Source: Vibrio japonicus
Lineage (GTDB): Bacteria > Pseudomonadota > Gammaproteobacteria > Enterobacterales > Vibrionaceae
Reading direction: 5' to 3'
Assembly: GCF_024582835.1 (NCBI RefSeq)
Contig: NZ_CP102097.1
Location: forward strand, 248,001-312,000
Length of the DNA stretch: 64,000 nucleotides
The notes beneath the pieces are model-generated. The model did no database searches. It had not been told where the DNA came from and saw only the letters and a program-made list of their open reading frames with translations. The position numbers and the translations under genes were made by a program. Below, piece by piece: positions 1 through 64,000 of the stretch (the first letter of the stretch is position 1; each line of letters opens with the position of its first letter).

Positions 1-61
1 CGTTTGTCAAATCCTCATAATTTGAGAAAAATATACATGTGTTTTGCGAAGAGATTCCACC

Positions 62-955
62 ATGTGTGCTAGGACAAGTTTAAACGAGAAAAGACTGCTT
101 ACCTTTTCAGCCCTTTTGGCATCTGGGTTTGCGGGGGGCGGTATGTTCCTTGGTTTATTGGTAGGCTCACTTGTCATTGTTTTTGACGGTGTTTATTCCC
201 TCGTCAGCTTACTGTTAACATTATTGTCACTGGCTGTATCTCGCTATATTGAACGTCCGTCTCACTCCCACTTTCCGTTTGGTAAAGCCATCTTTGAACC
301 GGTTGTCATTGCTATTAAAGGACTGGTGATTTTACTGGTCGTCAGCTACTCACTTTATGCTGCTATCGTCGCGATGTTTAGCGGTGGTCGTGAAGTAGAC
401 GCCTCTATCGCTACCCTTTTCGGTGCGGTTAATGTGATCGGCTGTGCTTATGCTTGGTGGTATATTGCGAAAAAATCTCAACGCTTTTCATCTGGTCTGA
501 TTGAGGCAGAAGCGACTCAATGGAAAATGGATACGCTACTCAGTGTTGCAGTAACGTTAGGGTTTATCTCCGCTTGGTTAGTCTCTATTTCCCCATACGC
601 GGAATATGCTGTCTACGCTGACCCTATGATGATGATTTTGATGTCTTTTTATTTCATCAAAGTGCCATTTGAGATGCTTCGAGATGCCGTTCGTGAGCTT
701 CTGATGATGACGCCCAGTGATGATATTTGTACTGCGGTAGACAAAGAAGTTACAGCATTAGATAAACAAATCTCACAGAGTATAGAGATCGCGGGGATTA
801 CTAAAGTTGGACGAGAATTGCGAGTTAATTTGGATGTGCGCGCGAATGGCAACGAGCTAAAAGTGGCCGAGATTGAAAAAACACGCCGAATCCTCAAAGA
901 CAAGCTTTCAAAACTCTCTTTGAACCTCAGCCTCACGATGAATATTGCTCGCTAA
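62..955 (+). CDS. Cation diffusion facilitator family transporter (divergent)
   Basis: Predicted inner-membrane divalent-cation/proton antiporter of the CDF family, about 297 aa. There are about six hydrophobic segments in the first 210 residues, followed by a cytoplasmic C-terminal domain of about 85 residues. TM2 carries the family Asp (FDGVYSL). In TM5 the usual HxxxD or DxxxD metal site reads QWKMD, so one metal ligand appears replaced by Gln and the substrate cannot be guessed. A TTG start at 44 is possible. The ATG at 62 is preferred, with a weak purine-rich stretch about 10 nt upstream. It ends in a clear terminator and stands alone, convergent with the next gene. Confidence 0.8.
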   Translation: MCARTSLNEKRLLTFSALLASGFAGGGMFLGLLVGSLVIVFDGVYSLVSLLLTLLSLAVSRYIERPSHSHFPFGKAIFEPVVIAIKGLVILLVVSYSLYAAIVAMFSGGREVDASIATLFGAVNVIGCAYAWWYIAKKSQRFSSGLIEAEATQWKMDTLLSVAVTLGFISAWLVSISPYAEYAVYADPMMMILMSFYFIKVPFEMLRDAVRELLMMTPSDDICTAVDKEVTALDKQISQSIEIAGITKVGRELRVNLDVRANGNELKVAEIEKTRRILKDKLSKLSLNLSLTMNIAR

Positions 956-984
956 GGTTGAAACAGATCCCGCTTTAATAGAAG

Positions 985-1018
985 AGCAAACCCCAATATT
1001 ACTGGGGTTTGCTTTTTT
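985..1018 (+). terminator. Rho-independent terminator
   Basis: An 11-bp perfect stem (agcaaacccca / tggggtttgct) with a 7-nt loop is followed by a run of T. It lies 30 bp after the CDF stop codon and just beyond the end of the convergent PotD-like gene. Confidence 0.9.
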
Positions 1019-1027
1019 AGTTCACGA

Positions 1028-2062
1028 TTATTGAGTTCTTAAACGTTGCCAATATTTTTCGTAAATGGCCAACGTTTCACTCCCTACATCATTAATGAAT
1101 TCACCATTTTTCATATCTTCGTCTTTAGGGAAAATGGTTTCGTTGTATTTCAATTCATCTGGCAACAGTGCTCGCCCTGACTTTGTCGCAGACGCATAAC
1201 CTAAACTGTGAACGATTTCCGCTTGGTTCTCAGGTTGATACATAAAATTGATAAATGCATGCGCCAACGCTTTTTGCTGACTGCCGGATGGAATCACAAA
1301 ATTATCCATCCAAAGCACAGCACCTTCTTCTGGCATTACAAACTTCAGCTCTGGTAAGTCTGTTTGCCCTTGATAGGCATTACCATTCCATTGCATGCCA
1401 AGCGCCGCCTCACCAGACACGTAAGGAACATGCGGTGCGTCCGAGTTATAAAGCAATGTATTGTCTTTTAACGCCGCTAACGATTCGTACGCTTTTTGAA
1501 TCTCTTGTTCATTTTTGGAGTTAACACTGTAGCCATTCAGTTTTAACGCCATACCAAATACATCTCGGATATCATCAATCAGCATGACTTGCTGTGCATA
1601 CTGTTTATCCCAAAGCTGAGCCCACTTCGTGATAGGCGCATCAACCAAGGTTTCATTGTAACTGATGCCCGTCACACCCCAAATGTACGGAAGCGAGTAA
1701 TCATTTTTAGGATCATGCCCTTGTCCAAGTAGACCTTCCATCGTATCTGACATGTTTGGAATCAAACTATGATCCAATTTAGCGAGCAAACCTTCACGAG
1801 CCATTTTTTCAATGAAATAGGCCGATGCAAACACCACATCATATCCGCTGCCCTTAACGAGTTTGAGCTTGGTATACATCGATTCATTATTCTCAAAAGT
1901 AGAATAATTAATCGTCACATCGTATTGCTGTTCAAAGGCTTTAAGCGACTTTTCTGGTAAATATCCACCCCAAGCGTAGACATTTATAGTTTCAGTACTG
2001 GCTTGAGCCACTGAAGCAATAGATAACGCACTAAAAACAAGTCCTTTGATAAATGGATTCAT
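1028..2062 (-). CDS. PotD/PotF-like extracellular solute-binding protein
   Basis: Periplasmic binding protein of the spermidine/putrescine ABC family, 344 aa from the ATG at 2062. The N terminus is a signal peptide (MNPFIKGLVFSALSIASVAQA) followed by the family-typical INVYAWGGYLP strand and the motif GYDVVFASAYF. The open frame continues 41 codons upstream, but those residues are hydrophilic and would bury the signal peptide, so the internal start was chosen. No permease or ATPase gene is adjacent. It is therefore an orphan binding protein that would have to use a PotABC-type system elsewhere, or act as a polyamine sensor. The polyamine substrate is inferred from family only. Confidence 0.85.
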   Translation of the reverse strand: MNPFIKGLVFSALSIASVAQASTETINVYAWGGYLPEKSLKAFEQQYDVTINYSTFENNESMYTKLKLVKGSGYDVVFASAYFIEKMAREGLLAKLDHSLIPNMSDTMEGLLGQGHDPKNDYSLPYIWGVTGISYNETLVDAPITKWAQLWDKQYAQQVMLIDDIRDVFGMALKLNGYSVNSKNEQEIQKAYESLAALKDNTLLYNSDAPHVPYVSGEAALGMQWNGNAYQGQTDLPELKFVMPEEGAVLWMDNFVIPSGSQQKALAHAFINFMYQPENQAEIVHSLGYASATKSGRALLPDELKYNETIFPKDEDMKNGEFINDVGSETLAIYEKYWQRLRTQ

Positions 2063-2232
2063 TACTTTTGTCCAAACATATCCAGCACCGCGCTGGTGGT
2101 CAAACGCATAATTAGGCAAATTGTCGTTCTTGAAAAGAAAATTATATTTATCATCAAGGATGTTATTCGTTATGAATCTGAGCAATCATTCGACTAAATT
2201 CATAACAGGCCTACTCTCTTATAAGGAAATGA

Positions 2233-3096
2233 ATGTCGACTCTCATACTCACTGCTGTCGCGATGATCGCTTTTGCTGGAAACTCAGTGCTATGTCGTCT
2301 CGCTCTGGCGGAAGAAGCCATCGATGCAGGAAGCTTTACATTAATTCGATTAGTCACTGGGGCTATCACATTAGGGGTTATTCTCTTCTTCCGTGCTGGC
2401 GGCGACAGAGCGACATATCCTGGCCTCAAATTTACACTGCTTGCTGGCACTGCTCTATTTAGTTATGCGGTGCTATTTTCATTTGCGTACACACAATTGT
2501 CCGCAGGTACGGGAGCGCTGCTTTTATTTGGCTCGGTTCAACTCTCTTTATTGGGCTTGCATTGGTGGCAAGGTCAACATTTTCGCGGATTAGAGATAGT
2601 GGGCATTATTTGCTCACTCGGAGGGTTTGTGTGGTTAATGCTGCCCTCTGCATCACAGCCAAACCTCTTTTCGGCAATACTCATGCTAAGTTCTGGCGTT
2701 GCATGGGCCATGTTTACCGCCCTCGGCAAAACCATCAACTCGCCCGTTTCAGGCATTACATGGGGCTTTATTTCTGCCTCTGCACTCTCGATATTGTGTA
2801 TTCCTTGGATGCTTAGCAATGCCACGGTTTCGGCGGAAGGAGTCATCCTTGCCACGCTTTCTGGATCGATCACATCAGCAATGGGATACGTGCTTTGGTA
2901 TCGAGTGTTAAAGCAACTCACTTTGCTCCAGGCATCCATCAGCCAGCTATCTGTTCCGGTCATTACGTTGATATTGGGCGTCATATTGCTGAGCGAGGTC
3001 ATCTCAATACGTGAAGTGATAACAAGCGTGGTAATCTTAGGCGGGATAGCCCTTGTCTTCGTATCTCGTTGGAACAAAAACAGTGGCAATGCTTAA
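2233..3096 (+). CDS. EamA/DMT-family transporter (RhaT/YdcZ-like drug/metabolite exporter)
   Basis: Inner-membrane drug/metabolite transporter of 287 aa. It has ten predicted hydrophobic segments arranged as two EamA repeats, about residues 1-130 and 140-280. The N terminus, VAMIAFAGNSVLCRLAL, is typical of the family. AAGGA sits 6 bp before the ATG. It is divergent from the PotD-like gene, sharing a 170-bp upstream region. The substrate is unknown; relatives export amino acids or other small metabolites. The stop is followed by an imperfect repeat (cagtggc ... gccactg, 3081-3111) without a good T tract. Confidence 0.85.
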   Translation: MSTLILTAVAMIAFAGNSVLCRLALAEEAIDAGSFTLIRLVTGAITLGVILFFRAGGDRATYPGLKFTLLAGTALFSYAVLFSFAYTQLSAGTGALLLFGSVQLSLLGLHWWQGQHFRGLEIVGIICSLGGFVWLMLPSASQPNLFSAILMLSSGVAWAMFTALGKTINSPVSGITWGFISASALSILCIPWMLSNATVSAEGVILATLSGSITSAMGYVLWYRVLKQLTLLQASISQLSVPVITLILGVILLSEVISIREVITSVVILGGIALVFVSRWNKNSGNA

Positions 3097-3187
3097 TTAA
3101 ACACGCCACTGTTGTCGATACGCTCGGGTTTTGTCTGAGTTTTAAATGAATGGCGGTAATAAGCTACCGCCATATCAGGTCTACAGA

Positions 3188-4795
3188 TTAAACGATGAAC
3201 TTACTCATCAAACGATTGATTTGCTCAACATTAGACTTTATGTTTTCTCCCGTCTGATAAACGGTATTTACATAGTCTGAATTGGCATTTGTCACGTGCG
3301 AAACATTTTCTATATTGCGATTGATCTCCATTGAAACCTGACTTTGCTCTTCTGCAGCAGTCGCGATTTGGATGTTCATCTCGTTAATATCTGTAATATT
3401 CGTACCAATCACTTCTAAAGATTGCTTCACTTGCTCTACAGAATTCACCGATTCATTCGCGAGTCGACCACCAGACTGAATAACATCAATCGCCTCTTGA
3501 ATGCTCTGTTGAAGTTGATTAATCGTTGCTTGAATATCTTCTGTAGATTGCTGTGAGCGACCAGCCAGTGAACGAACTTCGTCTGCAACGACCGCAAATC
3601 CACGCCCCTGTTCGCCAGCCCTTGCAGCCTCAATAGCAGCGTTAAGTGCAAGCAAATTGGTTTGTTCTGAAATACCATTAATCACATCGAGCATAGCGCC
3701 AATTGAAGTACTGTCTGCGCTTAGCTGTTCAATAACCGCTTGTGCTTTTTCCATTTCAGTTACTAAAGCGGTGATTTGTACAGAGGTTGCTTCACTTACT
3801 TCTCTACTCTCGAGTGACAATGACATCGCTTTTTCAGTGCCTGCTGCCGTTTTTGAGGTGTGCTGCGCAACTTCTTTCGCTGTCGCCATCATTTCGTTCA
3901 TCGCGCTTGCTGCTTGCTCTGCTTCAACGAGCTGAGATGACATTCCATCCCTCGCTTGTTGCACTGAACGATGCAAAGTTTCCGTTGCGTCTGCGAGCTC
4001 ATCGGTTGCTTTACCAACCGTCTTAATGGTCTCTTGTGTTTTCTCGACAAATCGGTTGATCCACCTTGCAGTCACACCCAATTCATCTTGGCGAGATTCA
4101 TCTAATCGTTTTGTCAGATCCCCTTCACCCTGAGCGAGATCCTCAGCCATACTCGCCATCGCATTGATTGGTTTTAATACACCGTTGATAGCAAAGAAAT
4201 ACATGGCGACGAGAGTGATGACAAACAGTACCGTTGTTACATACATAGCTTGCTGAATTGCGGTGCTACTCTCAACTTGTTGTTCAGCATAGTAACGAGA
4301 GCGTTGAGTCACAATGGTCATGACGTTTTCGATTTGATTAGAAATCTGTTCAGACGCCTCATCGAATTCAGACATCATCTTGTTACCACCACTTGGGCCA
4401 AACTCAATATACGCATTGGCCATCACTTTACCCGTTTTGAAATAGCTATCTAAAGCAGGTTTGAGGTTCTCGTAGGCACTCGCATTCTCCTTATCAAGCG
4501 ATGCCAATTCAGCGATGAGGTTATGCGCCTTATCATAGTGTTCTTGGGCGACATCAATACCGTCATTTAATCCGTCTAAACCTCTAGTTGCACTAATATC
4601 AGTTAACCACTGTTGAATCTGAATAATCTCAATCTGCAACTCGTAAGACTTAGCCACGGTCGGCTCAATCGCTTCACTGATAAGAACTGAAGACTCGTGA
4701 ATACGATTACTTTGATAAAGCATAAAAGCGGACTGGGCTGTAAATCCAATCAACAACCAAATCAAAGCTATTGTTATTTTTCTTTTTATATTCAT
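3188..4795 (-). CDS. Methyl-accepting chemotaxis protein
   Basis: Transmembrane chemoreceptor of 535 aa. TM1 is about residues 8-26, followed by a mostly helical periplasmic sensor of about 155 residues (four-helix-bundle type, no Cache/PAS signature). TM2 is about 184-204, the HAMP domain about 205-258, then a long coiled-coil signalling domain. The conserved hairpin tip [20 protein letters not shown] starts near residue 376 and includes the E-x-G-R-G-F contact region for CheA/CheW. No C-terminal NWETF-like CheR tether is present. The ligand is unknown. The SD GAGGG lies before the ATG. It is monocistronic, with no che genes nearby. Confidence 0.92.
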
Positions 4796-5072
4796 AACGT
4801 CCCTCTCCCCCCTGGCTAGTAGAAACTAGAGATTAACAATAAGTGATGAATAATATTCTCACTCTTTTCGGTTAAACTTTTACCACTAGTTCACCTGTTA
4901 GTCGCAATTTTCCCGTTCACAACGGGATACCTATCACTATTGGACTCCATTAGTGACCTATATCGTTGAAAGGCATCCATAAAGTTGGAACTAGCTTCAA
5001 TCAAGTTAGCCATGCTGTGCCATGTTCTAAACAGAAAACTTAAAAAATCACTGGAAGGGAATTGAGATGAAT
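4796..5072. other. Intergenic region without a recognisable gene
   Basis: This stretch is AT-rich and holds the upstream region of the chemoreceptor. Its only structure I can see is a short inverted repeat cccgttcacaacggg at 4912-4926. I find no ORF with a ribosome binding site and no recognisable RNA gene. Confidence 0.5.
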
Positions 5073-5104
5073 TAAAAAAGGCTCAGCCACATTGTGACTA
5101 AGCC
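5073..5104 (-). terminator. Rho-independent terminator of the pyrophosphatase gene
   Basis: Read on the minus strand, ggcttagtcac and gtggctgagcc form an 11-bp stem with two G-U pairs and a 3-nt loop. Six T follow. It lies about 70 bp after the stop codon of the pyrophosphatase gene. Confidence 0.85.
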
Positions 5105-5174
5105 ATTTATAGAGGTATTTTAAATTGTATTAACAACTGCCCTTTACTCTTTAGAAGAGCACGGGCAGGAACGG

Positions 5175-6191
5175 TTAAAGTGCTTCTACCGCTTTCTGAA
5201 TCGCAGGACCAATTTGACGCTTACGTGAAGTAACGCCGTCTAGAACTAACATGTCACCTTTGATCTCTGCATCAAATGCGTTGGCAAGAATTTTCTCATC
5301 TTGCTTGTCAGCCCAAAGAATATTTGCACGTTTATTCTTGGTATCTGTAATTGAGAAAAATAGATAATCGAGTTCCTGCTCTTGTTTGTAAGACTTCATC
5401 GCTTTAAGGAAGTCTTCCTTGCGGTCAATGAGCTGTTGCGCCGTTAGCGTTTCCGCTACACCGATTCCGACCTTTTTGCCTCCGAATTCAAAATTCTTGT
5501 AATCCATGGTCAAAATCGTTTCTGCCGTGAAGTGACTAAGATCGGACTTTGCAATGAGCATCTGCTGACCAAAATCCTGAATATCTTTAACGCCTGCTAT
5601 TTTCGCAAGCTTAGACGCATAGTGTTTATCGTACTCAGTCGTGGTGGACGATTGGAAAACGACAGTATCAGAAAGGATTGCGCCTAGGCCAGCACACGCC
5701 ACAGATTTAGGCAGTTCTACATTCAACTTATCTGCGTTTGCGGCTAGGATTGTAGCGGTTGAACCCCACGCACGAATATCCATGCTCACAAGTTGTGGCA
5801 TGCTAATCGGCTTACTACCCATGGCATGGTGGTCGATGATGGCAACAATTGAAGCAGGGTCGACCGAAGGTGCAAGCTGAGTTGATTGGTTAAAATCCAG
5901 TAAGCCGATTTGGTGTGAAGAGAAATCCGTTTTAATCTGTGGTGAATCGATTCCACAGTATTTAAAGACAAATTGGCTTTCAGGATTTGGAGCTTCAGTT
6001 ACAGCGGGTGTACCGCCATAAATATGAGATGCAACAATAACAGAAGCCGCACTATCGGTATCAGGACTTAGGTGCCCTACCCAAACAAGGTTTTCTGTAT
6101 TGTTATTTTTGATTGTTTCCAAATCCAACGCAGCGTTTGCAGCACAGCTAAACGAAGCAAGAATTGTCAATCCAAGTAGTGAGCGTTTCAT
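5175..6191 (-). CDS. ppaC: Family II (DHH) manganese-dependent inorganic pyrophosphatase with signal peptide
   Basis: Hydrolyses pyrophosphate to two phosphates. The 338-aa product has the family II metal-site motifs: HLSPDTD (H40, D44, D46), DHH (residues 120-122) and the C-terminal SRK motif near 322, so both DHH and DHHA2 domains are complete. The N terminus is unusual, with a Sec-type signal peptide (MKRSLLGLTILASFSCAANA, cleavage before AL). Most family II enzymes are cytoplasmic, so this one is predicted periplasmic or secreted. The start at 6191 is supported by GAGGA upstream; the longer frame begins with TTG and has no SD. It is monocistronic with its own terminator. Confidence 0.9.
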   Translation of the reverse strand: MKRSLLGLTILASFSCAANAALDLETIKNNNTENLVWVGHLSPDTDSAASVIVASHIYGGTPAVTEAPNPESQFVFKYCGIDSPQIKTDFSSHQIGLLDFNQSTQLAPSVDPASIVAIIDHHAMGSKPISMPQLVSMDIRAWGSTATILAANADKLNVELPKSVACAGLGAILSDTVVFQSSTTTEYDKHYASKLAKIAGVKDIQDFGQQMLIAKSDLSHFTAETILTMDYKNFEFGGKKVGIGVAETLTAQQLIDRKEDFLKAMKSYKQEQELDYLFFSITDTKNKRANILWADKQDEKILANAFDAEIKGDMLVLDGVTSRKRQIGPAIQKAVEAL

Positions 6192-6421
6192 TTGAGTCCT
6201 CAATATTAATTACATTTAGTGGGCAGGTATTACACATGCCATTGGTTGCAATTTAGATAGGTAAGAGGCTCAAATCATTAGATATTTATCTGCAGACCTG
6301 TTTTTTTCGACACGCTACACACTTACTAAATTCTCATTAAGCGTAGGAAAACATTATTTATTCTTCATTGGTGATAAATTGCACACTAATTAGTTGTATC
6401 AATGAGATAAATTTCCAGAAC

Positions 6422-7195
6422 TCAAGCTGCCCTCTTGCGAATAGTGCGAACAAATGGCGTACCCATGTCGTCTTTAATCACCTGTGCATCGACATCATAA
6501 ACACGTTGTACAAGCTCAGACGTCAAAATATCTTTAGGGTGACCAGACGCCACTAAATCACCCGATTTTAATACCAGCAAATTGTCCGCGTATTGGGCCG
6601 CCAAATTCAGGTCATGCAGGACCATAACGGTAATATATTGCTGCTGGCGAGTTTGGCTGACTAAATGATCGAGTAATACATGTTGATGATGTAAATCTAA
6701 CGCGCTGACAGGTTCGTCCAACATCATAATCGTTGGCTCGCGCATCAGGGCTTGGGCAAACAGCACCATTTGACACTGACCGCCACTCAGCGTGTTGACG
6801 TTTCGGTTTGCCAAATGCGAAAGCCCGATACTCTCTAAGATATGCAGCGCTTGATGGAGGGTGTGATCGTCAACACGTAGACTCAGAGCGTCCATTCGCC
6901 CCAACAAGATGACTTCCGTCACCGTTAAGTTCACATCGAGATTAATATCTTGCGGCATGTAACCAAACTTGCTGCGCCACTTTGCCAACGACTTATATGA
7001 CAAGGCTTCGCCGCCATATCTGATTTCGCCACCACTCAGTTTTTGATCGCCAAATAACGTTTTCAGTAATGTACTCTTACCCGTGCCGTTTGGGCCCAGA
7101 ATCGCGGTCACTTGACCCGGTTGTAGATCAAAACTCATTTCACGGGCTAGGGTTAACGAGCCAATCTGAATGTTTACATTGTTTGCGGTCAGCAT
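6422..7195 (-). CDS. Iron/siderophore-type ABC transporter ATP-binding protein (FecE/FepC family)
   Basis: Cytoplasmic ATPase of 257 aa that energises the adjacent permease. It has Walker A GPNGTGKST at about 34-42, the ABC signature LSGGQ near 139 and Walker B IMMLDEP followed by an H-loop region (VMVLHDLN). This set-up is typical of the FecE/FepC/BtuD group. The start lies 3 bp after the permease stop codon, so the two are translationally coupled. The substrate cannot be told from the ATPase; the Fur-like box upstream of the operon points to iron. Confidence 0.92.
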   Translation of the reverse strand: MLTANNVNIQIGSLTLAREMSFDLQPGQVTAILGPNGTGKSTLLKTLFGDQKLSGGEIRYGGEALSYKSLAKWRSKFGYMPQDINLDVNLTVTEVILLGRMDALSLRVDDHTLHQALHILESIGLSHLANRNVNTLSGGQCQMVLFAQALMREPTIMMLDEPVSALDLHHQHVLLDHLVSQTRQQQYITVMVLHDLNLAAQYADNLLVLKSGDLVASGHPKDILTSELVQRVYDVDAQVIKDDMGTPFVRTIRKRAA

Positions 7196-7198
7196 ACA

Positions 7199-8251
7199 TT
7201 AACCTCGCTTTGCGATAATCAGCCAAAAGAAAAATGGGACGCCGATGATCGCGGTGACAATTCCGATAGGGAACAGCGCACCAGGAACAATTACTTTTGA
7301 GAGCACTGATGCTGTAGAGAGCAGAAATGCACCAATCAAAAAGGAAAGTGGTAAGAAGAAACGCTGATCCTCACCAACCAAAATTTTGGCGATGTTTGGC
7401 GCGACAATTCCAACAAAGCCAATAATACCCACAAAGCTCGTGACCGTTGCAGTCATTAACGCGACAATAAACAGTGTTTTCAGGCGTAGCTGTTTAACGT
7501 TAACACCGACACTTTTTGCCCGTTCTTCTCCCAAACGCAGCGCCGTTAACTTCCAGGAATCTTTCATCAGAAACAGGAAACCAAAGACCACAACCACAGA
7601 GGTTATCAATAAGTTGCCCCAAGTCGCTTTCGATAAACTACCAAAAAGCCAGAATAAAATTTGTTGGCTGAGTTCTGGAGAGGAAACAAACTGAACCAAA
7701 GACAAGAGCGACTGGAAAAGAAACAAGAGTGCAATACCAGCCAAGATGAGTTGCCCTGAGCTGATATGGCGCATGGAAGCCAGAGCAAACAAGAAACAGG
7801 CCGCTAGCATGCAGCAAATAAACGCCCCGAGTGGCACTGCGTAATTGCTGTCTATCCCTAAAGATCCAAAGTAAAGCGTAATGGCTGCGCCAAAACCGGC
7901 TGCGGCCGCCATGCCTAACGTGTATGGGCTCGCCATATTATTATTGAGTAAGGTTTGCATCTCTGCCCCACCGACTCCCAACGCTCCACCCACAACGATA
8001 GCCATTAACGCTATTGGCAGGCGTAAATTCGTCACAATGACTTGCGTTGACGCATCGACCTGAAACGGTAAACCAACAAACTGTAATATCGCATGCAAAA
8101 CACTTGTCGCATCCAGCAAAGATGGCCCCGTCATAACATCGAGTACCAGTGATACCACCAAAATAAGACAAAATGTGCTGAGAACAACCATGCGACGATG
8201 TTCGTGCTTTCTCTGTTGTTCAATGGCTTGTAATACTGCTTCAGACTGCAT
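7199..8251 (-). CDS. FecCD-family iron ABC transporter permease
   Basis: Inner-membrane permease of 350 aa with about ten hydrophobic segments. It contains the FecCD landmarks TNLRLPIALMAIVVGGALGVGGAEMQ and, near the C terminus, GFVGIIGFVGIVAPNIAK, the loop that docks the ATPase. Only one permease gene is present, so the transporter is probably a homodimer as in BtuC/FhuB-half systems. It is the first gene of a two-gene operon divergent from the binding-protein gene, with a Fur-like box in the gap. Confidence 0.92.
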   Translation of the reverse strand: MQSEAVLQAIEQQRKHEHRRMVVLSTFCLILVVSLVLDVMTGPSLLDATSVLHAILQFVGLPFQVDASTQVIVTNLRLPIALMAIVVGGALGVGGAEMQTLLNNNMASPYTLGMAAAAGFGAAITLYFGSLGIDSNYAVPLGAFICCMLAACFLFALASMRHISSGQLILAGIALLFLFQSLLSLVQFVSSPELSQQILFWLFGSLSKATWGNLLITSVVVVFGFLFLMKDSWKLTALRLGEERAKSVGVNVKQLRLKTLFIVALMTATVTSFVGIIGFVGIVAPNIAKILVGEDQRFFLPLSFLIGAFLLSTASVLSKVIVPGALFPIGIVTAIIGVPFFFWLIIAKRG

Positions 8252-8355
8252 CTGACACTACCTGATTCTTTTCATTTATGGGTTATTTGCTACGGCTAAG
8301 ATTGACGCTGGCGCTAAACAATTTATCGAGGTTTCAATTTAGTCCGCATACTAAC

Positions 8356-8374
8356 AGAAATGATAATAATTTGC
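8356..8374. promoter_or_regulatory. Candidate Fur box
   Basis: agaaatgataataatttgc matches 13 of 19 positions of the classical Fur consensus, including the core ATGATAAT. A second, weaker ATGATAAT core lies on the other strand at 8393-8400. Both sit between the divergent permease and binding-protein genes, where a single iron-responsive operator could control both. Confidence 0.6.
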
Positions 8375-8464
8375 ATAAGTGTTAGTAAATAAATTATCAT
8401 CTCGACCAAATAGGGACTGGCAGAGCACGCTGGCGACAATGGATAAAAATCAAGGTTATCATCA

Positions 8465-9547
8465 ATGTATAAAAATTTAGTTAGTATTGCTGCGCTCGCA
8501 TTCAGTTCATTCGCACTAGCGGATATGACGACGGTGACGGATGTTCTGGGAAGAGAAGTCACGTTTGACGCGCCAGCTAAGAGAGCCATCGTGGGTTTCT
8601 ACCCAGAAGATTACATGGCTATCGGTACAGAAGCTGCTTATGACAATGTTGTCGGCATGTCTAAATATATCTGGCAAGCACGCCCCGCTAACTGGGATCT
8701 TTACGTAAAACATCGCCCTTCTTTGGACACTATTCCGGGCATTGGTCGCGTAGATACCAACACATTCTCAGTAGAAAAAGTGATTAGTCTAAAGCCCGAC
8801 CTATTGATGTTGGCAGATTGGCAATATAAAGGATTAGGCTCTGAGATAGAACGCATCGAAAGCGCAGGAATACCTGTTCTTGTCGTAGACTACAATGCCC
8901 AAACTCTTGAGCGACATATCCAAAGCACCCAATTGATTGGTGTCATTACAGGCCAAGAAGAGCGTGCCGAGAAAATCGCGGATGAATATCGCCAAAATAT
9001 TGAACTCATCAACAATCGCTTAGCCTCTGCTAACCTCGAAAAGCCAAAAGTCTATACAGAATACGGTGCTTCTGGCATCAATGAAGTAGGCTACACGTTC
9101 GGCAAAAACATGTGGGGCGCAATTGCTACTATGGCTGGCGGTAACAATATTTCAGCACCTTACGTTGAATGGTGGGGGAAATTAAACCCAGAGCAGATCA
9201 TCGCTGCCAACCCAGATGTTATTGTCATGACGGGTTATGAGTCAGGCAGTTCGGATGACGCGATGGTAATGGGACAAGGTGTTCAAGAAGATTTAGCGAA
9301 AGAGCGTTTAGCCGGATTTAAAAACCGCCTAGGTTGGTCATCAATTTCTGCGGTTCAAAACAATCGTATGTATGCCGCCTACCACGGCGCTTGTCGAACG
9401 ATCATGGATGGCGCGATGATTCAGTTCTACGCCAAAGCCCTATATCCAGAATTGTTTAGCGATGTAAACCCAGAGCAGGCGTACTTAGATTTTTATAAAA
9501 AGTACCTACCCGTGACTCCAGAAGGTTCGTTTGTCACTCAGCTGTAG
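8465..9547 (+). CDS. Periplasmic iron/siderophore-type substrate-binding protein
   Basis: Class III periplasmic binding protein (FepB/FecB/BtuF fold), 360 aa, partner of the divergent permease and ATPase. A signal peptide ends near residue 19 (FSSFALA-DM). The mature start VTDVLGREVTFDAPAKRAIVG is the family-typical entry strand, and two lobes are joined by a long central helix. The exact ligand is not visible; a ferric siderophore, haem or cobalamin are all possible. The Fur-like box upstream favours iron. There is no TonB-dependent receptor in the window. Confidence 0.88.
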   Translation: MYKNLVSIAALAFSSFALADMTTVTDVLGREVTFDAPAKRAIVGFYPEDYMAIGTEAAYDNVVGMSKYIWQARPANWDLYVKHRPSLDTIPGIGRVDTNTFSVEKVISLKPDLLMLADWQYKGLGSEIERIESAGIPVLVVDYNAQTLERHIQSTQLIGVITGQEERAEKIADEYRQNIELINNRLASANLEKPKVYTEYGASGINEVGYTFGKNMWGAIATMAGGNNISAPYVEWWGKLNPEQIIAANPDVIVMTGYESGSSDDAMVMGQGVQEDLAKERLAGFKNRLGWSSISAVQNNRMYAAYHGACRTIMDGAMIQFYAKALYPELFSDVNPEQAYLDFYKKYLPVTPEGSFVTQL

Positions 9548-9602
9548 CGGCGCGACAAATAGATAAAAACTGTATTTCTGTAAATTGTGGAACCGTCACG
9601 TT

Positions 9603-9642
9603 AAAGAGCTAGCGACACCAATAGTCGCTAGCTCTTTTTTTT
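9603..9642 (+). terminator. Rho-independent terminator, possibly bidirectional
   Basis: A stem aagagctagcgac / gtcgctagctctt with a 7-nt loop is followed by eight T on the plus strand. It ends the binding-protein gene. It also lies directly after the end of the leftward ivd operon, where only three T follow on the minus strand. Confidence 0.88.
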
Positions 9643-9646
9643 GACT

Positions 9647-10405
9647 TTACATTCGCATTCCACCATCGACTTCCAATACTCTTCCGGTGACGAATTCGTT
9701 CTTCAGCACGTACTTGATGGTCATCGAGATTTCATCTGCTAAACCTAGTCGGCCAGCAGGAATCATACTCACCAAGCGATCCATCGCTTCAGGTTTTATT
9801 TGATCGGTCATTGCAGTTTTGATGACACCCGGTGCAATCGCCACTGAACGAATGCCAAAACGCCCTAACTCTTTCGCCCACACCGTCGCCATGGTGGCTA
9901 CCGCCGCTTTGGATGCGGAGTAGTTGGTTTGACCAATGTTCCCGGCACGCGCAACGCTCGATATGTTGATCAACACGCCTTTACTGTCGGTGTTCAGCAT
10001 TACCTTGCTCGCTTCGCGACCGCACAGAAAAGTGCCTGTCACATTCACATCCAGAACGGACTGAAACTGTTCCAGCGACATCGTATTGATCTGACCATCT
10101 TTTACTTTAATGAACATGCCATCGCGCATAATGCCTGCGTTGTTAATCACGCCATTGAGCTGTTTGAAATCCGCTTCAATTTGCGCAAATGCAGCGCACA
10201 CCTGCTGCTCGTCAGTCACGTTCGTCACATAAAAACGAGCGGTAACGCCGAGAGCTTCACACTCCGCTTTCGTTTCAGCCAGTTGATCTGGGTTGAGGTC
10301 GATAAGCGCAAGATGAACGCCACTTTCCGCCAAAGACAGTGCCATTTGTTTACCCAGTCCCTGCCCTGCCCCCGTGATCGCAATGACCTTATTTGCTAAC
10401 TCCAT
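9647..10405 (-). CDS. Short-chain dehydrogenase/reductase of the ivd operon (probable 3-hydroxyacyl-CoA dehydrogenase, IvdG-like)
   Basis: NAD(P)-dependent classical SDR of 252 aa. It has the TGAGQGLG nucleotide-binding motif, NNAG, a catalytic Ser in ISSVARAG and YSASK. It resembles FabG, but its position as last gene of the branched-chain acyl-CoA operon makes a 2-methyl-3-hydroxybutyryl-CoA dehydrogenase (isoleucine branch) more likely than a biosynthetic ketoreductase. This role is inference from context. Only 9 bp separate it from mmsB. The same final gene closes the ivd operon known from Shewanella. Confidence 0.85.
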   Translation of the reverse strand: MELANKVIAITGAGQGLGKQMALSLAESGVHLALIDLNPDQLAETKAECEALGVTARFYVTNVTDEQQVCAAFAQIEADFKQLNGVINNAGIMRDGMFIKVKDGQINTMSLEQFQSVLDVNVTGTFLCGREASKVMLNTDSKGVLINISSVARAGNIGQTNYSASKAAVATMATVWAKELGRFGIRSVAIAPGVIKTAMTDQIKPEAMDRLVSMIPAGRLGLADEISMTIKYVLKNEFVTGRVLEVDGGMRM

Positions 10406-10414
10406 AAGCGCTCC

Positions 10415-11311
10415 TTAGGCCTGATTTTGCTTTTGGTAGAACTCAAACAAGCTTGAGAAATCTTTTTGCCCGTTGCCCTGACCGTTGTGAAAATTAAACA
10501 GGTTACGAGCCAAGCTGCCCATTGGCGTTGATGTTTGACTGGCAACCGCCGCTTCCATCGCAAGACCGAGATCTTTCGCCATTAACTGGCTCATAAAGCC
10601 GCCCTGATAACCATTGCTTGCAGGTGTGTTTTCCATCACGCCCGGACACGGGTTGTAGAGCTCTAGAGCCCAATTTCGACCCGAACTTTGCAGCATAATG
10701 TCGGACAACACTTTAGGATCGAGTCCATTTTCCATACCCAAATTGAGTGCTTCACAGGTGCCGCTCATCAAAATGCCCAACATCATGTTGTTACAGATCT
10801 TCGCCACCTGACCGGCTCCGGCGTCTCCCGCATGAAAAATGTTTTTGCCCATGTGGCTAAGCACCGCTTTGGCTTGAACAAAATTCTCTTGTGAGCCACC
10901 AACAATAAAAGTCAACGTACCTGCCGCTGCGCCTGCAACGCCACCGGACACTGGCGCGTCCACAAAACTGATGCCACGCTGCTCTGCTTGCTCTCCAACT
11001 GATCGTGCTATCGCTGGATCAATCGTCGATGAATCAATCAGCAAAGTGCCCGATTCAACGCTATCTAAGATCCCGTCTTGGCCAAGATAAACGCTTTGAA
11101 CGTGTTGGCTCGCTGGCAACATGGTAACGACCACGTCCGCACCTTGTACTGCCTGCTGAACCGAATTGGCACTTGAAGCGCCTAGTGCGGTAAGTTCTGC
11201 CACAGCGTTTGGATTCAAATCAAACACTTCAACGTTCAAGCCCGCTTTGAGTAGGTTCTTAGCCATAGGCGCACCCATGTTGCCAAGGCCAATAAATGCA
11301 ATTTTGTCCAT
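10415..11311 (-). CDS. mmsB: 3-hydroxyisobutyrate dehydrogenase
   Basis: Oxidises 3-hydroxyisobutyrate to methylmalonate semialdehyde with NAD+ in valine breakdown. The 298-aa sequence begins with the dinucleotide motif GLGNMGAPMA, has DAPVSGGVAGA, and carries the catalytic Lys in GQVAKICNN. Its substrate is supplied by the hydrolase encoded directly upstream (18-bp gap) and its product is used by MmsA of the same operon. Confidence 0.93.
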   Translation of the reverse strand: MDKIAFIGLGNMGAPMAKNLLKAGLNVEVFDLNPNAVAELTALGASSANSVQQAVQGADVVVTMLPASQHVQSVYLGQDGILDSVESGTLLIDSSTIDPAIARSVGEQAEQRGISFVDAPVSGGVAGAAAGTLTFIVGGSQENFVQAKAVLSHMGKNIFHAGDAGAGQVAKICNNMMLGILMSGTCEALNLGMENGLDPKVLSDIMLQSSGRNWALELYNPCPGVMENTPASNGYQGGFMSQLMAKDLGLAMEAAVASQTSTPMGSLARNLFNFHNGQGNGQKDFSSLFEFYQKQNQA

Positions 11312-11329
11312 GTCGTATTTCTTCCTTGT

Positions 11330-12478
11330 CTAAAGTGCCTCAGTGGCAACCGACGATGCGGTCAGTGGGTATTCTGTTGAGTCAATTGGTGCGAAGAAGC
11401 GTTCCAAAGCTTGTGGCGTTACGTCAGAAACCGTGCGATATTGCCAAGTCGGTTGATTGGTTTTATCAATAATCAACGCGCGAACCCCTTCTCTAAAATC
11501 ACCTTCTAACCCACAACGTAACGTAAGGTTAAATTCCATATCAAAACACGCTTTCAAAGAGAGTTTTTGATACTGCGTTAACTGCTGATAGGTGATATTG
11601 AGTGAAAGTGGACTACCGTAGTGCATCGCTTTTTGTGCACTGATGAACCATTTATCGTCGACATCAACACTGGATATCGCCTCAACAACCGTTGGCAAAT
11701 CTCCCGTGCAGAGCTGTTCAATCAATTCCGCATGAGGCATCAATAATCCTTCGCCTAACTCCTTAGCTTCTATAGCATTGAGAATCGAGGAGAGTTTGTC
11801 GTGTATATTCGGTTGACTGAGCCAATTGACGTTAGACAAATGTTCGATTAACTGTTGCTTCCCTTCGGGTGGTGCAACCCATCGGCTTAGCCCCAGTGCT
11901 TTCATATCCGTGGCGTTGATTTGACATGCAGTCAGGCCAAGGAAAAGTGCCAAATGTTTCGGTAACTGATTTAAGAAATAGGTCGCGCCCACATCAGGAT
12001 AAAGACCGATTTTAATTTCTGGCATCGCAAAGCGAGTGGTTGTTTCCGAAACGCGATGGCTTGCGCCCATAAACAGGCCAACTCCCCCGCCCATCAGGTA
12101 ACCGTGTCCCCATGCTATGATCGGTTTTGGATAAGTATGAATAAGATGATCACAACGGTATTCAAGGTCGAAAAACGTTTTCATTGCATCAACCGCTGAA
12201 TCAAAGTCTTGCTCTTTATTCTCAAGAGCGCGGTAGATAGCCTGAATATCGCCACCAGCACAAAACGCTTTTTCACCTTGAGCATGCAAGAATACCGCGA
12301 CGATGCTGTCGTTCGATTGCCACTCTACCAGTTGGTTATAGAGCTGCTCGATCATCACATAGCTAAGTGCGTTGAGTGCGGCTGGGTTATCTAACTCCAA
12401 CACACCGATGGCAGAGCCATCAGCACACTCAATTTGTGACACGTTTACTTTGCTGGGCATATTTACTTTGCTGGTCAT
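11330..12478 (-). CDS. 3-hydroxyisobutyryl-CoA hydrolase (enoyl-CoA hydratase/isomerase family)
   Basis: A 382-aa crotonase-fold protein. It is longer than true hydratases because of the C-terminal extension typical of 3-hydroxyisobutyryl-CoA hydrolase. It contains the oxyanion-hole segments KAFCAGGDI and GHGYLMGGGVG and the PEIKIGLYPDVGATYFL segment of this subfamily. It releases 3-hydroxyisobutyrate from CoA in valine degradation. GGAGG lies 5 bp upstream of the ATG. It sits between the hydratase (10-bp gap) and mmsB. IvdE-like by position. Confidence 0.88.
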   Translation of the reverse strand: MTSKVNMPSKVNVSQIECADGSAIGVLELDNPAALNALSYVMIEQLYNQLVEWQSNDSIVAVFLHAQGEKAFCAGGDIQAIYRALENKEQDFDSAVDAMKTFFDLEYRCDHLIHTYPKPIIAWGHGYLMGGGVGLFMGASHRVSETTTRFAMPEIKIGLYPDVGATYFLNQLPKHLALFLGLTACQINATDMKALGLSRWVAPPEGKQQLIEHLSNVNWLSQPNIHDKLSSILNAIEAKELGEGLLMPHAELIEQLCTGDLPTVVEAISSVDVDDKWFISAQKAMHYGSPLSLNITYQQLTQYQKLSLKACFDMEFNLTLRCGLEGDFREGVRALIIDKTNQPTWQYRTVSDVTPQALERFFAPIDSTEYPLTASSVATEAL

Positions 12479-12488
12479 GACGCCTCCG

Positions 12489-13265
12489 TTAACTGTTCGT
12501 CCAGTTGGCTTTACGTTTCTGCAAGAAGGCGTTCACACCCTCCGTCTGATCTTGTGTATTGAACAGCTGTAAGAAGAGTTCACGCTCCAGTACGAGTCCG
12601 GCCGCGTGAGTTTGGCTGCGTCGACCTTGAATGAGCGTTTTGCATGCAGAAACGGATTTCGGAGATTGACCTGCGACACGCTGTGCCAGTGCCATCGCTG
12701 AATCTAGTGCTTTGCCTTTTGCAACGACTTCTTCAACCAAACCGATTTGTTCCGCTCGATCCGCAGTCACACGTTCACCACACAGGATCATGCGCTTCGC
12801 CCAACCTTCTCCAACCAATGCGGTCAGGTTTTGCGTCCCGCCCGCACACGGCAACAAGCCTACCGATGCCTCTGGCAGTGCCATTTGTACTTGTTCTTCT
12901 GCGATGCGAATGTCACACGCCATCGCCACTTCTAGCCCGCCGCCCATCGCGTAACCATTAATTGCCGCGATAGAAACCCCATCGAATGCAGACAGCGCTT
13001 CAAAAGCTTCACCAAATGCGAACGCCATATCTGCTGCTTGCGATTTATCGCCGGATGCAAAGTTGTTGAGATCCGCACCTGCAGAGAAGAATTTCTCGCC
13101 TTCGCCTGTTAATACCAACGCATAAATAGAGCGATCATTACTGAGTTCAATCGCCAACTCTTTTAGCTGATTCAAAGATTCAAGCGTCCACGTATTTGCA
13201 GGCGGGTTACTAATCGTGAGCTTGGCAATGTGCGCTTCGCGCTCTAGTTTGATTTGTGCCGTCAT
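12489..13265 (-). CDS. Enoyl-CoA hydratase of the ivd operon
   Basis: Crotonase of 258 aa that would hydrate methacrylyl-CoA and tiglyl-CoA in valine and isoleucine degradation. Visible features are FFSAGADLNNF (first oxyanion strand), AINGYAMGGGLEVAMACDIRI and LPEASVGLLPCAGGTQNL. The canonical catalytic Glu pair is only partly clear by eye (GGLEVA). The neighbours encode the preceding dehydrogenase and the following hydrolase. IvdD-like by position. Confidence 0.88.
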   Translation of the reverse strand: MTAQIKLEREAHIAKLTISNPPANTWTLESLNQLKELAIELSNDRSIYALVLTGEGEKFFSAGADLNNFASGDKSQAADMAFAFGEAFEALSAFDGVSIAAINGYAMGGGLEVAMACDIRIAEEQVQMALPEASVGLLPCAGGTQNLTALVGEGWAKRMILCGERVTADRAEQIGLVEEVVAKGKALDSAMALAQRVAGQSPKSVSACKTLIQGRRSQTHAAGLVLERELFLQLFNTQDQTEGVNAFLQKRKANWTNS

Positions 13266-13314
13266 AATCTTTCAGTCCTTTTTTATTCCTTTAGGTAAGG
13301 CTCTGTCTCGCTTT

Positions 13315-14469
13315 CTAAAGCAGCTCAACGCCTTCCGTGAGTAAACGTCTTGAAATGATCAGACGCATGATTTCGTTGGTACCTTCAAGGATTTGGTGAA
13401 CACGAACGTCTCGGAAATGGCGCTCGACTGGGTATTCTTTGATGTAGCCATAGCCACCGTGAATTTGCAGCGCCTGATCGCAGACTTTAAAGCCCACATC
13501 CGTGGCAAAGCGTTTTGCCATGGCACAGTACGCACTTTTTTCTGCGTGTTGAGCATCGAGTTTGGCGGCAGCGAGTCGCACCATTTGACGCGCAGCAACC
13601 AGCTCTGTTGCCATATCGGCCAATTTAAACTGTAGTGCTTGGAATTGTGCCAGTGAACGTCCGAATTGTTTACGCTCGGTCATGTATTGCTTGGCTTCGT
13701 TCAGTGCCTGTTGTGCCGTACCGACGGAACAAGTAGCGATGTTGATTCGACCGCCATCCAGACCAAGCATGGCGAACTTAAAGCCTTCGCCCTCTTCACC
13801 CAACAGATAGTCAGCAGGAATGCGGACATTTTCGAAGGTGATCATGCGCGTTGGCTGGCAATTCCAACCCATTTTGGCTTCTTTCTTGCCATAGCTAATG
13901 CCTTCGCAATCAGCAGGAACGACGAACGCAGAAACGCCACCCGCCCCTTCGCCGCATGAACGCGCCATCACGACAAGAACATCCGTATCACCTGCACCAG
14001 AGATAAATACTTTTGCGCCATTCAATACAAACTCGTCACCTTCACGTACCGCACTTGTCGTTAGCGAAGCGGCGTCAGAGCCTGCATTGGGTTCGGTTAA
14101 ACAGTAGGAAGCGAGCTTTTCACCTGAAATTAAATCCGCGCTAAATTGCTGCGCCACTTCGGCTTTGGCAAAGCTGGTGATCATCCACGTCGCCATGTTA
14201 TGGATTGTCATAAACGCCGTAGTCGCGGTACAACCCATGGCCAATTGCTCGAAAATGATCGCCGCATCCAAACGAGATAACCCCAAACCACCGTGCTCTG
14301 GCGGCGTGTAGATGCTCAAAAAGCCAAGCTCACCCGCCTGACGCAGTACATCTTTAGGGAAATGATGGTTTTCATCCCACTCGGCCGCGTGCGGCGCTAA
14401 CATTTGGTCTGCAAACTGCTTTGCTACTTCGGCAAACGCGAGTTGATCTTCGTTTAATTCAAAATCCAT
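13315..14469 (-). CDS. Acyl-CoA dehydrogenase (probable isobutyryl/2-methylbutyryl-CoA dehydrogenase)
   Basis: FAD enzyme of 384 aa that makes the 2,3-enoyl-CoA and passes electrons to ETF. It contains YCLTEPNAGSDAAS (acyl-CoA dehydrogenase signature 1), QALQIHGGYGYIKEYPVERHFRD and HQILEGTNEIMR, which carries the catalytic Glu at the short-chain-enzyme position. This differs from LiuA in the same window, whose base lies earlier. Context in the ivd operon points to short branched substrates of valine and isoleucine. IvdC-like by position. Confidence 0.88.
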   Translation of the reverse strand: MDFELNEDQLAFAEVAKQFADQMLAPHAAEWDENHHFPKDVLRQAGELGFLSIYTPPEHGGLGLSRLDAAIIFEQLAMGCTATTAFMTIHNMATWMITSFAKAEVAQQFSADLISGEKLASYCLTEPNAGSDAASLTTSAVREGDEFVLNGAKVFISGAGDTDVLVVMARSCGEGAGGVSAFVVPADCEGISYGKKEAKMGWNCQPTRMITFENVRIPADYLLGEEGEGFKFAMLGLDGGRINIATCSVGTAQQALNEAKQYMTERKQFGRSLAQFQALQFKLADMATELVAARQMVRLAAAKLDAQHAEKSAYCAMAKRFATDVGFKVCDQALQIHGGYGYIKEYPVERHFRDVRVHQILEGTNEIMRLIISRRLLTEGVELL

Positions 14470-14557
14470 CTTGAAGTCCTAAGGTCTAATTCGTTGCACT
14501 TGACGCCAAGCCCACTCAAACGGAGGGGCTTAGCTAGAGGTATCGCTACTTCTGTGA

Positions 14558-16051
14558 CTAGCTCAATTGAATGGTCATGTTTGGACCGCTTGGAATGTCA
14601 TCTTCAAACCAACGTGCGGTGACGGTTTTCGTTTCGGTGTAGAAGCGAACCGCTTGTTTGCCGTAAGCATGTAAATCGCCATAGAAGCTGCCTTTCCAGC
14701 CAGTAAACGAGAAGAACGGCAATGGCACCGGAATCGGCACGTTGATGCCTACGTTACCCACTTCGATATTGTGTTGATACTTTCTCGCTGCTGCGCCATT
14801 CGCCGTAAAAATAGACGTACCGTTACCGAAACGGTTTGCATTGATCAGCTCAATTGCCGCGTCTAAATTGTCGACTTCCATTGTCAGCAGCACAGGACCA
14901 AAAATCTCTTCCTGATAAATCGACATGTCAGTGGTCACGTTGGTAAACAGCGTTGGTCCCACCCAGTTACCATTAGGGAAGCCGGGTACTTGGCAATCTG
15001 TCCCATCCAGAACACAGTTCGCGCCAGACGCTTTGCCTTCATTAATAAGATTCACCACACGCAGCTTCGCTTGCGGGCTAATCAGTGGGCCATAACCTGC
15101 GGTTTCATCGTCCCACGCCCCTGGTTGAACTTGAGCTAACGCCTCTTTAAGCTCTGGAATCCATTCTTTCGTTTCGCCAACAAATACTGCCACCGAAATC
15201 GCCATACAGCGCTGACCTGCGGCACCGACCGATGCGCCAACTAGGTTATTGATGACTTGCTGTTTGTTTGCATCTGGCATTATGACCATGTGGTTCTTCG
15301 CACCCGCAAATGACTGCACGCGCTTTAGGTTGTCCGTACCGGTTTTGTAGATGTACTCACCAACTGGCACTGAGCCAACAAAAGAGATCGCACGAACGAC
15401 TGGATCAGTTAGAATGCGGTCAACCTGCTCTTTGGTGCCGTGAACAATTTGCAGCACGCCTTTTGGTGCGCCTGCTTGTTCAAACAGCTCCGCCAGTTTC
15501 ATTGCCGTTAGTGGCACTTGCTCTGACGGCTTCAAAATGAAGGTATTACCGCAAGCAATCGCCATTGGGAACATCCACAACGGGATCATAGCCGGGAAGT
15601 TAAACGGTGTGATGCCAGCACAAACGCCGAGCGGTTGAATGTAAGAGTAACCGTCGATATTGGTCGCGACGTTTTCAACCGTTTCGCCCATCATTGAGCT
15701 ACAAATGTTCGCCGCTTGTTCTACAACCTCAATTCCGCGCCAAACATCACCTTTTGCATCCGCTAGAGTTTTACCTGTCTCACTTGAAAGCAGTATCGCC
15801 AACTCATCGTGTTGCTCTTTTAGCAGGTGTTGGTAACGCAGCATCAATCTCGCACGCTCCGGCGCTGCGACTTCCTTCCAACGCTTGAACGTCTCTGTTG
15901 CGCTGGCGATCGCCGCATTCATTTCTGATTCCGTGGCACAAGGTACTTGCGCAATCACTTCGTTGGTTGCCGGGTTAGTTACATCTAGCCATTGTTTTGA
16001 GTCGGAGATGGCAAATTCACCACCGATATACTGCTTTACTTGTTCTGTCAT
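14558..16051 (-). CDS. mmsA: Methylmalonate-semialdehyde dehydrogenase (CoA-acylating)
   Basis: Aldehyde-dehydrogenase-fold enzyme of 497 aa that converts methylmalonate semialdehyde to propionyl-CoA, CO2 and NADH. The catalytic Cys is at about 282 in [11 protein letters not shown]. The MMSDH-specific segments [26 protein letters not shown] and [18 protein letters not shown] are present. The last step of the valine branch is therefore encoded with the previous ones. It is separated by 88 bp from the downstream acyl-CoA dehydrogenase. Confidence 0.95.
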
Positions 16052-16121
16052 GATGACATCCTTGTATTTTTCAGCTTGTTACTGACTACTGTTATGTAAA
16101 TGAAACTTTGTTGAGAATGAA

Positions 16122-17300
16122 TTAGCAGATTTCAATCGCGATTGCGGTAGCCTCGCCGCCACCAATACAAAGCGATGCAACGCCGCGCTTACCGCCCGTT
16201 TGTTTAAGAGCGTGAATCAAAGTGACGAGGATTCGGTTACCACTTGCACCAATGGGGTGGCCTAAAGCGCATGCACCGCCGCGAGGGTTCACTTTGCTCT
16301 CGTCCAGTTCGAGTGCCTTCACCGCGTATTGAGTCACAACAGCAAAGGCTTCATTGATTTCCCAAAGGTCCACGTCTGATTTGTCCCAGCCCGTTTTTTC
16401 CAGCAGCGTTTCAATCGCGAATACGGGTGCAATTGTGAACTCATCAGGCTGTCTTGCATGCGTGCTGTACGCGACAATTTTGGCTAGAGGTTGAAGGTTT
16501 TCCTGACGGCCAAATTCACTATCGACCAATACCAGTGCCGATGCACCATCAGAAATGGAACTTGAGTTGGCTGCCGTTACGCCGCCATCTTTGGCAAACG
16601 CAGGACGTAAGGTAAGAATTTTAGCGACGTCGAGTTTGCTCGGCTGCTCATCGTCTACAACCAAGGTTTCGCCGCGTCGACTTTTTACGTTAACGGCAAC
16701 AATCTCTTCTTTGAACAAACCTTGCTCAATCGCTTGCTGCGCGCGAGTCACCGACTGCTGCGCCCAGGCATCCATACTTTCACGGCTGAACTGATACTTT
16801 TGCGCGGTTTGTTCAGCAAAGACACCCATCAATTCGCCTTGGTAGGCATCCTGCAAACCGTCATAAAACATGTGATCAAGCACTTGCTCGTGACCCAAAC
16901 GGAAACCATCACGCGCTTTCTTTAATAGATAAGGAGAAGACGACATGTTTTCCATGCCACCCGCGATAACCGCGTGCGCGTTGCCAGATTGAATCAGGTC
17001 ATGTGCCAGCATGACGGTTTTCATGCCCGAACCACAGACTTTGTTCAGCGTCGTACAACCAATCGATTGAGGCATTTCTGCTTTTAGGCTTGCTTGTCTT
17101 GCTGGCGCTTGCCCCACGCCGGCAGGTAAAACACATCCCATCAACACTTCGTCTATTTTATGTGCGTCTAGCTGGCTTTCAGCTAGTGCTCCTTGGATGG
17201 CTTTAGCACCAAGTTCCGTGACATCGGTTGAAGCCAATGCACCTTGAAAAGCGCCGATAGGTGTTCGTTTAGCGGCAACAATCCATGTTTCATTTTTCAT
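16122..17300 (-). CDS. Acetyl-CoA C-acyltransferase (thiolase)
   Basis: Thiolase of 392 aa and first gene of the ivd operon. The nucleophile Cys lies in TLNKVCGSGMKTVM, with the GGMENMS segment. The C-terminal active-site motifs NEAFAV, GGACALGHPIGASG and CIGGGEATAIAI are intact. In this setting it would cleave 2-methylacetoacetyl-CoA from isoleucine to propionyl-CoA and acetyl-CoA, and possibly acetoacetyl-CoA from leucine. It starts 210 bp from liuR on the opposite strand, with LiuR-type palindromes between. Confidence 0.92.
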   Translation of the reverse strand: MKNETWIVAAKRTPIGAFQGALASTDVTELGAKAIQGALAESQLDAHKIDEVLMGCVLPAGVGQAPARQASLKAEMPQSIGCTTLNKVCGSGMKTVMLAHDLIQSGNAHAVIAGGMENMSSSPYLLKKARDGFRLGHEQVLDHMFYDGLQDAYQGELMGVFAEQTAQKYQFSRESMDAWAQQSVTRAQQAIEQGLFKEEIVAVNVKSRRGETLVVDDEQPSKLDVAKILTLRPAFAKDGGVTAANSSSISDGASALVLVDSEFGRQENLQPLAKIVAYSTHARQPDEFTIAPVFAIETLLEKTGWDKSDVDLWEINEAFAVVTQYAVKALELDESKVNPRGGACALGHPIGASGNRILVTLIHALKQTGGKRGVASLCIGGGEATAIAIEIC

Positions 17301-17316
17301 TTCATTAACCTTTTGT

Positions 17317-17330
17317 TGACGTTTACGTCA
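17317..17330. promoter_or_regulatory. Palindrome TGACGTTTACGTCA before the ivd operon
   Basis: Two 6-bp arms TGACGT and ACGTCA flank TT, 17 bp upstream of the thiolase ATG. It shares the ACGTCA half-site with the neighbouring LiuR-type sites, so it may be an accessory operator. Its position near the ribosome binding site would suit repression. Confidence 0.4.
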
Positions 17331-17344
17331 TAACTATACTAACA

Positions 17345-17360
17345 TTTACGTTAACGTCAA
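17345..17360. promoter_or_regulatory. LiuR-type operator 1 (ivd side)
   Basis: TTTACGTTAACGTCAA, with a perfect 10-bp palindrome ACGTTAACGT at its centre, about 45 bp upstream of the thiolase ATG. The same 16-bp pattern recurs before liuR, before the LIV operon and between the ETF genes. The binding protein is inferred to be the MerR-type LiuR encoded next to it. Confidence 0.72.
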
Positions 17361-17444
17361 GTTTGAGGTTATTGTTTGTTCGATTGACTAGCCAACTTTG
17401 AGTAAATGCGAGTCATATCAATGCTTCAGGGATACTGAACTATA

Positions 17445-17464
17445 TTTACTTTAACGTTAACGAA
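17445..17464. promoter_or_regulatory. LiuR-type operator 2 (liu side)
   Basis: TTTACTTTAACGTTAACGAA overlaps the probable liuR promoter region, about 50 bp before the liuR ATG. It aligns with the 16-bp pattern of the other sites, with a perfect GTTAAC core. This fits autoregulation of liuR-liuABCDE. Confidence 0.65.
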
Positions 17465-17509
17465 CTGTATATTCGTACGAATGTTATACGAAAGTCTTAA
17501 GGTTAAAGA

Positions 17510-17896
17510 ATGAATACATTTAAGATCAGTGAGCTCGCGAAGGAGTTCGATATTACCACCCGAAGCATTCGCTTTTACGAGGATTTAGGTCTCTTAACTC
17601 CGGAACGTAAAGGCAATACACGAATCTACAATGGTCGCGATCGAATTCGACTAAAACTGATTTTGCGAGGTAAGCGATTAGGCTTTTCTCTTGCAGATAT
17701 CAAAGAGTTATTTGAACTCTACGATACCGATCAAAGTACTGAGCAGTTGAACTACATGATTCGGTTGATCGAAGAGAAGAAGGCAGCATTGCAACAGCAA
17801 GCGAATGACATCCAAGCGGTGATGATGGAGTTGAGCGCGGCTCAGTTGCGATGTGAAAACACACTGAGATCCATGAAAGGCGAAAAAGTCACCTGA
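17510..17896 (+). CDS. liuR: MerR-family regulator LiuR
   Basis: Transcription regulator of 128 aa with an N-terminal winged helix (ISELAKEFDITTRSIRFYED, about residues 6-25) and a long coiled-coil dimerisation helix, about 75-120. There is no C-terminal metal-binding Cys cluster, so it is not a metal sensor. MerR proteins at this place in liu loci are known as LiuR, a regulator of branched-chain amino acid breakdown. Position between the divergent ivd and liu operons, followed by liuA after 45 bp, supports this. Confidence 0.9.
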   Translation: MNTFKISELAKEFDITTRSIRFYEDLGLLTPERKGNTRIYNGRDRIRLKLILRGKRLGFSLADIKELFELYDTDQSTEQLNYMIRLIEEKKAALQQQANDIQAVMMELSAAQLRCENTLRSMKGEKVT

Positions 17897-17941
17897 CACC
17901 TCAACTCTGGGATGTAGGTGACGTAAAGGCAAGGACACGCA

Positions 17942-19111
17942 ATGAAATCTACCTACTCTTCCCTAAACTTTGTATACGATGACAATACCGATTTGCTTCG
18001 CGAGCAAATCAATAGTTTTGCTGCAAGAGAAATTGCGCCTTTAGCGCAATCTATCGACCAATCTAACGACTTTCCAAACCATCTTTGGTCCAAATTAGGT
18101 GAAATGGGTCTTTTAGGTGTGACCACCAGCGAGGAGTTTGGTGGTGCGAACATGGGCTATCTCGCCCACGTGATTGCCATGGAAGAGATCAGCCGAGCAT
18201 CCGCTTCAGTTGCATTAAGTTACGGCGCTCACTCCAATCTTTGTGTCAACCAAATCCACCGCAACGGTACACAAGCGCAAAAAGAAAAATACCTACCAAA
18301 GCTCATCTCCGGTGAACATATCGGTGCCCTTGCAATGAGCGAACCCGGCGCTGGCTCTGATGTTGTCTCTATGCAGCTTAAAGCCGAACGTAAAGGCGAT
18401 ATATTCCTGCTAAATGGCAACAAAATGTGGATCACCAACGGCCCTGATGCACACACCTATGTTGTCTACGCAAAAACCGATCCAAGCCAACATTCCAAAG
18501 GCATCACGGCATTTATTGTAGAACGCGGATTCCCTGGATTTACTCAAGCACAAAAACTCGACAAGTTGGGCATGCGCGGCTCAAACACCTGTGAACTGGT
18601 CTTCCAAAACTGCGAAGTCCCTGCGGAAAACATTCTCGGCGAAGAAAACCAAGGTGTGAAAGTGTTGATGAGCGGTTTGGACTACGAACGCGTGGTGCTT
18701 GCAGGTGGCCCGCTTGGCATCATGCAGGCGTGCATGGACATCGTTGTGCCTTACATTCACGACCGCAAACAGTTCGGCAAATCCATCGGTGAATTCCAGC
18801 TAGTTCAAGCAAAAATCGCCGATATGTATACACAAATGAATGCCGCGAAAGCCTACGTTTACGCAGTGGCTGCCGCTTGTGATCGCGGTGAAACCACCCG
18901 TAAAGATTCTGCTGGCGCGATCCTCTACAGTGCAGAGCTGGCAACCAAGATGGCATTAGATGCCATTCAGCTACTCGGTGGCAATGGCTATATCAATGAG
19001 TTTGATACGGGCCGTTTGTTGCGTGATGCCAAGCTGTATGAAATTGGTGCCGGCACTTCAGAAATTCGCCGCATGCTTATTGGTCGCGAATTGTTTAACG
19101 AAAGCGCCTAA
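17942..19111 (+). CDS. liuA: Isovaleryl-CoA dehydrogenase
   Basis: Oxidises isovaleryl-CoA to 3-methylcrotonyl-CoA in leucine breakdown, passing electrons to ETF. The 389-aa protein has [17 protein letters not shown] (signature 1). The catalytic Glu lies in [15 protein letters not shown] at about residue 249. That is the unusual position that marks isovaleryl-CoA dehydrogenases; the C-terminal site is GAGTSEIRR without Glu at the short-chain position. It is first of the liuABCDE run. Confidence 0.95.
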
Positions 19112-19225
19112 TCATCATACCTAGGCGTTCTGACTCGAAACAACTTCCTTATTCAACCTAAATCTTATTCAACATAGATAAAGACGGGATTTGTCACCCG
19201 TCTACCGAATGGAGATCGGCTATTT

Positions 19226-20833
19226 ATGGCTTGTTTGACGACCAATATTAATACCCATTCAGAGCAGTATCAGGAAAATTACCGCTCTATGGCATCACTC
19301 GTGGATCAACTCTATACTGTGACTGCGCAAATCGAAGATGGCGGCGGTGAGAAAGCCCGCGAGCATCAGCAGAAGAAAGGCAAACTTCCGGTACGTGAGC
19401 GCATTCTTGCCCTCCTCGACCCCGGTTCGTCCTTTCTAGAAATTGGTCAGTTTGCTGGCTGGGATGTGTATCCAGATTACGTTCCATGCGCGGGCGTAGT
19501 AGCGGGTGTGGGTGTGATTGACGGCACCGAGTGCATGATCGTAGCGAATGATGTAACGGTAAAAGGCGGCAGTTACTACCCACTTACGGTTAAAAAACAC
19601 TTACGCGCACAGGAAATTGCAGAAAAGTGCCAACTGCCGTGTGTTTACTTAGTCGACTCTGGCGGTGCCAACCTCCCCCGCCAAGATGAAGTTTTCCCTG
19701 ACAAAGACCACTTCGGTCGTATTTTCTATAACCAAGCTCGAATGTCAGCCAAGGGTATCCCGCAAATTGCGGTGGTCATGGGGCTATGTACCGCTGGCGG
19801 CGCTTACGTACCTGCCATGTGTGATGTTTCCATCATCGTCAAAGAACAAGGCACGATCTTCTTAGCTGGCCCTCCTCTGGTAAAAGCGGCGACAGGCGAA
19901 GAAGTGAGTGCGGAAGATCTTGGCGGCGCAGACGTGCATTGCCGTACATCTGGCGTGGCCGATTATTATGCAGAAAACGACCACCATGCATTAGAGCTGG
20001 CAAGACAAGCGGTTTCACAAATCAACCACTTGAAACCCGTCCAACTCAAGCAAAAAATGCCACAAGAACCACGCTTTCCTGCGCAAGAGCTGTACGGCAT
20101 CGTCGGAACCGATCTTAAAAAGCCGTTTGATGTTAAAGAGGTCATTGCCCGAATTGTTGATGATTCACAATTTGATGAATTTAAAGCCTTGTTCGGTGAA
20201 ACCTTAGTCTGTGGCTTTGCCCATATTCACGGTATGCCGATTGGCATTGTCGCTAACAACGGCATTCTATTTTCAGAGTCGGCACAAAAAGGGGCGCATT
20301 TTATTGAGCTGTGCGCACAACGCAAAATTCCTCTGCTTTTCTTGCAGAACATAACGGGCTTTATGGTCGGTCAGAAGTACGAAGCCGAAGGCATCGCCAA
20401 ACATGGCGCGAAAATGGTAACCGCTGTTGCGTGTGCAGACGTACCTAAGTTTACCGTAGTGATTGGTGGCTCGTATGGCGCAGGGAACTACGGCATGTGT
20501 GGCCGCGCTTATGATCCAACCATGATGTGGATGTGGCCAAACGCGCGCATCTCCGTAATGGGTGGAGAGCAAGCGGCTGGCGTAATGGCGCAAGTCACCC
20601 GCGATATTAAAACGCGCAAAGGAGAAAGCTGGAGCGCGGAGGAAGAAGAAGCGTTCAAACGTCCAATTGCGCAGCAATATCAGACTCAAAGCCATGCGTA
20701 TTACGCCAGTGCACGCCTGTGGGACGACGGGATTATTGATCCGGCGAAAACACGCGATGTTGTCGGTATAGCTCTGTCTGCTGCGCTTAATGCTCCAATA
20801 CCAGACAGCAAATTTGGCATTTTCCGCATGTAG
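19226..20833 (+). CDS. liuB: 3-methylcrotonyl-CoA carboxylase, carboxyltransferase (beta) subunit
   Basis: Biotin-dependent carboxyltransferase subunit of 535 aa, the normal length. It works with LiuD to form 3-methylglutaconyl-CoA. N- and C-terminal carboxyltransferase domains are visible, with [37 protein letters not shown] and [21 protein letters not shown] 114-bp gap follows liuA. GGAG lies upstream of the ATG at 19226. Confidence 0.95.
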
Positions 20834-20940
20834 CCAGATACAAGGCAAACCTTAACTCCTCGCTATCCACCGATGTTTATCCGAGTTCTGGTTAGCGAGC
20901 AATGGAATATCAGACTGAAATGTCAGACAAAGGAAGTCAC

Positions 20941-21723
20941 ATGACCGGACTACTGCTTGAAAAAGACAGCAATGGCGTTGCCTGGTTGAGCCTGAATCGA
21001 CCAGAAAAACACAACGCGTTTAATGATGAATTGATTGCTTCTCTGATTGAAACGCTGGAACAACTTGAACGAGAGGATTCTTTACGTGCGCTGGTTCTAA
21101 CGGCGCAAGGGAAACACTTTTCTGCGGGTGCAGACCTTGGCTGGATGCAGTCAATGGCCACCAAAACCGAGAGTGAAAACCTTCAAGATGCACAGCAATT
21201 AGCGATACTCCTGCATAAACTGGATACCTTTAGCAAACCAACCATTGCCATGGTGCATGGCGCGGCATTTGGTGGTGCGCTTGGGCTTATCTGCTGCTGC
21301 GATATCGCCATTGGCACACCTGAGAGCCGCTTCTGTTTGAGTGAAGTGAAACTCGGCTTATTGCCCGCGACCATCGGCCCTTACGTAATCCGAGCAATTG
21401 GACAACGACAAAGCCGACGCTATTTTTTAACCGCGGAACTGATCGATGCCGAGACAGCGCTATCGATCAATATTCTTCATCAAATAGATCCTCAACCACG
21501 TGAAGCCGTCAATCGCACCATTGAGCACCTGCTTAATAATGGCCCGCAAGCGATGCAGGCAGCAAAAGCACTCTGCTTACGTTGTGATAGCCAACCTATC
21601 GATCACTCATTAATTGAATACACCAGCCAAGCCATTGCAACCGCCCGCGTGTCCAGTGAAGGACAAGAAGGACTGAGTGCATTTTTTGAAAAGCGCGCCG
21701 CCAATTGGAGGAATCATGTTTAA
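20941..21723 (+). CDS. liuC: Methylglutaconyl-CoA hydratase
   Basis: Crotonase-fold hydratase of 260 aa that forms HMG-CoA. It has GKHFSAGADLGWMQSM, in which the GADLGWM segment is typical of methylglutaconyl-CoA hydratases, and MVHGAAFGGALGLICCCDIAI. The start at 20941 follows AAGGAAG by 6 bp; an in-frame ATG at 20902 lacks an SD. It overlaps the liuD start by 8 bp, indicating coupled translation. Confidence 0.92.
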   Translation: MTGLLLEKDSNGVAWLSLNRPEKHNAFNDELIASLIETLEQLEREDSLRALVLTAQGKHFSAGADLGWMQSMATKTESENLQDAQQLAILLHKLDTFSKPTIAMVHGAAFGGALGLICCCDIAIGTPESRFCLSEVKLGLLPATIGPYVIRAIGQRQSRRYFLTAELIDAETALSINILHQIDPQPREAVNRTIEHLLNNGPQAMQAAKALCLRCDSQPIDHSLIEYTSQAIATARVSSEGQEGLSAFFEKRAANWRNHV

Positions 21724-23791
21724 AAGAATACTGATCGCAAACCGCGGTGAAATTGCCTGCCGAATCATTAAAACCGCAAAAAGCATGGCTATAGAGACGG
21801 TTGCCGTCTATTCCGAAGCGGATCGCAGCAGCTTACATGTTAAACAAGCAGATTTCGCTGAATTCATTGGCCCTGCTCCGGCGAGTGAATCGTATCTCGA
21901 TATCGATGCGATTATCGGCGCTGCGAAAAAATGGCAAGCTGATGCAATCCATCCTGGATATGGTTTTCTCTCCGAGAACCCGAAACTAGCCAAAGCGTGT
22001 AGTGAAAATGACATTGTATTTATTGGCCCTTCCACCAGCGCAATTGAAGCGATGGGCTCGAAGTCTCAAGCCAAGGCCATCATGTCAGAGGCGAACGTAC
22101 CTCTCGTTCCGGGCTATCACGGCACAGACAACAGCGTTGAGCACTTATTGGCGGAAGCGGAAAAGATTGGTTACCCTGTGATGCTCAAAGCAACCCAAGG
22201 TGGCGGCGGTAAAGGCATGCGAGTGGTCAACAGTGCAGCCGAAATGCCGTTGGCCATCGACGGTGCGCAGCGTGAAGCGCTTTCAAGCTTTGGCGACAAG
22301 CAGCTTCTTATCGAAAAATGCATATTGCAGCCTCGCCACGTTGAAGTTCAGGTATTTGCTGACCAACATGGCAACTGTGTTTATCTTTCTGATCGCGATT
22401 GCTCTATTCAACGTCGTCACCAAAAGGTGGTCGAAGAAGCTCCTGCACCCGGCCTGAGTGATGAACTGCGAAAACAAATGGGTGAAGCCGCAGTTCAGGC
22501 CGCTCAAGCGATTGACTATGTAGGCGCTGGTACGGTTGAGTTCTTGCTCGATAGCCGAGGTCAATTCTACTTCATGGAGATGAATACCCGTCTGCAAGTT
22601 GAACACCCTGTCACTGAATTGATCACTGGCGTTGATTTGGTTGAATGGCAATTCAAAGTCGCAGCTGGCGAGTGTTTACCTATCTCGCAATCCGAAATCA
22701 CCCATAACGGACACTCAATCGAGCTGCGAATTTACGCCGAAGATGCCGACAACGACTTTATGCCGTCGACTGGACGCATTGATTATTTACAAGAACCCAT
22801 TTCGGACAGCAATGTTCGACTAGCATTTTTGCGCGTTGATAGTGGTGTGACCCAAGACGATACCATTAGCGAGTACTACGATCCGATGATCAGCAAACTG
22901 ATCGTCTGGGGGCAAACACGTGATATCGCGCTGAAGCAGCTTAAACAGGCGTTAACTCAATATCACGTGCGTGGAGTAACGACAAACATCGGTTATCTGC
23001 ATAGCATTGTTTCGCAGCCAGCCTTTGCCGACATTGAGCTCGATACAGGTTTCCTAGTTAAACATCAGCAAGACATTAGCGCTCAGCAAAACGTGTCGGA
23101 TTCTATCTGGCTAACGTTGGCGGCGGTTGCTCGCTGGAATGCTCTCATTTCAAAATCAGACAGCTCAACGTTACCCTCGCCAACCAAACGAGGTTTTAGG
23201 CTGTCAGTTGACAACGTTTATCGATTTAACTTCACGGATGACAATGCCAATCATCAAGTACGTTTGCATCATTCGTCTCAAGAGAATTCGTCTCAGCAAT
23301 CATGCACTCAACATCCTGAGCCCTTCACTATCGAATGTGGCGAAGAACGACATCAGGTGACACTGCTTGAAAATGACAACCCGTTTATCGTTGATATCGA
23401 TAATGTGCGTTACACCTTTAACGCGCTCAACGACGAACAAAAGACAACCGTGTTTTATCTTGGTCAGCAACGTACGTTCGCTCATCAACCAAGTTTTGAA
23501 TCACCAAAAGGCAAAGACGACGAACTTAGTCCAACCGCACCACTCAACGGCGTGATCTCGGCGGTCATGGTGAATAAGGGTGATGAAGTAGCGGCTGGCG
23601 ATCCATTGTTAGTGCTCGAAGCGATGAAGATGGAATACACCATCACGGCTCCGGTAGCAGCGACCGTTGATGAAGTATTTTATCAACATGGAGACCAAGT
23701 ACAGCACGGTTCAATTCTGCTGCATTTAATTTCTGCACCCGATAATGTCTGTGAAGATAAGGAGCGCGAATATGCTACCAGCGAAGGTTAA
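21716..23791 (+). CDS. liuD: 3-methylcrotonyl-CoA carboxylase, biotin-containing (alpha) subunit
   Basis: Biotin carboxylase plus biotin carrier subunit, 691 aa from the ATG at 21716 (GGAGG just upstream). Domains are the biotin carboxylase N domain (ILIANRGEIACRI), an ATP-grasp with KATQGGGGKGMRVV and EMNTRLQVEHPVTE, the biotin carboxylase C domain, a variable BT-like middle region of about 120 residues, and the biotinyl domain with EAMKM (biotin Lys at about 638). It overlaps liuC by 8 bp and liuE by 20 bp. Confidence 0.95.
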   Translation: MFKRILIANRGEIACRIIKTAKSMAIETVAVYSEADRSSLHVKQADFAEFIGPAPASESYLDIDAIIGAAKKWQADAIHPGYGFLSENPKLAKACSENDIVFIGPSTSAIEAMGSKSQAKAIMSEANVPLVPGYHGTDNSVEHLLAEAEKIGYPVMLKATQGGGGKGMRVVNSAAEMPLAIDGAQREALSSFGDKQLLIEKCILQPRHVEVQVFADQHGNCVYLSDRDCSIQRRHQKVVEEAPAPGLSDELRKQMGEAAVQAAQAIDYVGAGTVEFLLDSRGQFYFMEMNTRLQVEHPVTELITGVDLVEWQFKVAAGECLPISQSEITHNGHSIELRIYAEDADNDFMPSTGRIDYLQEPISDSNVRLAFLRVDSGVTQDDTISEYYDPMISKLIVWGQTRDIALKQLKQALTQYHVRGVTTNIGYLHSIVSQPAFADIELDTGFLVKHQQDISAQQNVSDSIWLTLAAVARWNALISKSDSSTLPSPTKRGFRLSVDNVYRFNFTDDNANHQVRLHHSSQENSSQQSCTQHPEPFTIECGEERHQVTLLENDNPFIVDIDNVRYTFNALNDEQKTTVFYLGQQRTFAHQPSFESPKGKDDELSPTAPLNGVISAVMVNKGDEVAAGDPLLVLEAMKMEYTITAPVAATVDEVFYQHGDQVQHGSILLHLISAPDNVCEDKEREYATSEG

Positions 23792-24674
23792 TATCGTCGA
23801 AGTCGGCGCACGCGATGGCCTGCAAAACGAAACGGCAGTAACGCTGGTCGATAAAATCCGTTTGATTAACCAACTAAGCACCAGTGGCTTAAAACACATT
23901 GAAGCAGGCTCTTTTGTCTCGCCGAAATGGGTACCTCAAATGGCCGATTCCGATCAGGTGTTTGCTGGTATCACGCAAAAGCCTGACGTGGTTTATAGCG
24001 CGCTCACACCAAATCTCGCAGGGTTAGAACGTGCACTGGAAAGTGGCGTAAAGCAAATTGCGGTATTTGGCTCCGCTTCTGAAGCGTTTAGCCAAAAGAA
24101 TATCAACTGCAGCATTGCCGAAAGCCTCTCTCGCTTTGAGCCCGTTATCGAATTGGCGAACCAGCACAACATACCTGTGCGCGGATATTTGTCTTGCACC
24201 ATGGTTTGCCCCTACGAGGGTGAAATCAAGCCAGAACAAACTACCAAGGTCGCCAATACGTTGTTTGATATGGGATGTTACGAGATTTCGCTCGGCGACA
24301 CTGTCGGAAAAGCAACGCCTAATCGCGTTATCGCCATGCTGGATTCGCTGTTAACGCAACTGCCAAAAGACGCGCTAGCGGTACATTTTCATGACACTTA
24401 TGGACAAGCGTTGGCCAATATTTACCAAGCCTTGTTAATGGGCATCAACACCATTGATAGTGCGGTAGCGGGTCTAGGCGGCTGCCCTTACGCGAAAGGT
24501 GCCAGTGGCAATGTTGCAACGGAAGATGTGCTTTACCTGTGTGAACAGCTTGGTATTGAAACGGGGGTTGATCTCAACATCATCAATGAAGCGGGTTGGC
24601 AAATTTGCCGAGCCTTAGGTAAACGACCAGCTTCGAAAGTGGCGTTGGCTTTGGGCGATCCGCACAGCTTGTAA
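23772..24674 (+). CDS. liuE: Hydroxymethylglutaryl-CoA lyase
   Basis: Cleaves HMG-CoA to acetoacetate and acetyl-CoA, the end of the leucine pathway. The 300-aa TIM-barrel protein starts VNIVEVGARDGLQNE (metal-binding Asp and catalytic Arg). It has HFHDTYGQALAN and the family signature region GGCPYAKGASGN with the active-site Cys. The start at 23772 has AAGGAG upstream and lies inside the end of liuD. No CoA-transferase gene for acetoacetate follows. Confidence 0.94.
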   Translation: MLPAKVNIVEVGARDGLQNETAVTLVDKIRLINQLSTSGLKHIEAGSFVSPKWVPQMADSDQVFAGITQKPDVVYSALTPNLAGLERALESGVKQIAVFGSASEAFSQKNINCSIAESLSRFEPVIELANQHNIPVRGYLSCTMVCPYEGEIKPEQTTKVANTLFDMGCYEISLGDTVGKATPNRVIAMLDSLLTQLPKDALAVHFHDTYGQALANIYQALLMGINTIDSAVAGLGGCPYAKGASGNVATEDVLYLCEQLGIETGVDLNIINEAGWQICRALGKRPASKVALALGDPHSL

Positions 24675-24698
24675 TTCCTTTTCATATTCTTTGCTCCC

Positions 24699-24731
24699 CT
24701 ACTCGCTTCTGTTGGAGCGAGTAGTCCTTCC
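24699..24731 (+). terminator. Probable terminator of the liu operon
   Basis: A 9-bp stem ctactcgct / agcgagtag with a 7-nt loop is followed by a pyrimidine-rich tccttcctt tract, 25 bp after liuE. The T tract is interrupted, so efficiency is uncertain. Confidence 0.55.
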
Positions 24732-24796
24732 TTCATGTTTCTAAGCATTCTCGAGCTTTTTATTAATGAATGAAACGTCACTACTGTGTACAGTAA

Positions 24797-25864
24797 TTAC
24801 ACTTCATAGTATTTACGTTTCATTCTGAGCGCGACATTGACCAAAGCGATCAACACCGGAACTTCCACCAGTGGGCCTATCACACCCGCAAAGGCCTGAT
24901 CGGAATTTAAGCCAAATACCGCGATGGAGACCGCAATCGCGAGCTCGAAATTATTGCCCGACGATGTAAACGCAATTGAGGCATTCTGATCATACGGCAA
25001 CCCCATTCGCTTACCGATGTAGAAACTGGCAAAAAACATCACCATAAAATAGATCACAAGAGGGATCGCGACTCGAAGTACGTCCATGGGCAACTCAATG
25101 ATCATTTCGCCTTTGAGGCTAAACATCAAAACGATTGTCGCGAGTAACGCTATTAGTGTGATAGGAGAAATGCGCGGGATAAAGACTTCGTTGTACCACT
25201 GCTCACCTTTCGCTGACACCAACCACTTACGGCTTAAGAACCCTGCCAAAAATGGCAATCCAAGATAAATCAGCACACTTTTCGCGATATCTAAAATGGT
25301 GATATCGACAACGAAGCTGTCCAAGCCGAAATAAGGCGGAAGAACCGTAATAAATAGCCAAGCCATAAAACTATACGTCACAATTTGGAACGCACTGTTT
25401 AACGCAACCAAAGTAGCGCCGTATTCTTTATTTCCGCCGCTAATATCGTTCCAAACCAGCACCATGGCGATACAACGAGCCAGACCAATCAATATCAACC
25501 CCACCATGTAGCCAGGTTGTTCGCGCAAAAACGTGATTGCTAACAGGAACATGAGTACGGGGCCGACGATCCAGTTCATGACAAGCGACAGCGTGATGGC
25601 TCTTTTATCTCGCGTCACTTCTCCAAGTAGGCTGTAATTGACCTTGGCCAATGGCGGATACATCATCAGGATCAAGCCAATCGCTAACGGTATGTTGGTT
25701 GAACCCACAGACATGCTTTCATTCCACTGTGCCACTTGTGGAAACAACACACCGATACCGACCCCGACCGACATCGCTAAAAGAATCCATACCGTGAGGT
25801 AGCGATCCAGAACATTCATTCTTTGTGAAGCGCTAGCCTGCGCAAAACTTTCCATATTACTCAT
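24797..25864 (-). CDS. ACR3-family arsenite efflux / bile-acid-sodium-symporter-fold transporter
   Basis: Inner-membrane protein of 355 aa with about ten hydrophobic segments. It contains the ACR3 segment [23 protein letters not shown], whose Cys is the residue conserved in arsenite-transporting Acr3 proteins, and [20 protein letters not shown]. The start at 25864 has GAGG 6 bp upstream; the frame extends to 25894. No arsR, arsC or other arsenic gene is adjacent, so an arsenite role rests on family only. Some relatives move other anions. Confidence 0.82.
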
Positions 25865-26012
25865 ATCAACCTCAATCGCCTTTTCCACAACCACTTACTG
25901 CAATGCGAATACTTAACAATCATTATTCAAGCACAACATGCCCGCTTTATGACGCATTATTGCTTTGGTTTCTTCATTCGCACACAGCAATAGAAGAAAC
26001 CAAACTCAGAAT

Positions 26013-27071
26013 TTAAAGAATGTTCAGACCAAATACCTCTTTCACATCCACAAGCACTTGTTGTGTTTTTTCTCGAGAGATCTCACTCCCTTTAGACAAT
26101 ATCTCAATTAGCTGAGCTTTGTCCGACAAGAACTCCGTTCTCTTCTGTCGAATTGGTCTGAGCATTTCTTGTAAACATTCTTCCAGTATCTTCTTGGTCG
26201 TGCCATCGCCAAGACCGCCGCGCTGATAATGCGCTTTCAGTTCCTCGACGTAGGCCGCCTCAGGGTGAAAGGCATCCAGATAAGTAAACACAACATTGCC
26301 ATCGACGCTGCCTGGATCTTCAATTCTCAGGTGGTTAGGATCGGTGTACATCGACTTCACCGCCTCTCTGATTTCTTTTTCAGAAGCACCGAGGTTGATG
26401 GTGTTTCCCATCGTCTTGGACATTTTGTTTTTGCCGTCGGTACTTGGTAATCGCGATGCGTTACTCAGCAGCGGTCTGCATTCTTTTAATATCTTTTTCC
26501 CCGCCAAAGAATTAAGTTTACGCACAATTTCATTGGTTTGTTCAAGCATCGGTAATTGGTCGTCGCCCACAGGAACAAGGGTGGCATGAAACCCTGTGAT
26601 GTCTGCAGCTTGAGAGATCGGATAGGTTAAGAACCCTGCCGGTATAGAACGCTCGAAACCTTTGCTTTGAATTTCACTTTTCACAGTAGGGTTTCGTTCT
26701 AAACGCGCGATGGTCACGAGGTTGCTGTAGTACATGGTCAACTCCGCTAAAGCGGGCAATTGCGATTGCAGACAAATGGTCGTTTTCGCAGGATTGATGC
26801 CTACCGCCAGATAGTCCGCAACGACATTAAGAATGTTTGATGACACTTTGGTCGGGTTGTGGGCATTGTCGGTCAAACCTTGCATATCCGCGACAAGGAT
26901 CGTCTGTTGATGATGGTTTTGTAGATCAACGCGCTGCTTCAAAGAGCCGACATAATGGCCTAAATGCAATGGGCCCGTCGCTCTGTCACCGGTAAGAATG
27001 ATTTCGGCTGTTTTGGTGGATTGCTTGGTTGCTTGATTAGTGGCTTGATTAGTGAATGGTTGGTCGTTCAT
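26013..27071 (-). CDS. trpS: Tryptophanyl-tRNA synthetase (stand-alone, probable second copy)
   Basis: Class I aminoacyl-tRNA synthetase of 352 aa that charges tRNA-Trp. The HIGH motif reads PLHLGHYVGS and the KMSKS motif reads KNKMSKTMGN. The N-terminal 20 residues are a low-complexity NQATNQATKQSTK extension. GGAG lies upstream of the ATG. In Vibrio the housekeeping gene usually lies with dam/rpe/gph. This isolated copy with a Trp-rich leader ORF upstream therefore looks like a regulated paralogue, which is inference. Confidence 0.9.
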   Translation of the reverse strand: MNDQPFTNQATNQATKQSTKTAEIILTGDRATGPLHLGHYVGSLKQRVDLQNHHQQTILVADMQGLTDNAHNPTKVSSNILNVVADYLAVGINPAKTTICLQSQLPALAELTMYYSNLVTIARLERNPTVKSEIQSKGFERSIPAGFLTYPISQAADITGFHATLVPVGDDQLPMLEQTNEIVRKLNSLAGKKILKECRPLLSNASRLPSTDGKNKMSKTMGNTINLGASEKEIREAVKSMYTDPNHLRIEDPGSVDGNVVFTYLDAFHPEAAYVEELKAHYQRGGLGDGTTKKILEECLQEMLRPIRQKRTEFLSDKAQLIEILSKGSEISREKTQQVLVDVKEVFGLNIL

Positions 27072-27168
27072 ATGATTATCTCCAAAGTAAATAGATCGCT
27101 ACTGGAGATAAATTGAGAACACACTCTTAGCTACCTTCCAGCAGCTTAAGAATGTAAGAATTCCGCGC

Positions 27169-27184
27169 CGCTCTAATAAGAGCG
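27169..27184 (-). promoter_or_regulatory. Leader hairpin upstream of trpS
   Basis: A perfect 6-bp stem cgctct / agagcg with a 4-nt loop begins directly after the tandem Trp codons of the leader ORF and covers its stop codon. A second imperfect hairpin (acactcttagct with agcttaagaatgt, 27121-27155) follows on the RNA. No U run is visible, so the output could be translational rather than transcriptional. Confidence 0.45.
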
Positions 27185-27226
27185 CCACCAGAATAAGATT
27201 AAGAAAGTATTCGGATAAAATGTCAT
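27173..27226 (-). CDS. Putative trpS leader peptide with tandem Trp codons
   Basis: A 17-codon ORF, MTFYPNTFLILFWWRSY, is followed by TAG, 101 nt upstream of the trpS start and on the same strand. Two consecutive TGG codons at 27185-27190 sit directly before a hairpin, the classical layout of a ribosome-stalling attenuator sensing charged tRNA-Trp. Weak points are that there is no clear Shine-Dalgarno sequence before its ATG and no terminator U run. Confidence 0.5.
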   Translation of the reverse strand: MTFYPNTFLILFWWRSY

Positions 27227-27437
27227 TCGAGCAAAGTATCAGCATTAATCGGCGAAATCAATGCAGCACTTTTTTATCTTATATTTTGCATTGCAGCTGC
27301 GTTTCTCAATCTCTTAACTCCTGAGCGTCCGCCCCTCACCACTTAATATTTAAATCATCAATAAGCTAAGCTTTAAGCAGCCGGCTATTTATGAAAAGCA
27401 AAACGAGTGATCACTCTTCTAGCTCTAGGAGCTTTGC
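27227..27437. other. Divergent upstream region between trpS leader and the ligase-fusion gene
   Basis: AT-rich gap carrying the promoters of both directions. On the minus strand TTGAGA is followed after 17 nt by AAATAT, a possible sigma-70 promoter for the trpS leader. On the plus strand AGGAG precedes the ATG at 27438. No further gene is seen. Confidence 0.35.
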
Positions 27438-30272
27438 ATGTCTGACGACAACCGTACCCATCAAGATTCAGAGAAGATTGCGCTATCAGTGATACAAATT
27501 GTGCGTGATTTGGCGCTTGAGTTAGATCCCAACGCGTTCTCATCAATATCGCTGAGCTTGAAGAGCAACCTTGATAGTGACCTTGGCTTTGATAGCCTGA
27601 CCAGAGCTGAGCTGTTAACCCGCATTGAAAGTCACTTTCGCGTTTCGCTGCCAGAACACGCACTGGCCAATATTGAAACTCCTGAAAATATCGTCGCGGC
27701 GATAATGCAATCCTCCCCTGCAAACCAGGCGGCTTTACTCGAAACACAGGCCCAGCCCATCCATTTAGACAACGTTGAAAATCAGCCGACGGACGTGACG
27801 ACATTACAGCAGTTGCTCGACTGGCATGTGACGCATCACCCTGATCGGCCTCACCTCTATGTTTATCAAAACGCAGATCAAGTCGAAGAAATCAGCTACA
27901 AAAAGCTGAGGGACAAAGCGCTTGAGATTGCGGCGGGGTTGATGGAAGCAGGCGTCGAAGCGGGAGAGTGTGTCGCGATTATGCTGCCAACCAGCAATGA
28001 TTACTTTTACAGTTTTTTCGGAATCCTGTATGCCAGAGCGATACCTGTGCCTATCTATCCACCAGCCAGAATCCAGCAAATCGAGGACCATTTAAAACGC
28101 CACGCCAGTATCTTAAACAATGCACAAGCGAAGCTACTGATCACTGTGCCTGAAGCCAAAGCAGTTGCGCACTTGTTAAAATTGCAGGTTCCATCCATTG
28201 ATGCGGTTGTCACAGCAACTGAGCTAGCAAGTTCAGCAAACCTGCCAGAGACTGGCGCAGCAAAAAGCAGTGACACGGCCTTTCTTCAATACACCTCCGG
28301 CAGCACTGGAGTACCTAAAGGCGTCACCCTTACGCACTCGAACTTATTAGCGAACATTAGAGCAATGGGCAAGGTGGTCGGCGCTAACTCGGATGATGTT
28401 TTTGTCAGCTGGCTGCCCGTTTATCACGATATGGGGCTGATTGGGGCATGGCTTGGCAGCTTGTACCACGCGATCCCTTTGGTGATCATGTCTCCTTTGC
28501 TTTTCCTGACCAAGCCAGAGCGTTGGCTGTGGGCGATTCACCGTTACCGTGGCACACTCTCCCCCGCACCGAATTTTGCGTATGAGATTTGTGTCTCTCG
28601 GGTCAAAGAAAGCGATCTAGAAGGACTCGACCTCAGTAGTTGGCGACTGTCTTGGAATGGTGCAGAGCCCGTCAGTCCGCAATCTATCGCGAACTTTACT
28701 GAAAAATACGCCAAATACGGCTTTAAGCCCGAAACCATGTCTCCGGTTTATGGCTTGGCCGAATCTTCTGTCGGGCTAACATTTCCGGCAAACACCAGAA
28801 AGCCTCGTATCGAATATTTCCAAAGAGAAGCACTAACGCATTTTGGCCATGCAATTCCCGCTCGAAACCAAGACTCTGGCTCTATCCCCTTGGTGGGGTT
28901 AGGCCAACCACTCCCAGGTCATCAGATCCGCATTGTCGATGAGCTAGGTAAAGAGCTACCGGAAGGAGAAGAAGGCGCGCTCGAATTTAAAGGCCCGTCA
29001 GCCACGCAAGGCTATTATCGCAACCCAGACAAAACCAAAGCGCTGTATCACCACGACTGGCTAGTCACCGGCGACCGTGCGTTTACGATTGGTGGCGAGC
29101 TATTTCTAACCGGGCGCAGCAAAGACATCATTATCAAAGCGGGGAGAAACATTTACCCTCACGAACTAGAGCAAGCGGTAGGCAACGTAGAAGGGATACG
29201 CAAAGGCTGTGTCGCCGCCTTTGGCTGTCATGACCGACGTTCTGGCACTGAAAAGTTAGTCGTACTGGCTGAAAGCCGCGAGAGCGATGAAGAAAAAACA
29301 AAGCAGTTCAAGAAAGAGGTAAACAACCTGTCATGGAGCCTGCTCGGTAGCCCCGCTGACGACGTGGTCATTGCTCCCCCTCACACCATCCCTAAAACTT
29401 CCAGCGGAAAAATTCGCCGTAGCGCCTGCAAAGAGCTGTATGAACAAGGCGCTCTAAGCAAACAGACGCGAGCATTCTGGCTGCAAGCCATTCATTTAGC
29501 GACCGCTGGCATAGTGCCACAACTACGAAAATACACTCGCACCCTGCTGGATATCGGCTACGCCGCATACGCTTGGCTCATTTTTGGCTTGCTCGTTCCT
29601 GTGGTTTGGAGCCTTGTTGCTGTCATACCTAGCCAAGATTGGTGCTGGAAGACGGCGAGGCTGGGCGCGCGAGTTTTAATGCGAATGACGGGCACACACT
29701 GCAAGATTGAAGGACAAGAGCATCTGCAAGCCAAGAGCAACCCCTGCATTTTAGTCGCTAACCACTGCAGCTATTTGGATGGATTGGTACTGATTTCAGC
29801 AAGCGATTTAAAGTGTCGTTTTGTGGCCAAAAATGAGCTGACGCGTAACCCGTTTGCACGAATTTTTTTAACCAAACTCGGCACTGAGTTTGTCGAACGT
29901 TTTGATGCTGAGAAAAGTGTTGGGGATGCGCGAAAACTCTATGACAACGTGAAAGATTGTCGGCCACTTGTCGTGTTTCCAGAGGGCACCTTGTACCGAA
30001 TGGCGGGGCTGCATCCATTCCACATGGGCGCTTTCATTGCCGCGGTCAATTCTGGTGTACCTGTCATTCCCGTGACGATCTGCGGTACTCGCTCTAAGCT
30101 CCGAGGCAATTCTCTGTTTCCGCGCCGTGGCGATATCAGTATCAAAATTGGTGAGCCGCTCTACCCTGATGGAAACAACTGGAACGCCGCCATTGCACTC
30201 AGAGACAAAGCGCGAAGGCACATCTTACAGCATTGCGGCGAGCCCGATTTGGGCCATGAAGCGGTAAGGTAA
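27438..30272 (+). CDS. Three-domain fusion: acyl carrier protein - AMP-forming acyl ligase (FAAL/FadD-like) - PlsC acyltransferase
   Basis: A 944-aa multidomain enzyme. Residues about 12-95 form a carrier-protein domain with the phosphopantetheine Ser53 in LGFDSL. Residues about 120-675 form an adenylating ligase, with P-loop QYTSGSTGVPKGV near 284, LTGRSKDIIIKAGRNIYP and catalytic Lys658 in PKTSSGKIRR. A hydrophobic stretch about 706-730 may anchor it to the membrane. Residues about 750-925 form a PlsC acyltransferase with NHCSYLD (H776, D781) and FPEGT (847-851). The simplest reading is that it activates a fatty acid, loads it on its own carrier and hands it to an acceptor alcohol; the substrate and acceptor are unknown. 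Confidence 0.88.
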   Translation: MSDDNRTHQDSEKIALSVIQIVRDLALELDPNAFSSISLSLKSNLDSDLGFDSLTRAELLTRIESHFRVSLPEHALANIETPENIVAAIMQSSPANQAALLETQAQPIHLDNVENQPTDVTTLQQLLDWHVTHHPDRPHLYVYQNADQVEEISYKKLRDKALEIAAGLMEAGVEAGECVAIMLPTSNDYFYSFFGILYARAIPVPIYPPARIQQIEDHLKRHASILNNAQAKLLITVPEAKAVAHLLKLQVPSIDAVVTATELASSANLPETGAAKSSDTAFLQYTSGSTGVPKGVTLTHSNLLANIRAMGKVVGANSDDVFVSWLPVYHDMGLIGAWLGSLYHAIPLVIMSPLLFLTKPERWLWAIHRYRGTLSPAPNFAYEICVSRVKESDLEGLDLSSWRLSWNGAEPVSPQSIANFTEKYAKYGFKPETMSPVYGLAESSVGLTFPANTRKPRIEYFQREALTHFGHAIPARNQDSGSIPLVGLGQPLPGHQIRIVDELGKELPEGEEGALEFKGPSATQGYYRNPDKTKALYHHDWLVTGDRAFTIGGELFLTGRSKDIIIKAGRNIYPHELEQAVGNVEGIRKGCVAAFGCHDRRSGTEKLVVLAESRESDEEKTKQFKKEVNNLSWSLLGSPADDVVIAPPHTIPKTSSGKIRRSACKELYEQGALSKQTRAFWLQAIHLATAGIVPQLRKYTRTLLDIGYAAYAWLIFGLLVPVVWSLVAVIPSQDWCWKTARLGARVLMRMTGTHCKIEGQEHLQAKSNPCILVANHCSYLDGLVLISASDLKCRFVAKNELTRNPFARIFLTKLGTEFVERFDAEKSVGDARKLYDNVKDCRPLVVFPEGTLYRMAGLHPFHMGAFIAAVNSGVPVIPVTICGTRSKLRGNSLFPRRGDISIKIGEPLYPDGNNWNAAIALRDKARRHILQHCGEPDLGHEAVR

Positions 30273-30379
30273 GCAGCTACGTTATCCTCACAACGTTATC
30301 CACACACCGTTACCCACACTACGCGATACGAATGCTCTTCTATACTTGGAGTAAGGCACCGTCATGGAGGCATGTGACA

Positions 30380-30553
30380 ATGGATTTCACAGAAAAGCTG
30401 CGCTTAAAAGGTAAAGCGGAAGAAGACCTGTATTTCGCCGAATTGGACCGCCAACTGATCGATGCTATGCATAAAAAGACGCAACAGGAGCAAAACGGTT
30501 TTCAGCCAGAAAGCATGGACAATGTTCCGCCTCAGACCACACCAGGAAAATAG
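30380..30553 (+). CDS. Small conserved-looking protein of unknown function
   Basis: A 57-aa charged protein beginning MDFTEKLRLKGKAEEDLYF. It is helical and rich in Lys/Glu in the first 35 residues, with a disordered Gln/Pro-rich tail. GGAGG lies 9 bp before the ATG at 30380; an upstream in-frame ATG at 30332 has no SD. It lies between the fusion enzyme and the acetyl-CoA-synthetase-like gene on the same strand. No domain is recognised, and no function can be assigned. Confidence 0.6.
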   Translation: MDFTEKLRLKGKAEEDLYFAELDRQLIDAMHKKTQQEQNGFQPESMDNVPPQTTPGK

Positions 30554-30738
30554 CCTAGCTTGAGACCCGCAACTAAAATTGAGCACTCGTCCCTCGGTGC
30601 TCTCGGCTGTTTTAGCGTCATAAAAATAGAACATTAGCAAAATCTTAAACTCACGCTGGAAAAGCCCCCTCAATAAACCATACTTTTGTTACGTCTATTT
30701 CTCTCTGGGCAAGACTCTTTTTGTGCAGGACATCCAAT

Positions 30739-32466
30739 ATGGTTAAAACTATCTTTCACCAAGATTTAGCAGACAAGGCTAACTTTCAAATTGATGCACC
30801 CGCCCCAGCGCCAGAGGTAAAAGGGCTACCCAAAGGGGGATTGAATATTGGTTATGAAGCACTGGATAGCCATCTTGGACAGCCCACGCAAAACAAATTG
30901 GCGCTGCGTTGGATCAGCAAAGAGAACCACATCGTCGATTTCAGCTATCAAGCACTTTGTCAGCACACCAACCGTTTTGCTGATTTGCTGGATCAGCTCG
31001 GTTTAGCCAAAGGCAGCCGAGTCTTCACGCTGGCAGGCCGTAGACCTGAGCTTTATATTGCCGCGCTCGGCACACTCAAAGCCGGATGCGTTTTTACCCC
31101 GTTGTTTTCAGCCTTTGGGCCAGAGCCCATCCGCTCTCGCATGGAAATCGGTAACGCCAACCTGATTGTCACCACGCGCAGCTTGTACCGAAAAAAGCTC
31201 AAAAGCTGGTGGCAAGAGCTACCTCACCTAAAAGCGGTGCTGCTTATTGATGGCAATCCTGACAACGAGCCCGGCTGCTGCGATTACAGCGAACTGATGG
31301 AAAAGGCAGATCCAAACCGAGGCTGTGAAACTACTCAAGCAGAAGATATGGCCCTGCTGCATTTTACCAGCGGTACCACAGGCAAGCCCAAAGGAGTGAT
31401 CCACGTTCATCAAGCGGTGCAGCACCACATCCACTCCGCATTTTACGCGTTAGACCTCAAGCCCGATGACATCTATTGGTGCACCGCCGACCCTGGTTGG
31501 GTAACAGGCACGACCTACGGCATCATTGCCCCACTCTGCATGGGCGTCACCATGGTGATTGATGAAGCAGAGTTCGACGCCGAGCGCTGGTATCAGATCT
31601 TGCAAGAACAGCAGATCACTGTTTGGTACACCGCCCCCACGGCAATCCGGATGTTGATGAAAGTGGGTGATGCGTTAGCCAAACAGTACGCTAGACCCAA
31701 CTTGCGCTTTATGGCCAGTGTAGGAGAACCATTGAACCCAGAAGCGGTGGAATGGGGTGAGAAAGTATTTGGCATGCCGTTTCATGACAACTGGTGGCAA
31801 ACGGAAACAGGCGGCATCATGATTGCCAACTTCCCTAGCCAACCGATCAAGCCCGGCTCCATGGGTAAACCACTGCCCGGTATTGAAGCCGCCATAATAA
31901 ACACCAGCAATAGTAGTGAATTGCAGATGGAAACCCAGCCGATGCAAGTCGGCGAACTGGCACTCAAAACGGGTTGGCCTTCCATGTTCAGGGGCTACCT
32001 CAACCAAGCCGAAAAATACCAGTCCTGCTTTACCAACGGATGGTATCTCAGCGGTGACCTCGCCATGCGAGATGAAGACGGCTACTTCTGGTTTGTCGGC
32101 CGTAAAGACGACTTAATCAAATCGTCTGGACACTTAATCGGCCCTTTTGAAGTGGAAAGCGTGCTGATGGAACACCCAGCAGTCGCCGAAGCGGGAGTTA
32201 TCGGCATCCCCGACCCTGTAGCGGGTCAACTTGTTAAAGCCTTCGTCGCGCTGAAACCTGACATCACCGCCGATGAAGAACTGCAACAAGAACTGCTCGG
32301 ACTAGCGAGAAAACGGCTCGGCGCGGCGGTCGCTCCTAAAGAGATTGTCTTTCGTCACAACCTGCCTAAAACACGTAGCGGAAAAATTATGCGCCGTTTA
32401 CTTAAAGCTCGCGAACTCGGGCTCCCAGAAGGGGACATTTCTACATTGGAGAGCGATGAACAATGA
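30739..32466 (+). CDS. Acetyl-CoA synthetase-like AMP-forming ligase (short AcsA type)
   Basis: Adenylate-forming ligase of 575 aa that would convert acetate or another short acid to the acyl-CoA. P-loop [10 protein letters not shown] lies at about 210-219, with [15 protein letters not shown] and [10 protein letters not shown], the acetate-pocket segments of the Acs family. The C-terminal catalytic Lys is about 549 in [11 protein letters not shown]. It is shorter than the housekeeping Acs of about 650 aa and resembles the 570-aa AcsA group. A TTG 18 nt upstream is a less likely start. It overlaps the next gene by 4 bp, so it belongs to the dehydrogenase operon. Confidence 0.87.
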
Positions 32467-34490
32467 ATAAAAGGCTTCATATCAACCGCCAACATCTACT
32501 CGACCAGCTTGAAAAAATGCTCCGTATCCGCCGCTTTGAAGAAAAGTGCGCCGAGCTGTACGCCATGGAGAAAATTCGCGGTTTTCTTCATCTATATATC
32601 GGTGAAGAGGCGATAGCCGTCGGCGTGATGTCGGCGCTCAACCCAGACGACCAAGTCGTTGCCACGTATCGCGAGCATGGGCATGCGCTCGCCCGTGGGC
32701 TGAGTATGGATAGCGTCTTGGCAGAAATGTACGGCCGCGCGAACGGTTGCAGCCACGGGCGCGGCGGCTCGATGCACCTATTTGATAAAAACTTACGCTT
32801 TTACGGTGGCAACGCCATTGTCGGCGGAGGGCTACCCCTCGCCACAGGGCTCGCCATGGCCAATAAGAAAATGCACCGAGACGACATCGCGGTGTGCTTT
32901 TTTGGCGAAGGCGCTGTGGCCGAAGGGGAATTTCACGAAAGCCTCAACTTAGCTGCGCTGTGGAATCTTCCTGTCCTTTTTGTGTGTGAAAACAACCGCT
33001 ACGCCATGGGCACAGCACTCGCGCTTTCCGAATCCGAAACCAATATCGCTCAAAAAGCCAAAAGCTACGGCATAGAAGCCGCCCAAGTCGATGGCATGAA
33101 CGTGGTGGATGTGGAAGCCGCTGCCTCTGAAGCGGTCGATTTTATTCGCCAGAATCAAAAGCCTTATTTCATTGAATGCCAAACCTATCGCTTTCGAGGG
33201 CATTCGAGTTTTGATACTCAATTGTATCGCGATAAAAGTGAGGTCGCCCTGTGGGAAGAGAAAGGCCCAGTAAAACAGCTGATCTTATGGCTGAAGGAGA
33301 ACAACCACTTCCAAGATAACGAACTGACCGCCATCGAAAGCAAAATTGCGCAAGAGATCAACGACGCCATCGCGTTTGCCGAGAATGGCGAGTGGGAACC
33401 CGAAGAGCACCTGACTCGGTTTGTTCATAGCCCCAAAACCCAGCCCCCTGCTAGCCCGATACCGTCAAGCCAAGCTCCTGCTACCCTTACCTATCGAGAA
33501 GCATTACGCGCAGGCATTAGCGATGTACTAATCAGTGAACCACGCGCCTTTCTCATGGGTGAAGACGTCGGCCGTTATGGCGGCTGCTACGCGGTCAGCA
33601 AAGGGTTGTTTGACCAATTTGGAGCAGACAGGATCATAGACACTCCACTCTGCGAGTCTGGCTTTGTAGGCGTTGGGGTTGGCGCGGCACTGGGTGGGCT
33701 GCGCCCGATTGTCGAAGTGATGACGGTGAACTTTAGCTTGCTCGCCATGGATCAAATCATTAATACCGCCGCGACCTTACTGCACATGTCGGGCGGGCAG
33801 TTTAACGTCCCGATAGTGATCCGAATGGCGTGTGGCGCAGGCAAACAGCTTGCTGCGCAGCACTCGCACAGTTGGGAAAATTTCTATGCTCATGTTCCGG
33901 GCTTAAAAGTGCTTAGCCCCGCAACACACAATGACGCTCGCTACATGCTCTCTCAAGCGATGATAGACCCAGACCCTGTGCTCATTTTTGAACATGTCAT
34001 GCTGCTGAATGAAGAAGGACCAGTAAGCGCAGAGCCCGATGCCCCAATGAACCAAGCGCTGGTGCGCCGCGCAGGTACAGACGTTACTCTGATCACCTAC
34101 GGCGGCAGCCTTAGCAAAACCTTGCAAGCCGCTGAGCAACTGGCCAGCGAAGGCATTGACGCCGAAGTGGTAGACCTTCGCTCTCTCCGACCGCTGGATA
34201 CACCAACCATCATTGCGAGCGTCAGTAAAACCCACCGCGCCGTTATCAATGACGAGGGCTGGTACACGGGCAGCCTCGCGGGCGAAGTCAGTTCGATTAT
34301 TATGGAAAACGCGTTTTGGCAGTTGGATGCCCCCGTTCAACGCGTTTGCACCCAAGAAGTTCCGATTCCCTATCCTCATCATCTAGAACAAGCCGCTCTT
34401 CCTCAGTGTGACAAAATTGTGGCTGCAGCCAAAGCCACACTCGTGCTTCCCAATTGGCAAACAAACGAACGGAAGCCAGACAATGGATAA
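32463..34490 (+). CDS. 2-oxo acid (pyruvate/acetoin-type) dehydrogenase E1, alpha and beta chains fused
   Basis: ThDP-dependent E1 of 675 aa in one chain. Residues 1-320 match the alpha subunit, with [13 protein letters not shown] and the ThDP-binding [15 protein letters not shown] ... NN at about 148-178. A Pro/Ser-rich linker, about 322-341, leads to a beta half with [24 protein letters not shown] and DLRSLRPLD. It decarboxylates a 2-oxo acid and acylates the lipoyl domain of the E2 encoded next (8-bp overlap). Similarity is to the alpha2beta2 PDH/acetoin group, not the single-chain AceE of enterics and vibrios. The oxo acid used is not known; pyruvate is the first guess. Confidence 0.88.
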
Positions 34491-35775
34491 TACCGGACAC
34501 AATTCAGCACTGGTCGATATCACCATGCCTGCATTAGGGGCAGACATGCGTGACGGGACGTTAATTGAGTGGCTTGTTAAGCCCGGCGACCAAGTGGCAA
34601 AAGGCGACGTTATTGCAGTGATAGAAACCAGCAAAGGCGCGATAGAGGTGGAGTCCTACCACAGCGGCACCATTTTAGAATTGTTGGTGGAGCCAGAGAT
34701 CAAACTCCCTGTCGGTAGCGTGATGGCAAGAATGGAAAGCGATAGCGCAACCAATGACGCCGTCTCTGAAAACGCCTCCTCCGAAGAAAAGGAAGCCGAA
34801 GCCGCAGCCAAAAACATGGATGTGATTCAGGCATCTCAGCCGAGTGATACACCTTTGCCTCCGTACATCGCGCCTAAAACACAACGCGATGCAACAAACG
34901 CAAATCAGACGCATAGGCCGCTAGCCTCCCCTGCTGCGCGCCACCAAGCACATCAATTAGCGCTAGACTTGTCTGCCTTGAGCGGCAGCGGGCCACAAGG
35001 TGCGGTGATTTTGCGGGATCTCGCCACGCTGACAGAGGGAAGCATCGAGAAAGTCGTAGAGAGTCCAAGCCGAGAAAATACCAGCCCTACGTCTACACCG
35101 CCTATCGCGCCCCCTTCGCCGATGCGCCAAGCGATCAGTGATGCCATGACGCGCTCAAAACGGGAAATCCCTCACTACTACCTTGCGTTAGACATCAATC
35201 TAACCAAAGCGCAGCATTGGCTGACTGAGCAGAATCAGAATCGCGAACCAGAGCAACGCATCCTCCTACCCGCGTTAATACTCAGTGCCATCGCCCGTCA
35301 ACTGACTCGCTTTCCGCAACTGAATGGTTTTTATGATGAAGGGCATTTCACCCCTTCAGCGCAAGTGAACATTGCCAACACCATTAGCCTTCGTGAAGGT
35401 GGGCTTGTGACCCCCGCGATTCTCAATGCAGACAGCCTCTCCTTGGCGCAAACCATGGACGCCTTACGCGACTTAACCGAACGAGCTAGGCATGGGCGGC
35501 TTCGCAGCTCGGAAATCAGCCAAGGCACCATTACCGTCACCAGCATTGGCGAGCGCGGAGCGGACATGATCACTGGCGTAATTTACCCGCCTCAAGTGGC
35601 CATCATCGGTTTGGGTCAAGCGCGTAAAGCCCCCATCGTACAAGGCGAAACGGTTGAAATCGGCGATGTCTTGACCGTAACGCTCGCCGCTGACCATCGA
35701 GTGAGTGATGGCATCAACGGCGCACGCTTTCTACATGCGCTCGCCAAACAACTGCAACATCCGGAGGCACTATGA
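34483..35775 (+). CDS. 2-oxo acid dehydrogenase E2 (lipoyl acyltransferase)
   Basis: A 430-aa E2 with one N-terminal lipoyl domain (lipoyl Lys51 in [13 protein letters not shown]). A long acidic linker follows, then a peripheral-subunit-binding domain ([16 protein letters not shown], about 145-180). The catalytic domain ends in ADHRVSDG (His405, Asp409), the acyltransferase motif. The start at 34483 has GGAAG upstream. It overlaps the E1 gene by 8 bp and the ACP gene by 4 bp. No E3 gene accompanies it, so a housekeeping Lpd must reoxidise the lipoyl group. Confidence 0.88.
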
Positions 35776-36017
35776 ACAACGACGATATCTCAACGGTTAT
35801 CGCTGAGGCTTTGGCCCACATCGCACCCGAAATCGAAGTCAGTGACATCGACCTCAATGAAGACTTGCGGGAAGAGTGCGATCTCGACTCGATGGACTTT
35901 CTCAATCTGTTGGCCTCGCTCAAGAAAAGCACTGGGGTCAATATCCCCGAGAGTGATTACGCCAAAGTTCGTAGCTACAACCAGTTGCACGAGTATTTGC
36001 AGCAACATGGCAAATAA
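35772..36017 (+). CDS. Stand-alone acyl carrier protein
   Basis: An 81-aa acidic carrier protein. The phosphopantetheine attachment Ser40 lies in CDLDSMDF, in place of the usual DSL. The four-helix pattern is clear and the C-terminal helix NQLHEYL is intact. Its ATG overlaps the E2 stop, so it is made with the dehydrogenase. It differs in sequence from the carrier domain of the 944-aa fusion. An acyl carrier coupled to an E2 gene is unusual; it may accept the acyl group from E2 or feed the acyltransferase, both inference. Confidence 0.85.
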   Translation: MNNDDISTVIAEALAHIAPEIEVSDIDLNEDLREECDLDSMDFLNLLASLKKSTGVNIPESDYAKVRSYNQLHEYLQQHGK

Positions 36018-36123
36018 ACGCCGTGCTCATTCACGAATGTTATTCACTCACGTACCAGACGAACCAAAACCATAAGAGTAACGCGGTGGCTTAAACGACA
36101 TCACCCAAATAAGGATTAACACC

Positions 36124-38562
36124 ATGCAGGCAGAGACTACGCAACCGTTGATTTATCGCTTTCACTATCTCCACGCGAGTGATATTGCCTTGGTCGGCGG
36201 TAAGAACGCCAACTTAGGGGAAATGATCAGTCAACTTAGCCAATCTGGTATCCGTGTGCCAGAGGGCTTTGCAACCAGCGCGCAACTGTATCGAGACTTC
36301 CTACATCAAAACGAGTTGGATGTGCCGATCGCCTCAATTCTCAGTGCGATGGATAAGGGCGTTCTCAGCCTAGCGGAAGCCGCCAAAGAGATCCGAACGT
36401 TAATCCAAAATAGTCATTTCACCCCTGCCCAAGAAACACTGATTCTTGACGCGTACCATGAGCTGAGTGAGCGCATCGGCGTCCCGTTGGCTTCTGTCGC
36501 AGTGCGCAGCTCAGCCACTGCAGAAGATCTACCCGGCGCCAGTTTCGCGGGTCAACAAGAGAGCTACCTCAATATTCGCGGCGATGCTGATTTGCTAGAG
36601 GCGTGTAAGCAGTGCTTCGCCTCGCTGTATACCGATCGCGCTATTGTTTACCGCCAAGAACAAGGGTTTGAGCACCAGCAAGTCGCGCTGTCTATCGGAA
36701 TACAGCAGATGATTGAATCAGAATGCTCGGGGGTGATGTTTAGCCTAGATACCGAGAGCGGCTTTCCCGATGTCGTGATCATCAACGGCAGTTGGGGGCT
36801 GGGTGAAACCATTGTGAAAGGCTCAGTGACACCCGATCGATTTATGGTTTACAAGCCACTACTAGAGCGCGGAAAAACGCCGATTATCGAAAAGCAGCTG
36901 GGCAACAAATTAGAAAAAATGCTGTTCAACAGCGCAGATGGTGAAGCTCCGACGATTACGCTGCCAACCACTGAAGCCGAGCGTAATCAGTTGGTGATCA
37001 ATGATGAAGAGATACTGCAACTTAGCCAATGGGCGATGACGATTGAACGTCATTACGGTTGCGCTATGGACATGGAGTGGGCCAAAGATAGCCACAGCCA
37101 CAAGCTGTACCTTGTGCAAGCAAGGCCCGAAACCGTTGAAAGCCGTAAAAACAGTGCGGTGCTGGTGAACTACCAGTTAGAGAAAACCTCGAACCCTATT
37201 TTGCTCGAAGGAGCGAGCGTCGGTAGCTCCATCGCGGTCGGCCAAACGTATACCATCATGTCACCGGATGATATTGCCGAGTTCCCCGAAGGGGCGATCC
37301 TCGTGACTGAACGCACCGACCCCGATTGGGTGCCCTTGATGCGAAAAGCAGCGGGCATCATCACTGACTCTGGCGGGCCAACCAGCCACGCGGCCATTGT
37401 GAGCCGAGAGCTCAAAGTCCCGGCGATTGTTGGTACTGAACACGCCACACAGACCCTCACTTCTGGCCAAACCGTCACCTTAAGCTGCGCCAAAGGAACC
37501 ACGGGGCAAGTGTACGACGGTGTGGTTAACTACACTACGCAAGAGATCGATCTCACGTCGTTGCCAGAGACTAAGACTCACATCATGATCAATGCCGCCA
37601 TGCCTGATGGCATTTTCCACTGGTGGCAACTGCCTAACGCGGGTGTGGGTTTAACTCGGATTGAGTTCATCATCTCCAGTCAAATTGGCCTGCACCCTAT
37701 GGCGCTTCTCTACCCGGAGAAAGTCACTGATACCGATGTGGCTCAAGCGATTCAGCAGCGATGCTCAGGGGTGGCTACTCTGCCTGATTTTTTCGTTGAT
37801 AATCTCGCGCGAGGCGTCGGGAAAATTGCCGCAAGTCAGTACCCCAAACCTGTGATTGTCCGCATGTCTGATTTTAAGTCCAATGAGTACCGTGGCTTGC
37901 TCGGCGGTCAGTTTTTTGAACTCAATGAAGAAAACCCCATGCTTGGGCTAAGAGGCGCATCCCGCTACTACCACCCTCGCTATCAAGAAGCGTTTCAGCT
38001 CGAATGTAAGGCGATACTGAAAGCCAGAGAAGAAATGGGGTTTGATAACATCATCGTCATGATCCCGTTTTGCCGCACGGTCAATGAAGCCGACAAAGTG
38101 CTTGAGGTGATGGCAGCAGCCGGACTCAAACGGGGTGACAATGGTCTAGAGGTCTATGTGATGTGTGAAATCCCTTCCAATGTCATTCTCGCGGATCGTT
38201 TTGCCGAACGGTTTGACGGGTTCTCAATCGGCAGCAACGACTTAACCCAGTTAGTGTTAGGGATTGACCGCGACTCCGCAGAACTGAAACCGATGTTTGA
38301 TGCGCGAGATGACGCGGTGAAAAGTTTAATTGAGCAGGTCATTCAGGTCGCACACAGTAAAAGGAGAAAAGTGGGGATTTGTGGTCAAGCCCCTTCCGAT
38401 CACCCCGAGTTCGCCGAATTTCTTGTAACTTGCGGGATTGATTCGATATCGCTCAACCCCGACTCCTTTGCCAAAGGGTGCGAAGTGGTAGCCAAAGTGG
38501 AGCATGTTCTTGCTCAACAAACCAATCAGAAAGCGAATCAACAAGCCAAACCAAAAAACTGA
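36124..38562 (+). CDS. ppsA: Phosphoenolpyruvate synthase
   Basis: Converts pyruvate, ATP and water to PEP, AMP and phosphate. The 812-aa protein has the N-terminal ATP-grasp domain (VGGKNANLGEM, VRSSATAEDLPGASFAGQQE) and the swivelling phosphohistidine domain (GGPTSHAAIVSREL, His422). The C-terminal PEP-binding barrel has GSNDLTQLVLG and GICGQAPSD with the catalytic Cys. AAGGA lies before the ATG. It follows the ACP gene by 106 bp. The intact barrel argues against a rifampin-phosphotransferase relative. Confidence 0.93.
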   Translation: MQAETTQPLIYRFHYLHASDIALVGGKNANLGEMISQLSQSGIRVPEGFATSAQLYRDFLHQNELDVPIASILSAMDKGVLSLAEAAKEIRTLIQNSHFTPAQETLILDAYHELSERIGVPLASVAVRSSATAEDLPGASFAGQQESYLNIRGDADLLEACKQCFASLYTDRAIVYRQEQGFEHQQVALSIGIQQMIESECSGVMFSLDTESGFPDVVIINGSWGLGETIVKGSVTPDRFMVYKPLLERGKTPIIEKQLGNKLEKMLFNSADGEAPTITLPTTEAERNQLVINDEEILQLSQWAMTIERHYGCAMDMEWAKDSHSHKLYLVQARPETVESRKNSAVLVNYQLEKTSNPILLEGASVGSSIAVGQTYTIMSPDDIAEFPEGAILVTERTDPDWVPLMRKAAGIITDSGGPTSHAAIVSRELKVPAIVGTEHATQTLTSGQTVTLSCAKGTTGQVYDGVVNYTTQEIDLTSLPETKTHIMINAAMPDGIFHWWQLPNAGVGLTRIEFIISSQIGLHPMALLYPEKVTDTDVAQAIQQRCSGVATLPDFFVDNLARGVGKIAASQYPKPVIVRMSDFKSNEYRGLLGGQFFELNEENPMLGLRGASRYYHPRYQEAFQLECKAILKAREEMGFDNIIVMIPFCRTVNEADKVLEVMAAAGLKRGDNGLEVYVMCEIPSNVILADRFAERFDGFSIGSNDLTQLVLGIDRDSAELKPMFDARDDAVKSLIEQVIQVAHSKRRKVGICGQAPSDHPEFAEFLVTCGIDSISLNPDSFAKGCEVVAKVEHVLAQQTNQKANQQAKPKN

Positions 38563-38604
38563 GCCAAAAAGCGGAATTTATTGGCAACCGAGTACCAAAA
38601 AGAA

Positions 38605-38650
38605 ATGCGGGTTCGCTAACCAGTGTGTTTACGAACCCGCTTGTTTGTTA
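38605..38650. terminator. Bidirectional terminator between ppsA and the formate module
   Basis: A 9-bp perfect stem gcgggttcg / cgaacccgc with a 16-nt loop. TTGTTTGTT follows on the plus strand and ATTTCTTTTT on the minus strand. It separates the convergent operons. Confidence 0.7.
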
Positions 38651-38663
38651 TGACATTTTCCCA

Positions 38664-39485
38664 TTACGAAAAAAGCCCTTTTGCATCGCTCCAACGAAAG
38701 GTTGGCCCTTGTTTGCATACATAATGATTTTTTAAGTAACAGTGCCCACACAAACCAACCGCGCAGTGCATGCGTCGCTCCAGCGATAGGTAGATCGCGT
38801 CTTCGCTCATGCCGTGATGAAGCAAACAGCCAACCACACTGTGCATCATAGGTTCTGGCCCAGAGATCAAAGCGCGGTCTGGAAGTTCAGCAAAGGTCTC
38901 TAACACTTTGGGTAAAACGCTGAGTGCAGTGCCTCGGTAATACCCCTGCCCCTCTAAGCCGGAAATGTTTTCAACTACATTGAAAATAGGCACATGGTGC
39001 TGCCAACGTTCGCGTTCAGGATTCAGCATGAGTGTATTTTTACTGCGAGTGGCGTACATCACCACCAGCTCTTCGTAGCTGTCTTGTTCGATAAGGCTGT
39101 CAACAGTGCTCACCAAAGGCGCCATACCACAGCCGCCCCCAATCACGAGCACTTTTTTATCGGCCAAGTCGTTGGTCAGCCACCCTTGGCCAAACGGCCC
39201 GCGAGCGCCGAGCACCTCTCCACTCGCTTTAGTGAACAACGCATGGGTGACTTGCCCCATTTTACGTACCAGAGCGCGAAAGTGTCCGGACTCATCCGGC
39301 AGTTCAGTGAAGGTAAATGGCGCTTCACCCACGCCAGGTACGCACAGCATAAAAAACTGGCCGCTTTGTGCTCGCAACCAAGCCGGAGCGTCTTCAAGTA
39401 AGCGAAAGTGATAGTGACGGGTATCTTCTCCATCATCATAAAAATCGATAATTTCAATACGGTTTGGGGTTAGGCTATACATCAT
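38664..39485 (-). CDS. FAD/NAD(P)-binding oxidoreductase with 2Fe-2S site (hydrogenase gamma / AsrB-like)
   Basis: Electron-transfer subunit of 273 aa. It has an N-terminal FAD domain, an NAD(P) domain with VLVIGGGCGMAPL, and a C-terminal Cys cluster MHCAVGLCGHCYLKNHYVC (Cys241, 246, 249, 257) for a 2Fe-2S centre as in dihydroorotate dehydrogenase B and sulfhydrogenase gamma. It would pass electrons between NAD(P) and the Fe-S protein encoded just upstream, with which it overlaps by 11 bp. The start at 39485 has AAGGA 6 bp upstream; the frame opens earlier with TTG. Confidence 0.85.
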   Translation of the reverse strand: MMYSLTPNRIEIIDFYDDGEDTRHYHFRLLEDAPAWLRAQSGQFFMLCVPGVGEAPFTFTELPDESGHFRALVRKMGQVTHALFTKASGEVLGARGPFGQGWLTNDLADKKVLVIGGGCGMAPLVSTVDSLIEQDSYEELVVMYATRSKNTLMLNPERERWQHHVPIFNVVENISGLEGQGYYRGTALSVLPKVLETFAELPDRALISGPEPMMHSVVGCLLHHGMSEDAIYLSLERRMHCAVGLCGHCYLKNHYVCKQGPTFRWSDAKGLFS

Positions 39486-40527
39486 CAGCAATCCTTTTCA
39501 TTAATGAATGCACTCCAATCACACCGGGGCAAGTCTGCTCGCAGCGACCGCACCCTACACAGCCATACCGACCAAACTCTGCGACAAAATCCACGCTGAA
39601 TTTGTGATACCAAAAGCGCTCGACCCTTTTCCCTGCCTCTTTGGATGGATTGTGAAAGCTCGCCTCTCGCTGGAAGCCTTCATATAAGCAGGAATCCCAA
39701 AATCGTACTTGGGTGGTATTCGAGGTATTTGTATTAGACATTTTGCTATCAGACCTATCCGTTGCGGTGACTGAGCGTGTGCCATAACAAGAGCAAGTCG
39801 GACACAGCGTGGTACAGCCTGAACACCCTAAACACTGAATGCCAACTTGTTGCCAGAACGCCTCTGACACCTTGCTCTGTGACACTTTGCTGATGCCATC
39901 AACAAGGTACTGGTGGTCAGGAAAAGCCTGTTCGCATTGCGTTGTGTGCTCCCATCGCTGGCTGCTCTCATGGGCCGTCGCCACTTTCAGATCCAAGCCT
40001 TGTAATGACGCTTCACCGCGCTTGGAAAGCACCACAAGTAACCAGTGTTGCTCGTCCAATGGATGCAGCACCAAATCGGCGGTTTCATCACGCACGCTGG
40101 GGCCAGCGTTTACCGTCGGGCAAAACCCATGCTCACACGGGTGAATGCAGTCTAGGCCAACGAGCAGTACTTTCTCTCTACGCGCCTGATAATAAGGGTC
40201 TTGTTCGAAAAATTCGTCTTGATAGCGAATTGCCACCAAATCGCAGCTTTGCACGCCAAACAGGACAAACGGCTCTACGTTCGGTAACGTCTCTTTAAAC
40301 AACTGACCATCAAAAACGTACAGAGGTTCCTGTTCGGCAAAGAAGAAGGATTTGGCTGAATGCGTCGGCTGACGATGGATTAGCGGCGGTCGTTCATCAC
40401 CACTCACTTGCTGCCAAAAGCATTCACTCTGTGCCCCTTCTCGGTCTTCGACCACTTGGTAGAGAGTTCGGCTTTGTAACAGATGCGCTCGCAGTGCATC
40501 TAACGAATCGAGCAGGTAAGTCATCAT
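39475..40527 (-). CDS. 4Fe-4S dicluster electron-transfer protein (sulfhydrogenase beta / AsrA-like)
   Basis: Soluble Fe-S protein of 350 aa. A long N-terminal domain includes FGVQSCDLVAIRYQDEFF and a Cys-containing GLDCIHPCEHGFCP. Two ferredoxin-like motifs follow, Cys232-235-238-242 (CLGCSGCTTLCP) and Cys323-326-329-333 (CVGCGRCEQTCP). Homologues pair with the flavin subunit in sulfhydrogenases and anaerobic sulfite reductase, but no hydrogenase or AsrC subunit is present here. A stretch rich in Ser/Thr/Asn near 255-275 looks like a disordered insertion. The ATG overlaps the formate dehydrogenase stop codon (ATGATGA). Confidence 0.83.
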   Translation of the reverse strand: MMTYLLDSLDALRAHLLQSRTLYQVVEDREGAQSECFWQQVSGDERPPLIHRQPTHSAKSFFFAEQEPLYVFDGQLFKETLPNVEPFVLFGVQSCDLVAIRYQDEFFEQDPYYQARREKVLLVGLDCIHPCEHGFCPTVNAGPSVRDETADLVLHPLDEQHWLLVVLSKRGEASLQGLDLKVATAHESSQRWEHTTQCEQAFPDHQYLVDGISKVSQSKVSEAFWQQVGIQCLGCSGCTTLCPTCSCYGTRSVTATDRSDSKMSNTNTSNTTQVRFWDSCLYEGFQREASFHNPSKEAGKRVERFWYHKFSVDFVAEFGRYGCVGCGRCEQTCPGVIGVHSLMKRIADDV

Positions 40528-42716
40528 TCTGTTTCTTCCCCCTGTAGCTGCCAAATCGCACTTGGCTGATGCCCGGCTGGCAGCACTTCAACGGCGACCG
40601 CACACGCTTTTAGTTCCGGCATTTTGGTGATTGGGTCTTGCGCGGTATTGGTAAGCTGGTTCGATGGCGCTTCTTTAAAGTGATACGGCATACTCACGAC
40701 CCCTGGCGGCACATCCGTACTAATCATGGCACGCGTTTCGATATACCCACGCCGCGAACGCACCCCGACCGGGCTATACAATGCAATACCAAGTCGGTCA
40801 GCATCCTGCGGATGAATAAACAAGATCCCAGGGGGAATTTCGCGCTCAAGCAATGGAGACTTACGCGTCATCGAGCCACAGCCGTAGTGAAAATGCAGCC
40901 GATTGGTGGTGAGAATCAGTGGGTATTGCTCATCCGTGGATTCGGCAATCGGCACATAGTGCACCGGGGTGAGGCGCGCACGGCCAATCGGGAAGGTCTT
41001 TTGGTGGAGAACCGCAGTCCCCTCTGGCGCGCTCTCATTGCATGGCCATTGCAAACCGTCATGTTCGGCGAGTTTGGTATAGGTCATCCCTTGATAAGAT
41101 GGCGTTAACGCGGCCATTTCATCGAACACCTCTTCACTGTTTGTCCAGCTTAACGCGTGGCTACCCATTTTTTCTGCCAGCGCTTGCAACCATTGCCAAT
41201 CCGCTTTGGACTCACCTAACGGTGACATCGCGGGGTTGATTCGCTGCACGCGGCGTTCGCAGTTGGTAAACGTGCCCGACTTTTCGGCAAAAGAAGCGGC
41301 GGGAAGAATGTAGTCGGCCAATTTGGCGGTTTCTGTCATGGTCAGCTCAGCGACCACCAGCAAATCAAGCGATTTATAGGCCTCACGAACGTGATTTTGG
41401 TCTGGGTCGGTGACTACGGGATCTTCACCAAACAGGATTTGAGCGCGGGAGCTTCCTGCTAACGCGGCTTTGGTCATGCCCAATGAGGTCAGCCCTGGCG
41501 ATGATGCCACCTCGCAACCCCAACGCTCGGAAAAGCGTTGCTGCATGGCGGGATCGTCAACCCGTTGATACCCAGGGTACACGTTAGGCAGGCACCCCAT
41601 ATCACACGCGCCTTGAACGTTGTTTTGGCCGCGCAGAGGATTAATGCCCGAACCGGATTTACCCATCTGCCCACAAATCAGCGCCAAATCCGCCAAAGCA
41701 ATCACATTGGATGTTCCGCTGACAAACTGAGTAATCCCCATGCCATAGAAGATCATGGATCGATCAGCTTGGCTATACGCTTGCGCGGCTTGGCGAATCT
41801 GCTCGGAATCAATCCCAGTAATACTCTCTACAGATTCTGGTGTGATGTTTTCGACCTGTTTTTTTAGTGCCTCAAAGCCTTCACAGCGATTGGCGATAAA
41901 ATCCTTGTCATGCCACTGATTACTGATGATCACCTGCATCATGGCGTTAATCAGCGCAATATTAGAGCCTGGGTTGAGTTGCAAGTGCAAATCCGCCAGC
42001 TTCGCTAATCGAGTCACGCGCGGGTCAATCACGATCAGTTTGGCGCCTTCCAATTTGGCGCGCATGATCTGCCCACCCAATACGCTATGGTTGGAGGTTG
42101 GGTCTGCGCCAATCACCACGATCACTTGCGCTTCAAACAGATCTTTCGCGCTGTTGGTCATGGCTCCAGAACCCAGCACTTGTTTCAGGCCCGCCACGGT
42201 TGGGCTGTGGCAAATACGAGCGCAGTGATCGATATTGTTGGTGCCTAACACCGCTCTCGCAAATTTCTGCGCCGCGTAATTATCTTCATTAGTTGCCCGC
42301 GCACTACTGATCACCCCTGTCGCGTTGGGGCCAAATTCCTCAATAATCTCTGTAAGTGCTTCGCTTATTTCACTCAGAGCTTCATCCCAACTTACAGCAA
42401 CAAATCCATCACGACTGCGTTTTAACGGCTGAGTAATACGATTATCGGGCGAAATGGCATAAATGCTGCTCCAACCCTTTTCGCACAACTTGCCTTGGCT
42501 AATCGGGTGATGGGCCAACGGGCTAACGCCACTCACTTGCCCTTGCTCATTGCAGGAAAGCAGCATCCCACACCCAACACCACAAAATGGGCAGATGGTT
42601 TGAACAGTTCGGGATTGTATAGAGAGCGGGTTATCTTGGTTTGCAGGTGTGGACTGCAAGGAGTTTGAGAGAGGAGAAGTGGGTGCCTGTGAAGATTGTT
42701 GCTGATGAGATTTCAT
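40524..42716 (-). CDS. fdhF: Molybdenum formate dehydrogenase, catalytic subunit (Cys type)
   Basis: Oxidises formate to CO2 (or the reverse) at a bis-MGD molybdenum centre. The 730-aa chain has the N-terminal 4Fe-4S motif CPFCGVGC ... GKLCEKG (Cys42, 45, 49, 78). The metal ligand is Cys169 in HCARICHSPTVAGL, where E. coli FdhH has selenocysteine; the codon is TGC. The C-terminal molybdopterin domain ends near residue 715. The first 38 residues are a Gln/Ser-rich extension with no Tat signal, so it is cytoplasmic. Its partners are the two downstream electron-transfer genes and, upstream, the FNT channel. Confidence 0.92.
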   Translation of the reverse strand: MKSHQQQSSQAPTSPLSNSLQSTPANQDNPLSIQSRTVQTICPFCGVGCGMLLSCNEQGQVSGVSPLAHHPISQGKLCEKGWSSIYAISPDNRITQPLKRSRDGFVAVSWDEALSEISEALTEIIEEFGPNATGVISSARATNEDNYAAQKFARAVLGTNNIDHCARICHSPTVAGLKQVLGSGAMTNSAKDLFEAQVIVVIGADPTSNHSVLGGQIMRAKLEGAKLIVIDPRVTRLAKLADLHLQLNPGSNIALINAMMQVIISNQWHDKDFIANRCEGFEALKKQVENITPESVESITGIDSEQIRQAAQAYSQADRSMIFYGMGITQFVSGTSNVIALADLALICGQMGKSGSGINPLRGQNNVQGACDMGCLPNVYPGYQRVDDPAMQQRFSERWGCEVASSPGLTSLGMTKAALAGSSRAQILFGEDPVVTDPDQNHVREAYKSLDLLVVAELTMTETAKLADYILPAASFAEKSGTFTNCERRVQRINPAMSPLGESKADWQWLQALAEKMGSHALSWTNSEEVFDEMAALTPSYQGMTYTKLAEHDGLQWPCNESAPEGTAVLHQKTFPIGRARLTPVHYVPIAESTDEQYPLILTTNRLHFHYGCGSMTRKSPLLEREIPPGILFIHPQDADRLGIALYSPVGVRSRRGYIETRAMISTDVPPGVVSMPYHFKEAPSNQLTNTAQDPITKMPELKACAVAVEVLPAGHQPSAIWQLQGEETE

Positions 42717-42834
42717 AGCCTTAACCTTGCTACCTGAAACTAGCTAAATTATAGCAGCCCCACTCAAACTCGCCGTAAAGTCGAGCGTTTCCTCTTTCAG
42801 AAATGACGTTTAATTTGGGATGTTTTATCCCACA

Positions 42835-43662
42835 CTAACTGGGATTATCACTATGCCCACGCAGATAAATAATGTGATACACCAAACCGACAAACACACT
42901 GCCACCGACAAGGTTACCTAAGATAACCGGCACCAAATTACCAAGAAAACCAAGTACACCTACCGCGTTTGCGACCTCTACCGTGCCGGAGCTTTGCAGC
43001 ATCATGGCTAAAGGAATAAAGTACATATTAGCAATGCTGTGTTCAAAGCCTGCCGCGACAAACGCAGAGATTGGAAAAACAATCGCCACCGCTTTATCCA
43101 CCACGCTTCGGCCCGCCAGCGCCATCCAAACCGCCATGCACACCAACACATTACACAACACGCCGCGGAAAAAAGCCGTCCAGAAAGGCATGTCACATTT
43201 GGCAGCGGCAATTTTTGCGTAAGTCAGCGCGATCGCGCCTTGGTTCATTTCTGGGTGTCCGGACAGAAACACCAGAGCCGCCACCCCAACGGCGCCGACA
43301 AAATTGGACAGGCACACAACCACCCAATTTTTTAATAGCTCACCCGTGGTGATTTTTTTATCGGCCCACGCCATCGCCAACAAGTTATTGCCGGTAAACA
43401 GTTCTGCGCCCGCGACAATCACCAAAATCAACCCCAAAGAAAAGGTCAATCCGCCTAGCACTTGCTGCGTAGCAAAGCCAAGCGAGGCATCCGATTTCAC
43501 GAGAGTAAAATACATTCCACCCAAGCCGATAAAGGCACCAGCCAAAATTCCGAGCATCACCATAGACAGCAGCGGCAAACGCGCTTTAGTCACGCCAATA
43601 GAGTCTACTTTCTCTGCGATTTGTTTCGGTGAAAAAGAATCGAACCCATAAATATCAGCCAC
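42835..43662 (-). CDS. Formate/nitrite transporter family channel
   Basis: Inner-membrane FNT-family protein of 275 aa with six hydrophobic segments. It carries the family motif GLGGMYFTLVKS, AELFTGNNLLAMAWADKKI and GFEHSIANMYFIP, whose His is the central residue of the pore. It starts with GTG at 43662, with AGGAG 6 bp upstream. The adjacent formate dehydrogenase 118 bp downstream makes formate the likely substrate. A small hairpin (tgggat ... atccca, 42816-42832) follows the stop. Confidence 0.9.
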   Translation of the reverse strand: MADIYGFDSFSPKQIAEKVDSIGVTKARLPLLSMVMLGILAGAFIGLGGMYFTLVKSDASLGFATQQVLGGLTFSLGLILVIVAGAELFTGNNLLAMAWADKKITTGELLKNWVVVCLSNFVGAVGVAALVFLSGHPEMNQGAIALTYAKIAAAKCDMPFWTAFFRGVLCNVLVCMAVWMALAGRSVVDKAVAIVFPISAFVAAGFEHSIANMYFIPLAMMLQSSGTVEVANAVGVLGFLGNLVPVILGNLVGGSVFVGLVYHIIYLRGHSDNPS

Positions 43663-43754
43663 GATAGACTCCTATTTTCCTCTTTCATAACCATAAGCTA
43701 GTTCATATCGTATAATTATCAATCAACAAAGAGGTTCTCCAGTGAGGCGATAGC

Positions 43755-46484
43755 ATGACAGAGTCCAGCCACCCGTGGCACAGTCAATCCGTCGAGGACA
43801 CCTTTTCTGCCCTCTCCAGCCAACCCAACGGATTAGAGCCACAGGAAGCCTCGCAACGCTTAGCCCAGTATGGATTGAACAAACTTCCAACCTCTCACGG
43901 GCGCACCGTTTTTCAGCGCTTTATCGCTCAGTTTCACAATGTATTAATTCACGTTTTACTGGTTGTGATGGTCATTACCGCGCTACTCAACCACTGGGTG
44001 GATGCGGGCGTTATCGCAGGGGTGGTCGTGATCAATGCGATCATCGGTTTTCTCCAAGAAGGGAAAGCAGAAACCGCGCTCAACGCCATTCAAGCCATGC
44101 TCGCCCCAACCGCCTTGGTGTTACGCGGCGGGCATCAGGTCAATCTTAAAGCCGAAGAGCTGGTGGTGGGAGATGTGGTCATTCTGCAATCGGGTGACCG
44201 AGTGCCTGCCGATCTCCGGTTGTTCCGCAGCAAAGGGCTACAAGTCGCGGAAGCTGTCTTAACCGGAGAATCGCTCGCAACTGAAAAGAATATTAACCCC
44301 GTGAGCCAAAAGAGTGCTTTGGCCGACCGAGACTGCATGGCGTATTCAGGCACCATGATTACCCACGGACAAGGTTCCGGCGTGGTTGTCGCAACGGGGC
44401 TCAATACCGAACTGGGCAAAATCAGTTCGCTGGTTTCTCGCGTAAAACCAGCCACAACCCCACTACTGAAACAAATCGCACAGTTTAGCCAATGGTTGAC
44501 CGTTGCGATCTTAGTGGTAGCGGTTGCAACGTTTGCCTTTGGCTTGCTGGTGCGCGGCTACCCAATAACGGATATGTTCCTAGCCGCGATCAGTCTAGCC
44601 GTGGCGGCGATCCCAGAGGGGTTACCTGCGATCATGACCATCACCCTCGCGATTGGAGTGGAGCGAATGGCCAAACGCAATGCGATCATTCGCCGACTCC
44701 CCGCGGTGGAAACCCTAGGCTCTGTGACCGTCATTTGCACCGATAAAACCGGCACACTGACTCGCAATGAAATGACGGTGACAAAGATCGTCACGGCGAA
44801 TGAGCAATTCGAACTCAGTGGTACAGGCTACGATCCTCATGGCGTTGTGACGATCAATCAGCAGGCCATCTACCCCGAACAAAAGCCGCTGCTGATTCAC
44901 ACCGTTCGTGCAGCAGTGTTATGCAACGACGCAACTCTCCAGCATCAGAATGAACAGTGGCAAATTCAGGGCGACCCGATGGAAGGGGCGCTTCTGGTCG
45001 CAGGAGAAAAAGCTGGGTTAGATTCAAAAACGGAACACCAACTCTGCCCGCGCACGGATCTGATCCCATTCGAATCAGAACACCGCTTTATGGCGACACT
45101 GCACCATAACCATAAGGGTGAAGCGTTTGTTTTTCTTAAAGGTGCGCCTGAGCGTGTGCTCGATATTTGTAGTCATCAAATGATCAACCCTGCCACACAT
45201 AACGAGACATCCTTGCATCTACAAACAACCGCTCTAGACCGTACTTATTGGCAAAAGCAGATTGATGCGATGGCAAAACGGGGAATGCGGGTTTTGGCGA
45301 TGGCCTACCGTCCGGCGGAATACGAGCACATCGAACTGACCTTTGATGACGTGCGCGACAATCTCATCCTGTTAGGGCTATTTGGTTTTATCGACCCGCC
45401 AAGAGACGAAGCCATACAAGCCGTGAAAGCGTGTAACCAAGCAGGCATACGCGTAAAAATGATGACGGGCGATCATGTGTTAACGGCCAAAGCGATTGCT
45501 CAACAAATCGGCCTTATCAATACCCAAGACTCGCTTACGGGCCTGCAAATTGATGCTCTCAATGATGAGGAGTTATTCGCCGTCGCCAGAGACATTGATA
45601 TCTACGCCCGAGTGAGCCCAGAGCATAAAATGCGGCTGGTCGATACGCTGCAAAAGCATCACCAAGTCGTGGCAATGACGGGGGACGGCGTCAATGATGC
45701 GCCAGCACTCAAGCGCTCTGACATCGGCACTGCCATGGGACTGAATGGCACCGCCTCGGCCAAAGAAGCAGCAGAAATGGTACTCACGGATGACAATTTC
45801 GCCTCCATTACTGCGGCAGTTGAAGAAGGACGAGCGGTTTACGACAACTTGAAAAAGGCCATTTTGTTTATTCTCCCAACCAACGGAGGCGAAGCACTGG
45901 TCATCTTATCGACCGTAGTGTTGGGATTTAAAGATCTGCCACTCACACCGATTCAAATTCTGTGGGTCAATATGATCACCGCCGTCACACTCGCTTTATC
46001 TTTGGCTTTCGAACCCAAAGAGCACAATTTAATGCAGCGTGCACCACGATCTCCTGATACTCCTATCCTCACCTCACACCTTATTTGGCGAGTTTGTTTT
46101 GTCTCCATCATTCTTATGTTGGGCACGTTGGGAATGTTTGTATGGGAGATGGCCCAGCAAGAAGATATCGACAGAGCTCGGACAATCGCGGTGAATACAT
46201 TGGTGATGTTTGAAGTGTTTTATCTGTTTAATTCCCGCTTCATTTTAAACAGCATATTTTGTCGTCGAGGTCTTACTGGCAATGTCTATGTGTTAATCGC
46301 CATTGCGGTGCTTATGGTGTTTCAAGCCGGCTTCACTTACCTGCCTATAATGCAAACGCTGTTTGGCACCCAAGCGTTAGAATTCGAAGTCTGGCTACGA
46401 ATAGTATTGGTCGCGTCGTCTGCCCTCTTTTTAGTTGAGCTCGAAAAATACTATTTGAGAAGGACAGCCCGAATTCGGTGCTAG
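43755..46484 (+). CDS. Cation-transporting P-type ATPase (P2A, Ca2+-type or related)
   Basis: Membrane cation pump of 909 aa, normal length for P2 ATPases. It has an N-terminal cation-ATPase domain, TM4 with [18 protein letters not shown], the phosphorylation site [28 protein letters not shown] and a C-terminal group of about six TM segments. IPEGLP in TM4 is typical of the Ca2+, Na+/K+-like and H+/K+-like pumps and excludes heavy-metal P1B pumps. The ion cannot be decided by eye. It is divergent from the FNT gene across 92 bp. Confidence 0.88.
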
Positions 46485-46644
46485 GTGATGGTTACGTTAA
46501 GGTCTTTTATTATCCACGAGTAGACTAATTGATTGACAGACTTCATTTGAAACTAGAATGCATTACACCAGTATGTTGACGTAGAGTAGAACTTTTAGGT
46601 TGGGTGTGCTTTAGATTAGTGAATACCGCGACTCAAAACTAAAT

Positions 46645-46674
46645 TGGCCTTGCTATAAAAGCAAGGCCATTTTG
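46645..46674. terminator. Probable bidirectional terminator
   Basis: A 9-bp perfect stem tggccttgc / gcaaggcca with a 7-nt loop is flanked by tttt on the plus strand and attta on the minus. It lies between the convergent ATPase and PEP-CTERM genes. Confidence 0.6.
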
Positions 46675-46720
46675 AACAGTAAGCCACTCCAATTTTAACT
46701 CCAACGAGCTTAACATGGGA

Positions 46721-47389
46721 TCAGTTGAATTGTTTGCGGCGCGCCAAACCTAAACCGATAAGGCCTAGGCCTAGGAAAAAGACCGAGCTTGGCTCTGGTA
46801 TGGGCGTTGCCGGTGTGCTGCTGTATGACTTATCGCTGCCAGTACAATTTTCATTCCCATTTTCTAATGTACCATCACCGGAACATAGCTGTTGACTGCG
46901 TACGCCCACTAGACCGAAGTTAGACAAATCATCGAAGCCAAAATCATCTGTCGTCCAGCTGAATGTTTGAATTTCATCCCAGCCTTGACTTCCGAGCCTG
47001 AAGACAAGCTCCCACTCTCCATCTGGATCGTCCAAAGGAGGGTTAAGACCATTTAAAGTACAACCATTGCCACAATCATTTGATGTTGTATCTGTAGCCC
47101 AAAGTTGGACCTGATTCGCTGGTGAGACGTTTGTTAGGCCAACACTGGCGGGCATCGTTACATCACCCAAATCAATAAACACACCGAGACCTTCGGCATT
47201 CCATGGGTCAACAGTAAAATTATAGTGAATTTGATTATTAATTTCGTCGTGCTCTATGGTGAATATATAGTTACCTGACTCACCCTCATTCGTAATCCAA
47301 TTTTCATAAACAATCGTCGCTTTCGCCGGGCTGATAAGCAGTAGGCTCAAACTCAAAAATATTGCTGATCTAATGTCCATTGTGTTCAT
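46721..47389 (-). CDS. PEP-CTERM sorting-domain protein
   Basis: Exported protein of 222 aa with a signal peptide (MDIRSAIFLSLSLLLISPAKA). A beta-rich, Asp/Asn-rich body follows, with a CxxxC pair in NDCGNGCTLNG. The C terminus, about 194-222, holds the PEP motif (PIPEPSS), a hydrophobic helix and a basic RRKQ end. Such tails are processed by exosortases and usually mark surface or exopolysaccharide-associated proteins. No exosortase or polysaccharide gene is in the window, so the enzyme must lie elsewhere. Function of the body is unknown. Confidence 0.82.
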   Translation of the reverse strand: MNTMDIRSAIFLSLSLLLISPAKATIVYENWITNEGESGNYIFTIEHDEINNQIHYNFTVDPWNAEGLGVFIDLGDVTMPASVGLTNVSPANQVQLWATDTTSNDCGNGCTLNGLNPPLDDPDGEWELVFRLGSQGWDEIQTFSWTTDDFGFDDLSNFGLVGVRSQQLCSGDGTLENGNENCTGSDKSYSSTPATPIPEPSSVFFLGLGLIGLGLARRKQFN

Positions 47390-47587
47390 CCCAATACTAG
47401 GTTAATCGTAGGCATTAATTACATAGATCATTAAGCAAAATTTGAGCCGAAATAAAAAGCATTTATAAAACCGCATGTTGCAAAAATAGGTTTGGAAGCA
47501 ACATCACAAAGTGTAAAATTTTCTGACATTTCAACCCTTCCAGCATAAATACAATAGAGCCGTTTCTATGACAAATGGGCCGGAGTA

Positions 47588-48190
47588 CTACGTCTTCTGC
47601 CACACCATCCACTGCTCTTTACCTTTGAATACTTCGACGCTGTCGTTAACTGGTGATGACTCAATAAGAACGAAAGATGGTTCTAACCTTTGTTCAATCT
47701 CTCCGCTACGCAAACAAAAAGGAGGAAAACGCGATCGGTAGTCATCGCTGATAACAAAATACCCCACCAGCAAGCCATTACTTGGTAGCAAACGCTCAAT
47801 CATCGCAAAGTAGTCATCCCACTTCCCTCTCGGTAATGCGGCTAAAAAAGCGCGTTCGTAAATCACATCAAACGCTCGGGAAAAGTCCGCCCTAAATACA
47901 TCCCCCAACATCACTTTATCTTGATATTGACCAAGCTGAGACTTCGCAAGATTGACGGCTTCTGCGCTGTAATCCATTGCGATGACGTCATGCCCGAGCT
48001 CTACAAAATGCGACACCTCATAAGCCGCGCCGCAGCCAGGAATGAACACCGACTGCGGTACGTTAAAAGAGCCGTTTAGATAGTTTTTAAGCTCTTGTGG
48101 TACTTTGCTGCAATCCCACGGCATTCGGCCACTTACAAACAAATCATCCCAAAACTGTTGATTGATTATTGGTGAGTCGGTGGTTTTCAT
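47588..48190 (-). CDS. Thiopurine S-methyltransferase-like SAM methyltransferase
   Basis: A 200-aa class I methyltransferase of the TPMT family. It begins with FWDDLFVSGRMPWDCSKVPQEL, has the SAM-binding motif FIPGCGAAYEVSHFVELGHDVIAMDYS, and a YERAFLAALP segment. Relatives methylate thiols, halides, tellurite/selenite or thiopurines. The substrate here is unknown. The start at 48190 follows GGGGAG; the frame extends 16 codons upstream without an SD. It lies between the PEP-CTERM gene and the end of the LIV operon. Confidence 0.83.
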   Translation of the reverse strand: MKTTDSPIINQQFWDDLFVSGRMPWDCSKVPQELKNYLNGSFNVPQSVFIPGCGAAYEVSHFVELGHDVIAMDYSAEAVNLAKSQLGQYQDKVMLGDVFRADFSRAFDVIYERAFLAALPRGKWDDYFAMIERLLPSNGLLVGYFVISDDYRSRFPPFCLRSGEIEQRLEPSFVLIESSPVNDSVEVFKGKEQWMVWQKT

Positions 48191-48219
48191 TGCGCTCCCC
48201 TTAACGCTTTTTAGCCATA

Positions 48220-48253
48220 AAAAGAAATGGATACGCAAGTTAGCTTGGTATCC
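48220..48253 (-). terminator. Terminator of the LIV-ligase operon
   Basis: On the minus strand ggatac and gtatcc enclose an inner aag/ctt pairing, forming a hairpin at 48229-48253. It is followed by atttcttttta, 35 bp after the stop of the PaaK-like gene. It overlaps the upstream end of the methyltransferase frame. Confidence 0.65.
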
Positions 48254-48288
48254 CTTTACATTTTTATTGCGATAGGCCGTGCAAGTAC

Positions 48289-49491
48289 CTAGTTCCGTAA
48301 ATCATTGATTAAAGGCTGATCTGCTGTATTTGGCACAAACAACACATTGCCTTTGAGCTTGGTGACAGACTGCAACGTCGCTTGAATCTCTTCTGCGGAT
48401 ATATGATTGTCTTCGCAGCAGAACGTGATGGTATCGTTGAAGCCGTCACGCTCAATCTTCAAAGAACCTTTGATTTCATGACGTCGACACACTTCTTGGA
48501 TCTGATGCGGATACACAAACAGACCTTTGACTTTAACCGCCGAGTCCGCGCGACCCATCCAGCCTTTTATTCGCATATTGGTATACGATGAATTCGCATC
48601 GTTTTCAATGTATGCAGACAGATCGCCCGTTGCGTAGCGAATAAGAGGAAACTTCTCATCAAGCGAGGTAACGACCACCTCTCCGACCTCACCCAGTTGT
48701 ACTGGTATACCTTCGGGATCAACGATTTCGACAATAATATCTTCGGCAATCACCAAGCCTTGCTCGCCAGCGACTTGATACGCAATCAAACCAAGCTCTG
48801 CACTCGCGTAGGCTTGAAATACTGCAATGCCTTTCTCGATAAACGCTTGTTGCATTTCTGCGGTGACGGCTTCACCAGAAACTAACGCTTTGGTAAAACT
48901 AGTTAACTCGCCATATTGCTCTTGGTATTTCTGTAGCAACGTCAACAAATAAGATGGCGTGCCCGTGTAACCCGTCGGCTGAAGCTGTTTGATCGCTTCA
49001 ATCTGTGCTTCGGTATTACCTACCCCAGCCGGAAATACCGCGCAACCACACGCTCTAGCACCGCCATCCATAATGAATCCACCCGGAGAGAAGTGATAAG
49101 AGAGCGTGTTGTGAACCAAGTCACCACTACGAAACCCTGCGGCATGAAACGCGCGTCCCATACGCCAGAAGTCCGATTCATCCGTTTGCGCCTCATACAA
49201 GGGCCCCGGAGATTGAAACACACGCGCCATCTGGCCAATCGCAACGCTGTTTAAGCCACCAAACGGCGGTTTAATCTGCTGCTGACTTGGGACATTGAAC
49301 TTACGCGTGATCGGGAACTGGCCGAGCCCTTCACGATGACTTGCTTTTGAAGCGTCGATATCAGCAAAAATGTTGCCGTAGTGTTCGCTGTGCGTCTTTG
49401 CGTTTTCAATCACTGTCGGCAAGCGTTGAAACAGCGACTCTTCTCTCTCAGCAGGAGATAAAGACTCTTTTGCATCGAATAATTCGTTCAT
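48289..49491 (-). CDS. PaaK-like AMP-forming CoA ligase
   Basis: Phenylacetate-CoA-ligase family protein of 400 aa. It contains VHNTLSYHFSPGGFIMDGGARACGC, the PTGYTGTPSYLLTLL segment and KGLFVYPHQIQEV of the C-terminal domain. The usual serine-rich ATP loop near residue 90 reads QSPGPLYEAQ and is poorly conserved. It lies last in the LIV operon, 9 bp after livF, so its acid is probably brought in by that transporter; which acid is unknown. The start is the ATG at 49491, with AAGGAG 5 bp upstream. Confidence 0.82.
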   Translation of the reverse strand: MNELFDAKESLSPAEREESLFQRLPTVIENAKTHSEHYGNIFADIDASKASHREGLGQFPITRKFNVPSQQQIKPPFGGLNSVAIGQMARVFQSPGPLYEAQTDESDFWRMGRAFHAAGFRSGDLVHNTLSYHFSPGGFIMDGGARACGCAVFPAGVGNTEAQIEAIKQLQPTGYTGTPSYLLTLLQKYQEQYGELTSFTKALVSGEAVTAEMQQAFIEKGIAVFQAYASAELGLIAYQVAGEQGLVIAEDIIVEIVDPEGIPVQLGEVGEVVVTSLDEKFPLIRYATGDLSAYIENDANSSYTNMRIKGWMGRADSAVKVKGLFVYPHQIQEVCRRHEIKGSLKIERDGFNDTITFCCEDNHISAEEIQATLQSVTKLKGNVLFVPNTADQPLINDLRN

Positions 49492-49500
49492 CACTGCTCC

Positions 49501-50322
49501 TTACAACCAACGCTTACGACGTTTGTAAGACTTAAGATTCTTGAAGCTCTTACGCTCTTCGTCGCCACCACCGAGATAAAACTCTTTGACGTCTTCATTA
49601 TTGAGCAGCTCATGTTTAGTACCATCAAGTACAATCTTGCCTGACTCCATAATGTAGCCATAGTCGGCAGCATGCAGCGCAAAGTTCGCGTTCTGCTCAA
49701 CCAGCAACATGGTGATACCTTGATCTTTATTGATCTTGTTAATAATACTGAACACCTCTTTCACCAACAGTGGCGAAAGCCCCATCGAAGGCTCATCAAG
49801 CAGGATCATTTTCGGGCGTGCCATCAGAGCACGGCCAATTGCCAACATCTGCTGCTCACCGCCCGACAAGTAGCCAGCGAGGCCAGTGCGCTCTTTCAGT
49901 CTCGGGAAGTAGTCAAATACCATTTCGATATCTTGCTCTACTTCGTTGTCATTACGGGTAAACGCACCTAAACGAAGGTTTTCGATAACCGTCATGTCTT
50001 CGACAATGCGACGCCCTTCCATCACTTGGAAAATGCCCGAACGGACAATCTCTTCCGGGCTTTTGTTGTCGATACGCTCGCCCATGAAGTTGATTTCCCC
50101 ACGGGTCACTTCGCCATCTTCCGTTTTCAACAAACCAGAAATCGCTTTTAATGTCGTCGATTTACCTGCCCCGTTCGCGCCTAATAACGTCACGATCTTC
50201 CCTTTCGGCACCTCAAGGCTCACGCCACGCAATACCAAAATGACTTCATCGTAGACCACTTCAATATTGTTCACCGAGAGCAATATTTCTTCAGGTTCGA
50301 TATTCGTTGCTAATTCACTCAT
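49501..50322 (-). CDS. livF: LIV-type ABC transporter ATP-binding protein (LivF)
   Basis: Second ATPase of the branched-chain/organic acid transporter, 273 aa. Walker A is GANGAGKSTTL, the signature YLSGGEQQML and Walker B MILLDEPSMGLSP. It is longer than E. coli LivF, with a basic C-terminal tail rich in Lys and Arg. AAGGAG lies before the ATG at 50322. A small GC-rich hairpin (ggggg ttg ccccc, 50344-50356) in the gap after the binding-protein gene may let the binding protein be made in excess. Confidence 0.88.
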   Translation of the reverse strand: MSELATNIEPEEILLSVNNIEVVYDEVILVLRGVSLEVPKGKIVTLLGANGAGKSTTLKAISGLLKTEDGEVTRGEINFMGERIDNKSPEEIVRSGIFQVMEGRRIVEDMTVIENLRLGAFTRNDNEVEQDIEMVFDYFPRLKERTGLAGYLSGGEQQMLAIGRALMARPKMILLDEPSMGLSPLLVKEVFSIINKINKDQGITMLLVEQNANFALHAADYGYIMESGKIVLDGTKHELLNNEDVKEFYLGGGDEERKSFKNLKSYKRRKRWL

Positions 50323-50370
50323 CAAGCCGCTCCTTGCGCAGATGGGGGTTGCCCCCCACCTATCCTATTA

Positions 50371-51615
50371 TTAGTAACCTAGCCAATCATCACGACGTGA
50401 CAGCGTAACCTGAGACACTTTCTTAACGTCTACCGCGCCACCTTTGTTGTTACCCATAAACACGTTTACTGTTGTCGTGCCGCGGTGATCTTCTGGCTGC
50501 CAGTTCGCTGGAATACATACACCTTCTAGACCTTTTGGCACCCAGTTTTTGTGTACATACATACCTTTCTTGATGTTTTCGCCAGTAATACCGCCATTAC
50601 CTTTCGCCCATTCCATTGCTTCTTTCATGTAGAACGCAGAGCAAACACCGCGAATGTAGTGGTGAGTTCTAAACTCGCCCGGTTCAGATTCTGACTGTTT
50701 CGAAATTTCCTGAACCAGTTTCATCCCTTCGCTATCGTCGCCCCAGAATGCGGTCATCCCTGGGAATACATAATCTTTCAGACCATCACCTGCCGCTTCG
50801 ATTACAGGTTTATCGCCACCCCAGATATTCGCCATGTACTGGAATTCCGTGCCTACTGTGTTACACGATTTCACTAGCGATACCACCGAGCCACCTAAGT
50901 TGGCGATGTAACCGTAGTTCGTGCCAGACTCTTTAAGTGATAGACATTGCGCTTTAAAATCACCCGGTTTGAGTGACACCACCACTGGGTTTTGCACGTC
51001 AAAGCCCAGCTCTTTCGCATATTCTGCACACGCTTCTTTTGGAGCGTTAGGGAACGGATGGTTATCACCAATGTGAGTAAACTTAGGTGCGCCTGTATTA
51101 CCCTTCGATTCCCAATCCTCTTTCGCCCACTTCACCAATGCACGACAGGCATCCGAGTAAGAAGCGCCATAGAAAAAGTTATACGGAGCAGGCTTGGCTG
51201 TTTTCGGGTTTTTGCCCGTAGGGTCCGTTAAGTGGCCCGAGTAAGAAGCTGAAAATACTGGCACTTTGTCTTTGGTTACGAAAGAGATCAGCGCCTCCGT
51301 ATCTGCTGTGCCCCAACCTTGCATTGCCACCATGTTTTTGCGAGCAACCCAACGTTTGTAGTTCGAAATCGCCACTGGCACCTTGTACGCCATATCCACC
51401 GTTTCAAATTCAAGCTCAGTACCGTTGATGCCGCCATTTTGGTTTATCCAACGCAAGGCGTCTCGTACCCCAGAACCATAAGGTTTACTGACGTATGCAG
51501 TAGGACCAGAAAAGTCCACCAGATGCCCGACAAACACGGAATCTTTTGCCCAAGATGCGGTAGTAAACAGTGCCGAAGATAGCACCAACGTTGTCGCTAA
51601 ATGTCCTTTATTCAT
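50371..51615 (-). CDS. LIV-type ABC transporter periplasmic substrate-binding protein
   Basis: Class I periplasmic binding protein of 414 aa with a signal peptide ([11 protein letters not shown]). The mature part begins [22 protein letters not shown] and has [21 protein letters not shown]. It is longer than LivJ (about 345 residues) and belongs to the branch often found beside acyl-CoA ligases. A branched-chain acid or other organic acid ligand is more likely than leucine itself; this is inference from the operon. Confidence 0.87.
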
Positions 51616-51669
51616 AACTCGTTGTCCTTGTTATTTAGGTATATTCCACTTAAGTACACGACGTACCGA

Positions 51670-52737
51670 TTAGTAAGAAAACGGATAGTGTTTCCAATAT
51701 GCTCGAATTTGTTGCCAGCGATGCGACAACCCTTGAGGTTCAAAAATTAAGAACAGCATGATGACCAGACCAATCGCCATCTCTTTGAAGTAAGCAAGTC
51801 CATCAATGAACGAAGTGTTATCGCTAAACGCAGCCAACCCTGTCACGCTAAACTCTAATACTTCAGGCAGTAATACGATGAATATCGTACCCATTAAGGT
51901 ACCTTTTACCGATCCCAGACCACCGATGATGATCATCGCTAAGAACTGAATCGACATCAAAATGGTAAAGCCTTCAGCGGAAACAAACCCTAAATAGTGA
52001 CCATAGAGCGCACCACCAATGCCCGCGTAAAACGCACACACACCAAAAGAGAGCAAACGATATTTAGTCAGGTTGATGCCCATGATTTCCGCTGATAGGT
52101 AATGATCTCGCACAGAGACAAACGCACGGCCATCACGCGAACGGATGAGGTTCGAAGCCCACATATACATAAAGATCAACGCAAACAGTGCAACATAGAA
52201 GAAGCTTTCATCGGTTGAAAACTCGAAGCCAAACAGGTTGATTGGGCTGGCACTCGCGCCGTATGAGCCACCACTGAACCACTCCGCGCGTGCAAAGAAG
52301 TCTTCCAAAATGAACTGCGCGGCTAGGGTCGCAATCGCAAGGTACAAACCTTTGATTCGAGCGGCTGGTAAGCCAAAGAGCATTCCGACGATCATGGTCA
52401 AGTAACCCGCGAGCGGAATGGCAAACACCACTGGAATGTTGAACTGGTTGTTCAGCCAAGCCGATGCAAACGCGCCAAAGCCAAAGAACGCACCGTGACC
52501 TAGCGAGATTTGTCCGGTAAAGCCGACCAGAATGTTCAAACCAAGGGCCGCGATACCGAGGTACGCAATTTGAATAAACAAGTTAAGGAAGTAAATATCC
52601 AGTACCAGAGGCGCTGCCAGCATGGCGATCACACCCGCTATCGCGAGGCTTCTGATGGTTTTGGTTTCAAAAATTGGCGTATCACTTTTGTATGTGGTTC
52701 GAAAATCCCCACATGGGCGCATGCTAAGTTGAGCCAT
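51670..52737 (-). CDS. livM: LIV-type ABC transporter permease (LivM)
   Basis: Inner-membrane permease of 355 aa. A cytoplasmic N-terminal segment of about 35 residues precedes about nine hydrophobic segments. It has [19 protein letters not shown] and [25 protein letters not shown], the LivM landmarks. It lies 11 bp after livH and pairs with it to form the channel. Confidence 0.9.
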
Positions 52738-52748
52738 AGTATTTCTCC

Positions 52749-53642
52749 TTAAATACGCTCAATATCTTTGGTACCAAACAGGCCGTATGGCTTGAAGGCA
52801 AGAATGATTAACAGCACATAGAAAGGTGCGATGTTGTAAAGGTTACCCACTTGCAGGTATTGGCTATCAAAGAACTCAGCTAAGTTCTCCAGCACCCCGA
52901 TGGTGATACCACCGACGATTGCGCCGACAACCGAATCCAAGCCACCCAAAATAACCGCTGGGAATACTTTGATACCGATGATGGATAGTGCGTCTGATAC
53001 GCCATTTACGATCCCGATAACAATCCCTGCTGTCGCGGATACCATCGCTGAAATAGCCCAACTGATGGCGAACACTCTCTTGATGGAAATGCCAAGACTC
53101 TGGGCGACCTGCTGGTTAAATGCGGTCGCTCGCATCGCCAAACCCATTTTGCTGAATTTGAAGAACCAGTAGAACGCGCCCATGATGATCATCGAGAAGA
53201 TCAAACTGAGGATGTAAGCAAATTCCACGTTCAAACCACCAATATTGACCACATTGGTCTCAAACACTTGCGGGTACGACACCGCCGATACACCAAACAT
53301 CCATTTCATCAGTGCTTGGAAAAACATCGACAAACCAATCGTCACCATGATCACCGAGATGATCGGCTCACCAATCAACGGCCTGAGCACGATGGTTTGC
53401 ACCGCGATACCAAACACCATCATGAAGGCGAGCGTCAGTAAGAAGCCGACGAAAAACGGCAGTTGTAGATGCACCAATGCTGCCCAACACACCCATGCGC
53501 CGATCAGTAGAAACTCACCCTGCGCAAAGTTCACCACCTGAGTTGATTTGTAAATCAGTACAAAGCACATGGCGACCACGCCATACAACATGCCGACGAT
53601 CACGCCATTAATGACGAGTTGCAGTAATAAATCCGTATTCAC
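52749..53642 (-). CDS. livH: LIV-type ABC transporter permease (LivH)
   Basis: Inner-membrane permease of 297 aa. It has VINGVIVGMLYGVVAMCFVLIYKSTQVVNFAQGEFL, the hallmark LivH N terminus, and AVILGGLDSVVGAIVGGITIGVLE. The start is GTG at 53642, sharing one base with the TAG stop of the ligase gene, with GGAGG upstream, so translation is coupled. Confidence 0.9.
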   Translation of the reverse strand: MNTDLLLQLVINGVIVGMLYGVVAMCFVLIYKSTQVVNFAQGEFLLIGAWVCWAALVHLQLPFFVGFLLTLAFMMVFGIAVQTIVLRPLIGEPIISVIMVTIGLSMFFQALMKWMFGVSAVSYPQVFETNVVNIGGLNVEFAYILSLIFSMIIMGAFYWFFKFSKMGLAMRATAFNQQVAQSLGISIKRVFAISWAISAMVSATAGIVIGIVNGVSDALSIIGIKVFPAVILGGLDSVVGAIVGGITIGVLENLAEFFDSQYLQVGNLYNIAPFYVLLIILAFKPYGLFGTKDIERI

Positions 53643-55594
53643 TATGCGATCCTCCGTTGTTCGCTATCCACCAGTGTCAGCTCATGTTGAATAAGCGTTT
53701 CTATCACCAGCGACGTTTGAATGCGTGTCTTGGTTCCATCCTGATAAGTGATCACCGTATCGACGTCCACAGTCGGCGCGGCGCTGTAAATGGTCTCGAT
53801 GATGTCACCGTATTTCTCGGCAACCACACCACGACGCACTTTACGTGTACGAGTTAGCTCGCCGTCATCCGCGTCCAGCTCTTTATAAAGCAGAATAAAT
53901 TTGCTGATTTTCTGTGCGTCTGGCAGCGATTCATTCACTTTCAGCACTTCTTCGCGAATCGCCTTATACACTTCTGGCTGTGCAGAAAGGTTGGTGTAGT
54001 TGGTAAACGCAATCCCCTTTTGCTCCGCCCACTTCGCGACAATCGCATAACGGATACAGATAATCGCAGAGAGCCAAGGTCGGCCTTTGCCCACCACCAC
54101 CGCTTCCGCGATAAATGGCGAGAACTTGAGTTTGTTTTCAATAAACTGAGGTGAATAGCGGTCGCCGTGGCTGGTTTCTGACATGTCTTTCAGACGGTCA
54201 ATCACCACTAAGTGACCAGAATCTTTAAAGTAGCCCGCATCGCCTGTGTGCATCCAACCGTCTTGAACATCTTCATCGTACGCCGCTTGGTTATTGAGAT
54301 AGCCGGTAAACATGCCGGTACTTTTCGCGATGATCTCACCCACCCCATTGCTGTCTGGGTTGATGACTTTCACGTCCGCATTGTCAAATGCGACACCAAC
54401 TGAATCGTAATCCACGTCATCGGCTTGGTGTACGGTGTACGCGCCACACATTTCGGTCTGGCCATAAAGCTGTTTGAGTGGCACACCGATCGCTTGCAGA
54501 TAACGGAACGTGTCTGGCCCCATTGCCGCACCACCAGTAGCCGCAGAAGTCAGATTCGAGAAACCTAAACGGTCGCGTAGAGCGCGCAGAAGAATCCATT
54601 CCGCCAGCTTAGAACGCTTGCCCTGATCCAGTGCTTTGTTCGCCAAGCTCATGCCTAGTTTGTACATCTTTTGCTTAAACGGTGTGGAGTCCATCATGCG
54701 TGCAGACACATCCGCCACAATGTTTTCCCATACTCGCGGTGCAAGCAGCACGAAGTTCGGACCAATCTCGCGCAAGTCAGACATCATGGTCTCTTGCTCT
54801 TCCACAAAGTTGACGATTTGACGAGAAATCAACGCCTGACCAACCACGTAAACCTGCTCCATGATCCAAGGAAGAGGAAGTACAGAAACGTAGTTGTCGC
54901 CCGGAGAACGTGGGTCCGCACGCAAGTAAGCCGCACAGTGATCTAAAAAGGAGCCGCTGTGTAGCTGTGCCAGTTTCGGTTTTGAGGTCGTACCCGAGGT
55001 GGTACAAAGAATCGAGAGATCGCTGCCTTTGGTTGCATCAACCATACTTGGATATTTGTTTGGTTCCGATTTATCGATCTGTTGTCCCTTTTGGTAGATT
55101 TTCTCTACATCGATAAGCCGTGGATCATCGTATTTGCGCATCCCGCGTGGGTCGCAGTAAATGATGTATTCCACACTTGGGATTTCATCGCCGAGCTCAA
55201 GCAGTTTATCGCATTGCTCTTCATCTTCGGCAATCACAACTTTTGCTTTGGCGTAGTTGATTAAGTACGCCACTTCTTCGTGCATGGAATCTTGATAGAT
55301 ACCCAATGAATAGCCTTTGATCGCGTGCGCCGCTAACTCGCCCCATACCCATTCAGGTCGGTTGTCACCTAACAGGCCAACCACATCTTGCTCGCCGATG
55401 CCTAAATCTTGTAGCGCCAGTGCCATCCACTTGACTCGGTTTTCGTAATCCTGCCAAGTAAACTCTCGCCAAATACCGAACTCTTTCTCACGCATTGCCA
55501 CTTGCTCTGGCCAGTGCTTGGCATTGTGCTGCAACACTTTTGGAAAGGTATCTAAGCTGGTTATATCTGCCCAATCATTATGTTGCTGTGCCAT
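53642..55594 (-). CDS. Long-chain-type AMP-forming acyl-CoA ligase
   Basis: Adenylate-forming enzyme of 650 aa of the long-chain acyl-CoA synthetase (ACSBG/plant LACS-like) group. It has TGGAAMGPDTFRYLQAIGVPLKQLYGQTEMCG and GWMHTGDAGYFKDSGHLVVIDRLKD, with ELTRTRKVRR near the C terminus. The ATP loop is atypical: TTSGTTSKPKLAQL in place of TSGTTGxPKG, so two Gly are replaced. It sits between livG (1-bp overlap) and livH, so it probably activates the imported acid. The natural substrate is unknown. Confidence 0.85.
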   Translation of the reverse strand: MAQQHNDWADITSLDTFPKVLQHNAKHWPEQVAMREKEFGIWREFTWQDYENRVKWMALALQDLGIGEQDVVGLLGDNRPEWVWGELAAHAIKGYSLGIYQDSMHEEVAYLINYAKAKVVIAEDEEQCDKLLELGDEIPSVEYIIYCDPRGMRKYDDPRLIDVEKIYQKGQQIDKSEPNKYPSMVDATKGSDLSILCTTSGTTSKPKLAQLHSGSFLDHCAAYLRADPRSPGDNYVSVLPLPWIMEQVYVVGQALISRQIVNFVEEQETMMSDLREIGPNFVLLAPRVWENIVADVSARMMDSTPFKQKMYKLGMSLANKALDQGKRSKLAEWILLRALRDRLGFSNLTSAATGGAAMGPDTFRYLQAIGVPLKQLYGQTEMCGAYTVHQADDVDYDSVGVAFDNADVKVINPDSNGVGEIIAKSTGMFTGYLNNQAAYDEDVQDGWMHTGDAGYFKDSGHLVVIDRLKDMSETSHGDRYSPQFIENKLKFSPFIAEAVVVGKGRPWLSAIICIRYAIVAKWAEQKGIAFTNYTNLSAQPEVYKAIREEVLKVNESLPDAQKISKFILLYKELDADDGELTRTRKVRRGVVAEKYGDIIETIYSAAPTVDVDTVITYQDGTKTRIQTSLVIETLIQHELTLVDSEQRRIA

Positions 55595-56394
55595 TATGCA
55601 CTCTCCTCTAATGTCGGTAGTTCTTCACCCAAGTACGCCTGTTTCACGTGTGGGTTCGCCATCACTTCTTCCGGTTCGCCCATGGCAATGTGTTTACCAA
55701 AATCCAAAACCAACACGCGGTTAGAGATGTCCATCACCACGCCCATGTCGTGTTCAATCATGATGATGGTGATATCGAGTTCTTCGTTCAGATCCATGAT
55801 GAAGCGCGCCATGTCTTCCTTTTCTTCTAGGTTCATCCCGGCCATTGGCTCATCTAGCAATAACAGCTTTGGCTTTAATGCAATCGCACGAGCCAGTTCA
55901 ACACGTTTGCGTAAACCGTATGAAAGTGTTCCAGCTGTGGCTTTGCGGATGTGTTGGATCTCAAGAAAGTCGATGACGTCCTCCACGTACTTGCGGTGCG
56001 CCATCTCTTCTTTTTGCGCGTTAGAGAACCAATAAAGCGGGCCTGTCACGAAGTTGTTTTTTAGTAGGTGATGTCGACCAACCATGATGTTGTCGAGCAC
56101 AGACATGTGTGAAAAGAGGGCTAAGTTTTGAAAGGTTCTTCCCAAACCTAACTCAGCGCGTTGACTCGGTGTTCGTTTGGTAACGTCGTTTCCAGCAAAG
56201 ACTACAGAACCTTTATTGGGTGTGTATCGACCAGAGATGCAGTTGAGCATCGAGGTTTTGCCAGCACCATTGGGACCAATGATTGAAAAGATTTCCTTTT
56301 CATTCACATGGAAGCTCACGTCGGTTAAAGCTTTCACCCCACCAAAGGCCAATGAAATATCGTTTACCTGCAAAAGAGGTGTTTCCGATACCAT
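55594..56394 (-). CDS. livG: LIV-type ABC transporter ATP-binding protein (LivG)
   Basis: First ATPase of the transporter and first gene of the seven-gene operon, 266 aa. Walker A is GPNGAGKTSML, the signature TLSYGLRKRVELARA and Walker B LLLLDEPMAGMN, the LivG-type reading. The start at 56394 has GGGAG 8 bp upstream. Two upstream in-frame ATG codons (56412, 56430) lack an SD. A LiuR-type palindrome lies about 110 bp upstream. Confidence 0.9.
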   Translation of the reverse strand: MVSETPLLQVNDISLAFGGVKALTDVSFHVNEKEIFSIIGPNGAGKTSMLNCISGRYTPNKGSVVFAGNDVTKRTPSQRAELGLGRTFQNLALFSHMSVLDNIMVGRHHLLKNNFVTGPLYWFSNAQKEEMAHRKYVEDVIDFLEIQHIRKATAGTLSYGLRKRVELARAIALKPKLLLLDEPMAGMNLEEKEDMARFIMDLNEELDITIIMIEHDMGVVMDISNRVLVLDFGKHIAMGEPEEVMANPHVKQAYLGEELPTLEESA

Positions 56395-56503
56395 AGTTGA
56401 TCTCCCTTTCATTTTTTGAGTGCTTTCCATTGAGCACTATCTGGAATCAAACTTAATTTTGATACTGGTAACCGCTTCTACACCTAGGCATCAATATTCA
56501 TTC

Positions 56504-56524
56504 AGTTTACGTAAACGTCAAGTT
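56504..56524. promoter_or_regulatory. LiuR-type operator before the LIV-ligase operon
   Basis: The core TTTACGTAAACGTCAA (56506-56521) includes a perfect 12-bp palindrome GTTTACGTAAAC. It differs at one base from the site before the ivd operon 39 kb away. It lies upstream of livG and downstream of the end of the ETF-QO gene. Confidence 0.72.
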
Positions 56525-56637
56525 TTAATCAGGATAGTGTTTCGGTAAGTAAGTTGCAATCAACTTACTCAATAAACATTTGAACTAACGCAAACTTTAA
56601 GTAAATAAATTGTTACGGATTTGTTTATATAAATTGA

Positions 56638-58275
56638 CTACATATTTGGGTAGTTAGGACCACCGCCACCCTCTGGTGGAGTCCAGGTAATATTTTGGCT
56701 AGGATCCTTGATATCGCAGGTCTTACAGTGAATACAGTTTGCTGCATTGATCTGTAGTTCAGGCTGTTTTTCACTGTGCACAATTTCGTACACCCCCGCA
56801 GGACAATAACGCTGTGCAGGCTCGGCATAGAGCACCAAATTCTGCTCAATTGGTATGAGATGACTGGTAAGTTGTAAGTGACAGGGCTGATCTTCTTCAT
56901 GGAAGATATTGGACAAATAAACGGAAGAAAGGCGATCGAAACTTAAAACACCGTCAGGTTTGGGATAAGTAATCACGTTGCTGCTTTTAGCCAACACCAT
57001 CGCTCGGTGATCAGGCTTATCGCAACGTATATTCCACTTTGCTTTGCCTTTTAACACGTTGTGCTCCAGCAGCGCTAACCCTCCGCCAAGCCACGAACCA
57101 AATTTGTGTATACCGCTAGAGAAGTTCCGCGCTTGATAAAGCTCTTCATAGAGCCAAGACTGTTCGAAGTGTTTCTGATAGTCAGCGGTAACCGATTGAT
57201 TTGAAATCGCTTCAATGACTGCTTCCGCCGCAATCATGCCTGATTTCATTGCGGTATGCGTGCCTTTGATTTTAGCTCCATTGAGTGTTCCAGCATCGCA
57301 GCCAATCAACAAGCCACCCGCAAATTGTTGTGTAGGAAGGGAATGAAAACCACCTTTGGTAATGGCTCTCGCACCATAGCTAATGCGCTTCCCATTTTTT
57401 AGGTACTGTTCAATCATCGGGTGATGTTTAAAACGTTGAAATTCGTCAAACGGACTCAGATGAGGATTCTTGTAATTAAGGTCAACAATCAAACCGACAG
57501 CAACTTGGTTGCCCTCAAGGTGATAGAGGTAGCTGCCGCCAGTTGCTTTGCTAGAAAGTGGCCAACCTAATCCATGAACAACTAGCCCTTGTTGGTGCTG
57601 CTCTTCTGGTATTTCCCACAGCTCTTTAAAACCAATAGCGTAATGTTGCGGTGTTTTATCTTCTGCCAGATTAAACTTGTTAATCAACTGCTTACCAATA
57701 TGACCTCTGGCACCTTCGGCAAACAGTGTAAACTTAGCACGAAGCTCGATACCCGGTTCGAAATTGGCTTTCTGTTCTCCGTTTTTGTCGAGCCCCATAT
57801 CCCCAGTGATCACGCCACAAACACGGTTTTGTTCATCAATAATGGCTCGGTTAGCACTAAAGCCGGGGTAGATTTCTACACCTAGGTTTTCTGCTTGCGA
57901 TGCCATCCAACGGCACAGACTGCCCAGACTTATGATGTAGTTTCCGTCATTGTGTAACGTGCTAGGTACTGCCCAAGATGGTAACTCGTGGCCATTGATT
58001 TCATTGCCCAAATAGTAAGTTTTATCTTGGTTTACTTTGGTATTGAGTGGTGCGCCTCTCTCTTCCCAGCCCGGAAACAGTTCGTCCAAACTGCGTGTTT
58101 CAAACACGGCTCCCGACAAAATATGCGCGCCAACTTCCGAACCTTTCTCTACAACACAAACTGAGATTTCTTGGTCTTTTTCCATTGCCAACTGTTTGAC
58201 GCGACAGGCAGCAGACAAGCCTGCCGGTCCCGCACCCACAATCAGAACATCAAACTCCATGCAGTCTCTTTCCAT
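56638..58275 (-). CDS. Electron transfer flavoprotein-ubiquinone oxidoreductase
   Basis: Membrane-associated flavoprotein of 545 aa that takes electrons from reduced ETF and reduces ubiquinone. It has FAD motif VLIVGAGPAGLSAA, GGLLIGCDAGTLNGAKIKGTHTAMKSG, and a C-terminal 4Fe-4S site CIHCKTCDIKDPSQNITW. It ends PPEGGGGPNYPNM, as is usual. It serves the acyl-CoA dehydrogenases of the liu/ivd locus. The start is at 58275, with AAGGGA upstream; 58260 is possible. Confidence 0.95.
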   Translation of the reverse strand: MERDCMEFDVLIVGAGPAGLSAACRVKQLAMEKDQEISVCVVEKGSEVGAHILSGAVFETRSLDELFPGWEERGAPLNTKVNQDKTYYLGNEINGHELPSWAVPSTLHNDGNYIISLGSLCRWMASQAENLGVEIYPGFSANRAIIDEQNRVCGVITGDMGLDKNGEQKANFEPGIELRAKFTLFAEGARGHIGKQLINKFNLAEDKTPQHYAIGFKELWEIPEEQHQQGLVVHGLGWPLSSKATGGSYLYHLEGNQVAVGLIVDLNYKNPHLSPFDEFQRFKHHPMIEQYLKNGKRISYGARAITKGGFHSLPTQQFAGGLLIGCDAGTLNGAKIKGTHTAMKSGMIAAEAVIEAISNQSVTADYQKHFEQSWLYEELYQARNFSSGIHKFGSWLGGGLALLEHNVLKGKAKWNIRCDKPDHRAMVLAKSSNVITYPKPDGVLSFDRLSSVYLSNIFHEEDQPCHLQLTSHLIPIEQNLVLYAEPAQRYCPAGVYEIVHSEKQPELQINAANCIHCKTCDIKDPSQNITWTPPEGGGGPNYPNM

Positions 58276-58334
58276 GGTTGTATTCCCTTCTTATTTGCAT
58301 GTTGCCAACTTGTTAAATAACAATATATTTAAAG

Positions 58335-58350
58335 TTGACGCAAACGTAAA
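58335..58350. promoter_or_regulatory. LiuR-type operator between ETF-QO and etfB
   Basis: TTGACGCAAACGTAAA; its reverse complement TTTACGTTTGCGTCAA matches the ivd-side site at 14 of 16 bases. It lies 60 bp before the divergent ETF-QO start and 83 bp before etfB, so one operator could serve both directions. Confidence 0.65.
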
Positions 58351-58380
58351 GGTAAATTAACATCATTTTAAAGACGTCAT

Positions 58381-58420
58381 CACATCGTCTTCACTGTAAA
58401 CACATAGTCTTCACTGTAAA
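58381..58420. repeat. Tandem 20-bp direct repeat before etfB
   Basis: cacatcgtcttcactgtaaa is followed directly by cacatagtcttcactgtaaa, 19 of 20 bases identical. The second copy runs into the etfB ribosome binding site. It lies in the 5' leader of etfBA. Confidence 0.85.
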
Positions 58421-58432
58421 AAGGAATCTAAC

Positions 58433-59185
58433 GTGAAAATACTAGTGCCAATTAAAAGGGTCATTGACCCCTACATTAAAGTTCGTGTTAAAGCGGACAA
58501 TAGCGATGTTGAAACCAATAACGTCAAGATGACGATTAACCCATTTTGCGAAATCGCCGTTGAAGAAGCAGTGCGACTTAAAGAACAAGGGATTGCAGAT
58601 GAAGTCATCGTGATGAGTGCTGGCGGTGCACAGTGCCAGGAACAGTTGCGTACTGCCCTTGCGCTGGGAGCCGATCGAGCCATTCATATCGACACGGCGG
58701 ACAAAATTGAACCGCTTGTCGTTGCAAAATTACTTAAAGCGCTGGTCGAGCAAGAGCAGCCGCAATTGGTCATTACAGGCAAACAATCGATCGATACGGA
58801 CAATAACCAAGTCGCTCAAATGCTGGCCGCTTTGCTTGATTGGCCACAAGCAACATTCGCATCGGATGTGAAGATTGAAGACCAAAAAGTGCAAGTTGTG
58901 CGAGAAGTTGATGGCGGATTGATGACGGTAGCAATGAATTTGCCTGCGGTGATCAGCACTGACTTACGCTTGAACGAACCTCGTTTTGCTTCATTACCTA
59001 ATATCATGAAGGCCAAACGCAAACCCCTAGATACAGTGACACCTGAAAGCCTAGGCGTTGAAGTGACGTTTAGCCAAACCATCACGGAAGTTACTCCACC
59101 AGCGGCTAGAAAAGGCGGTATCAAAGTGGAGTCTGTTTCAGAACTTCTCGATAAGCTACGTAACGAAGCAAAGGTGATTTCATGA
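58433..59185 (+). CDS. etfB: Electron transfer flavoprotein, beta subunit
   Basis: AMP-binding small subunit of ETF, 250 aa, the usual length. It starts with GTG at 58433 after AAGGA. It begins [18 protein letters not shown] and has the beta signature region [33 protein letters not shown] collects electrons from LiuA and the ivd acyl-CoA dehydrogenase. Its stop overlaps the etfA start (ATGA). Confidence 0.95.
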
Positions 59186-60108
59186 AGAATCTAATTATTG
59201 CAGAACATGACAACAACCAACTGCACGCCGATACGTTGAAAGTGGTTAATGCTGCATGCCAAGTGAGCCAAGACAACACTCTGTTGGTCGTTGGTTTCCA
59301 GTGTGAAGAAGTGGCGCAACAAGCGAGCCGCGTCGATGGTATCTCGAAGGTAATTTGCATAGATGACGAATCGCTGGTGCACCAATTCGCAGAAAATATC
59401 GCGCCTGTCGTAGTCGGACTTGCTGAAGGCTTTGACGGCATTTGGGCTAACTCATCATCCAAAGGCAAAGATCTTGCGCCACGTATCGCAGCCAAGTGTG
59501 GAGTCGGGCAAATCTCGGATATCGTTCAAGTGGTGGATGAAAAAACGTTTATCCGCCCTATTTACGCAGGCAACGCTTTCGCTAAAGTGACTTCAAATGA
59601 CAGTTTGCGTGTGGTCACCGTGCGCGCGTCGGCCTTTGATCCTGTTGCTTGTAACAATCAAGTTGATATCGAGCATCAACCACTTACGGTTCAATCACCT
59701 GTCGTCGAACTAATCACGATCGATAAAACCATTTCAGAACGACCTGAACTCACCGCCGCAGAAGTGGTGATCTCGGGTGGCCGAGGTGTGGGAAGCAAAG
59801 AAAACTTCGCACTGATTGAGAAAGTCGCCGACAAACTTGGGGCAGCAATTGGGGCGTCCCGCGCTGCCGTTGATGCTGGCTTTGTGGCTAACGACTTGCA
59901 AGTTGGTCAAACCGGTAAAATTGTCGCACCTAAGCTTTACATAGCGGTTGGGATCTCCGGCGCTATCCAGCACTTGGCGGGAATGAAAGAGTCGAAGGTG
60001 ATTGTCGCCATCAACAAAGATCCGGATTCTCCCATCTTCGAAATCGCCGATTACGGATTAGTAGGCGACCTATTTGATGTGTTACCTCAGCTCGCTGAGC
60101 AGTTGTAA
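59182..60108 (+). CDS. etfA: Electron transfer flavoprotein, alpha subunit
   Basis: FAD-binding large subunit of ETF, 308 aa. The C-terminal FAD domain is complete: [65 protein letters not shown] and [20 protein letters not shown]. It partners EtfB and ETF-QO. It ends in a strong terminator. Confidence 0.95.
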
Positions 60109-60131
60109 GCACTCCTATTTTTTGTGTGAGG

Positions 60132-60159
60132 GGTGAGCATGTTTGTGCTCGCCTTTTTT
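60132..60159 (+). terminator. Rho-independent terminator of etfBA
   Basis: An 8-bp stem ggtgagca / tgctcgcc (one G-U pair) with a 6-nt loop is followed by six T, 24 bp after the etfA stop. Confidence 0.88.
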
Positions 60160-60220
60160 ATGTCTGAAAGGTCAAAATTGTATAAGCTTGAACTAAGGGC
60201 ATTTACTGAAAAAGTGGATT

Positions 60221-60862
60221 ATGACGAGTTTGCGAATAAGCACTCTGATGGTGGCAGCGTTAGTGTCAGTTACTGCGGCCGCAGAGGTGGGCAATCACTG
60301 GCAATTTGATAGCGATGATGACGGGATAGCCATCTATTCTCGTGCGCATAAAGAAGGTTTGGTCGAGATTCGTGCTCAGATGTTCACGCCAACCAGTTAC
60401 AGCGCGTTTTTAACGTTATTGGAAGACAGCGACAATATTCCTAACTGGATAGATAACGCCAGTCACAGCCGAGTGTTGCATCAGATTTCGGCCACTGAAA
60501 ACATTGTTTATACACAATTCACCGCCCCGTGGCCTGCCAAAGATCGTGATATGGTCACCTATTCGAAGTATTGGGTTGATGAGTTTGGGTTCACGCTAAA
60601 GATCAAAGACGCGCCTCCTTCTACATACCCAAAACAAAGCGGCTATATTCGTATTCAGGCCGTTGACGCCACTTGGGTATTGCAAAAACTCACCAATGGC
60701 ACCACCTACATTGAGTACACGGCATTTGCCGATCCCGGTGGTCTGCTGCCAGATTGGTTAATGAACAAGCTCTCCAAAGAGAGTGCCCGTGCAACATTTC
60801 ACAACTTAAGAAACCAGCTGCCTAAGTACCAAAGATACGACCACCCGCAGATAGACGAGTGA
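60221..60862 (+). CDS. START-domain protein with signal peptide
   Basis: A 213-aa protein with a Sec signal peptide (STLMVAALVSVTAAA). A single START/SRPBCC-like lipid-binding domain follows: WQFDSDDDGIAIYSRAHKEGLVEIRAQM, WPAKDRDMVTYSKYW and YIEYTAFADPGGLLPDWLMNKL. Such domains form a hydrophobic pocket for lipids. It would act in the periplasm; the ligand is unknown. It is monocistronic, between etfBA and the convergent rsgA-like gene. Confidence 0.8.
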   Translation: MTSLRISTLMVAALVSVTAAAEVGNHWQFDSDDDGIAIYSRAHKEGLVEIRAQMFTPTSYSAFLTLLEDSDNIPNWIDNASHSRVLHQISATENIVYTQFTAPWPAKDRDMVTYSKYWVDEFGFTLKIKDAPPSTYPKQSGYIRIQAVDATWVLQKLTNGTTYIEYTAFADPGGLLPDWLMNKLSKESARATFHNLRNQLPKYQRYDHPQIDE

Positions 60863-60888
60863 GCTTATGTGATTTTTCGGCGATAAAG

Positions 60889-60913
60889 AGTCAGAACGGT
60901 TTCGTCCTGACTC
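60889..60913 (-). terminator. Hairpin between convergent genes, possible terminator
   Basis: gagtcag / ctgactc arms with further pairing inside give a strong 25-nt hairpin. TTTA follows on the minus strand. It lies between the START gene and the end of the rsgA-like gene. The T tract is short. Confidence 0.45.
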
Positions 60914-60947
60914 CTGATTGGCTTAAATTATCCCGAATTGAGGTGAT

Positions 60948-61991
60948 TTAGTACCCTTTCTTCATCAAGCGTTTTTCTGACACGATTGAACGATATGATT
61001 GACTGAGTTGTTTAAACCTGGCGCGCTGTTTATGTAAAGCGGTGCTATTTCTTTCTTGCTCACGGAGTAATTTGAAATAGTTGCTTAGTCTACGCTGGTC
61101 AATTTCACCCGTTTCAAGGGCTTGCAAAATAGCGCAACCTGGCTCGCTTTGGTGCTGACAATCGCTGAATCGACACATCTTGCTGAGCGCTTCGACATCA
61201 GCAAAAGTTTCACTCACGCCCGTTTCGCAGTCGGCAATCTGTAACTCCCGCATCCCTGGGGTATCAATCAGCACCCCACCGGAAGGCATAAAATGCAGAG
61301 AGCGCGACGTGGTTGTGTGGCGTCCCTTGCTGTCATCTTCGCGAATCGAGCCCGTTTGCTGAATCGACTTCCCCATTAAGGTATTGATCAAAGTTGATTT
61401 CCCTACCCCAGACGATCCCATAAAGGCGACGGTTTTACCGGTTTTACACCAAACACTTAAAACGTCACAACTGGCGCAGTCCAGTGCATTAACCGTTTCC
61501 ACCATTAACATCGGGTCACTCGCCTGAACGGCTGCGCGTTTGTCTTCACTGTCGTGACACAAATCGGCTTTAGTCAGAACCACCACTGGCTCAACACTGT
61601 ATTCATGGGCAAGTGCTAGGTAGCGTTCAATCCGACTAAGGTTGAAGTCGTCATTTAGTGAACTAACGATAAACAGGGTGTCGACGTTCGCAGCGATATA
61701 CTGCTCGGCCACTTTACTGCCGGGTGCGCGACGGCTGAACAACGAGGTTCGTTCCAGCTGCCGTACAAACAGATGATCATGGTCGAGTAGTATCCAATCT
61801 CCGACGGTCATCGCAGGCAGGCGGTGATGAATGGGCAGGTGGATTTCTCCGTATTCTGTCTGGATCGTATACCCACTACGGTGATGCGCCAGTACGCGGC
61901 CAATTGTTGCGGTCTCTAGATCATTCAGTGTCAGTTGTTGTTGAAATATTGGTTGCCAACCGAGTTGGTTGAGCGTAATTGATGAATTCAT
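60948..61991 (-). CDS. rsgA: RsgA-family circularly permuted GTPase (ribosome small subunit)
   Basis: GTPase of 347 aa with the RsgA order of motifs: an OB-fold N domain (about 20-85), then G4 TKAD (140-143), G1 GSSGVGKST (192-200), G3 DTPG (243-246), and a C-terminal zinc site Cys273, Cys278, His280, Cys286. RsgA helps maturation of the 30S subunit. The usual RsgA locus (orn/psd) is absent, so this is probably the second copy found in several vibrios; that is inference. A 21-codon ORF lies upstream. Confidence 0.88.
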
Positions 61992-62137
61992 TGCTTTTCC
62001 CTACGCATACAGAATCGCGTTGCAAAGCGCTCTGTGCGCAATCAACAGAAAATGTGAGGGTCAAATGAATAGGCATAGACCCCGGTTAAGAAACACCGGG
62101 CAATAGATGGAAGTGAGAGAGGTTAAGAAGTTGCTGT

Positions 62138-62203
62138 TTATCTCAGCGTTGATTGTCCGCTCTGCTTCTCAATAGTTGCCGGGTGGGTTTTGAATACAAT
62201 CAT
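62138..62203 (-). CDS. Putative 21-aa small ORF upstream of the rsgA-like gene
   Basis: A 22-codon frame begins MIVFKTHPATIEKQ and ends TAA. A near-perfect TAAGGAG lies 7 bp before its ATG, the best ribosome binding site in this 350-bp gap. It is followed by a hairpin with cccggt / accggg arms and then, 146 bp on, the rsgA-like start. It could be a leader peptide or a free small protein. No homologue is known to me. Confidence 0.45.
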   Translation of the reverse strand: MIVFKTHPATIEKQSGQSTLR

Positions 62204-62310
62204 CAGATTCTCCTTACAGGTATGAATGTGTTTTGATAGTAGCACAGTTGTTACAAGATGCCACAAGGTTGGTATGACAGGGAATAGCAATCTGGACAGG
62301 TGGAATGGCA
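62204..62310. other. Rest of the gap between the rsgA-like gene and copI
   Basis: Carries the presumed promoter of the small ORF and rsgA-like transcript (leftward). I see no other ORF or RNA gene in it. Confidence 0.35.
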
Positions 62311-62332
62311 AGAGGCAGCATTCGCTGCCTCT
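62311..62332 (-). terminator. Hairpin after copI, possible terminator
   Basis: A perfect 9-bp stem agaggcagc / gctgcctct with a 4-nt loop, 10 bp beyond the copI stop. No clear T run follows on the minus strand, so it may act as an RNA-stabilising end instead. Confidence 0.5.
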
Positions 62333-62341
62333 GATTTAGTG

Positions 62342-62821
62342 CTATAGAGAGAGATTCATCACCATACCCGATTCAGCATGTCCTGGAATATTGCATGCAA
62401 ACTCCACGTTGCTGTCTCCATGAAAATGCCAAAGCAGTTGTTTTGCTTTACCCGGCTCAACCGTAACGGCATTCCCCGAGTCATGCATATGATTTGACAT
62501 CGTTTTCATCATTTCACGATGCTCTAGCTGCTCCTTAGATGATCCAATCGTAAATTCGTGATCCATCTTGCCGACATTCATCACCACAAACTGCACCACA
62601 TCGTTTGGTTCAATCTTTACTTCTTTCTTGAATTTAATCGTCATGTCATCATTCAAGACAACATGAACGACTTTGTCTGGTTTTGCCCCTTTCGCTGGCA
62701 TACCGACGTCTGACATACCTTCTACGTTCATCATCGAATGATCCATTTTAGAGTGGTCCATCTCTGCAAACGCAGATGTCGCTGTCACTGAAAGTAGAAC
62801 GGCTAATAATGTCTTGTTCAT
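62342..62821 (-). CDS. copI: CopI-like periplasmic cupredoxin (copper resistance)
   Basis: Periplasmic blue-copper protein of 159 aa. A signal peptide ends at about residue 19 (TATSAFA-EM), followed by a Met/His-rich segment (MDHSKMDHSMM). The cupredoxin domain has type-1 ligands His88 (KMDHEFTIG), Cys143, His148 and Met153 (ACNIPGHAESGM). Proteins of this layout protect against copper in vibrios and purple bacteria. It lies 71 bp after the CusA-type gene on the same strand, probably one operon. A CueR operator cannot be seen, as the promoter is outside the window. Confidence 0.85.
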   Translation of the reverse strand: MNKTLLAVLLSVTATSAFAEMDHSKMDHSMMNVEGMSDVGMPAKGAKPDKVVHVVLNDDMTIKFKKEVKIEPNDVVQFVVMNVGKMDHEFTIGSSKEQLEHREMMKTMSNHMHDSGNAVTVEPGKAKQLLWHFHGDSNVEFACNIPGHAESGMVMNLSL

Positions 62822-62892
62822 TTTGTATTCCTTACTAAAACGCTTGGATGAATTTGTAGGGTAAGGTTTCTGCTCCCTCCCTAGCGGTTAAC

Positions 62893-64000
62893 TTATTGAG
62901 TTAGGTTGTTTGTCTTTGATTGCAGGCTCAACTCACGCTGCTTCCAAAGCTTAAAAATGGCAGGCAGTACCAGTAGCGTCAGAACCAAAGCTGATGCCAT
63001 ACCGCCAATCATAGGTGCGGCGATACGCTGCATCACTTCCGAGCCGGTACCTTCGCCATACATAATTGGGATTAAGCCGATGATGACGGTAAGAACGGTC
63101 ATCATTACGGGACGAACTCGAAGCCCTGCGCCCTCTCGAATGGATCCACTGAGATCGGCTTCTTGAAGAAGTTTATTTTGCTCTAACGCATCACGTTTGG
63201 TGTGGCTCCAAGCCTGATTTAAGTAGACCAACATGATTACGCCAATTTCGACAGCCACCCCTGCCAGTGCGATAAACCCGACCCCAACGGCAATAGAAAA
63301 GTTGTAACCGAGGTAATGCATAAGCCACAAACCGCCCACCATGGCTAAAGGCAGAGTCAGCATGATGATCATGACTTCTTCCACTCTTCGGAAGCTGAAG
63401 TAAAGCAAGAGCATGATGATGGCGATGGTGATCGGTACCACGACACCTAGGCGCTCTTTTGCTCGTTCCATATACTCATATTGTCCAGACCAAGCTATTG
63501 AGTACCCTGCAGGTAAGTTGAGCTGCTGAGCAACGGCTTCTCTAGCTTCCTCTACGTATGAGCCTAAGTCCCGCCCCTCAATATCGACAAATACCCAACC
63601 ATTCGGACGAGCGTTTTCTGTCTTAATCATTGGTGGGCCGTCTTCATAGCGAACATCTGCGACATCAGCCAGAGCGATACGAGCACCATTTGGCGTGACC
63701 AAAGGTAAGTTATGTAGTTTTACAACGGAGTCTCGGTAATCCTGCGGGTAGCGAACATTGATTGGATAGCGCTCTAACCCCTCAATGGTTTCCCCGACAT
63801 TCATACCGCCAACCGCAGTAGAGACCACTTGCTGAACCTCTTTAATACTCAAGCCATAACGTGCGGCCGCTTTGCGATTAATATCAATGGTGACGTATCG
63901 CCCACCCGCGACACGCTCTGCATAGACAGAAGCCGTACCTGTAATGCCGTTTAGAATCGGTTCGAGTTCAGATCCAATATGCTCAATTTCTTTAAGATCA
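62893..64000 (-). CDS. cusA: CusA-type heavy-metal efflux RND permease (partial, C-terminal part)
   Basis: The frame is open to the right edge, so about 369 C-terminal residues of an RND pump of about 1040 residues are present. The visible part has ERVAGGRYVTIDINRKAAARYGLS and WSGQYEYMERAKERLGVVVPITI of the HME family, then hydrophobic segments and the end GEGTGSEVMQRIAAPMIGGM. An internal TTG at 63852 is not the real start. It probably exports Cu(I)/Ag(I) with CusB and CusC outside the window; CopI follows. Confidence 0.9.
   Translation of the reverse strand, partial: DLKEIEHIGSELEPILNGITGTASVYAERVAGGRYVTIDINRKAAARYGLSIKEVQQVVSTAVGGMNVGETIEGLERYPINVRYPQDYRDSVVKLHNLPLVTPNGARIALADVADVRYEDGPPMIKTENARPNGWVFVDIEGRDLGSYVEEAREAVAQQLNLPAGYSIAWSGQYEYMERAKERLGVVVPITIAIIMLLLYFSFRRVEEVMIIMLTLPLAMVGGLWLMHYLGYNFSIAVGVGFIALAGVAVEIGVIMLVYLNQAWSHTKRDALEQNKLLQEADLSGSIREGAGLRVRPVMMTVLTVIIGLIPIMYGEGTGSEVMQRIAAPMIGGMASALVLTLLVLPAIFKLWKQRELSLQSKTNNLTQ

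Follow-up and report, generated by a model that had tools for sequence, protein, structure and literature searches.

Central carbon metabolism is taught as coenzyme A (CoA)-based. Among described systems, the pyruvate dehydrogenase (PDH) complex with a heterotetrameric E1 (TIGR03182/PRK09212 type) has E1 alpha and beta domains, a lipoyl E2, an E3-binding domain and an HxxxDG motif, and the locus studied here has all of these in common with it. The AMP-forming acetyl-CoA synthetase (PRK04319 type) is resembled by the AcsA-like product of the same locus in a family score above cut-off, in the catalytic Lys and in the Trp414 equivalent. E2-like enzymes load carrier proteins in polyketide or tetronate clusters, and this locus shares with them an E2-type acyltransferase adjoining an acyl carrier protein (ACP). 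As to the direction of catalysis, the reverse reaction with CoA has been published for Syntrophus Acs1 (PMC4992975, in excerpt).

The features of the Vibrio japonicus locus are given below by their positions in the window, that is, the whole 64-kb stretch of DNA that was analyzed. The ATG at 30739 was chosen as the start of AcsA, and the start of E2 was taken as 34483.

27438..30272, + strand: ACP - acyl-AMP ligase - PlsC fusion, 944 aa, optional neighbor (Pfam)
30332..30553, + strand: 73-aa ORF of doubtful coding status (no family match, no homologue in cassette loci)
30739..32466, + strand: AcsA-like acetate ligase, core gene 1 (NCBIfam NF003313 above cut-off; ATG start)
32463..34490, + strand: pyruvate dehydrogenase-type E1 with alpha and beta fused, core gene 2 (above cut-off for TIGR03182 and NF006667)
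34483..35775, + strand: E2 acyltransferase, core gene 3 (Pfam: lipoyl, E3-binding and catalytic domains)
35772..36017, + strand: ACP, 81 aa, core gene 4 (PF00550 above gathering score)
36124..38562, + strand: PEP synthase, frequent but optional neighbor (TIGR01418 above cut-off)
38664..42716, - strand: formate dehydrogenase unit with FAD/NAD, FeS and molybdopterin subunits, convergent (family matches)

A first-pass annotation of this DNA had described a seven-gene operon whose dehydrogenase lacks E3. Its + strand ORFs and the overlaps of 4, 8 and 4 bp along AcsA-E1-E2-ACP (hereafter the cassette) were found as described, and the ORF list and Pfam gave no E3 among the genes of the dehydrogenase unit. 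The operon itself stood only in its central part: a gap of 466 bp separates the end of the fusion from AcsA and one of 106 bp separates the ACP from the start of PEP synthase, so that the overlaps are limited to AcsA, E1, E2 and ACP. The seventh gene, the 73-aa ORF, is unsupported, since Pfam and NCBIfam were silent on it and homologues were absent from 35 cassette loci and from 18 Vibrionaceae cassette loci. The window gave no match in Rfam or in a tRNA scan, a promoter/terminator scan returned a number of sites within the spread of shuffles, and no match was obtained in the phage collection searched. Elsewhere, the source genome encodes other E2s, two further AcsA relatives at 34-36% identity (labeled Acs and PrpE by resemblance), another PEP synthase (50% identity) and, outside the cassette, one lipoamide dehydrogenase above cut-off.

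AcsA-E1-E2-ACP is a conserved core unit. All four genes were present in 63 of 63 other loci with a cassette-type E1 (E1 identity of at least 54%), which came from alpha-, beta- and gamma-proteobacteria and from actinobacteria and included 19 plasmid records. The first-pass annotation had made its case depend on conservation outside close relatives, and such conservation was indeed observed; of the wider neighborhood it had envisaged, the core recurred throughout, whereas 34 of the 35 loci examined first had no ACP-ligase-PlsC fusion next to the cassette. These 35 comprised 14 + 12 genome loci and 9 plasmid loci, and the further 28 comprised 10 plasmid and 18 Vibrionaceae loci. All 63 are E1 matches: nine of the ten further plasmid loci were reached through ACP matches, and all ten are also in the E1 list. 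Cassette-type E1, here at roughly 55% identity and above, was found in 11 other genomes of 369 (class sample), in 3 others of 61 relatives and in 13 other genomes of 398 (phylum sample), one of the last having already been counted.

Gene order and strand were identical in 35/35 measured loci, and with starts picked by script the E2/ACP overlap was exactly 4 bp in 29/36. On an E1 beta tree, the 36 cassette chains formed one clade against 17 ordinary E1 rows (14 distinct), with support of 99/98. Pairwise identities of the four core genes were correlated (0.29 to 0.69; 0/500 permutations as high), as either co-inheritance or plain kinship would give. Searching 72,556 plasmids with the ACP returned 32 records, 28 of which are among the 30 best E1 plasmid records, ranked ahead of 284 weaker ones; 19 loci were fetched from these 30, and each of the remaining 11 also has an ACP match. 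Four ACP-match records, all Rhodococcus, fall outside the 30 best E1 records. The three of them that were inspected (L226-L228) were without AcsA, and L226 and L227 carried E1 and E2 remnants 5' of the ACP. Seven ordinary E1 loci (L146-L150, L074, L081) gave no match to the cassette-ACP profile, with 6/6 positive controls detected, and neither did the short stretches fetched around the other E2s of the source genome.

Occurrence of the cassette is patchy even within one family (26/296 Vibrionaceae genomes), and its plasmid hosts include Methylocystis, Sulfitobacter, Leisingera, Tropicibacter, Sinorhizobium, Azospirillum, Cupriavidus, Burkholderia, Photobacterium, Rhodococcus, Embleya and Streptomyces. 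From this distribution and the plasmid records we infer that the cassette is mobile. No additional gene family was found near it in more than 3 of 14 loci.

The E1 is of the PDH kind. It scored 437.4 bits against a cut-off of 393.85 for TIGR03182 (E1 alpha) and 387.4 against 321 for NF006667 (E1 beta), and among solved structures the nearest to it are those of mitochondrial PDH E1 alpha and beta. The two chains are fused in 9/36 loci, window included, and separate in most relatives; three changes of fusion state are needed on the E1 beta tree. In E2, lipoyl Lys51 and His405 were conserved in 36/36 loci (lipoyl Lys and His also in 28/28 further loci) and Asp409 in 35/36 and 26/28. The HxxxDG catalytic motif is that of CoA-using E2s, an observation against ACP as the acceptor. 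Arg304 is specific to the cassette (36/36 and 28/28), the corresponding residues in the other E2s of the source genome being Thr, Thr and Ser. In the E3-binding domain, the GR[IV] motif lacks its Arg in 36/36 loci. Loss of E3 binding was considered on this ground and dropped: the human E3-binding protein is also without this Arg.

AcsA passed the acetate-CoA ligase cut-off (NF003313) with 888.7 against 729 bits, and its catalytic Lys (SGK) was found in 36/36 and 28/28 further loci. At the equivalent of Arg526 (A8 loop; Salmonella numbering), Leu was found in 36/36 and 27/28 loci, the remaining one being unmatched by the pattern, and Arg occupies the same position in Acs and PrpE of the source genome. 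Within the superfamily, Arg526 is not known to be confined to CoA-using enzymes. The Trp414 equivalent is conserved and the Arg584 equivalent is retained (36/36); since the acetate-CoA ligase cut-off is also passed, AcsA fits CoA use. Retention of Arg584 also counts against ACP as the acceptor, as does the result of a search for fused E2-ACP proteins, which gave none at E 0.001 or better among 151 candidates.

The ACP scored 33.8 bits against a PF00550 gathering score of 20.8, and its phosphopantetheine serine, Ser40, was present in 36/36 and 28/28 further loci. Since no further gene family exceeds 3 of 14 loci, the partners of this ACP are likely to be in the unit itself or in general metabolism. 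On the same ground the simplest partners are E2 and AcsA, both of which ordinarily act on the pantetheine thiol of CoA. Acetyl-ACP would then be an intermediate common to the two enzymes. The cassette-specific residues of AcsA and E2, the enzymes that handle the acceptor, speak for this view. Judged from the genes themselves, charging of the ACP by E2 or by the ligase is the best reading; the ACP is likely to be the acyl acceptor and likely to replace CoA as the holder of acetyl. The view, already put forward in the first-pass annotation, of a carbon module that links acetate to pyruvate and, frequently, to PEP is supported, with an ACP adjoining E2.

Our main reading, to which we assign a probability of about 45%, is that the cassette is a mobile self-contained operon in which the ACP receives, through E1/E2, acetyl derived from pyruvate, and in which the ligase exchanges this acetyl with acetate and ATP. 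E1, as predicted from its family, would decarboxylate pyruvate and place the acetyl on the lipoyl arm of E2, from which E2 would transfer it to the ACP phosphopantetheine. AcsA would exchange acetyl-ACP with acetate: when energy is short, it would release acetate and form ATP from AMP and pyrophosphate, and when acetate is plentiful, it would instead load acetate. The reduced lipoyl group would be reoxidized by the common lipoamide dehydrogenase of the cell.

A probable link to oxygen was seen in part of the family. A perfect TTGAY-N4-RTCAA (FNR-type) box lies within 350 bp upstream of acsA in 13/35 loci, compared with 3/522 upstream regions of mechanical ORFs in 20 control stretches (Fisher p 1e-14) and with 0.02 per 36 in shuffles. 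It was found in 1/9 further plasmid loci and, allowing up to one mismatch, in 0/19 Vibrionaceae loci, window included. Oxygen control is therefore supported for part of the family, limited to copies outside the Vibrionaceae, and not for the V. japonicus copy. In Leisingera plasmid loci, stress genes and a gene for a Crp/Fnr regulator lie near the cassette. In Rhodococcus DK17 the cassette is accompanied by ppsA, a 1-phosphofructokinase family kinase, a universal stress protein, a GAF sensor kinase, a response regulator and a trehalose phosphatase. Stress genes (Usp, Hsp20 and similar) were counted in 11/35 loci against 1/20 controls. This count was rejected as proof of a stress linkage because the seeds came from six of the counted loci, without which it fell to 5/29 against 1/20 controls and 4/80 fusion loci.

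A fuller version of the main reading, which we advance only tentatively, is a PDH with a protein acceptor, in which E2 and the acetate ligase use their own ACP as a private acetyl pool. Oxygen-short cells could then convert pyruvate to acetate and form ATP from AMP with CoA left untouched. With PEP synthase, ATP would be regained from AMP twice on the way from PEP to acetate, and plasmids would have carried the cassette from phylum to phylum.

Alternatively, the cassette might be a second PDH and acetate ligase making ordinary acetyl-CoA, with the ACP as an accessory such as an octanoyl donor for lipoylation of E2 or an assembly regulator. The AcsA score and its retained Arg584 equivalent favor this, and so do the intact catalytic residues of E2; LipB does draw octanoyl from ACP (PMC9307952, in excerpt). 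We nevertheless regard it as rather unlikely: the core of the unit contains no gene for lipoylation, the other E2s of the source genome have no such ACP in the short stretches around them, and the cassette-specific residues of AcsA and E2 would be left unexplained.

The neighbors of the cassette suggest another direction of flux. PEP synthase was found near the cassette in 14/18 other Vibrionaceae loci (split into two open frames in one case and separated by other genes in two), and at least part of the formate dehydrogenase unit was beside it in 13/18, several loci being truncated where the stretch ends. A formate/nitrite channel comes after the formate dehydrogenase unit in the window. AcsA might thus activate acetate, which E2 and E1 running backwards would carboxylate to pyruvate with reductant from formate dehydrogenase, PEP synthase pulling the product to PEP. 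PEP synthase also occurs in Cupriavidus, Leisingera and Rhodococcus cassette loci; however, outside the Vibrionaceae it is not above background in these counts (4/35 loci against 1/20 control stretches), so that it is a frequent neighbor in the Vibrionaceae and optional elsewhere. Moreover, reversal of a thiamine-lipoyl decarboxylase of the E1/E2 kind is energetically unfavorable, and we consider this reductive scheme improbable.

The fusion upstream of the cassette combines PP-binding, AMP-binding (fatty acyl-AMP ligase type) and PlsC acyltransferase domains (Pfam). At least 587 relatives were confirmed and the best 80 named loci were analyzed. The cassette was absent from all 80 (0/80), many of whose contigs are short, so that neighbors are undercounted; all that L053, L074 and L081 had was E1 or E2 of the ordinary kind (24-41% identity). 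Nor did the 80 loci contain a separate ORF of less than 400 aa matching the cassette-ACP profile, and no conserved partner of the fusion was found within 5 kb, the best being one transporter family in 6/72 loci. The fusion was found in 6/398 genomes of the phylum sample, source genome included, and was absent from 24 of 25 non-Vibrionaceae cassette genomes. It is a widespread separate enzyme and an optional partner of the cassette, not the obligate part implied by the first-pass annotation, and the idea of all seven genes as one conserved operon is rejected on the 0/80 result.

The association of the two is nevertheless not pure chance, given the Vibrionaceae that carry both and an adjacency in Cupriavidus that recurs in rearranged order. 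Among 296 Vibrionaceae genomes, the cassette occurred in 26, the fusion in 32 and both in 19 (Fisher p 4e-16, kinship uncorrected). Close relatives of both the E2 and the fusion are also encoded in Vibrio natriegens. Three Cupriavidus plasmids likewise have the fusion next to the cassette: Cupriavidus KK10 and C. oxalaticus show the arrangement PEP synthase-AcsA-E1 alpha-E1 beta-E2-ACP-fusion on one strand, with a second AMP ligase 5' of the fusion in KK10, and in Cupriavidus USMAHM13 the fusion precedes AcsA to ACP. Despite this co-occurrence, assembly of a lipid or other product, in which the cassette would load an acyl group on the ACP and the PlsC domain of the fusion would pass it to a lipid or other acceptor, is improbable, since only 1/25 other cassette genomes have the fusion, none of the 80 fusion loci has the cassette and the fusion carries an ACP domain of its own; PlsC transfer of an acyl group to lipid has no specific support.

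Literature searches on the gene set and on carrier loading found no description of the AcsA-E1-E2-ACP combination, in keeping with the first-pass annotation, which knew of no such system. Since most subscription journals lay outside the literature searched, the novelty of the unit is probable rather than certain. If our main reading is true, a PDH and an acetate ligase with a carrier of their own would constitute a separate acetyl currency, likely for low oxygen.

Compared with known systems, the cassette differs from the polyketide and tetronate clusters in that no assembly gene recurs near it, no extra family exceeding 3/14 loci. The neighborhood of the Rhodococcus DK17 cassette resembles the DosR-type hypoxia regulon of actinobacteria, in which we know of no AcsA-E1-E2-ACP cassette; candidate DosR-like boxes at two actinobacterial loci had two mismatches. 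From the AMP-forming acetyl-CoA synthetases, the cassette AcsA differs by the Leu at the Arg526 equivalent and by its genetic tie to a PDH and an ACP. Finally, whereas its E1 and E2 have the domains of the heterotetrameric PDH complex, the cassette departs from that complex in the E1 fusion (9/36), in the missing GR[IV] Arg (36/36) and in having, in place of an E3 gene within the unit, its own ACP and acetate ligase in 63/63 loci.

The alpha and beta parts of E1 are fused in nine of the 36 cassettes (units of AcsA, E1, E2 and ACP genes), namely in that of the window and in those at loci L132, L153, L158, L160, L175, L176, L177 and L182. Since the distribution of fused versus separate E1 required three changes on the tree of these 36 cassettes, the fusion was gained or reversed more than once.

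Two Rhodococcus plasmid loci, L226 and L227, carried remnants of E1 and E2 followed by an ACP gene, in a stretch that also held genes for Hsp20, ClpB, encapsulin and a Dyp peroxidase. Both loci are probably decayed cassettes.

Other genes of the window are the following.
38664-43662, minus strand, convergent to the cassette: three subunits of a formate dehydrogenase (alpha, FeS and FAD/NAD) and a formate/nitrite channel
43755-46484, plus strand: calcium-type P-type ATPase, by family assignment
46721-47389, minus strand: protein with a PEP-CTERM sorting motif at its C-terminal end

Of 18 Vibrionaceae loci, 13 had at least part of the formate dehydrogenase/channel stretch next to the cassette. 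Relatives of the P-type ATPase (∼50% identity) were likewise found beside the cassette at L264, where the gene is split in two pieces, and at L265. At another Vibrionaceae locus (L255, genome G1000), the PEP synthase adjoining the cassette was split over two overlapping open frames, perhaps through a frameshift or sequencing error.

Finally, members of one transporter family adjoined the ACP-ligase-PlsC fusion in 6 of 72 loci from the set L013-L092, which represents the best 80 named loci among at least 587 relatives. We take this pairing of the fusion with an adjoining transporter gene to resemble the LplT-Aas pair.
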